Below, piece by piece: positions 1-26,271 of a stretch of DNA of 26,271 bases (within the stretch, counting starts at the first letter, position 1; every line of letters begins with the position of its first letter). The translations under genes and the position numbers were made by a program. Source of the DNA: a virus. The stretch covers positions 1 to 26,271 of the IMG/VR virus record IMGVR_UViG_3300031974_004356, one strand, 5' to 3'. The notes under the pieces were generated by a model. The model did no database searches and had not been told where the DNA came from. It worked only from the letters and a program-made list of their open reading frames with translations.

Positions 1-130
1 GCTCGAAATACCTCGCAGGTTTGCGGCGCAAAAGGACCCCCGAGTAAGCATAAAGATATAAACTACAATTGTATCTGGTTTGAGTTTTTATTATTTAGTT
101 TTTGTTCGTTAATTATTTATACTCAAAAGT

Positions 131-235
131 ATGGGCGAGATTGTGTCGGAGCTTGTGGCCTACGTTGTGCCGCTGATTAGATCGCGGGGCGATGGATCGC
201 GCGGGCCATCGGTGGCACGGGGCGGGGCGATCTAA
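131..235 (+). CDS. possible 34-residue peptide
   Basis: An ATG opens seven bases after a TATACT -10-like box, giving a peptide that begins MGEIVSELVAYVVPLIRSR and ends in a Gly/Arg-rich tail. The first half could form a hydrophobic helix. It would be almost leaderless and has no Shine-Dalgarno. It could equally be chance; the main argument for it is the isolated AT-rich promoter-like DNA in front. No function is proposed. Confidence 0.2.
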   Translation: MGEIVSELVAYVVPLIRSRGDGSRGPSVARGGAI

Positions 236-251
236 GCGACGCGCGGCCATA

Positions 252-284
252 AAGAAGCCCCCATACCGGGCGACCGGCGGGGGC
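252..284 (-). terminator. second intrinsic terminator of the left operon
   Basis: On the minus strand GCCCCC pairs with GGGGGC around an inner CCGG/CCGG stem, followed by TTCTTT. It lies just beyond the first terminator, so the leftward operon ends in a tandem pair. Confidence 0.55.
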
Positions 285-298
285 GATTAACGGGCACT

Positions 299-323
299 AA
301 AAAGCCCGGCGGTTAGGCCGGGC
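299..323 (-). terminator. intrinsic terminator after the GP88 gene
   Basis: On the minus strand GCCCGGC, a 6-base loop and GCCGGGC form a perfect 7-bp stem followed by TTTTT. It lies 25 bases beyond the stop codon of the GP88-family gene and ends the leftward transcript. Confidence 0.85.
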
Positions 324-347
324 GGTTAGGGGTCAGGGCTTAAGCGG

Positions 348-1421
348 TCACCAATGGAGAGTCACCACCCCATCGTTCAGCGCCTGGGGTTCAGCGATCG
401 GCGCCAGTGAGAAGGGATCGGCGGCCGGGCCAGCCCCACGGCTTTTCTTGGTCCGCAGAATTACGGCCACCCCGTGGGGGTCGGCCCATCGATGATCCGT
501 TAGATCACCGTCGACAGTGGGCACCGTTACGAAACCAGCGGCGCCCGTTGAAATAGTCAGGCGCGACGGGATCGGGGCGCCCTTGGGCAGGGCGACGGGC
601 ACGGCTACCCGGTAACCCGTGGCCAGGGCGGCCAGGCCGTCGCGGCAGGCCGTCGCGCGATCGGCGGCAAAACTAGCCGTAACGTCCCAGCCACCGGCCC
701 GGATAGCGTCCAAACCAAGCGGGCCACCTAGGCCGGCCTTTGAGTATTCATAAAGGCGCACCGTTTGGGCGGCGGCCATGGGGGCCATAGCTTCCGCAAT
801 GGTGAGGACCTCACCAGGCGCAACGGTCACACCGAAGCGGCGGCCTAGGGCGATTGCTTCGGCGGGTGAAACGTCAAACCGCAGGCGATGCCATGCCATA
901 TCGTCCGTGCCGCGTAGCCGTAGGGCCAAGGGCAGGCCGTCACGTTGCGCTATGGCCCATTGGCGGCAGGCGGCCCATAGGACGGCGCGGCCGTAAGCGG
1001 CAGGGTCGGCCAGCAGGGCCAGGGTGCGCCGCCCTCTCGCTGCTGCAACCTTGGGACTTAGGCCCCCGTGACCGGCCCAAACCAAGCAACCGGCGATGCA
1101 TGCCGGCGTGCCCCATGGGCAGCCGTTATGCGCGCGGGCGGCGGCGGTTAGTCCCTCCCGTTCGGCGAGCTCTAAAAGCTCCGGGATAAAGGCGCGCGGG
1201 GCGACGGGCGACCCGTTGCCCGGATCGATCGCGGCGGCTAAGGCGCGCGCCGGTAAGTGATGCAAGATTGCCCCACGGGCCAGGGCCTCACCCTTAAGCA
1301 TCTTGGGGTTGCTATCGGTGAGAAGGCCGGGGAGATCTAGGCCAAACCGGGCCAGTAGGCCGGAGATATCGGGCGGCAGGCTTAGGGGCGCCTTCCGGCG
1401 CGCGCGGGCGGTTAGTTGCAC
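348..1421 (-). CDS. GP88-family phage protein
   Basis: The 357-residue product resembles the GP88 family (gene product 88 type, common in actinobacterial phages and plasmids; function not established). Visible marks are NPKMLKGE (about 38-45), HNGCPWGTPACIAGC with Cys101, Cys108 and Cys112, LRLRGTDDMAW (about 167-177) and LYEYSKAG (about 223-230). The three cysteines could bind metal. The frame runs upstream to a TTG at 1568 inside the neighbouring gene, but that extension is a proline/arginine-rich read-through. I choose GTG 1421 because CCTTTATCGCTTAA, the leader seen before other genes here, lies five bases upstream. It is the last gene of the leftward GC-rich operon and is followed by two terminators. 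Its family is unusual for a cyanophage, which together with the base composition hints at transfer. Confidence 0.7.
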   Translation of the reverse strand: MQLTARARRKAPLSLPPDISGLLARFGLDLPGLLTDSNPKMLKGEALARGAILHHLPARALAAAIDPGNGSPVAPRAFIPELLELAEREGLTAAARAHNGCPWGTPACIAGCLVWAGHGGLSPKVAAARGRRTLALLADPAAYGRAVLWAACRQWAIAQRDGLPLALRLRGTDDMAWHRLRFDVSPAEAIALGRRFGVTVAPGEVLTIAEAMAPMAAAQTVRLYEYSKAGLGGPLGLDAIRAGGWDVTASFAADRATACRDGLAALATGYRVAVPVALPKGAPIPSRLTISTGAAGFVTVPTVDGDLTDHRWADPHGVAVILRTKKSRGAGPAADPFSLAPIAEPQALNDGVVTLHW

Positions 1422-1426
1422 GGCAG

Positions 1427-1440
1427 TTAAGCGATAAAGG
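1427..1440 (-). promoter_or_regulatory. CTTTATCGCTTA leader motif
   Basis: The minus strand reads CCTTTATCGCTTAA, then CTGCC and the GTG at 1421. It is one of about ten copies of this pyrimidine-rich leader in the window and decides the start of the GP88-family gene. Confidence 0.5.
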
Positions 1441-1500
1441 GGCGGCGGTTGAACGCCTAAGGGCGCCCGACCCGGTAAGGGCGGGGCGCGGTTAGGCGAT

Positions 1501-1725
1501 CTAGGCGCGTAGCCGTTGCAGGTTGGATGTGTGGGCGCCGCCCTGCCGCGTGCCATCAGGGCCGGCAAAGTCCCAAAGGATATCGGCGTTCTCAGCAGGG
1601 CGACCCCATAAGCGGGTGATGGTGCCGCGGGCCTGCGGTGTGAAGCCCGAAACGGCGCCGATACGGCGGCAGAACTCTGAGCTGTAACGCACGCGGTCGC
1701 CCACGGCTAAAGGTTGCTTAGGCAT
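1501..1725 (-). CDS. small protein, possible SH3-like barrel
   Basis: A 74-residue product beginning MPKQPLAVGDRVRYSSEF, with GTITRLWG in the middle and TSNLQRLRA at the end. The order VGDRVRY, GxITRLW, ILWDF, NLQRL is typical of short SH3-like/KOW beta-barrels that bind nucleic acid or protein, but this is fold inference only. It starts three bases after the stop of the preceding 58-residue gene, so the two are probably co-translated. Base composition matches the rest of the left operon. Confidence 0.7.
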   Translation of the reverse strand: MPKQPLAVGDRVRYSSEFCRRIGAVSGFTPQARGTITRLWGRPAENADILWDFAGPDGTRQGGAHTSNLQRLRA

Positions 1726-1728
1726 GGA

Positions 1729-1905
1729 TCAAAGCGGGCGGATTGAATCGATGAAATCACCGGGGCCTATTCCGGCTAGTTGGCCGACCCGTTCGGCGGC
1801 GGCTTCCGGGGTGGCCGCTTCAATCTGAAGCGTCCGGGTAAAGCCGGCGGCCATTTCAACGGTGACAGCGAACAGGCGGCGGCGCGGGGTGTGATGGGAG
1901 GGCAT
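1729..1905 (-). CDS. 58-residue protein, predicted beta-alpha-beta
   Basis: A short frame fits the 3-base gaps on both sides: its ATG follows the upstream stop at 1909 and its TGA is three bases before the next ATG. The product reads LFAVTVEMAAGFTRTLQIEA, then a helix rich in Ala/Glu and a final GDFIDSIRPL. The two strands, helix with an EAAAERV core, and closing strand match several other mini-proteins in this window (for example at 15033-15212 and 19770-19946). No function is known to me. Confidence 0.65.
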   Translation of the reverse strand: MPSHHTPRRRLFAVTVEMAAGFTRTLQIEAATPEAAAERVGQLAGIGPGDFIDSIRPL

Positions 1906-1908
1906 GGC

Positions 1909-2232
1909 TTAGGCGGGGGCGACTAGGGGCAGGGTTGCGGCGCAATAGGAAGGGCCGACCGGGTATGCGTAACGGTTGCCCCCATCCATGGAGAGGGCAG
2001 CGCCTAAGAGAACCCAAGAATCAAACCCGTCCGCGTTTAGGGCGGCGTTGAATTTGGCAAGGGCGGCGCGGGCGGCGGCGTCCGGGCCATCGTGGGAGGG
2101 CACCGCGGCGCGGTAGCAGTCCCGGCGTTCATGGCCGCGACGGATTACGGCGACCCATTGGGCGCCGCCTTTACCGGGGCCGCGGTACTCAACCGAGCAA
2201 CCGGGGACATAACGGAAGGGCGAGTGATTCAT
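1909..2232 (-). CDS. hypothetical protein (107 aa)
   Basis: Starts MNHSPFRYVPGCSVEYRGPG and ends PLVAPA. I place the start at ATG 2232, not further upstream, because CCTTACCGCTTAGC lies immediately before it and the upstream extension overlaps the previous gene. The sequence has two predicted strands, an Ala-rich helix (PDAAARAALAKFNAALN) and a C-terminal hydrophobic part. I do not recognise a family. It is followed after three bases by the 58-residue gene. Confidence 0.65.
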   Translation of the reverse strand: MNHSPFRYVPGCSVEYRGPGKGGAQWVAVIRRGHERRDCYRAAVPSHDGPDAAARAALAKFNAALNADGFDSWVLLGAALSMDGGNRYAYPVGPSYCAATLPLVAPA

Positions 2233-2235
2233 GGT

Positions 2236-2273
2236 GCTAAGCGGTAAGGGGTGAGCGGGGCGGCCTAGGCGAC
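2236..2273 (-). repeat. intergenic leader repeat, copy 1
   Basis: This junction is nearly identical to 2878-2921. On the minus strand both run from the end of one gene (GTCGCCTAG, coding Val-Ala-stop) through GCCGCCCC to CCTTACCGCTTAGC just before the next ATG; copy 2 carries a few extra bases in the middle. The module therefore couples a stop codon with the next leader. Confidence 0.75.
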
Positions 2274-2462
2274 ATAGGCCACGGTGACCGGGGCGACGCG
2301 GTAGGCCCAAAGGTCACCGCGAACGGCGGCGCGTAGTTTGCAGCGGCGATCAGCGACGGCGCGGGTAAGGGTTTCGGTTTCGTCAACCCAGCCGGCGACG
2401 GTGCCCGCGTAGCGCTGAACCACAAAACGGGTACGGCTAGGGATGGTGTGGAGAGTTTGCAT
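2265..2462 (-). CDS. hypothetical protein (65 aa)
   Basis: Begins MQTLHTIPSRTRFVVQRY and ends VTVAYVA. Short and Arg-rich with several predicted strands (TRFVVQRY, VAGWVDE, LWAYRV), probably a small beta-rich domain. Its leader, CTTTATCCTTAGCCGCTTCAGTCA before the ATG, is a diverged copy of the CTTAYCGCTTA leader and follows a small hairpin at 2488-2503. Family not recognised. Confidence 0.6.
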   Translation of the reverse strand: MQTLHTIPSRTRFVVQRYAGTVAGWVDETETLTRAVADRRCKLRAAVRGDLWAYRVAPVTVAYVA

Positions 2463-2487
2463 TGACTGAAGCGGCTAAGGATAAAGA

Positions 2488-2503
2488 GGGGCGAAACCGC
2501 CCC
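2488..2503 (-). terminator. short GC hairpin with weak U-tract
   Basis: On the minus strand GGGGCG-GTTT-CGCCCC is followed by TCTTTATCC. It could be a weak terminator or attenuator between two genes of the left operon, directly before the leader of the 65-residue gene. Confidence 0.35.
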
Positions 2504-2567
2504 CGCGTTTGAGATTAGGCGACCCGTGGGCAGGGATCCCCTATCGGGTGTGCAGGCTGGTCGATTG

Positions 2568-2876
2568 TCACAGCTGAGCCAGGCAAGCGGCCACACCGTC
2601 GCGGCGGATCCGGGCGCGTAAGGCTGCCTCCCGCGCGTCCGCGTCCGGCCGTTGCGCCCAAGCTAGGAAGGCTTCAAACGGCCAGCCAAGGGCGACCCAC
2701 ACATCAGAAGAGAGGGCACCGCCCCCGGCTAAGTACTCAAGGGCGGCCACCTTCTCAGCGGCGCCGTTTAGGTCGGGCAGGGATGGGGCGGCCGTGCCAT
2801 GGGTCGCGGGCGACGGTGTGGGGGTCTCGCCGGGCAAGTGGGGGCGGCCCATGGGGCGGGTGATGGGGTCGGACAT
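2568..2876 (-). CDS. hypothetical protein (102 aa)
   Basis: The N-terminal third is Pro/Thr/Gly-rich and probably disordered (MSDPITRPMGRPHLPGE). From about residue 40 the product becomes helical: AAEKVAALEYLAGGGAL, WPFEAFLAWAQ, then AREAALRARIRRDGVAA. The Arg-rich last helix could contact nucleic acid. The start is fixed by CCTTACCGCTTAGCT directly before the ATG. Family not recognised; same composition as the rest of the left operon. Confidence 0.65.
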   Translation of the reverse strand: MSDPITRPMGRPHLPGETPTPSPATHGTAAPSLPDLNGAAEKVAALEYLAGGGALSSDVWVALGWPFEAFLAWAQRPDADAREAALRARIRRDGVAACLAQL

Positions 2877-2877
2877 A

Positions 2878-2921
2878 GCTAAGCGGTAAGGGGCGGGCGG
2901 GTGAGGGGCGGCCTAGGCGAC
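2878..2921 (-). repeat. intergenic leader repeat, copy 2
   Basis: Second copy of the stop-plus-leader module at 2236-2273. Shared blocks on the plus strand are GCTAAGCGGTAAGGGG and GGGCGGCCTAGGCGAC. A shorter relative, CGGTAAGGGGCGG then GCTAGGCGC, lies at 3138-3160 before the first gene of the operon. Confidence 0.75.
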
Positions 2922-3122
2922 TAGGGCCAGGCGGGCGCTTTGATTAACGGCGGCTATTTCCCCTAGGCGCTTATGGGCCAAATCAGGGCGGCCGCACCAT
3001 GCCAGGGCCTTAGGTCCCTTTGCCGTGTCAATTACAACGGCGGCGAAATAGGCCCGCTCAGTGCGGCGGGTCAGGCACGCGCCGGTGATGGGGTCGACGG
3101 CGGTGATGAGAGGGGCGGCCAT
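2913..3122 (-). CDS. hypothetical protein (69 aa), first gene of left operon
   Basis: Starts MAAPLITAVDPITGACLTRR and continues with AYFAAVVIDTAKGPKALAWC, which looks like a beta-hairpin, then a basic helix (LAHKRLGEIAAVNQ) and LALVA. The leader CCTTACCGATTGCACC lies about 14 bases upstream of the ATG. It is the promoter-proximal gene of the leftward GC-rich operon. Family not recognised. Confidence 0.65.
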   Translation of the reverse strand: MAAPLITAVDPITGACLTRRTERAYFAAVVIDTAKGPKALAWCGRPDLAHKRLGEIAAVNQSARLALVA

Positions 3123-3479
3123 GGGACTAGGTGCAATCGGTAAGGGGCGGCGCTAGGCGCTCCGCCGGAGCCCCCATTAGAGGGCCTAGCCGGCACCGAT
3201 CCTAGATCCAGTGTGACGCTTTTCCGTTTGGCCTAGGTGACAGGGCCGCGGACCCCTAGGCGACGGTGTGGGCCATGGCGCCCCATACATAAGGAAGCGC
3301 CCCCACAGCCCCGGTTAGCTATGCAAACCGCGCGGCCTAGTTTCTTATTCTAATCACTTAGCAGTTAGGTATAGTGCAGCGGACACGTTGTACTTTCGAT
3401 GTAGCTTACTCACGTAGAGTTAGCTATACGCTTGGCTGCAATCACGATTAGTTTGTGTTACTTAGTGCCGCACAGTTTG

Positions 3480-3485
3480 TATAAT
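3480..3485 (+). promoter_or_regulatory. perfect TATAAT -10 box
   Basis: A consensus -10 hexamer in GTTTGTATAATATAAGG, with no good -35. Downstream are a GGCCA-loop-TGGCC hairpin whose loop contains AGGAGAA, and the GCGAGTCC repeats, but no credible coding frame. A short untranslated RNA is one possibility. Confidence 0.35.
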
Positions 3486-3563
3486 ATAAGGCCAGGAGAA
3501 ACTTGGCCCCACCCCCCTGGGGACGTGTGCGCATATTTATGTGTGCGTGTGTGTGAAAAAGGG

Positions 3564-3684
3564 CCTATAACCGACCCCTTGCGAGTCCCCCAGCATTTTT
3601 CGTGTGCGCCTGTACGCGATAAACCGGGACCCCGCGAGTCCCCCGCCCCCGCGTGTGCGCGATAAACCGGCACCTCGCGAGTCC
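3564..3684 (+). repeat. three degenerate repeats ending in GCGAGTCC
   Basis: Units start at about 3564, 3617 and 3660. Shared core: ATAAACCGG, a short CACC-type spacer, then CGCGAGTCC. Units 2 and 3 are each preceded by a CGTGTGCGC tract. Related single copies occur at 7940-7963 (between genes), 14217-14239 (inside the polymerase gene) and 17483-17501 (inside a zinc-ribbon gene). Unit 2 can fold as GGGAC-loop-GTCCC. Confidence 0.65.
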
Positions 3685-3689
3685 TCAAC

Positions 3690-3869
3690 CTAGAAAAAGA
3701 CGCGGGGCAGCTTCTGCGGGGGCGTGGGCGGACGGTGATTACGTTCCAGTAACCGTGCCAATGCCGCTTGCTTGGTCCAGGTGCGGTCGCCAGGCAAAGG
3801 CTCAGTCCCGTACTCCCAAGTATCAAAGTCGTCCTGATTACGTGGGTCGCGCATTCGAGGCTGGTCCAT
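3690..3869 (-). CDS. possible 59-residue protein
   Basis: A minus-strand frame begins ATG immediately after an in-frame TAG and reads MDQPRMRDPRNQDDFDTWEY, then LPGDRTWTKQAALARLLERN and a Pro-rich end. It is acidic and Trp-containing with a predicted helix, more protein-like than the two longer frames that cross the same DNA. A TAGAAT box lies about 60 bases upstream. No family recognised. Its stop abuts the GCGAGTCC repeat block. Confidence 0.45.
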   Translation of the reverse strand: MDQPRMRDPRNQDDFDTWEYGTEPLPGDRTWTKQAALARLLERNHRPPTPPQKLPRVFF

Positions 3870-4003
3870 CTAATGGGTGGCGCAGGTCTCGGGCACAGGG
3901 TAGTGTGGGCGCTCGAAATTCTATTGAGGAATCTCGAAGCGTCCGTAGCTGGCAGGCTGCGGTGAGGCCGGCACCGCGTGAGGACCGGCCACCTGCCACC
4001 CCT

Positions 4004-4270
4004 TTAGTCGCCAGTCAGCTCAAGCCCAATAGCCGCCTGGAAGTAATTGGCGACCTTGATGCGGCGATACCACTGGCCTGCCTCTTCAGAGCTTTTGTCC
4101 TCAAACGTCTCGTACATGTGACGCGCGTCGCTTAGGCCAGCGCGAGTCTCGATGTTGAGCAGGTTGAGCTCTTGGTTGCTCAGCTTGTTGACTTCGTCCA
4201 AGCGCACGACTTTGCCTTGCAGCAAGTAGGAGCGGTAGTAAGGGAGCGAAGCGGGGTCGATCATTGACAT
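4004..4270 (-). CDS. hypothetical protein (88 aa), paralogue of 16125-16595
   Basis: Begins MSMIDPASLPYYRSYLLQGK. The central part VVRLDEVNKLSNQELNLLN and the later WYRRIKVANYFQAAIGLEL match, in order and spacing, the pattern in the 156-residue protein at 16125-16595 (MDELRKLSSSDLDRFN, then WVHKIRRKMNVCHAF). Both look all-helical. I do not know the family's function. It is the last gene of a leftward run that includes a Cys-rich protein and a coiled-coil protein. Confidence 0.7.
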   Translation of the reverse strand: MSMIDPASLPYYRSYLLQGKVVRLDEVNKLSNQELNLLNIETRAGLSDARHMYETFEDKSSEEAGQWYRRIKVANYFQAAIGLELTGD

Positions 4271-4283
4271 AAAGGTCCTGGGA

Positions 4284-4475
4284 TTAGGCGCCCTTGAGGG
4301 CGTAGGTGCCGCGCTTGAATTCGCCGCACCAGTTTGTGTTGAGGGTTAAAGGCCAGACAGCTAGCTGCTCTTTGCCTGGGGCAGGCTCAGGGGCGTAGCG
4401 ACGACAAGAGCCGGTGTTGTAGTCCAATTCCTGCGCCCAGTAGACGCACAGCTCGCAATTACCGGTGGTGCTCAT
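4284..4475 (-). CDS. small four-cysteine protein (63 aa)
   Basis: I take the start at ATG 4475; the frame stays open upstream but lies in the neighbouring gene. The product begins MSTTGNCELCVYWAQELDYN and continues with GSCRRYAPEP and NWCGEFKRG. The CxxCxYW, C and WCGEF pattern is typical of short zinc-binding mini-domains found in phages and bacteria. Related Cys patterns occur at 8915-9097, 17306-17719, 17607-17885 and 19002-19310. The start overlaps the end of the upstream His-rich membrane protein by 17 bases. Confidence 0.7.
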   Translation of the reverse strand: MSTTGNCELCVYWAQELDYNTGSCRRYAPEPAPGKEQLAVWPLTLNTNWCGEFKRGTYALKGA

Positions 4476-4713
4476 CAGCTTCGTCGTGATGGTGATCGTG
4501 CCGCACCATTTCAGCGTTTTCCTGCCGCACGTAAGGCTGCGTGCCGCTGTTGGTTTGGCCGTGGTGGGCCAACGCTTCATAGCTCACCAGTGCGATGCCT
4601 GCTGTAGCTACAGCCAGGCAGATTGCGTTGTTGAGGCGATCGAGCGCTTGCGACGTCTCTCCGCGTCGCCCTTCTGGTTTTCGATGTAGGCCCAATAGAC
4701 GTCGCGTAAGCAT
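4459..4713 (-). CDS. small membrane protein with histidine-rich tail
   Basis: Eighty-four residues. The basic N-terminus (MLTRRLLGLHRKPEGRRGE) is followed by one hydrophobic segment, AICLAVATAGIALVSYEAL (about 31-49), and a polar tail ending in VRHDHHHDEADEHHR, which has eight His and could bind metal. It overlaps the end of the 112-residue gene by about 106 bases, unusually long here, so the true start might be internal, although no better start codon is in frame. The position does not suggest a lysis role; function unknown. Confidence 0.5.
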   Translation of the reverse strand: MLTRRLLGLHRKPEGRRGETSQALDRLNNAICLAVATAGIALVSYEALAHHGQTNSGTQPYVRQENAEMVRHDHHHDEADEHHR

Positions 4714-4946
4714 GTCAGGAGTTCAATGGTGCCCAGCCCGTAGACGTAGTGAGCGCCTTTGTGCTGGTAGGGATTTGAGAAGCGGTCAAAGCTGTCGCTT
4801 AGCCACTCTTCGCGGATGTAGGCGTACCAGGCCTTACCGGGTGGATCCTCAGGCCTGGCCTCTTCGTAGACGAGCCGCTCAAGCCACGGGGACTTGAGTA
4901 GCTCCTTCCACGAGTTAGGGAACTGCGCGTCTCGACGCTTGGCCAT
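4608..4946 (-). CDS. hypothetical protein (112 aa)
   Basis: Begins MAKRRDAQFPNSWKELLKSP and contains WYAYIREEWLSDSFDRFSNP and GLGTIELLTCLRDVYWAYIE. Trp/Tyr-rich and mostly helical, with a basic tail (AERRRKRS). The ATG overlaps the stop of the preceding gene as TAATG, showing translational coupling. Family not recognised. Confidence 0.7.
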   Translation of the reverse strand: MAKRRDAQFPNSWKELLKSPWLERLVYEEARPEDPPGKAWYAYIREEWLSDSFDRFSNPYQHKGAHYVYGLGTIELLTCLRDVYWAYIENQKGDAERRRKRSIASTTQSAWL

Positions 4947-5464
4947 TAGTCAGCTTTGGGTTGCAACGCCTTCCACTCATTACGGGCACGATCACGGTGA
5001 GCCATGGTCTCGGTCCAATTCTCTTCGGCTTGCTTGGTTAGCAGCGTAACTTCGGCGCCCTTGCTGCCAACCTCAGCCGACTTGGCGATGGTCAGGTCGC
5101 GCAGATCAGAGCAGACAGAGCCGAAACCGTGGGCGAAGCACTCGGCGTAGTGGCCGGTGATTTGGTGGACGACTTTCTCCTCGTCTTCGTTGCAGTCCTG
5201 GTACTCGAGGACCTTGTCCTCAAGGACGTTGATTGCGTTCTCGTACTGCTGAATCTTGTGCAAGGCCTTGGTGATGTCGCGCTTGAGTTCGTCGCGGTGC
5301 TCGTAGTAAGCCTTGCGCTCTTCGTTGAGACGGACCACTTCGGGGTCGCTGTCGATGTAGTCGTGGACGCTCAAGCTGGCGCGGGGATCGACCTTGGGCT
5401 CGGGCTTAGGTGCGGCTTTTGCGGGGCGGCCGACTTTGCGGCGGGGATAAACGCCTTTAGGCAT
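4946..5464 (-). CDS. coiled-coil protein with basic N-terminal tail
   Basis: The 172-residue product starts MPKGVYPRRKVGRPAKAAPK, whose GRP-type basic tail resembles an AT-hook and could bind DNA. From about residue 45 to 95 it is a heptad-like coiled coil (LNEERKAYYEHRDELKRD, then LHKIQQYENAINVLEDKV), and a second helical stretch ends the protein. The leader ACTTACCCTTATCC about 15 bases upstream of the ATG is a variant of the CTTAYCGCTTA leader. It is the first gene of a five-gene leftward unit. Function unknown; a DNA-organising role is only a guess. Confidence 0.7.
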   Translation of the reverse strand: MPKGVYPRRKVGRPAKAAPKPEPKVDPRASLSVHDYIDSDPEVVRLNEERKAYYEHRDELKRDITKALHKIQQYENAINVLEDKVLEYQDCNEDEEKVVHQITGHYAECFAHGFGSVCSDLRDLTIAKSAEVGSKGAEVTLLTKQAEENWTETMAHRDRARNEWKALQPKAD

Positions 5465-5516
5465 TGCTTTGAGGGGGGATAAGGGTAAGTGGCGGGCCAG
5501 TGGGCTCGCCGTTGAG

Positions 5517-5533
5517 AAAATACTACATTCCTC
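5517..5533. promoter_or_regulatory. candidate bidirectional promoter element
   Basis: The plus strand reads AAATACTACATTCC, close to the TAGTACATTCC before 14691. The minus strand reads GGAATGTAGTATTTTC, a looser match to TTTGTAGTACAATC. It lies between the leftward 172-residue gene and the rightward gene at 5632, so it could serve either. Confidence 0.4.
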
Positions 5534-5631
5534 AGCGGCGGTTTGGCAAGTAGGTGGGCGTGAGACTAATTAGACACGGAATGCGATGGACGGGGTGCTT
5601 AGTCTGCGGGGGTTCGCTTAGGCGCAATGAC

Positions 5632-5862
5632 GTGGATTACTGGCAGTCCCGGCTTCGCAAAGCCTTGAACCCCGAGATCCAAAATCTCCAGCGCCTTATA
5701 GACGCGCATACGGAGCGCTACTTCAGGTTTGGCGATTACGCGGACCAGCAGCAGGCAGACGTTCTGCGGCGCAGACTTACGGAGCTCAAGCAGGAACTGC
5801 TCAGAGCTGAGGAGATTCAGGCACAGGGAGCGCCACACTCTGAACAGACGCCACATTCCTGA
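5632..5862 (+). CDS. small helical protein on the opposite strand
   Basis: The frame is open from a GTG at 5554, but the protein-like part begins at GTG 5632 and gives 76 residues: YWQSRLRKALNPEIQNLQRL, DYADQQQADVLRRRLTEL and a polar tail. It is amphipathic and probably coiled coil. It is alone on the plus strand between leftward genes, and its last 62 bases overlap the 3' end of the convergent 160-residue gene. The ATG at 5581 is another possible start. Family not recognised. Confidence 0.5.
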   Translation: MDYWQSRLRKALNPEIQNLQRLIDAHTERYFRFGDYADQQQADVLRRRLTELKQELLRAEEIQAQGAPHSEQTPHS

Positions 5863-6283
5863 CGCCGGGATACTTGACCGCGATCTGGACAGCGTCGAAG
5901 ACGTTGAGGGCGTCGATCTCGACTTCAAGCTGGGTGCCCTTAGCGGTGTAGCACTTAGCCACGTAGCGCTGGCCGGAGGGCGGCGTTGTTTTGGGCGTAG
6001 CTGTTGCCTCGCGGTCTAGTGCGACGGCCTGGATGACGGTCAGGTTGTCGTCAAAGTCGGCGGAGGTATAGACCGCGCTGTGGTCGTACCAGCCCAGGGT
6101 GTTGTAACGGGCGTCGTGGTTGGGGGTGGCGGATTCGGTGCGGCTAAGTAGGGCGCGGGTGGTCCACTCCGGGGCGTCGTTGAGGTATTGATCGACTGCG
6201 AGTTCCTCGGCTTCTTCGGGGCTCTCGGCGTAGCAAAGGCACTCCGTCGTCAGCGTGACGGTGTACAGGCGGTGGGTAGACAT
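5801..6283 (-). CDS. hypothetical protein (160 aa), two beta-alpha-beta units
   Basis: I start at ATG 6283; the upstream extension runs into the ligase end. The N-terminal unit HRLYTVTLTTECLCYAESPE followed by EAEELAVDQYLN, and the C-terminal unit RYVAKCYTAKGTQLEVEID followed by FDAVQIAVKYPGVRNVASV, each read as two strands, a helix and a strand. This is the pattern of several 55-75-residue genes in the window, so the gene may be a tandem or divergent fusion of that fold. It lies 16 bases after the ligase stop, probably in the same transcript. Function unknown. Confidence 0.65.
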   Translation of the reverse strand: MSTHRLYTVTLTTECLCYAESPEEAEELAVDQYLNDAPEWTTRALLSRTESATPNHDARYNTLGWYDHSAVYTSADFDDNLTVIQAVALDREATATPKTTPPSGQRYVAKCYTAKGTQLEVEIDALNVFDAVQIAVKYPGVRNVASVQSVALPVPESPQL

Positions 6284-6299
6284 CGGGTCTCGGCAGTAA

Positions 6300-7088
6300 T
6301 TAACGCTTGATGGCGAGTGCCCAGTTGAAGCACAAGTCACTCTGACCCAACTTTTTCTGGGTGGCGTGATCGTGGATCTTTACGACAATCCCGTCGCAGT
6401 TCCATTTGCTGAAGCGCTTGCCATCGCGCCACTCGTTGAAGACCTGGCGGACTTGTTTGGCGGGGCAGAGCAGGTTGTCGGGCACCTCAAAACCGAGCTT
6501 GGAAAGTTCGCGCAGGGCGATCGTTTCGTTGGTTTCGGCGCCGTAGATGCGGAAAGCGCAGAAGCCCAGGTTGCGGCGGGTGCGCGGGTCTTTTGTTGTG
6601 GGTTTGCGTTCCAGGGACATGAAGCGCATGGCCTGGGCAGCGTCGGTTTGGGAGTGGGCCTTGTCGGTGCCGTACAGCTCGCCGTGGACCTCGAAAATGC
6701 CGCCCTGTTCGATCACGGATGGGATGGCAGGGATTTGGCGGGCCAGTGCCGTGAGGTCTTTGCCGCTGCGGTTCCACGCGTCGGTCAGGATGCCACTGAC
6801 GTAGCGCAGGGCCAGGGTGCAACCGTCGATCTTGGGTTGCACGACTAGGGAGGGAACCGTGCGGATCTTCTCGATCCAGTCCTCGAACGGATAGTTGTCG
6901 AGGCTGAGCATCTCCGGGTCGCCCTTGTCGTACAGCTCTTTTGCCTCGGGGTCGCGACGGCGCAGCTCGATGACCTTGCGATCGAACTCTTCGTCGGTGA
7001 CGCGGGGCGTGCCAGCTCGGTAGGCGGCGTTGTCGCCACGGATCTGGTGCCGTAACTCGGCAATCGGCAACTGCTGTAAGGAGACCAC
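6300..7088 (-). CDS. ligA-like: NAD+-dependent DNA ligase, adenylation domain only
   Basis: The 262-residue product carries the N-terminal NMN-binding region (YRAGTPRVTDEEFD, about 23-36), LSLDN (61-65), the nucleotidyl-transfer lysine in PKIDG (Lys86), GELYG with Glu137, CDGIVVKI (231-238) and NWALAIKR at the end (Lys261). These are motifs of LigA ligases, but full LigA is about 670 residues; the OB fold, zinc finger, helix-hairpin-helix and BRCT domains are missing and the protein stops just at the AIK motif. I start at GTG 7088, because CCTTACCGCTTATCTCC directly precedes it; GTG 7121 is the alternative. It should react with NAD+ to form ligase-AMP, but sealing nicks may need a partner. 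Transcription probably starts from the element at 7126-7140. Confidence 0.85.
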   Translation of the reverse strand: MVSLQQLPIAELRHQIRGDNAAYRAGTPRVTDEEFDRKVIELRRRDPEAKELYDKGDPEMLSLDNYPFEDWIEKIRTVPSLVVQPKIDGCTLALRYVSGILTDAWNRSGKDLTALARQIPAIPSVIEQGGIFEVHGELYGTDKAHSQTDAAQAMRFMSLERKPTTKDPRTRRNLGFCAFRIYGAETNETIALRELSKLGFEVPDNLLCPAKQVRQVFNEWRDGKRFSKWNCDGIVVKIHDHATQKKLGQSDLCFNWALAIKR

Positions 7089-7091
7089 GGA

Positions 7092-7109
7092 GATAAGCGG
7101 TAAGGGGGT
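7092..7109 (-). promoter_or_regulatory. CTTACCGCTTA leader motif before ligase
   Basis: The minus strand reads CCCCCTTACCGCTTATCTCC, then GTG 7088. The core CCTTACCGCTTA is identical to the cores before 2232 and 2876. It lies inside the reading frame if the GTG at 7121 were used, which argues for the 7088 start. Confidence 0.5.
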
Positions 7110-7125
7110 GCGGTCAGGCACAGGC

Positions 7126-7142
7126 CGATTGTACTACAAATT
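7126..7142 (-). promoter_or_regulatory. promoter of the ligase gene
   Basis: The minus strand carries ATTTGTAGTACAATC, identical over 15 bases to the sequence before the DNA polymerase gene. TACAAT would be a -10 box (five of six matches to TATAAT); no convincing -35 is seen. It lies just downstream of a strong terminator, so a new transcript starts here. Confidence 0.65.
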
Positions 7143-7153
7143 TCAGGGAAGAG

Positions 7154-7227
7154 AAAAAAGGGCGGTTGCGCAGGCCACCCTCCTGTTCCTCTCGGGTACA
7201 CGCTAGGTAGGCCAGCCTTAACCGCCC
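7154..7227 (-). terminator. long intrinsic terminator
   Basis: On the minus strand GGGCGGTT (7227-7220) pairs with AACCGCCC (7167-7160), with a further GGCC/GGCC pairing inside, followed by six T. The first arm contains the stop codon of the 239-residue gene. It separates that gene from the ligase promoter. Confidence 0.75.
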
Positions 7228-7937
7228 AAGGCTTGACGTAAAGATTTCTGGAGCAGTTTGGGAAGTTCGAGGCTTGCGCTGTCCTCGACGTAGAGCTTCA
7301 TGTCGAAGATCGTCGGAACCTTGGGCTGGCGGGTGGTGTAGTTGAACAGGTTGACTGGGTTGCCGCGGCCCTTCACCCGGTAGATACCTGGTGAGAGGTT
7401 GCTGCGCGAACCAGGTGCCACGGAGATGTAGCGGTAGCCGCTGCTCGTGCCATTTGGGTTTGTGAGGCCAGTTTTGATCTGTTGGTATTGGCCGGGAGAG
7501 ACGTTGCCGTATTGGTTTAGGCGGATGGCAGGGCTCTCGAAGTTGGGGATGGCGTAGGTTTTGGCGTCGATCTTGCGGGGACCGTCCAGACCGCGCAGGA
7601 ATTTGACGAAGCGGGTGTCGAGTGCGGCTTTGCGACCGCGCGAGTCCTGAGCACTGACTGGGTAGAGGTACGCTTTCGGCGATTGGCCCTTATCCTCGAT
7701 GTCCTTGATGTAGAGGCGGGCCTCCATACCCTTGACCTCGTACTTACCCGAGTTCTGGGTGCGAGGTACGGGGCTCTCGAAGGCGTCACGCATCTCCCTG
7801 GGCAATTCCTTTTTGGCGAATTGGTAGGCCCACTGGTTCAGTGCCCGGTTGGCCGCGTAAGGGATTTGGACTTTTTCGATGATGTTGAGCTTGCCGATTA
7901 GTTTCTCGACGTCCCACTCGATTGATTGACCAGCCAT
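7218..7937 (-). CDS. phage protein resembling minor tail protein Z
   Basis: The 239-residue product begins MAGQSIEWDVEKLIGKLN and continues IPYAANRALNQWAYQFAKKE, REMRDAFESPVPRTQNS, ARLYIKDIEDKG, then NQYGNVSPGQYQQI. That order (small all-helical start, ALN segment, FxxPxPxT, lysine-rich strands, a YGN-SxGQ turn) is one I associate with a broad family of phage proteins often labelled minor tail protein Z-like; the role is not well established. It sits among replication genes rather than beside recognisable tail genes. It starts just after a GCGAGTCC repeat copy, with TATAGAT immediately before the ATG, and ends within a terminator. Confidence 0.55.
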   Translation of the reverse strand: MAGQSIEWDVEKLIGKLNIIEKVQIPYAANRALNQWAYQFAKKELPREMRDAFESPVPRTQNSGKYEVKGMEARLYIKDIEDKGQSPKAYLYPVSAQDSRGRKAALDTRFVKFLRGLDGPRKIDAKTYAIPNFESPAIRLNQYGNVSPGQYQQIKTGLTNPNGTSSGYRYISVAPGSRSNLSPGIYRVKGRGNPVNLFNYTTRQPKVPTIFDMKLYVEDSASLELPKLLQKSLRQALGG

Positions 7938-7939
7938 AT

Positions 7940-7963
7940 CTATAACCGTGTGTCTGCGAGTCC
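7940..7963 (+). repeat. isolated GCGAGTCC repeat between genes
   Basis: The plus strand reads CTATAACCG, nine to ten variable bases, then GCGAGTCC. It matches the first unit of the 3564-3684 block. On the minus strand it ends in GGTTATAGAT directly before the ATG of the 239-residue gene, so it could carry that gene's promoter. Confidence 0.5.
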
Positions 7964-7982
7964 CCAGCCTAAGTAGGTGGGA

Positions 7983-8810
7983 TTAACCGGGTGCCTGTAG
8001 GTCCTGGTGGAGTTGGTCGAAGTACTCGTGGCAGCGTTCCAGGTAGCGAACTTCGGCACCGCGGAGTTCCAGCTCGGTGAGCTCCCTTACTTGGGCAGGG
8101 CCTGCACGGCGGGCCACAACGATGACGGCGCCTTTGGCTTGGACGTTGGCGACATGTTTTAGTCCTAAGGAATAAGCGCCTAGCTGGTCCGTGTAGTCGG
8201 TGAGCATCTCCTCGGAGCGCTTATTGGCTGACGTCTTCCAGTCGCAGATGAAGGGGCCTTTGCCCTTCACGTAGCCCAAAAAGTCAGCCGTGCCAGCAAA
8301 ACCTGCGGGGTGGTGGATAGAGAATTCGATGCCGTGGATGGCAGTTACGTTCTCCTCAATCCACTGCAACAGGGAGCGGCGGTAACCGCTCGCGCTCAGG
8401 CCGACCTTTGGTGCGCTGGGTAGTGCCTGTTTTATGGCCCATTGGGTGAGTGGGGCCGGGACGCTGTGCAATCCCTCGCGGTTGATGTAGGTCGTGCGCT
8501 TCTTTTCGCTGGTGGCTTCGGCCATCTTTTTGGCCGTGCGCAGGACGTACTCGGCGGAGTTGTGGGTGCGGGTGCCGCGCTCGGCTGCGGTGTCACGTTC
8601 CACTGCTGCAAGTTCCTCGCCAAGGCGCTTTTTCCAGGCTTCGAGTGCGTCCTTGGACTTGGATGTAGCCCCGAGTATGCGGGTCACGCTGTGGAAGACC
8701 TCGCCTTCTTCGTTGCGATAGATGCGGCCGTTGGGATCTGTCTCGTCGTCGCGAGTCAGCTTGTTCTGGAATGCAGCGTTCAGCTTTGGATTGAACTCAA
8801 ACGCTGCCAT
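7983..8810 (-). CDS. PD-(D/E)XK nuclease of the RecB/Cas4 type
   Basis: The 275-residue product has RGTRTH (79-83, the RGxxxH motif), HGIEFSIHH (Glu162), GTADFLG (Asp176), ICDWKTS (Asp190 and Lys192) and DQLGAYSLGL (Gln209, Tyr213). This is the full PD-(D/E)XK catalytic set with the QxxxY motif of RecB/Cas4 exonucleases. Such phage enzymes usually act on DNA ends in recombination or replication. It lies between the gpZ-like gene and an ssDNA-binding-protein candidate, with a large hairpin in front (8855-8891). No cysteines for an Fe-S cluster are present, unlike Cas4. Confidence 0.85.
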   Translation of the reverse strand: MAAFEFNPKLNAAFQNKLTRDDETDPNGRIYRNEEGEVFHSVTRILGATSKSKDALEAWKKRLGEELAAVERDTAAERGTRTHNSAEYVLRTAKKMAEATSEKKRTTYINREGLHSVPAPLTQWAIKQALPSAPKVGLSASGYRRSLLQWIEENVTAIHGIEFSIHHPAGFAGTADFLGYVKGKGPFICDWKTSANKRSEEMLTDYTDQLGAYSLGLKHVANVQAKGAVIVVARRAGPAQVRELTELELRGAEVRYLERCHEYFDQLHQDLQAPG

Positions 8811-8854
8811 GTTTTCCGGTGTATTCGTTTTTATAGGTTAGCCGTTAGATAAAG

Positions 8855-8891
8855 GAATACCCCCCAGTAGTTGGCGTACTGAGGGGTATTC
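8855..8891 (-). promoter_or_regulatory. large inverted repeat before the nuclease gene
   Basis: GAATACCCC and GGGGTATTC flank CAGTA/TACTG with one C-A mismatch between, a 14-bp stem around a 7-base loop. On the minus strand the stem is followed only by CCTTTATC, so it is a poor intrinsic terminator; an RNA-processing or regulatory hairpin fits as well. It lies between the Cys-rich gene and the nuclease gene. Confidence 0.6.
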
Positions 8892-8914
8892 ACTCTCCAG
8901 GAGCCTAACAGTAA

Positions 8915-9097
8915 TTAGGCGGCTTTCTCGAACTCAACGCATGAGTCTGTGCGACTAATGCGAGGTCCGAGAGGGCAGTCCTCGAAGTCTTCGGTTGGGG
9001 GAGCGAGCCTTTGGCATGAGCCATAGGCGCTCCACCTCCCTCGGATTCGGTCGAACAGTGCCCAGCGGCAATTGAAGCACGTTTGCCGCGAAATCAA
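8915..9097 (-). CDS. small cysteine-rich protein (60 aa)
   Basis: The start is TTG 9097, overlapping the TGA of the preceding gene (TTGA), so translation is probably coupled. The product reads ISRQTCFNCRWALFD, then GSCQRLAPP, DCPLGP and DSCVEFEKAA. Cys7, Cys10, Cys28, Cys41 and Cys53 give a CxxCxW-start zinc-binding layout like that at 4284-4475. Its partners are the ssDNA-binding-protein candidate upstream and the nuclease downstream. Function unknown. Confidence 0.65.
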   Translation of the reverse strand: MISRQTCFNCRWALFDRIRGRWSAYGSCQRLAPPTEDFEDCPLGPRISRTDSCVEFEKAA

Positions 9098-9672
9098 GCC
9101 TCGGGGCGGAAAGGGTTGCCACCGCTGATCACTTGCTTAAGGTCGAAGCCCGCTGCTTGGGTTTCGGCCCAGGCGTCGGCCAGCACTTCGTCCATGCCCT
9201 TCTTGCGGTTGGCAGGAAGCAGCTTGTACTCGGTGGTGAGGCCTGCGCCGGTCTTGCCCAGGGTGAAGTCGCACTCAAGGACGTTCCAGTCCTCGGATTG
9301 GGAGATCGAGTCGATCTCGCGGATCAATCCCTTCTGGTTGAGCTGCATCACTTCGACGCGCTCGGTGTCGTAGTTGTACACGGGCAGAGCGATGAAGAAC
9401 TTCATCGGCTCAAAGCCGGTGCCCTCGCGGTTCATCCGGCGGTTGTACTCGCCGAGGCTGGCGTCGATCTCAGCCGGGGTGGGCTCATGGTCGAAGCGGA
9501 AGGACTTGGCCTTGCCGTCGCCGTCTTCAGCCCAGAGCTCGTAGCCCTCGACAGGCTCTTCGCTTAACAAAGCGAAACGAACGCTGGTGCCGGAGACAAT
9601 CTTGCTGGGGTTGAGGTAACCGCCAGCGCCGCCGCTGACTGCTGCTTTGGCGGATTTGGATAGGAGTGCCAT
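9094..9672 (-). CDS. candidate ssDNA-binding protein
   Basis: The 192-residue product starts MALLSKSAKAAVSGGAGGYL and continues with LNPSKIVSGTSVRFALLSEE, a strand-rich core (MKFFIALPVYNYDTERVEVM, LECDFTLGKTGAG, TEYKLLPANRKKGMD) and an acidic-to-polar tail. The order of strands, LNxxK start and TGAGLTTEYKL segment resembles phage OB-fold ssDNA-binding proteins encoded beside polymerases. That is recalled resemblance, not proof. The start is ATG 9672; the frame upstream crosses the primase promoter region. It is divergent from the primase-helicase and heads the unit with the Cys-rich protein and nuclease. Confidence 0.5.
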   Translation of the reverse strand: MALLSKSAKAAVSGGAGGYLNPSKIVSGTSVRFALLSEEPVEGYELWAEDGDGKAKSFRFDHEPTPAEIDASLGEYNRRMNREGTGFEPMKFFIALPVYNYDTERVEVMQLNQKGLIREIDSISQSEDWNVLECDFTLGKTGAGLTTEYKLLPANRKKGMDEVLADAWAETQAAGFDLKQVISGGNPFRPEA

Positions 9673-9725
9673 GGGGGGTTGCTGGGTGGCGGTGCCGCTG
9701 TAGGTGGCGTTGCCGAGTTGCCCAA

Positions 9726-9741
9726 ACACCTTATGTGGTGT
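9726..9741. promoter_or_regulatory. dyad in divergent promoter region
   Basis: ACACC-TTATGT-GGTGT is a perfect 5-bp dyad between the leftward ssDNA-binding-protein candidate and the rightward primase-helicase. It could be an operator or a short hairpin. Confidence 0.3.
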
Positions 9742-9770
9742 GTCAACCCCTTGACGAGATGCGTACTGTG

Positions 9771-9807
9771 AAAAACGCTCCGCCTGGTTTTTACACCAAA
9801 CGGAGCG
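9771..9807 (-). terminator. leftward terminator-like hairpin before the primase-helicase
   Basis: CGCTCCG pairs with CGGAGCG, with an inner TGGT/ACCA stem. On the minus strand it is followed by TTTTT, so it faces leftwards. No leftward gene lies immediately to its right, so it may insulate against antisense transcription, or act as a leader hairpin in the rightward RNA. Confidence 0.55.
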
Positions 9808-9834
9808 CATGTCGTTCCGCTTACTGAGTATCGC

Positions 9835-12336
9835 ATGAGTCCCAACAAACAACTCATTGGATTCGTTAATTCGCTTCCTGTTGGTCCCGCCTATACGCCT
9901 ATTTATGCGAAGGGCGTTGTCTACGGAAAGAACCGCATTGTCAGTAAGGGCAAGAACCCTCACGAGGATTCGTTCAAGCGGCACATGTCGCCTGGTGATG
10001 TCTCACTGTTCTTAGAGCGAGTCCCAGAAGAGTTCGTTGCGGTTGGATTATTTACCGGAATTCGCTCTCAAGGTCTCGTCATTCTCGACGTAGACGCAAA
10101 CCTCGCAACCTTGTCGAAAAAGTGGGGCGACTCACTAAAAGACGCACCCAAGATTATTAGTACGAAAAAGAATGCGGCCAAATACGTCTTCCGTGTACCT
10201 GAAGACCAGAGAGCTCAGGTCAAGGGTTTTGGCCTCTCACACACTGGTGAGGGCTACGAAGTTCTGTGGGGCAAACAAGGCGTAATCGGCGGTACTTACC
10301 CCGGTTCTTCTGATGGCAAGGCACCTGCAGGTACTTACAAGCTTGCAGCAGGTGACTTCAACCAGATCCCTCAGGCTCCTGAGTGGCTCTTGGCTGAGAT
10401 GCGTGCCCGCTACGTACAGGATACGCCGTCCCAGACTAGCGGCCTTGTCAAGAACCGGAAGGGCCTCGACTTTTCCGGGAGAACCGAGGACGAGGTCGCT
10501 GAAATCATTCGCGACTGTCTGACCGTGTTGCCTCAGTGCGGGCGGGGTAATGAGGATGACTGGTGGATCGTCGGCGCAATGATTGCCGAAGACCTGCCCA
10601 ACGACCTGGGCCTGACCCTGTGGTCTGCTTGGTCCGCTGAAGACTCCGATTACGAGGAGGATTGGAAGCGGGGCAACCCCTGCGCCGAAAAATGGCCTCT
10701 GATCCTGCAGAAGGCGGGGCGACCGGGTAACGCCGGCCTGGGCAGCCTGATCCGCCTTGCAGACGGCTACGACCCCAACAGGGAGCGATTTCAAGACTCC
10801 AGCAGGGAGACGCTTGACCAAGTCGAGAGCTCGCAGGTTCAACGCTTCCAGACAGTTGCCCTCTCCTTTGAGCAACTCCTCGAGCGTGCCAAGCAGATCA
10901 TCGAACTCGACAACCCGGCTGAGCTGAACTACGAGATGCACCGGCTGGCCGTCGAGGCGGGCCACCGAGATGCCGAGAAGATCGAGCGGATCCTGGTTGA
11001 TCAGCTCGCTTACGAGAAGAGCCGCGATGCGATCACGATCGACGAGCTGCTCAACACCGACTTTCAGCGGGAGTACTTGATCCCGGATTTGCTGGCCAAG
11101 CCCTCCACCGTGTTGATGTACGGCTCTGGGGGCGATGGCAAGTCGATGGCTGCTTGGACCCTGGCTAAGCACATCGCTACCGGCGCGCCATTCAAGATCC
11201 GTGGTCAGGCGGTTCCGGTTCAGAAGGGCGGCGTTCTGATCCTCAACGGCGACCAGCCGCTCATTCAGGTGCAGGAGCAGTTGGAGGAGGTGGACTTCCC
11301 GCGTGGGACCAATGTGACGATCCGCAGCGACTTCCAGATCCAGCGCTACGGCTTCTTCATCCGCCAGATCGAGAAGTACCGGCCCAAGCTCGTGATCATC
11401 GACTCGCTGATTGGCTGCAGCGGCGGCAAGGCCTTCGACGAGAACAAGAGCGACTTCGCCACTCCGCTGTATTGGCTGACCCGGAACAACGGTGACGCCT
11501 TCCCGCCCACGACGATCGTGGTAATCCACCACGCGAACAAAAACGGCAACTTCAGGGGCAGCACTGCGATTCGGGACGCCGTGGATGAGGTCATCTCGCT
11601 GAAAAAACCTGACGACAAGCAGATCGAGCAGACGGGCCAGTCCGCGCGGATCCTGACGTTCGAGAAATCCCGCAGCGGTCGCGGTGGCACGCAGCTGCTG
11701 ATGAAGCAGCAGGCCGACTTGAGCTACACGCTCCAGGACTGGACCCCAGAGGTCGATCCCACCAACGCAGCGCCCTCTGGAATCAGCGACAGGGTGCTTC
11801 AGCGGCTGCGGCTGGCTAAGGAGCCCAGAACCCTCAAGCAGCTCCAGGCAGACCCCACCTGCGGCGGCAACAACGAAGCCGTCAAGAAGGCGCTCCAACG
11901 CTGGAAGAAGAAGGGCCTGGTGGAGATCGTGGGTGCGTCTCAAGAAACTCAAGGCAAGAAACCTCAGTTTTTGTATAGGGCTGTGGTTGTTCCCCCGCGG
12001 GGAGAGTGTGTTGAAAATGTCCCTTTAGGGGCTAATCCAAGTAGTGGTACGGGATTTGAAAAAGGGACAGCATCTAAAAAAGAGGAAGTTGTCCCTTTTA
12101 CTGAGGGGCAGGTTCAAGCCGGTGATAACTCCACTGGAACGGAGGGGACAAAAAGGGACACCTTCTCTTCAGATTCGGAGTGTCCCCATTTGAATCCCTT
12201 GCAGGAGCAGGGTTTTGGGGGTAAAGGGACATCTGAACGCTCTATACGCGCAGGCGCGCGCGAGGAAGACGAGCCCAGCTTCAGCTACGAACAGAAGCGT
12301 CAGGCCATGAAGCAGATCGCTGAGGAGTGGGGCTGA
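9835..12336 (+). CDS. bifunctional primase-polymerase / helicase
   Basis: The 833-residue product has three parts. Residues 1 to about 190 look like a prim-pol domain: LFTGIRSQGLVILDVDAN with the DxD pair Asp85/Asp87, KNAAKYVFRVP, and VIGGTYPGSS. Around 220-320 is a primase C-terminal-like segment (WWIVGAMIAEDLPNDLGLTL, WSAWS). About 415-590 is a RecA-fold helicase of the RepA type: Walker A GSGGDGKS (Lys436), Walker B LVIIDS (Asp523), VVIHHANK and RGSTAIRDAVDEV. A winged-helix-like segment follows (SDRVLQRLRLAKEPRTLKQL), then a low-complexity tail. It should prime and unwind at the replication fork for the polymerase next door. The tail DNA carries the AAAGGGACA repeats. Start context: CCGCTTACTGAGTATCGC before ATG. 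Confidence 0.85.
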   Translation: MSPNKQLIGFVNSLPVGPAYTPIYAKGVVYGKNRIVSKGKNPHEDSFKRHMSPGDVSLFLERVPEEFVAVGLFTGIRSQGLVILDVDANLATLSKKWGDSLKDAPKIISTKKNAAKYVFRVPEDQRAQVKGFGLSHTGEGYEVLWGKQGVIGGTYPGSSDGKAPAGTYKLAAGDFNQIPQAPEWLLAEMRARYVQDTPSQTSGLVKNRKGLDFSGRTEDEVAEIIRDCLTVLPQCGRGNEDDWWIVGAMIAEDLPNDLGLTLWSAWSAEDSDYEEDWKRGNPCAEKWPLILQKAGRPGNAGLGSLIRLADGYDPNRERFQDSSRETLDQVESSQVQRFQTVALSFEQLLERAKQIIELDNPAELNYEMHRLAVEAGHRDAEKIERILVDQLAYEKSRDAITIDELLNTDFQREYLIPDLLAKPSTVLMYGSGGDGKSMAAWTLAKHIATGAPFKIRGQAVPVQKGGVLILNGDQPLIQVQEQLEEVDFPRGTNVTIRSDFQIQRYGFFIRQIEKYRPKLVIIDSLIGCSGGKAFDENKSDFATPLYWLTRNNGDAFPPTTIVVIHHANKNGNFRGSTAIRDAVDEVISLKKPDDKQIEQTGQSARILTFEKSRSGRGGTQLLMKQQADLSYTLQDWTPEVDPTNAAPSGISDRVLQRLRLAKEPRTLKQLQADPTCGGNNEAVKKALQRWKKKGLVEIVGASQETQGKKPQFLYRAVVVPPRGECVENVPLGANPSSGTGFEKGTASKKEEVVPFTEGQVQAGDNSTGTEGTKRDTFSSDSECPHLNPLQEQGFGGKGTSERSIRAGAREEDEPSFSYEQKRQAMKQIAEEWG
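12018..12231. repeat. iteron-like AAAGGGACA cluster within the primase-helicase gene
   Basis: Five exact 9-mers AAAGGGACA or its complement: 12018-12026 (complement), 12061-12069, 12090-12098 (complement), 12152-12160, 12223-12231. Two partial copies, GGGGACA at 12144-12150 and TGTCCCC at 12181-12187, lie among them. They fall in all three reading frames, so they are not a protein repeat. Confidence 0.8.
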
Positions 12337-12503
12337 TGGAGCGCAAGAAGTTCACCCCGCCGACGGAGCAGGAGCGCCTTGCGCGCTTCTTCGCCGATTT
12401 GGAGCGAGCCATTCCTGAACCTCCTTCGGGTTGGCTCAGCGACGCTTTGCCCCCCGGTTCGACTACACGGACCAGGGGCCACCGTGGGCACCTTTTGCCC
12501 TGA
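12336..12503 (+). CDS. small protein (55 aa) coupled to the primase-helicase
   Basis: ATG overlaps the stop of the primase-helicase as TGATG. The product begins MERKKFTPPTEQERLARFFA, a charged helix, followed by PEPPSGWLSDALPPGS and a basic tail. It ends at the start of the polymerase promoter. No family recognised. The coupling supports translation; the tail, which reads less naturally than another frame, is a reason for caution. Confidence 0.5.
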   Translation: MERKKFTPPTEQERLARFFADLERAIPEPPSGWLSDALPPGSTTRTRGHRGHLLP

Positions 12504-12518
12504 TTTGTAGTACAATCA
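12504..12518 (+). promoter_or_regulatory. promoter of the DNA polymerase gene
   Basis: ATTTGTAGTACAATC is identical to the sequence before the ligase gene. TACAAT (12511-12516) would be the -10 box, 20 bases from the polymerase ATG, so the transcript would have a leader of only about a dozen bases, most of it CCTTATCGCTT. No clear -35 is seen. Confidence 0.65.
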
Positions 12519-12524
12519 ACTCAG

Positions 12525-12535
12525 CCTTATCGCTT
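12525..12535 (+). promoter_or_regulatory. CTTATCGCTT leader before the polymerase
   Basis: CCTTATCGCTT directly abuts the ATG at 12536. It replaces a Shine-Dalgarno at this start and sets the polymerase start here instead of at an upstream in-frame ATG at 12431. Confidence 0.5.
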
Positions 12536-14413
12536 ATGACGTTCACTGAATGGTCTGCGTCACCTGAGACGCTCCACGGAATCGAGTTCCTTCACTGGGT
12601 CTACGACTCCCCACTCATTGCCTTCGACACAGAGACGACGGGACTTAAGCCCAAGACTGGCGGCTTACGTCTACTGCAGTTGGCCGCACCAGGTAAGCCG
12701 GTGGTCGTTATTGACCTCTGGGATCTTGACGAGGAGCAGTGGGATCAGGTCAGGGAGTTCTTCACCGCCATCGAAGATCGCGAGTGGTACGCCCACAACG
12801 CCACCTTTGACTTGGCCTGGCTCCAGCAACACGACATCTACCCCGAGGGGATGGTGTTCTGCACCATGCTGGCTTCGCGTCTGCTGGAGAACGGCATTCC
12901 TAATGTCCGCAATGGCTTGGCGCCGGCTTGTAAGCGCTATCTCAAAGTCGACGTCAGTAAGGAGGAGCAGGCGTCTGACTGGTCTAAACCGGATCTCAGC
13001 GAGTCCCAGAAGACCTACGCCGCCAACGACGTTCGCATCCTTCTGCAGCTTGCTCAGAAGGTCACCGATCTCCTGTTCGCTCGCCGTCTCTTTACGGCTT
13101 GGCGGATTGAGTGCAGAGCTCTCCAGGCCATCGCTCACATGCAGCTGACCGGTCTTCCCTTCAACCGGACCAAACTTGAGGAGCTGCAAAAGCACTACGA
13201 GGGCGAGATTGAGCGTCTAGGTGCTGAGTTTCTTGAAAACCTCGATGCCGCGATGCCTGACGCGGAAAAGCTGCCACGGGATGACGATGGCACGTTCAAT
13301 CTGCGGGCCAAAGCGACGGGCCACGTAAGGCTGGGGACCAAGAAGTTGGCTGGCTTCAATCTCAACTCGCCTAAGCAGCTGGTCCACAAGCTTGGCGTCC
13401 TTCTGGGCGAGGAGCCCAAGGACAAGAACGGCAAACCAAGTGCGTCTCGGCAGGCTCTTCGTTCTTACGCAGCGGACCACAAGGTCATTCAGTTGTATTT
13501 GGCCTGGAAGAAGGCTGAGAAACGCCGTCAGATGGTCGTGGCATTACTCGATCACCAGGACCCCGATGGGTTTATTCGTGCGAATTACCTGCAACTTGGG
13601 GCGGATACAGGAAGGATGTCGTGCCGGGAGCCGAATCTTCAGCAAGTCCCGCGGGACAAAGGGTTCCGTCAGGCAGCTGAAGCGCCCGAGGGTTGGAACT
13701 TTGTTGTCGCGGACTTTGGTCAGATGGAGCTTCGTCTCGCCGCCGCAGTCTCTAAGGACGCTCTGATGATTAGTGCGTTCCAACGCGATGAAGACCTGCA
13801 CACAATTACCGCCCAGGCGATTTATCCCGAACCGACTGAGGACGAAGCGGAGCTCAAAGCGCGTCGCCAAGTAGCCAAGTCGGCCAATTTCGGGCTGCTC
13901 TACGGCTCGGGGGCCAAAGGACTTCGGGATTACGCCGGTGCCATGGGTATCACCATGACTGTGGAGGAAGCGGAAAAGATCCGCGAGACGTTCCACAACA
14001 CCTATCAGGGCATTCATGACTGGCAGAGGAAGAACGCCAACCTGGCCAAGATGACTGAGCATGAAAGGTTTGCCGAAATTCGCATTCCAAAGACGGAGAT
14101 GCGTCGCTTCCTTATTGGCGACATGAACCGCCTGACTACTCGATGCAACACCCCAATTCAGGGAGCTGGCGCGGCCATTCTTAAGTTTGCGCTTGCGAAT
14201 CTTTGGCCGTTACTCCATAAAACCGGCACCTCGCAAGTCCGGCTCGCCGCTGTCGTCCATGACGAAATTGTGCTGCTGGTACGTGAGGGGCTTGAGGAGG
14301 AATGGGCTAAGCGCTTGAGCGAAACCATGGAAGCAGCTGAAGCCAAGTGGCTTGGTGAAATCCCCGCTTTGGCGGAGGCTGCCTGGGGTAAGACCTGGTC
14401 GGAGGCCAAGTAA
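12536..14413 (+). CDS. polA: DNA polymerase I (family A) with 3'-5' exonuclease
   Basis: The 625-residue replicative polymerase has exonuclease motifs FDTETTG (Asp31, Glu33), AHNATFDLAWL and YAANDVRILL (about 164-173), then a polymerase domain with motif A ADFGQMELR (Asp393), O-helix RRQVAKSANFGLLYG and motif C VHDEIV (Asp576). The O-helix position equal to E. coli Phe762 is Phe452, not the Tyr or Leu seen in many phages. Motif A has Gly and Met where DFSQIELR is usual. There is no 5'-3' nuclease domain, as is normal for phage enzymes. The start follows the 12504 promoter and leader. The 3' part contains one copy of the ATAAACCGG-GCRAGTCC repeat. Confidence 0.95.
   Translation: MTFTEWSASPETLHGIEFLHWVYDSPLIAFDTETTGLKPKTGGLRLLQLAAPGKPVVVIDLWDLDEEQWDQVREFFTAIEDREWYAHNATFDLAWLQQHDIYPEGMVFCTMLASRLLENGIPNVRNGLAPACKRYLKVDVSKEEQASDWSKPDLSESQKTYAANDVRILLQLAQKVTDLLFARRLFTAWRIECRALQAIAHMQLTGLPFNRTKLEELQKHYEGEIERLGAEFLENLDAAMPDAEKLPRDDDGTFNLRAKATGHVRLGTKKLAGFNLNSPKQLVHKLGVLLGEEPKDKNGKPSASRQALRSYAADHKVIQLYLAWKKAEKRRQMVVALLDHQDPDGFIRANYLQLGADTGRMSCREPNLQQVPRDKGFRQAAEAPEGWNFVVADFGQMELRLAAAVSKDALMISAFQRDEDLHTITAQAIYPEPTEDEAELKARRQVAKSANFGLLYGSGAKGLRDYAGAMGITMTVEEAEKIRETFHNTYQGIHDWQRKNANLAKMTEHERFAEIRIPKTEMRRFLIGDMNRLTTRCNTPIQGAGAAILKFALANLWPLLHKTGTSQVRLAAVVHDEIVLLVREGLEEEWAKRLSETMEAAEAKWLGEIPALAEAAWGKTWSEAK
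14217..14239 (+). repeat. GCRAGTCC repeat copy inside the polymerase gene
   Basis: ATAAAACCGGCACCTCGCAAG then TCC differs from the unit at 3661-3684 by one inserted A and one G-to-A change. It is translated just before motif C of the polymerase. Confidence 0.6.
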
Positions 14414-14422
14414 TGCGCCGTT

Positions 14423-14440
14423 ACTTAATCTCTATTAAGT
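14423..14440 (+). promoter_or_regulatory. perfect 7-bp hairpin after the polymerase
   Basis: ACTTAAT-CTCT-ATTAAGT lies ten bases after the polymerase stop and 19 bases before the next ATG. There is no T-tract, so a terminator is unlikely; it may control translation of the downstream gene or protect the RNA end. Confidence 0.45.
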
Positions 14441-14459
14441 TGCACGCCCAGCGCACTGC

Positions 14460-14663
14460 ATGGCCCGAACTGGTCGCCAAATCATGGTGGCTTGGTTGCA
14501 GGATGAAATGCGCGACGCGACAACCGCTGATCTACAGCGGGCTGCTGAATTTCTGGCCTTTGCTAAGGATGTCCGTAAAGGCTGTACTAAGCAGAGACGC
14601 ACCAGTCGCAAAGCGCAACGGTCCGCTTGGCGAAAGCACCTTGACCCCAGTATTCGCTGGTAG
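14460..14663 (+). CDS. small basic protein (67 aa)
   Basis: Starts MARTGRQIMVAWLQDEMRDA and continues TADLQRAAEFLAFAKDV, then a Lys/Arg-rich tail (CTKQRRTSRKAQRSAWRKH). Amphipathic helix plus basic tail suggests nucleic-acid binding. A frame opening at 14413 on the polymerase stop crosses the same DNA but reads less like protein. No family recognised. Confidence 0.6.
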   Translation: MARTGRQIMVAWLQDEMRDATTADLQRAAEFLAFAKDVRKGCTKQRRTSRKAQRSAWRKHLDPSIRW

Positions 14664-14670
14664 TACATTC
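14659..14670 (+). promoter_or_regulatory. GGTAGTACATTC promoter element
   Basis: GGTAGTACATTC is a close relative of the ATTTGTAGTACAATC element. TACATT (14664-14669) ends 21 bases before the ATG at 14691, the same spacing as for the polymerase, and the leader TTACCTTTGCCCTT abuts that ATG. Confidence 0.5.
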
Positions 14671-14690
14671 CAATCGTTACCTTTGCCCTT

Positions 14691-14942
14691 ATGAGCGCCC
14701 GCGTAATGCACGGCAATAAGCGCCGTTTCCAGGTCCTGCTTGACCCCAATCGTGCCAAATTATTCGATGCGTTGGCAGAACAAGATTGCTTAAAGACCAG
14801 TGCTTTTTTGCGCAATCGGTTGTATGAAGCTCTTGAATCGCTAGTGCCTCGTGCCGCTTACGAAAGAGCTAAGGAAGCAGACGCCGCTCTTAAAGCAGAA
14901 TCCAGCAAACTCCAGTCTCGGATTCGCCGATCTCGTAAGTAG
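14691..14942 (+). CDS. probable ribbon-helix-helix DNA-binding protein
   Basis: An 83-residue product. After MSARVMHGNK comes a strand RRFQVLLDP, helix AKLFDALAEQDCLKTS and helix AFLRNRLYEALESL, the layout of CopG/Arc-type ribbon-helix-helix repressors, followed by a charged coiled-coil tail (LKAESSKLQSRIRRSRK). It has its own promoter-like element, as a regulator would. The target is unknown; the nearby dyads at 14423 and 15740 are candidates to test. Confidence 0.6.
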   Translation: MSARVMHGNKRRFQVLLDPNRAKLFDALAEQDCLKTSAFLRNRLYEALESLVPRAAYERAKEADAALKAESSKLQSRIRRSRK

Positions 14943-14946
14943 TGCG

Positions 14947-15036
14947 GTGACTCAGAACCAGCTTGTCGTTCTGTTTGGCATCACCTGGCTACTTGGTCTT
15001 TTGGTCGTCACCATTTTTCTTACTCAGTTCTCGTGA
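14947..15036 (+). CDS. 29-residue single-span membrane peptide
   Basis: GTG start five bases after the previous stop. The product MTQNQLVVLFGITWLLGLLV and a short rest are almost entirely one transmembrane helix. Its TGA overlaps the GTG start of the next gene (GTGA), which supports translation. Function unknown. Confidence 0.5.
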   Translation: MTQNQLVVLFGITWLLGLLVVTIFLTQFS

Positions 15037-15212
15037 ACCCCTACGCCAACTACCGTCGCGGTCTCGGTACTTACGAGATCAGCTACAGGCGTGACAACAG
15101 CACCCTTATCAAATCCGTGCGGATTATGGCTGAAGATGACTATGCGGCGGCCATGCTGGTCCGCGACTCTTTCCTAGATGCCACGATCATCAAGATCACG
15201 CAACTGAGTTGA
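15033..15212 (+). CDS. 59-residue protein, predicted beta-alpha-beta
   Basis: Begins MNPYANYRRGLGTYEISYRR; strand TLIKSVRIMA, helix DDYAAAMLVRDSFLD and strand ATIIKITQLS follow. It shares the mini-fold pattern of the genes at 1729, 15212, 16796 and 19770. GTG start overlapping the upstream TGA; its own TGA overlaps the next ATG (TGATG). Function unknown. Confidence 0.6.
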   Translation: MNPYANYRRGLGTYEISYRRDNSTLIKSVRIMAEDDYAAAMLVRDSFLDATIIKITQLS

Positions 15213-15379
15213 TGCGCAAATTCGTCTTCTACATCGGCAGTTTGGGTCTTTATGAGGTCATCCAGGCTGCAAATGTGTATGACGCACGCCAGAAGTTGCG
15301 CTCTGGCTCTCTTTACCGTTTTTACAGCCAAGCTGTCCTTATCTCGGAGTCTGAACCGTGTTACAGAGCCTCGGATTGA
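15212..15379 (+). CDS. 55-residue protein, predicted beta-alpha-beta
   Basis: MRKFVFYIGSLGLYEVIQAA, then VYDARQKLRSGSLYRF and a strand QAVLISESEP. Same short pattern as the preceding gene, so the two may be tandem duplicates that diverged. Overlaps the next gene by 22 bases. Function unknown. Confidence 0.55.
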   Translation: MRKFVFYIGSLGLYEVIQAANVYDARQKLRSGSLYRFYSQAVLISESEPCYRASD

Positions 15380-15576
15380 AGTTGATTCGCATGGGATCTA
15401 AGCGTCCCATCTGGGTGGTACGTCCACCGAAGTGGATCGTCGAGCATTTAGAGCCCCAGCCAGTGAATGGGGAGCACAACAGGTTGACGGGGATTGGCGT
15501 TTGGATGCTGAAGCGCGCCAATCCCCTTGCGGCCGTGGACTTTACGAAGCGGATTGTGAAAGTGACTCTTCCTTGA
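15358..15576 (+). CDS. hypothetical protein (72 aa)
   Basis: GTG 15358 gives MLQSLGLKLIRMGSKRPIWV and continues VVRPPKWIVEHLEPQPVNG, then RANPLAAVDFTKRIVKVTLP. Strand-rich and basic. ATG 15391 is another start and would avoid the overlap with the preceding gene. The last 35 bases overlap the 3' end of a convergent HTH gene. Family not recognised. Confidence 0.5.
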   Translation: MLQSLGLKLIRMGSKRPIWVVRPPKWIVEHLEPQPVNGEHNRLTGIGVWMLKRANPLAAVDFTKRIVKVTLP

Positions 15577-15712
15577 TCCAGCGAAGAACGCGGGTGTAGG
15601 GAATGCGGAGTGCGCGGGAGATTGATTTCCCGCTCATCCCGCCTTTATGCATGAACTGCACAAGGTGGGCATCCGGCGGAGCAGGGTCTTTTTTAGCTTC
15701 TTCCTTACTCAC
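15542..15712 (-). CDS. small helix-turn-helix protein
   Basis: The 56-residue product contains GGMSGKSISRALRIPYTRVL followed by RWIKEE, a helix-turn-helix read as in resolvase-type or Xis-like small regulators. I choose GTG 15712; an in-frame ATG at 15733 would add seven residues. It is the only leftward gene in this stretch and is divergent from the gene at 15779, with a TGTAC-GTACA dyad between the two. That arrangement is typical of a small repressor and its target, which is inference. Confidence 0.6.
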   Translation of the reverse strand: MSKEEAKKDPAPPDAHLVQFMHKGGMSGKSISRALRIPYTRVLRWIKEESLSQSAS

Positions 15713-15739
15713 CAAATTGCACCATAAATGCATGTGGAG

Positions 15740-15756
15740 TGTACGCTATTTGTACA
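15740..15756. promoter_or_regulatory. TGTAC/GTACA dyad between divergent genes
   Basis: TGTACGCTATTTGTACA is a perfect 5-bp dyad with a 7-base spacer, midway between the leftward HTH gene and the rightward gene at 15779. It looks like an operator for a dimeric regulator. Confidence 0.4.
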
Positions 15757-15778
15757 GCCCGCGCCTGTTCTGGTAGTT

Positions 15779-16060
15779 ATGTCACCATTTGAGCGAGTCC
15801 CCATGTCAGAGGTCAAAGTTCGTACTGGCCGTGCGTGCAAGACAACGCCTCTTCGTGAAGAAGTTTTGGCGATGAAGCCGGGCGATGCGATCTATGTGCC
15901 CTACTACGACGCTGAAACTGGCAAGGGCTACAAGCCCACCACGATCTCCCAGGTAGTGGGTGTGATGAGTCGGGCCAGTGAAAAAGTCAGGTACTCCGTT
16001 CGCCGGGATGCCACGCGCCCTGGCTGCTTCGTTCTCTGTCTTGAGAAGCCTGCAGCCTGA
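15779..16060 (+). CDS. hypothetical protein (93 aa)
   Basis: Begins MSPFERVPMSEVKVRTGRAC and continues LREEVLAMKPGDAIYVPYYD, then TISQVVGVMSRASEKVRYSV and a cysteine-containing end. The KPGDAIYVP and RYSVRRD strands suggest a small alpha/beta domain. An internal ATG at 15803 is an equally good start, directly after a GCGAGTCC octamer. It is followed by the hairpin at 16084. Family not recognised. Confidence 0.6.
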   Translation: MSPFERVPMSEVKVRTGRACKTTPLREEVLAMKPGDAIYVPYYDAETGKGYKPTTISQVVGVMSRASEKVRYSVRRDATRPGCFVLCLEKPAA

Positions 16061-16083
16061 GTCTCATTTGATGCTGTAGAATG

Positions 16084-16109
16084 TAAGTCCCGGTACAGAC
16101 TGGGACTTA
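16084..16109 (+). terminator. hairpin in the leader of the 16125 gene
   Basis: TAAGTCCC pairs with GGGACTTA, with GGT/ACT inside and an ACAG loop. TCGTTTTATG follows, so it may be a weak terminator or attenuator. Its 3' arm overlaps the ACTTATCGTTTTA leader, so folding could control that start. Confidence 0.45.
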
Positions 16110-16124
16110 TCGTTTTATGTAATC

Positions 16125-16595
16125 ATGGACACAAAGCCCGCACCACTCACCTTTGTCAGCAAGTCCCTCAATCGCCTTGTCGCGATGGACGAGCTACGCA
16201 AGCTAAGTAGTTCAGACCTGGACCGGTTCAATGGTGAGCTGGCCATGGCGGCACGTTCCATGGAGAACGCACTCTCCGACGCCATGCAGAGAGAGCTTTC
16301 TACTGGGCAGCCTGTCGATCCTGACTGGGTTCACAAGATTCGCAGGAAGATGAACGTCTGCCATGCGTTTCGGACCAATCTTGCGCAGCTGCTTAAAGGG
16401 TCGGACCAGCCCGAGATTCTTGAGATCCGTAAAGCTACCCAGGAGCCAAGCAACGAGCTGGTTACTCAGCTAGCCGAGGAAAAATTTCAAGAGCTGCTTA
16501 TTGACGAGCTTGGCGAGCGCCTGTTCAAGGAGCTTCAGGAGGAAGCTGTTGAACTTGCTCTTGAAGATCTTCGACTAAAAACTCAAGCCTCATGA
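16125..16595 (+). CDS. hypothetical protein (156 aa), paralogue of 4004-4270
   Basis: Begins MDTKPAPLTFVSKSLNRLVA. The block LVAMDELRKLSSSDLDRFN and the later DPDWVHKIRRKMNVCHAF parallel the 88-residue protein at 4004-4270; this copy carries an extra acidic, helical C-terminus (EEKFQELLIDELGERLFKEL). Probably all-helical. Its 3' end overlaps a leftward gene by 71 bases. Function unknown. Confidence 0.7.
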   Translation: MDTKPAPLTFVSKSLNRLVAMDELRKLSSSDLDRFNGELAMAARSMENALSDAMQRELSTGQPVDPDWVHKIRRKMNVCHAFRTNLAQLLKGSDQPEILEIRKATQEPSNELVTQLAEEKFQELLIDELGERLFKELQEEAVELALEDLRLKTQAS

Positions 16596-16737
16596 TCTCG
16601 TGAACCGCGGACTGAAGCATCTCCTGGTAAGACATCAGAGTCTTAAACAGATAGGCTTCTCGCGGCTCCATCTCACGGGATGCCAACTCGATTGAGAGCT
16701 CGCGTTCGGGTGTTACATCCCGGTTAAACCAGGCCAT
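16525..16737 (-). CDS. small coiled-coil protein (70 aa)
   Basis: I start at ATG 16737, preceded by GGGAG as a Shine-Dalgarno at five bases and a CTATAGT box further up. The product starts MAWFNRDVTPERELSIELAS and ends in a coiled coil (AVHEIMRLEFLVEDLQEQVQ). It is a lone leftward gene whose 3' end overlaps the convergent 156-residue gene. Family not recognised. Confidence 0.6.
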   Translation of the reverse strand: MAWFNRDVTPERELSIELASREMEPREAYLFKTLMSYQEMLQSAVHEIMRLEFLVEDLQEQVQQLPPEAP

Positions 16738-16754
16738 AGCGCTCCCTGCATTTG

Positions 16755-16790
16755 AGTTACTATAGGTAGGCCCACTGCTCAATTATCTTT
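16755..16790 (+). promoter_or_regulatory. candidate promoter and leader for 16796
   Basis: TTACTATAGG (TACTAT as -10) is followed by the leader AATTATCTTTTATTT directly before the GTG at 16796, a variant of the CTTATCGCTTA leader. The complement CTATAGTAAC can serve the leftward gene at 16737. Confidence 0.4.
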
Positions 16791-16795
16791 TATTT

Positions 16796-17026
16796 GTGTC
16801 GGACTTTGCATTGAACACTACTTGGGATGATGATGCGGAATCTAAATCCCAGCACGGCGACGGCATTAGCAGGGCCGTTCCAGGTGCCAAAACCAAGCCT
16901 TTTAGGATCCGCGTCTCTCAAGTTGGCGCGAGTCCAATGTTCGTAGAGCTTCGGGCTGAGTCCAAGACTCATGCGTTGAAGTATGCGAAAGCGCGCTGGC
17001 CGTTGTCACAGCTTCAGGTGGTTTGA
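16796..17026 (+). CDS. hypothetical protein (76 aa), predicted beta-alpha-beta
   Basis: GTG start. A polar, probably flexible first half (MSDFALNTTWDDDAESKSQH) is followed by KPFRIRVSQVGASPMFVELR, helix KTHALKYAKARWP and strand LQVV, the mini-fold seen in several genes here. Its TGA overlaps the next ATG (TGATG). Function unknown. Confidence 0.65.
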   Translation: MSDFALNTTWDDDAESKSQHGDGISRAVPGAKTKPFRIRVSQVGASPMFVELRAESKTHALKYAKARWPLSQLQVV

Positions 17027-17373
17027 TGCCTGAGTTAGACATGGATCAGCTGAACTCTCTTATCAAAGAGGGGAAGGCTGAGATCGCCCGTAAGGCACGG
17101 ACCAACTCCACAAGCTGGAGGAGGGGCAACATCCCTCCCAACGCCCGGCTGACTCCAATAGATGCCGTGGAGATTCGGATGCTCGACAAGCAGGGGATGC
17201 CGTCGGCAAAAATCGCCGCCAAGTACGACATCTGCTATGTGCATGTCCGAAACATCGTTAATCGCCAAGCTTGGGTGAACGCCGAAAAACAACTGGCTGC
17301 TGAACATGAAAAGGTGTCCAAGCTGCGGGCAGAAAGCCCTGAAGGTGACCGAGGTCGAGCATCGAAAGCTTGA
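17026..17373 (+). CDS. helix-turn-helix protein (115 aa)
   Basis: Begins MPELDMDQLNSLIKEGKAEI. A HTH follows: LTPIDAVEIRMLDKQGMPSA, KIAAKYDICYVHVRNIVNRQ, then W. This layout (LTxxDAxxIRxLxxxGMxxxxIAxxY) is common in phage regulators and in HTH parts of HNH endonucleases, but there is no HNH here. The C-terminus is charged. The start overlaps the previous stop; the 3' end overlaps the zinc-ribbon gene by 68 bases. Probably binds DNA; target unknown. Confidence 0.7.
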   Translation: MPELDMDQLNSLIKEGKAEIARKARTNSTSWRRGNIPPNARLTPIDAVEIRMLDKQGMPSAKIAAKYDICYVHVRNIVNRQAWVNAEKQLAAEHEKVSKLRAESPEGDRGRASKA

Positions 17374-17719
17374 CGAGGCAATCCGCATGAGGCGCAAGTG
17401 CGCCGTTTGCGCTCACGCCGAGACAACTTTCGAGATAACGGCTAAACAGATGGAGGAGTACAGCCTGCTCCTTCGCCTGAATACCGCGATCTCGCGAGTC
17501 CTTAATCCGACTATTAGCGAGTCCCGCGAGTCCTGCACCACTTGTTCTTATTGGTTAGATGGCTCCTGTTCAATGCAGTTCCCTGAGGCTGGTGGATCGT
17601 TCGCCAGTGAGTGCTCGCTCTACGAGCCGAATCAACACGAGGATTTGCCCCTCATGCGGCAAGGACACACGCAATCCGGTCATCTGCGCAGATTGCTACC
17701 GCAAAACGCCCGCCGGTAA
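17306..17719 (+). CDS. zinc-ribbon protein with four-cysteine mini-domain
   Basis: The 137-residue product has two Cys modules. First, MKRCPSCGQKALKVTEVEHR, then RRKCAVCAHAETTFEI, like the zinc ribbon of NrdR-type and phage Com-like proteins. Second, around residues 75-105, CTTCSYWLDGSCSMQFPEAG followed by FASECSLYEP, a CxxCxYW-C-FPE-C motif repeated at 17607-17885 and 19002-19310. The end overlaps the next gene. Two GCGAGTCC octamers, in different frames, lie between the modules. Probably binds zinc; nucleic acid or partner unknown. Confidence 0.65.
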   Translation: MKRCPSCGQKALKVTEVEHRKLDEAIRMRRKCAVCAHAETTFEITAKQMEEYSLLLRLNTAISRVLNPTISESRESCTTCSYWLDGSCSMQFPEAGGSFASECSLYEPNQHEDLPLMRQGHTQSGHLRRLLPQNARR

Positions 17720-17885
17720 AGCCGAGATCAAAGAAGAGACTCGGATGCGTAAGTACGAGCCTCTTGCTGGTGGCGGACCATGTGCAGACTGCGCGCATTG
17801 GAGCCATAGGTGCTGCCTAGGCTTGCCTGAGGGTGGTACGAGGTTTGCGGAAGGATGCCCAGCGATGATCACGGAGGCGAACTGA
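17607..17885 (+). CDS. second zinc-ribbon/four-cysteine protein
   Basis: The start is uncertain; GTG 17607 is the most sensible, giving 92 residues and an overlap of about 113 bases with the previous gene. It repeats the same architecture: zinc ribbon ICPSCGKDTRNPVICADC, basic linker, then GGPCADCAHWSHRCCLGLPE followed by RFAEGCPAM. This looks like a tandem paralogue of the preceding gene. The TGA overlaps the next ATG (TGATG). Confidence 0.55.
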   Translation: MSARSTSRINTRICPSCGKDTRNPVICADCYRKTPAGKAEIKEETRMRKYEPLAGGGPCADCAHWSHRCCLGLPEGGTRFAEGCPAMITEAN

Positions 17886-18124
17886 TGCGAGCCCACCCAT
17901 TTCTCAACCCGGTAGAAGCGGCGATTATTCGCTGGTTGATGAAATCTCCAAGAATTGGACTTATTTGCGTCAAGCAATACGAGTCGACGGTTACTTGGGT
18001 GCTGCGCAATGAGAACGACGCTGTCTCGTGGGGCGACTCAGAGCCGGACGATGTTTCAGACGATTATGAGCCGGCTTCCATGAAGCTGGAACGCATCTAC
18101 CATCTGCCCGATGCTGAGAAGTGA
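17885..18124 (+). CDS. hypothetical protein (79 aa)
   Basis: Begins MRAHPFLNPVEAAIIRWLMK and continues RIGLICVKQYESTVTWVLRN, then an acidic Asp/Glu stretch and EPASMKLERIYHLPDAEK. Small alpha/beta protein; family not recognised. Coupled by TGATG upstream and by GTGA downstream. Confidence 0.65.
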   Translation: MRAHPFLNPVEAAIIRWLMKSPRIGLICVKQYESTVTWVLRNENDAVSWGDSEPDDVSDDYEPASMKLERIYHLPDAEK

Positions 18125-18318
18125 CGCTCTACCACCCGAATACGGGGGTAGGCTCCTACGGCGCTCATCCGCTGTTTTATGGCATCGAAACTTACTACCG
18201 GCCTTGGTTCTTTGATGGGCGAATCGTTTATTGGGGCGACCCAGTCGCTGGACGCGGAACAGCTCTTGTCCGAGCTGAAGCCATGGCAGATCGAGAAAGG
18301 AAAAGCCGACTTTCTTGA
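18121..18318 (+). CDS. possible 65-residue protein overlapping the next gene
   Basis: GTG overlaps the upstream stop (GTGA). The first half, YHPNTGVGSYGAHPLFYGIE and YYRPWFFDGRIVYWGD, is Tyr/Trp/Gly-rich and protein-like; the second half overlaps the more convincing gene at 18179 by 140 bases. Both may be translated, or this may be chance. Confidence 0.35.
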   Translation: MTLYHPNTGVGSYGAHPLFYGIETYYRPWFFDGRIVYWGDPVAGRGTALVRAEAMADRERKSRLS

Positions 18319-18460
18319 TTACTTGTACACGTTGTACGAGCGGGGCTCCGCTGAGCCTGGGCTGCGCGGCACTTACACCGGTTTGATGGATCAGTTTGCG
18401 CAGGACACTGCACAGATCATGCGGGCCTCATTCATCTCATCCCAGTTGGCAGGCCAGTAA
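18179..18460 (+). CDS. hypothetical protein (93 aa)
   Basis: From ATG 18179 (or ATG 18215): MASKLTTGLGSLMGESFIGA, then AEQLLSELKPWQIEKGKADF, LDYLYTLYERG and a helix ending in SSQLAGQ. All-helical. Its TAA overlaps the ATG of the dNMP kinase (TAATG), which fixes the reading frame and suggests co-translation. Family not recognised. Confidence 0.6.
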   Translation: MASKLTTGLGSLMGESFIGATQSLDAEQLLSELKPWQIEKGKADFLDYLYTLYERGSAEPGLRGTYTGLMDQFAQDTAQIMRASFISSQLAGQ

Positions 18461-19002
18461 TGAAAAAGCTGATCGGCCTTTACAGCCCTGCTGCTGGCTC
18501 TGGCAAATCCACCATCGCCCAATGGCTGGCGGAAGAGCGCGGTTACACGATCGTGCCATTTGCCCAGACCTTGAAGGAGATGCTGATTCCGATGCTCAAG
18601 GCTCTGGGTTACGACCAGGCCGGAGCTGAGGATCTTGTCTACAGGCATAAGCAGGTAGTCGTGCCATCTGCCGAGGTAAGTGTTCGGCACATGCTTCGCA
18701 CGCTTGGCACGGAGTGGGGCCGATCCTGCGTTCACCCTGAGATCTGGTTGCGTTGCTGGTCCGAGCGGATCAAGCAGTACGACAAGGTCGTGGTTGATGA
18801 CTGCCGCTTTTTGAACGAAGCGCAGTTGATCAAGAACTTGGGCGGCGCACTCTGGTATGTCGAAAGACCGGGTATTCCCAAGTCCTTTGAGCACGCCAGC
18901 GAAGGTGGCTTGAACGATTACAACGGCTTCGATTGCGCTGTATTTAACGACGGTGCAATTGAAGACTTGACAACTAAGCTGCGACTACTAGCGCACGCTT
19001 AG
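18460..19002 (+). CDS. deoxynucleoside monophosphate kinase
   Basis: The 180-residue product has a P-loop GLYSPAAGSGKST (6-18, Lys16), then VRHMLRTLGTEWGRSCVHPE, KVVVDDCRFLNEAQLIKNLG and VERPGIPKSFEHASE. The LLQTLGTEWGR-like and VVDDCRFxNEA motifs are those of T4 gp1-type dNMP kinases, which phosphorylate dNMPs (in T4 dGMP, dTMP and hydroxymethyl-dCMP) to feed replication. Its likely partner is the dCTP deaminase-like enzyme at 19978. It is coupled to the upstream gene (TAATG) and to the downstream one (TAGTG). Confidence 0.85.
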   Translation: MKKLIGLYSPAAGSGKSTIAQWLAEERGYTIVPFAQTLKEMLIPMLKALGYDQAGAEDLVYRHKQVVVPSAEVSVRHMLRTLGTEWGRSCVHPEIWLRCWSERIKQYDKVVVDDCRFLNEAQLIKNLGGALWYVERPGIPKSFEHASEGGLNDYNGFDCAVFNDGAIEDLTTKLRLLAHA

Positions 19003-19310
19003 TGGCCTCACTGCGGTATCACGCCGGCCGGATGGTCCTGTACGAAGGATCCGAGGGCTGGCGTGTCCGTATTAAGACCCACACGGGCAAGCTTGATCTG
19101 CCGCTTAGTTGCAAGGAAATTGAGCAGGCGGTTATTGAAGCCGAGCAGCTTTATGCCGACGCTCGGGCCATCACAAACAACAAGCCCAGGTGCCAGCACT
19201 GCATCCACTGGGAATTTGTTGCGGCACAATGCGGTTTAGGTTTCCCGGAGGGACGATCCAGTGGAGGAGTCTTCGCAAAAAGCTGTTCAGCCTTCTGGGC
19301 CAACCACTGA
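19002..19310 (+). CDS. protein with four-cysteine mini-domain (102 aa)
   Basis: GTG start overlapping the kinase stop (TAGTG). The N-terminal part GRMVLYEGSEGWRVRIKTHT and a helix KEIEQAVIEAEQLYADA form a small alpha/beta domain, followed by PRCQHCIHWEFVAAQCGLGF, PEGRSSGG and FAKSCSAFW, the CxxCxHW-C-FPE-C motif. Third copy of this mini-domain in 2 kb. Overlaps the next gene by 50 bases. Function unknown. Confidence 0.65.
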   Translation: MASLRYHAGRMVLYEGSEGWRVRIKTHTGKLDLPLSCKEIEQAVIEAEQLYADARAITNNKPRCQHCIHWEFVAAQCGLGFPEGRSSGGVFAKSCSAFWANH

Positions 19311-19497
19311 ATACGTCGTTCCCGATGACGCCTTTGACTGTGGTGATGGCTTCTATATCGAGGTGAGTACCGAGCCAGGGATTGGCGAAGTTCGTTACCG
19401 GGCCTGTATGCCAAATTGCTCTATCGGCCGTTACGCCAATGATCTGTGGCAGGCTCAGATCTACATAGAGCATATGAAGGCTGCTCGCTTCGGCTGA
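19261..19497 (+). CDS. hypothetical protein (78 aa)
   Basis: GTG start inside the end of the previous gene. The product begins MEESSQKAVQPSGPTTEYVV and continues DAFDCGDGFYIEVSTEPGIG, then YRACMPNCSIG and a C-terminal helix DLWQAQIYIEHMKAARFG. Its last 77 bases overlap a convergent HNH gene. Family not recognised. Confidence 0.55.
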   Translation: MEESSQKAVQPSGPTTEYVVPDDAFDCGDGFYIEVSTEPGIGEVRYRACMPNCSIGRYANDLWQAQIYIEHMKAARFG

Positions 19498-19786
19498 TCC
19501 AGCACAGCAGCTTGTGAGCCCTGAAGAAGTTCCAGAAGGGCTGCTTAATCCACCAGAGCCAGACCGACGAGTGGGACTTGTCGGCATTGCAGCGCAGACA
19601 AGCTGGCACGCAGTTGCGGAGTGTGGTCGGACCACCGTGAGCCTTGGCTCTTACGTGGTCGATTGTGGTGGCGTGGTCCCCGCAGTAGGCGCAGGTGTGG
19701 TCCCAAGCGGAGAAGATTGAGGCACGGAAGCGTTGCTTACTCGCTTTTTTGCTAACGAGATAGATGCCATCAATCTGATGCTCCAT
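19421..19786 (-). CDS. HNH endonuclease
   Basis: The 121-residue product starts MEHQIDGIYLVSKKASKQRF. It carries CAYC (32-35), TTIDHVRAKAHGGPTTLRNC with Asp43-His44 and Asn58, and CLRCNADKSH (63-72), an intact HNH fold with its two CxxC pairs. Free-standing phage HNH enzymes of this type nick or cut DNA and often spread themselves. It lies on the strand opposite to the preceding genes, overlapping the 78-residue gene by 77 bases, and overlaps by 17 bases the short leftward gene in front of it. Invasion is plausible but unproven. Confidence 0.8.
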   Translation of the reverse strand: MEHQIDGIYLVSKKASKQRFRASIFSAWDHTCAYCGDHATTIDHVRAKAHGGPTTLRNCVPACLRCNADKSHSSVWLWWIKQPFWNFFRAHKLLCWISRSEQPSYALCRSEPATDHWRNGR

Positions 19787-19946
19787 CTTTTGGAAGTTCG
19801 TAGGTGGCGATCTCGATGTCGATAATGTCGTCATCGGTTTTGAAGCACTCTGAGATGCAGGCGTAGATGTCGCCTGGGATGTTCTCAGGGTCCTGCGCGG
19901 TCTCGAAGTAAAACTTCCCGGTTACTTCGATTAAGTACCGCTGCAT
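19770..19946 (-). CDS. 58-residue protein, predicted beta-alpha-beta
   Basis: MQRYLIEVTGKFYFETAQDP, then NIPGDIYACISECFKTDDDI and IDIEIATYELP. Two strands, helix, strand, as in the other mini-genes of this type. It lies between the deaminase gene and the HNH gene, with GGAGAG-CC-TCTCC, a self-complementary stretch, directly before the ATG. Function unknown. Confidence 0.65.
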   Translation of the reverse strand: MQRYLIEVTGKFYFETAQDPENIPGDIYACISECFKTDDDIIDIEIATYELPKDGASD

Positions 19947-19977
19947 GGGAGAGGCTCTCCGCTTCCAGTAAGAGTAG

Positions 19978-20502
19978 CTAAAGACACTCCTCCCAACTTG
20001 GCATCACGCGGGGCTGGCCGTTGTAATGCCCAATTTCTCCATAATCCAAATCAGGGTTGGTGACCATCAGAAGGAAGACCATCTGGCCGATCTTCATGCC
20101 TGGGTAAAGCGGCAAATTATGGAAGCGCTTGTTGTTTTTCAGCTCCAAGGTGAGCTTGCTGCCGTTCCATCCGCAATCGGCGTAGCCCGCGTGGCTGTGT
20201 TCGTAGCCCTCTCTGGCGCGTGATGACTTGAGGCAGAACATGCCGCAGATGTCGGCCGGCATGTTGAAGACTTCGAGAGTCTCGGTAAGCAGGAACTCGC
20301 CGGGAGCCATCCAATACGGATTGTCCTTGGTGCAATGAGCGATCGACTGGATCTGAAGTTCTGAGGTGTGCTCAACCTCGACCATGATGTTCTCGCCAAT
20401 CCGCAGGTCCAAAGATGCGGGGTTCAGCAGCTCAAGGTCATAGGGAACGACCATCCGCTCTTGCTGGCACAGGCGCTGGATCTCGTGGTCGGGAACGATC
20501 AC
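19978..20502 (-). CDS. dcd-like: dCTP deaminase / dUTPase family enzyme
   Basis: A 174-residue product beginning with GTG. Family marks: LNPASLDLRIGENI (about 27-39), MAPGEFLLTETLE (65-77), LKSSRAREGY (91-100), ADCGWNGSKLTLELKN (108-122, Glu120 at the deaminase position) and YPGMKIGQMVF (133-143). Dcd converts dCTP to dUTP, and bifunctional relatives go on to dUMP for thymidylate synthesis; which reaction this one does cannot be told from sequence. With the dNMP kinase it forms the phage's nucleotide-supply pair. No CTTAYCGCTTA leader is present; the upstream DNA is A-rich. Confidence 0.85.
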   Translation of the reverse strand: MIVPDHEIQRLCQQERMVVPYDLELLNPASLDLRIGENIMVEVEHTSELQIQSIAHCTKDNPYWMAPGEFLLTETLEVFNMPADICGMFCLKSSRAREGYEHSHAGYADCGWNGSKLTLELKNNKRFHNLPLYPGMKIGQMVFLLMVTNPDLDYGEIGHYNGQPRVMPSWEECL

Positions 20503-20541
20503 ATGCTTTTTATTTCTCAGAGCACATTACTCGGTATATCG

Positions 20542-21264
20542 CTAATCAACATCCGATTTCCACTGCCAGCCGCCAGCTGTAATGCGAATCGCCCAACCCG
20601 TGCCAGGGCCTTCAACTTCCCAGCGCTTGAGCCATTGCTTTCTTGGGTACAGGACGTATTTCGCCTCCTGCTTGTCCTTGTGACCGCCATGAATTAGGTC
20701 TGGATGCCCCATAGGATCGTGGGCTACGAAGAATTGATCGGTGTATCCGACAATCACGCTCCAGTGGCCATAACCTCTGGGACGCTCACCCTTGCTGACG
20801 TCACCGTGATGCAGCCAACCCACAGCAACCGGGCGACCTGCGTCGATCTCTTCCTCAAGCAGCTGGGGCGTTGCGTTGTCGACGTATTCGGCAGTCAGAC
20901 CAAGTTCTTTTAGGGCAGAGAGATGCGCGTAAATCTCAGTTGTATCGCCGTACTTGGCCCGTATTTTGTCGTAGTCATTTGGGTAGAGCAGGCCGGCTTG
21001 ATCCGCTGCAACCATTGCAATTGCCGCAGTGAAGCACTTGCGATAGCCGTTTGGCAGATCAAGCTGATGAAAGTAAGGGGTTGGTAGCCACTCGATTCGG
21101 CCCCCTGCCTTCCAGATTTCGTACCAGTCTGCATTCCGATCCAGCAGGTGCTCAGGAAGATCGGCTTGGAGCTGGTTGATTGCTGCGATCTGGTGTGGCG
21201 CTGCGGTGTATCGACTGAAGAAATCGGTTAATCGCAACGTCATAGCCAAGAACAGCGGCAACAT
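20542..21264 (-). CDS. C39-like cysteine peptidase, probable endolysin
   Basis: The 240-residue product has a Cys77 in YRKCFTAAIAMVAAD, where C39-type papain-fold peptidases have CGPTSLAM, a His167 in GYGHWSVIVGY, and Asp183 in FFVAHDPMG: the Cys-His-Asp/Asn order of the C39-like superfamily. The N-terminal 55 residues (AAINQLQADLPEHLLDR) may be a cell-wall or substrate-binding part. Its ATG overlaps the stop of a 46-residue membrane peptide (TAATG), itself overlapping a 49-residue peptide, so it sits in a lysis-like cassette. ATG 21243 is another start. Peptidoglycan cleavage is inference. Confidence 0.65.
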   Translation of the reverse strand: MLPLFLAMTLRLTDFFSRYTAAPHQIAAINQLQADLPEHLLDRNADWYEIWKAGGRIEWLPTPYFHQLDLPNGYRKCFTAAIAMVAADQAGLLYPNDYDKIRAKYGDTTEIYAHLSALKELGLTAEYVDNATPQLLEEEIDAGRPVAVGWLHHGDVSKGERPRGYGHWSVIVGYTDQFFVAHDPMGHPDLIHGGHKDKQEAKYVLYPRKQWLKRWEVEGPGTGWAIRITAGGWQWKSDVD

Positions 21265-21404
21265 TATTTCTTATATGTTAGGCCAGGTTTAGGAGTAGTA
21301 GATATTTGATTGACAATATGCATAGGAAGTAGCACCACCGTGCAGATAAAGCACGCCAGTGCTACGTCCACAGCTATTCCAATGATGTCGGAACGTTGGA
21401 TCAC
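21264..21404 (-). CDS. 46-residue membrane peptide of the lysis-like cassette
   Basis: GTG start overlapping the stop of the preceding gene (GTGA); the TAA overlaps the peptidase ATG (TAATG). The sequence MIQRSDIIGIAVDVALACFI and CTVVLLPMHIV is one long hydrophobic segment with a polar C-terminus. A holin or holin partner is possible. It is too short for ordinary gene callers, but the two overlaps support it strongly. Confidence 0.6.
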   Translation of the reverse strand: MIQRSDIIGIAVDVALACFICTVVLLPMHIVNQISTTPKPGLTYKK

Positions 21405-21550
21405 TTGTTGAGGTTCTTGGGCTTCAGAGACTTCACGGTATCGAGAAGCAGGGCAACAACGCCGTTCTGCTTCAAATTCGATGCGCCAACCAGCTCGCTG
21501 ATCAGTGCAACGACGGCCCAGGTGATCGGGCTGGTAAGGATGTCGTCCAT
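21401..21550 (-). CDS. 49-residue small protein of the lysis-like cassette
   Basis: MDDILTSPITWAVVALISEL followed by a polar turn, GVVALLLDTVKSLKP and a basic end. Two short hydrophobic or amphipathic segments. Directly before the membrane peptide and the peptidase, whose translation it may couple. A TTTTTGTAGTTACAGCAATC sequence upstream is reminiscent of the TTTGTAGTACAATC element. Confidence 0.6.
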   Translation of the reverse strand: MDDILTSPITWAVVALISELVGASNLKQNGVVALLLDTVKSLKPKNLNK

Positions 21551-21574
21551 GAGATTGCTGTAACTACAAAAAGC

Positions 21575-21835
21575 TTAGTGCTGGTGTCTGGATCCTTCTA
21601 TACGTGCCACTGCTGCTTCTAGCTCACGTAAACGACTAAATACTTCTGCGTCGCGGCTCCTCATGTCGGTATGAAGTACGTCAAGACGGGTGGCAACGCT
21701 ATCAACTGATGCGGTCAAGCGGATCACTGCGTCTCGGCTTTCTACAGCACGTTTTCCGTTATTCGACGCACTCATTGCGGCTACCGTTACTGAGGCCCCC
21801 GCAATGGCAGCCAGGATCTCAATCACAGGAGCCAC
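21575..21835 (-). CDS. N-terminally anchored coiled-coil protein
   Basis: GTG start; 86 residues. The hydrophobic segment VIEILAAIAGASVTVAAMSA (about 4-23) is followed by a helix with heptad pattern (VDSVATRLDVLHTDMRSRD, VFSRLRELEAAVARIEG) and a His-rich end. Membrane anchor plus coiled coil fits holin-associated or spanin-like proteins, also with other anchored phage proteins. First gene of the leftward lysis-like run, divergent from the membrane protein at 21854. Confidence 0.6.
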   Translation of the reverse strand: MAPVIEILAAIAGASVTVAAMSASNNGKRAVESRDAVIRLTASVDSVATRLDVLHTDMRSRDAEVFSRLRELEAAVARIEGSRHQH

Positions 21836-21853
21836 CTAGACACTCATTTCATC

Positions 21854-22120
21854 ATGCCAGCTTCGACCGATCACGATCACGACAAGGAACACACGCCACT
21901 CGCCGACTTCGTGCGGTTGGCCGTTCTTTCGTGGTCAATCTTCATGCTCAGCCTCAATTACTTGGGGCATGTCAAAGCAATGGACCCCACGTTTCCGGCT
22001 TCACTGCTGACTGGCACGATGGCGTCATTCGGGGTTTCTGTTGGTAAGGGCAACGGCCAGAAAAAGAAGGACGAAAATAACGGCACAGTCACCGCTAAAT
22101 CTCAGGAGAAACAACCGTGA
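21854..22120 (+). CDS. holin-like membrane protein (88 aa)
   Basis: A polar His/Asp-rich N-terminus (MPASTDHDHDKEHTPLADFV) precedes one clear membrane span, LAVLSWSIFMLSLNYLGHV (about 23-41), a second weaker hydrophobic stretch FPASLLTGTMASFGVSVG and a strongly basic tail (KGNGQKKKDENNG). This layout is that of small class-II-type holins. It is divergent from the lysis-like run at 21835 with only 18 bases between, and its stop overlaps the next gene's GTG (GTGA). Activity unproven. Confidence 0.5.
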   Translation: MPASTDHDHDKEHTPLADFVRLAVLSWSIFMLSLNYLGHVKAMDPTFPASLLTGTMASFGVSVGKGNGQKKKDENNGTVTAKSQEKQP

Positions 22121-22608
22121 AAAAGCTCCTCTTCGCAGCCGTCATTCTGATCGGCGCCGCCGGACCAGCGCAGGCCGATCTGACGCATCGCATCACCTCC
22201 AGCGTTTCGCTCACCGTTGATGCCGCGGCCAGCGCTGCTACCCGCAGCGGGGCCCGCTATTCGGTGACCGGCACCAACATCACCTTGGACACCGCCGGTG
22301 GACTTGGCTCGCTGACAGCCGGCAACGCCGTTGGTTACACCGCCGCTGATTACAGCGTGACCACCCCAGGGGACGCCTTTTCCTTTACCGAAGCGTTCAC
22401 CGAAGGCGACGCCACCCCCTCCGCTACCACCGTCACTTCAGGAGTTGTTGGATCGCTTCCGATGCTGGGCAATACGACAACCACGGCTGGGGGTGTCGCG
22501 GGTCTGCTTGATGGTTCCATTGCCAGTGATCACGTCATCAGCTTGACCGCTGGTGGCGCGGGCACCAGTGCAGTGGGCCAGATGGTCACCGAAATCAAGA
22601 TCGACTAA
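22117..22608 (+). CDS. secreted Ala/Thr/Gly-rich protein
   Basis: GTG start with AGGAG eight bases before. The signal peptide is KKLLFAAVILIGAAGPAQA, cleaved before DLTH. The mature 142 residues are a low-complexity, strand-rich run (SSVSLTVDAAASAATRSGAR, TNITLDTAGGLGSLTAGNAV). No cysteines. It resembles secreted proteins paired with the next gene in marine cyanophages, as I recall. Exported or virion-associated; role unknown. TAATG-type overlap with the next gene. Confidence 0.6.
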   Translation: MKKLLFAAVILIGAAGPAQADLTHRITSSVSLTVDAAASAATRSGARYSVTGTNITLDTAGGLGSLTAGNAVGYTAADYSVTTPGDAFSFTEAFTEGDATPSATTVTSGVVGSLPMLGNTTTTAGGVAGLLDGSIASDHVISLTAGGAGTSAVGQMVTEIKID

Positions 22609-23033
22609 TGCGCTGGTTAGCTGTTGTGCTGCTGTTGGCAACCCCGGCAGCAGCCGTTCCAGTTGTGCCTAACTTCCGTACTGGCACGATGACTTCTCGA
22701 ACGGAGTCAACGACGCAGATGACGGAGCAAATCCGCAGCGTCAATTACGCGACTGGTTACACCTACAGCGCATCAGGCACAAACGTGCAACACTCTGGGT
22801 CAAGCATCGTGCCAGGTGCTTCCGAGACCCAGACTCAAACCATCGACGGCGTTACTTCTAGTTGGACCGGACTCGAACTCCAGAACAAGCCGAATTGGTC
22901 GATAGTCAATCCAGGCGGTTCGTTCTCATTCGTGGAGCACTATTCCGGGCCAGGTTTAGAGGCCGTCACGGAAATCACGCGCACCACGGTCGTAGAAAGC
23001 GTTACGGATACGGTCTCTGTGTTTGGGCCTTAG
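22608..23033 (+). CDS. secreted VPVVPNF-type cyanophage protein
   Basis: The 141-residue product has a signal peptide (MRWLAVVLLLATPAAA) and a mature part starting VPVVPNFRTGTMTSRTESTT, with repeated Ser/Thr-rich strands (YTYSASGTNVQHSGSS, GVTSSWTGLELQNKPNW, FSFVEHYSGPGLEAVTEI). I recall similar proteins with this opening from cyanomyoviruses and other marine cyanophages, always of unknown function. It follows the other signal-peptide gene and precedes the CQGPTLN protein, forming a three-gene exported set. Confidence 0.65.
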   Translation: MRWLAVVLLLATPAAAVPVVPNFRTGTMTSRTESTTQMTEQIRSVNYATGYTYSASGTNVQHSGSSIVPGASETQTQTIDGVTSSWTGLELQNKPNWSIVNPGGSFSFVEHYSGPGLEAVTEITRTTVVESVTDTVSVFGP

Positions 23034-23038
23034 CGCTG

Positions 23039-23764
23039 TTGCCGCAACAGGCACTTGCTCAAGCCAACGCAACCGCCAATCCCGTTGCGAACAGCACTGG
23101 CTCGGTAACGAACCAGGCCATTCAGATGCTCACAGGTCCCTACCCGACCAATGCTTACGGACCAGGTATTTCATGCCAAGGGCCAACGCTGAACATCTCG
23201 CCCTTCGTCACCACCAGCAAGTCCTACGCCCTGCCCTTCACCGATAAGGTCCGAACACCGTATTACGATCCCACCGACGAGGATGAAAACGGCGTACCGG
23301 ACAATCCAGGAAGCATCCTCTACTACCAGGAGCTCCCGAGCGGTCAGAAAAATAACCACGCTCTCAACTTCGGCGTTAGTGCCACGGTAAGTATTCCGCT
23401 GGATGGCGGCCTACAGGAGCGATGCAAGGCTTCCGCTGACACCCACACTGCGCTTCAACGCCAGCTACTTGCCAACAAGCGGCTGGATTTCGAGCTATCT
23501 CGTCTGCGGCACTGTGGTGAACTCGCCCAGAAGGGAATTAGTTTTCACCCCAAATCCAAGTTCTATACCGTCTGCTCGGATGTGGTCCTAGTGCCAAAGC
23601 CGGGCCAGGTCCTGCCGCACCGACACCGGATCACGGTTTCAGCGCCCGACGCAAAGCGCGTATCGCCCGATTCCGGTCCCGCTGAGCCAACCGCCGCTCC
23701 CACACAGAGTCAACCTTCAAAGGCACGCCCCTTACCTGTGCAGCCTTTTTCACCATCTTCTTAA
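23039..23764 (+). CDS. secreted CQGPTLN-type cyanophage protein, start uncertain
   Basis: From residue 20 or so it reads VTNQAIQMLTGPYPTNAYGP, ISCQGPTLNISPFVT, DPTDEDENGVPDNPG, then ERCKASADTHTALQRQLLAN, KRLDFELSRLRHCGELAQKG and a Pro-rich tail. I recall this type from marine cyanophages. A signal peptide is clearly in frame just upstream (LCVWALALLPQQALAQ with RRKR before it) but has no ATG, GTG or TTG; the nearest start codons are TTG 22862, far upstream, and TTG 23039, after the hydrophobic core. A base error or an unusual start is possible. The tail overlaps a convergent gene by 134 bases. Confidence 0.6.
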   Translation: MPQQALAQANATANPVANSTGSVTNQAIQMLTGPYPTNAYGPGISCQGPTLNISPFVTTSKSYALPFTDKVRTPYYDPTDEDENGVPDNPGSILYYQELPSGQKNNHALNFGVSATVSIPLDGGLQERCKASADTHTALQRQLLANKRLDFELSRLRHCGELAQKGISFHPKSKFYTVCSDVVLVPKPGQVLPHRHRITVSAPDAKRVSPDSGPAEPTAAPTQSQPSKARPLPVQPFSPSS

Positions 23765-24296
23765 CGGTCGGTTTGATCAGCTTGAGGATTAGTTCTCCTG
23801 CTGGTTTTGCCACCAAAGCAGCAGTGGAAGCCACCAGGGCGATCGTGGTCGTCGTGACCACCATCTCCACGGACGGAAGCCCGTCCACCACTTTCTCGAT
23901 GAGCGGTTTCGGTAAGCCTGGAACCTCCGTTCCCTGAGGTATCGACGCATCTGGTTCAGGTAGTCGCGGGACTGGAGGGGCGTTAAGGGGAGGAGATTCC
24001 TTGTCCTCGGAATCCTTGGTTCTCGACTGTACGGGCGTTGTATGTACAAACTCATTGGGTGTGAAGTCCATCGGGTTGAACGATGGAACCTGACCGTGGG
24101 GGCAAAACGCTCCAACTCGACCCGGATCGTCTTCTAACAACCTCGGGTTGAGTTTGGCGTCCGGGTGAACTGGAACGCAACCCGGCATCTCGATGATGGG
24201 CGGGCCAAGTTCCAGCGTCACAGGTGGAGCACTGGGCAGATTTGGAACCGCGATTTCGCGGATCTGAGGGATGCGGATCTCTGGGATCTCGGGCAT
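23631..24296 (-). CDS. Pro-rich membrane protein, MPGCV cyanophage type
   Basis: The 221-residue product opens with PEIRIPQIREIAVPNLPSAP, then LELGPPIIEMPGCVPVHPDA, PSFNPMDFTPNEF, a Pro/Asp-rich spacer, one membrane segment TTTTIALVASTAALVAKPAG and a very basic tail (RRLAQRDRNRAIRALRRAL). I recall a family with the MPGCV-H-D and SFNP motifs in cyanophages, usually beside the CQGPTLN protein; here the two face each other and overlap at their 3' ends. ATGA overlap with the upstream gene. Function unknown. Confidence 0.6.
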   Translation of the reverse strand: MPEIPEIRIPQIREIAVPNLPSAPPVTLELGPPIIEMPGCVPVHPDAKLNPRLLEDDPGRVGAFCPHGQVPSFNPMDFTPNEFVHTTPVQSRTKDSEDKESPPLNAPPVPRLPEPDASIPQGTEVPGLPKPLIEKVVDGLPSVEMVVTTTTIALVASTAALVAKPAGELILKLIKPTVKKMVKKAAQVRGVPLKVDSVWERRLAQRDRNRAIRALRRALKP

Positions 24297-24520
24297 CAGA
24301 ACGGCAGTGCCGGACCAGTCACTTCAGGCATCTTCGGCATGGCGCCTTTGATCTTGCCTTCAAGTTCGGCCTCGATGTGCTCGGTCACTTGGCCGCCGAT
24401 ACGCTCCATGCTTTCGTCCATGAACTTGTCGAACTGCAGGTAGCTGATCACAAGCGCTGCGGTCATGGAGCCGCTGAGCAGAAAGCCGGTGACGGCCATC
24501 AAGTCAATGATCTTTCGCAT
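24296..24520 (-). CDS. small membrane protein with helical tail (74 aa)
   Basis: The start is ATG 24520: MRKIIDLMAVTGFLLSGSMT then AALVISYLQF as one membrane span, followed by an acidic amphipathic helix (MDESMERIGGQVTEHIEAEL) and a MPEVTGPALPF end. Its TGA overlaps the ATG of the Pro-rich protein (ATGA) and its start overlaps the frameshifted gene at 24504. Family not recognised. Confidence 0.65.
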   Translation of the reverse strand: MRKIIDLMAVTGFLLSGSMTAALVISYLQFDKFMDESMERIGGQVTEHIEAELEGKIKGAMPKMPEVTGPALPF

Positions 24521-24642
24521 TGAGAACTGCCTTTTCGTTGGCGTATGGCTCGACTTTATAGAAGTCGATGGCATCCTGCACATAGGGGATGAGCCAATCT
24601 GGCGGCCAGCAGTACTCCCAGTTGTCTGGGTTACTTAGACAT
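24504..24642 (-). pseudogene. 45-residue gene with apparent +1 frameshift
   Basis: ATG 24642 reads Met-Ser-Lys then TAA. Skipping one T restores a frame with a convincing protein: NPDNWEYCWPPDWLIPYVQD, AIDFYKVEPYANEKAVLNAK, then Asp-His and stop at 24504, which overlaps the next gene's start. No ATG, GTG or TTG serves the long frame except a GTG well inside (Val18). It is either a sequencing error, a broken gene or a programmed shift at AAG-TAA-C. It begins just after a terminator. Confidence 0.55.
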
Positions 24643-24644
24643 GG

Positions 24645-24681
24645 AAAAACAACTACCCGCCAGAAAGCTGACAGGTAGTTG
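24645..24681 (-). terminator. intrinsic terminator after the porin gene
   Basis: On the minus strand CAACTACC and GGTAGTTG form a perfect 8-bp stem, with CAG/CTG inside, followed by TTTTT. It lies just past the stop of the opacity-like porin. Confidence 0.8.
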
Positions 24682-24732
24682 CGGGTGACGATGAGTTGAT
24701 CGAAGGCCCGCCGAAACGGGCCATGCTTTCGA

Positions 24733-25101
24733 TCAGAACTTGTACTTGGAGCCGAGCTTGAGGCCGTAGCTGTTGCTTTTGGCGCCAGTGGCCATGCTCA
24801 CTTCGGTGTAGATGCCGAGTTTGCCGTCTTTGGTGACAGGAGCGCTCAGGCCGGTCTTGGCGGAGAAGTTGTAGTCGGTTTCGCCACCCTCGGGGAACAC
24901 GATCTGAGGGCCGCCTTGGATGTACCAAGGGCCAGCCTCGTAACCGACGTGGGCGTCAATTGCACCACCACCAGAGGTCTGGTTGCCAGCAAAGCCGAGG
25001 TTGTACTCGGGGTTGATGTAGAAGCCGTCGGCCTTAGCAGCGGGCACGCAAGCGATACCCATGGCTGCGAGGGCGAAAGCAGCCGCAGAAGCTTTGATCA
25101 T
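24733..25101 (-). CDS. opacity-like outer-membrane porin
   Basis: The 122-residue product has a signal peptide (MIKASAAAFALAAMGIACVP, ending AAKA) and a mature beta-barrel-like part: DGFYINPEYNLGFAGNQTSG, GYEAGPWYIQGGPQIVFPEG, LGIYTEVSMATGAK, ending YGLKLGSKYKF with the terminal Phe usual for outer-membrane barrels. I recall such small barrels from many cyanophages. A phage-encoded host-envelope protein is the natural reading. I use ATG 25101 because the longer frame from 25281 lacks a signal peptide and crosses the upstream gene and terminator. Terminators flank it on both sides. Confidence 0.75.
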   Translation of the reverse strand: MIKASAAAFALAAMGIACVPAAKADGFYINPEYNLGFAGNQTSGGGAIDAHVGYEAGPWYIQGGPQIVFPEGGETDYNFSAKTGLSAPVTKDGKLGIYTEVSMATGAKSNSYGLKLGSKYKF

Positions 25102-25144
25102 TGTTGGGTGTAAGAACACAACATCCCAGAAAGTGTACTGGCAC

Positions 25145-25174
25145 AAAAAAGCTGCCAGTCGATTAACTGGCAGC
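25145..25174 (-). terminator. strong intrinsic terminator
   Basis: On the minus strand GCTGCCAGT-TAATCG-ACTGGCAGC is a perfect 9-bp stem followed by TTTTTT. It closes the three-gene unit to the right. The porin gene beyond it must have its own promoter; CAGTACACTTTC downstream of the terminator is a weak candidate. Confidence 0.9.
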
Positions 25175-25180
25175 CCTGAC

Positions 25181-25315
25181 TTATTTGCCTTGGCCGCGAT
25201 ACTTTTTGCGGCCGTGACTTGCTTTTGAGTGCTGCCCGTTGCCTTGACGGGTTTTCTTGGGAGGCCGAGCTTTGTGCTCAACCCGCCCTAGTGCGGTTTT
25301 TGACTTGACCGCCAT
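25181..25315 (-). CDS. 44-residue basic protein
   Basis: MAVKSKTALGRVEHKARPPK, then KTRQGNGQHSKASHGRKKYR and a Gly/Lys end. Nearly half of the residues are Lys, Arg or His. I recall short MAVKSKT-type proteins from cyanophages. The ATG overlaps the stop of the upstream gene (TAATG) and a terminator follows five bases after its stop. Likely nucleic-acid or virion-associated; role not known. Confidence 0.7.
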   Translation of the reverse strand: MAVKSKTALGRVEHKARPPKKTRQGNGQHSKASHGRKKYRGQGK

Positions 25316-25644
25316 TACCAGGGCACTCCGGCGGCCTTAGTGGGAGCAGCTTTTTCGTCGATCTGAGCTTGGAGCGCAGCTTCGATTTCGGCAACCTTTT
25401 CGGCACCAAACTGATCTTTGACCCAGCCGACCACAACCTCTTCAGTGAGGTCGTCAAACTCGACGGTCACGTCGCCGTCAAAGCCGAGGGAGCCGTAAGC
25501 ACCGGCAGAGTAGAAGCCGCCGGATTCGCTGTTGGGGTCAACCTGATCGGACAGAGCGTTAACCGTGTAGTGGACGGTGAACACTTTGCCGGAAGCGGTT
25601 TCCCGCTCCATGTTTGCAACCTTCCAGGTGTAGGTGGTAGCCAT
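25315..25644 (-). CDS. MATTYTW-type phage protein (DUF7936-like)
   Basis: From ATG 25644, 109 residues: MATTYTWKVANMERETASGK, HYTVNALSD, YSAGAYGSLGFDGDVTVEFD, LTEEVVVGWVKDQFG and PTKAAGVPW at the end. This beginning, the AYGSxGF and EEVVVGWV blocks and the PTxAxGxPW end are those of a small phage protein family that I recall beside tail genes (DUF7936-like). Function unknown. It sits between the tail-assembly-like gene and the basic protein in one unit. Confidence 0.7.
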   Translation of the reverse strand: MATTYTWKVANMERETASGKVFTVHYTVNALSDQVDPNSESGGFYSAGAYGSLGFDGDVTVEFDDLTEEVVVGWVKDQFGAEKVAEIEAALQAQIDEKAAPTKAAGVPW

Positions 25645-25675
25645 GGGAATCACTGGGTCTGGTGAAGTTTAGGAG

Positions 25676-26242
25676 TTACGCCTGTTCGGGCCATGGCGTA
25701 ATAAACGAATCCGGGTTATCCACCATGGAGTCGCTTGCCTCGTCGTAGACCTTGGGCTGAGACTCAAGCAAAGCCTTCAGGTCAGCGGTGGAGGTAGTAG
25801 CTGCAATTTCAGCTTCGCGGGTGCCGCTAATGGTGCGGACTGCTTCGCGGTAAGTCGCCACATCAGCCGGAATGGCAGCGCCGGTTTCAGCCTTGCGGGT
25901 GACGTACCAATCGCTTTGAGCCAGCAAACTGGCAGCGATTTGCTTTTGTTGGGCAATCCACTCGGTTTTCAGACCTTTGTTGATGATCTGAACGCCGTCG
26001 CTATCAAGCACCGGGTCGCCGTTTTCGTCAACGGCGGGCTCATCTTCAAGGCGCTTGGGCAGGTCGTGGTCCCAGTAGAAACGGGTATCGACTGGGGCGG
26101 GGTCGGCTTCCCAAGTAATACCGAGCGAGGTTTTTTGTTCCTCGCTAAATACCGTTGCCCAGTTCTTTGGATACTGGGTGCCGTCTTCGTCGGTGAAGGC
26201 TTTGCCAGCGCGAAGCGGCTGACCGTTGCGGATGAATCCCAT
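25676..26242 (-). CDS. phage protein with tail-fibre-assembly-like C-terminus
   Basis: The 188-residue product begins MGFIRNGQPLRAGKAFTDED, with YPKNWATVFSEEQKTSLGIT and EADPAPVDTRFYWDHDL. The second half ASLLAQSDWYVTRKAETGAA and PADVATYREAVRTISGTREA matches the classic RN-xxLxxSDW-xxRxAExG-xIP-xVxxYRxAxR segment of phage tail-fibre-assembly and tail-associated proteins. First gene of the unit that ends at the 25145 terminator. CTACTATCTAG upstream of the ATG may be its promoter. Confidence 0.65.
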   Translation of the reverse strand: MGFIRNGQPLRAGKAFTDEDGTQYPKNWATVFSEEQKTSLGITWEADPAPVDTRFYWDHDLPKRLEDEPAVDENGDPVLDSDGVQIINKGLKTEWIAQQKQIAASLLAQSDWYVTRKAETGAAIPADVATYREAVRTISGTREAEIAATTSTADLKALLESQPKVYDEASDSMVDNPDSFITPWPEQA

Positions 26243-26271
26243 GGCTAGATAGTAGTGGGGTGCGAAACAGT

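Follow-up and report, generated by a model that had tools for sequence, protein, structure and literature searches.

An iteron array inside the 3' end of a phage primase-helicase gene, matched to the adjacent winged helix and probably a replication origin

The initiator gene of a phage known from metagenomic sequence carries at its 3' end an array of short repeats (iterons) which, as comparison with relatives shows, is under selection as a DNA element and is linked to that gene. By the same comparison, the iteron sequence corresponds to the identity of residue 684 in the winged helix of the initiator. The array is probably the replication origin of the phage or the part of the origin where the initiator is loaded. 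The window, which is the whole stretch of DNA that was analysed, is a virus record of 26,271 bases and probably a fragment.

The initiator protein is composed, in order, of a primase-like N-terminal part, a RepA/DnaB-like hexameric helicase (AAA_25), a winged helix, a disordered tail and a C-terminal helix. In Pfam it matches AAA_25 (E 2.6e-16) and, at residues 226-309, PriCT_2 (E 1.4e-5), and in PHROG it matches primases and replicative helicases. A sequence search of solved structures with the initiator found none. The protein was modelled with AlphaFold2 from a 37-sequence alignment (mean pLDDT 74.6), and the best Foldseek match of the model is the RSF1010 RepA hexameric helicase (1nlf; E 6e-10, TM 0.65 on target length). 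The winged helix is modelled as three helices (650-660, 667-672 and 680-693) and two strands (696-702 and 711-716), and residues 719-815 are disordered in the model (pLDDT under 50). The gene and its relevant parts are as follows.

9835-12336, + strand: initiator gene, 833 residues
11767-11985, + strand: winged-helix domain, proposed reader of the array, about residues 645-717 (AlphaFold2 and covariation)
11872-11913, + strand: recognition helix, residues 680-693 (AlphaFold2)
11884-11886, + strand: codon of K684, within the modelled recognition helix
12286-12333, + strand: short C-terminal helix, residues 818-832, where order resumes after the array (AlphaFold2)

In many relatives the tail likewise has, after the disorder coded by the array, a short helix with an aromatic residue at its end (for example IAEEWG, AARMWD, AWKMWD). 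This helix is missing in relatives whose stop codon precedes or interrupts the array. It may be a tail that binds a partner protein.

The gene that follows, at 12431, encodes a family-A DNA polymerase (polA). Genes at 1-9984 run mostly leftward and those at 9835-20000 mostly rightward, with the initiator gene at the boundary; the array is near such a boundary also in the relatives looked at. Elsewhere in the window there are matches to the adenylation domain of an NAD-dependent DNA ligase at 6300-7121(-), a PD-(D/E)XK nuclease at 7983-8810(-) and a deoxynucleotide monophosphate kinase at 18460-19002(+). Rfam and tRNA scans yielded nothing.

The array contains seven GGGACA cores at 12018-12231, spread over three codon phases and two strands, and has flanking elements on both sides.

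11994-12006: left flanking element CCCGCGGGGAGAG, conserved in relatives as CTCGCRCGnGGAGAG
12018-12069: left end unit, TGTCCC ... GGGACA, with a conserved element between its two cores
12018-12023, - strand: iteron core 1
12064-12069, + strand: iteron core 2
12090-12095, - strand: iteron core 3
12145-12150, + strand: iteron core 4
12155-12160, + strand: iteron core 5
12181-12186, - strand: iteron core 6
12226-12231, + strand: iteron core 7
12181-12231: right end unit, TGTCCC ... GGGACA, oriented like the left unit (from the consensus of both units)
12242-12264: right flanking element CTATACGCGCAGGCGCGCGCGAG, in relatives CTATACGCGCG or TATCCCC.CGCGYGAG

The initial annotation had reported five exact 9-mers and two partial copies in both orientations, and their coordinates were verified. 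The 9-mer AAAGGGACA or its complement is found at 12018-12026(-), 12061-12069(+), 12090-12098(-), 12152-12160(+) and 12223-12231(+), all within the array, and is absent from the rest of the 26 kb record; the partial copies are cores 4 and 6. Together with the preceding bases the window iteron reads AAAAGGGACA.

In the window the array is wholly coding. It specifies residues 728-799, inside the disordered segment, in agreement with the earlier description of the host protein segment as low-complexity. Such a disordered tail could suggest that the repeats arose at the protein level, from a repeated peptide, codon bias or low-complexity drift. The probability of this is practically nil, because the cores occupy all three frames and both orientations and because synonymous resampling does not reproduce them. 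When the codons of the tail were re-drawn synonymously in 20,000 trials, the maximum number of GGGACA cores was six and the mode one, against seven observed, and AAAGGGACA reached at most two copies, against five. The initial annotation was thus right that protein sequence cannot explain the repeats. A protein-level origin is also refuted by arrays located past the stop codon in relatives. On the other hand, some 9-mer occurred five times within 214 nt in one of 100 Markov-simulated windows, so that the repeat cluster of this single window is only suggestive, and it is the comparative evidence that decides.

Relatives were collected by a protein search of viral contigs, which gave 80 at 48-96% identity, and the set was enlarged by further scans and by five MAG contigs. 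There are 203 distinct loci in which the end of the gene and at least 250 nt downstream are present, mostly about 50% identical. Rather than vanishing where the protein is conserved, an outcome that the initial annotation had named as counting against it, the repeats are retained: 191 of the 203 loci have at least four cores of one class, and 202 at least three, inside a 260-nt stretch at the gene's 3' end. An alignment with relatives, also proposed there, shows that the iterons are kept while their surroundings drift. In the three closest relatives 42 of 42, 42 of 42 and 41 of 42 iteron bases are identical, compared with 90, 89 and 79% of the remaining array bases; the identity of the tail protein is 86, 86 and 69%. 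No close relatives were found among cultured phages of the collections searched, the only match being S-CBS4, at 26% over one third of the protein and lacking the array. No description of the array was found in the literature, where coverage was thin for subscription journals.

All sites are coding in 66 of 104 representatives of the family, and in the other 38 the array extends beyond the stop codon. Eight of these 38 have at most two coding sites, and the array is nearly all noncoding in L054, L056, L059, L068, L070 and L077. The arrays past the stop codon indicate that it is the DNA element that is selected and that the reading frame is optional.

The full array typically has eight sites, arranged - + + - | + - - +, with the two halves mirrored in their site positions. 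For instance, the sites of L056 are at positions 0, 44, 57, 72 | 93, 108, 121, 165. The two outer - to + gaps measure 43-46 nt, and from start to start 44-46 is the most frequent distance between - and + sites in the 104 relatives. The outer gaps belong to a 50-bp unit that is directly repeated and has the conserved interior ...AAAnCCCAGTG...GGGATCTG.... The iteron of relatives has G, T or A as its first base, followed by GGACA, and the layout is identical with GGGACA, TGGACA or AGGACA, showing that geometry outlasts sequence. The four to five bases before the iteron core are mostly common within a genome and different between genomes. Repeats outside the three main classes occur in L060, where they are GGTGGGAA-like, and in L014-L017, which have GGACAC-rich mixtures. 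The flanks of the array are conserved in relatives, being CTCGCRCG-rich on the left and CGCGYGAG-rich on the right.

The inverted repeats within the array and between its flanks resemble what would be expected of a stem-loop origin of the kind proposed for pRN1-type primase-helicases, to whose hairpin the iterons would be incidental. Such an origin is very improbable here, since in the 50-bp units conserved pairing is limited to the inverted iterons, no fold is conserved in the inner 38 nt, and the left and right flanking arms do not covary, matching better within their own genome than between genomes in only 51 of 89 cases.

When all viral contigs were scanned for a portion of the array geometry, with any of the three first bases and blind to protein, 112 stretches were obtained. 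In 99 of these the array is situated -361 to +81 nt from the stop codon of the initiator gene, and in one (L203) the distance to a partial gene is 951 nt. The remaining 12 have no detected initiator gene, and their arrays are near the end of the stretch. Arrays at most about 260 nt from the stretch end are those of L100, L120, L122, L123, L137, L150-L152, L162, L172, L174 and L192. Perhaps a variable cassette that breaks assemblies accounts for the location of these 12 arrays.

The association between protein residues and iteron bases was determined without the protein columns past residue 725, because these are coded by the array itself. The accompanying tree of 104 representatives was calculated with FastTree from sequences lacking the winged helix. 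Among the 70 GGGACA representatives, all 45 with Arg684 have T at base -1 and 24 of the 25 with Lys684 have G, C or A there, and all ten independent tree pairs change in the same direction. Residue 684 is Arg or Lys in every one of the 70 representatives with first base G; of the 34 whose first base is T or A, 28 have Q, H, G, T or S at this residue and six have R. Supported independent pairs for this second relationship number about 10:0 with four ties (sign test, p 0.002). The tree requires a minimum of 24 changes in the class of the first base and of 18 in residue 684 (R/K or other). Of the 568-577 protein columns outside the array, that of residue 684 shows the strongest association with iteron bases -1 and 1, and the next column of the winged helix carries under half its information. 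The exceptions to the code are L048 (K with T), three cases of R with TGGACA and three of R with AGGACA.

The reader of the array is, on this covariation, almost certainly the winged helix encoded just upstream. Adjacency combined with recombination could link reader and array, yet would not single out residue 684. As this residue is part of the modelled recognition helix, the simplest reading is binding of the iterons by the winged helix, with residue 684 contacting or sensing their first bases. In many relatives the wing residue 708 (codon 11956-11958 in the window) is Lys, Arg or Thr with G at base -3 and Gly, Ser or Ala with A. About 5:0 independent pairs (p about 0.06) make a second contact, between residue 708 and base -3, only suggestive.

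Covariation with the helicase's own winged helix also bears on whether the array serves another process, such as partition or packaging, or is a site for the RHH protein encoded at 14691, which the initial annotation had put forward as a possible binder. Iteron arrays do serve in partition, and some contigs end near the array. Nevertheless, a role of this kind is extremely improbable with the helicase's own domain as the covarying reader, and the RHH protein is not needed as binder.

Judging from two pairs of near-identical phages, the winged helix and the array are exchanged jointly as one cassette. In the pairs L253/L324 and L252/L282, identity is mostly 97-99% in the helicase part and directly after the stop codon but 68-83% across the winged helix and the array, and the iterons of the two members differ. 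Being adjacent in the DNA, the reader and its sites would move together as a single unit of specificity.

Some cyanobacterial plasmids encode AAA_25 helicases, only 20-30% identical, whose genes carry clusters of different iterons in their 3' part. The distant helicase loci with iteron clusters (L087, L204, L207, L208 and L212) are the following.

Anabaena cylindrica pANACY.03: TGGACAA, eight copies, 3' part of the AAA_25 helicase gene
Nostoc HK-01: AGTCAAC, seven copies, 3' part of the AAA_25 helicase gene
Nostoc C057: CTAACAC, eight copies, 3' part of the AAA_25 helicase gene
Anabaena pANA03: GTCAACA, ten copies, DUF3987 protein, found only through a common C-terminal segment
Alteromonas phage XX1924: TGAACCA, eight copies, just past the stop codon

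Each of the five clusters lies above all 200 simulations, and the spacing - (45-49) + (12) + (21-22) + is common to pANACY.03, HK-01 and C057. The cluster is not universal, as the other eleven distant helicases looked at are mostly without a clear one.

As in iteron-type origins, clustered short repeats lie beside the initiator gene, and covariation points to an initiator domain specific for the repeat. The gene product, in which a primase, a RepA-like hexameric helicase and a winged helix are joined, would bind the iterons (AAAAGGGACA in the window phage) through the winged helix. The two end units and the inner sites, with their opposing orientations, would position several initiator molecules, and these would allow helicase rings to be loaded and primers to be made. 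Physical binding, ring assembly, strand opening and the start of synthesis would thus all take place at the array.

The initial annotation had left open whether the repeats are an origin or an autoregulatory site. Operator arrays are also found beside regulator genes, and in the window polA starts only about 100 nt past the initiator stop, so that a transcriptional operator for the initiator's own gene or for the next gene has to be considered. However, iterons are missing upstream of the initiator gene (0.05 per kb, compared with 5.81 per kb at the array). A search for sigma-70 promoter-like sites in 11800-12700 found none, and the sole terminator-like site there is at chance level. Furthermore, the downstream gene varies, polA having been found in the 6 kb downstream in only 31 of 84 loci, at distances of 95-4306 nt, and the array travels with the helicase and not with the next gene. 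An operator is thus improbable. The origin is the better fit of the two, given the lack of upstream iterons and of a promoter-like site and the variable downstream gene, and autoregulation is disfavoured.

An auxiliary site at which the initiator binds, of which the crr site of satellite phage P4 is an example, could act in copy number control, cis activation or handcuffing, with the start of synthesis at another place. The comparative data establish a matched reader and array and leave initiation aside; GC skew, which in six genomes and the window is uninformative about the array as origin, does not mark the array. Among 22 records of 39-56 kb, however, 21 have the end-unit pattern at the array alone, so that no second iteron site of this kind is seen at which synthesis might start. 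In addition, the SaPI and SCCmec initiators have the same order of gene and iterons, and there the adjacent repeats are the (putative) origin (PMC7581432). An auxiliary site is therefore unlikely, though less so than an operator, and the origin, or its initiator-loading part, remains the preferred interpretation of the array.

Several known systems share features with this arrangement. In SaPI Rep and SCCmec Cch2 the helicase gene is followed by iterons that are read by the C-terminal domain, and two hexamers have been proposed (PMC7581432). The position of the iterons in or directly 3' of the helicase gene is the same here, as is the location of the reader, by covariation, on the C-terminal side. 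The window helicase appears to differ from that of SaPI in being RepA/DnaB-like (AAA_25) and fused to a primase, and the array differs in being mostly within coding sequence and in having a fixed two-unit geometry. In the Vibrio cholerae satellites PLE, according to the available part of the published account, the DNA-binding domain of RepA and the iterons covary and have been exchanged as a module several times; the exchange was shown experimentally and appears to be driven by a phage nuclease that cuts the origin (PMC8263062). Covariation and joint exchange of reader and iterons are thus common to both systems. The PLE initiator is of the RepA_N type, unlike the one described here, its origin is in a separate noncoding region, and a residue-level code is not reported in that part of the account.

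The origin of phage lambda lies inside the initiator's own gene O (PMC7157519). The iterons of the window are similarly inside initiator coding sequence, as they are in the 66 representatives mentioned above. Lambda O is neither a helicase nor a primase, and its reader and iteron arrangement are unlike those of the window array. In RSF1010 the iterons are read by RepC and priming is carried out by RepB' (PMC4234260). The modelled helicase fold is nearest to RSF1010 RepA, but the primase is fused in one protein here and no conserved ssi-like hairpin was found. The primase-helicase ORF904 of pRN1 also has a winged helix and requires a site just 3' of its gene, an idea which the authors extend to phages with PriCT_2 (PMC4234260). 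It differs in its SF3 helicase and stem-loop origin, where the present family has iterons and no conserved stem. What appears to be new is an intragenic iteron origin of fixed geometry, to the extent that initiation occurs there, together with a residue-level recognition code and repeated switching of specificity.

A large group of phages, known in this analysis only from metagenomes, thus gains a probable origin, the protein that would read it and a recognition rule at the level of single residues, and a small protein domain together with short DNA duplexes would be enough to test all three. The geometry pattern finds the array of the initiator gene in contigs without protein comparison. More tentatively, with a chance somewhat short of even, a self-contained cassette of reader plus origin is, in principle, common to a large uncultivated phage family and distant cyanobacterial plasmids, and its specificity is repeatedly switched through the residue-to-base code, possibly because competitors or parasites that attack or exploit origins exert selection. 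With its many natural changes of repeat and reader, the phage family offers a ready experiment on how the specificity between initiator and origin evolves and on the reason for its frequent change.
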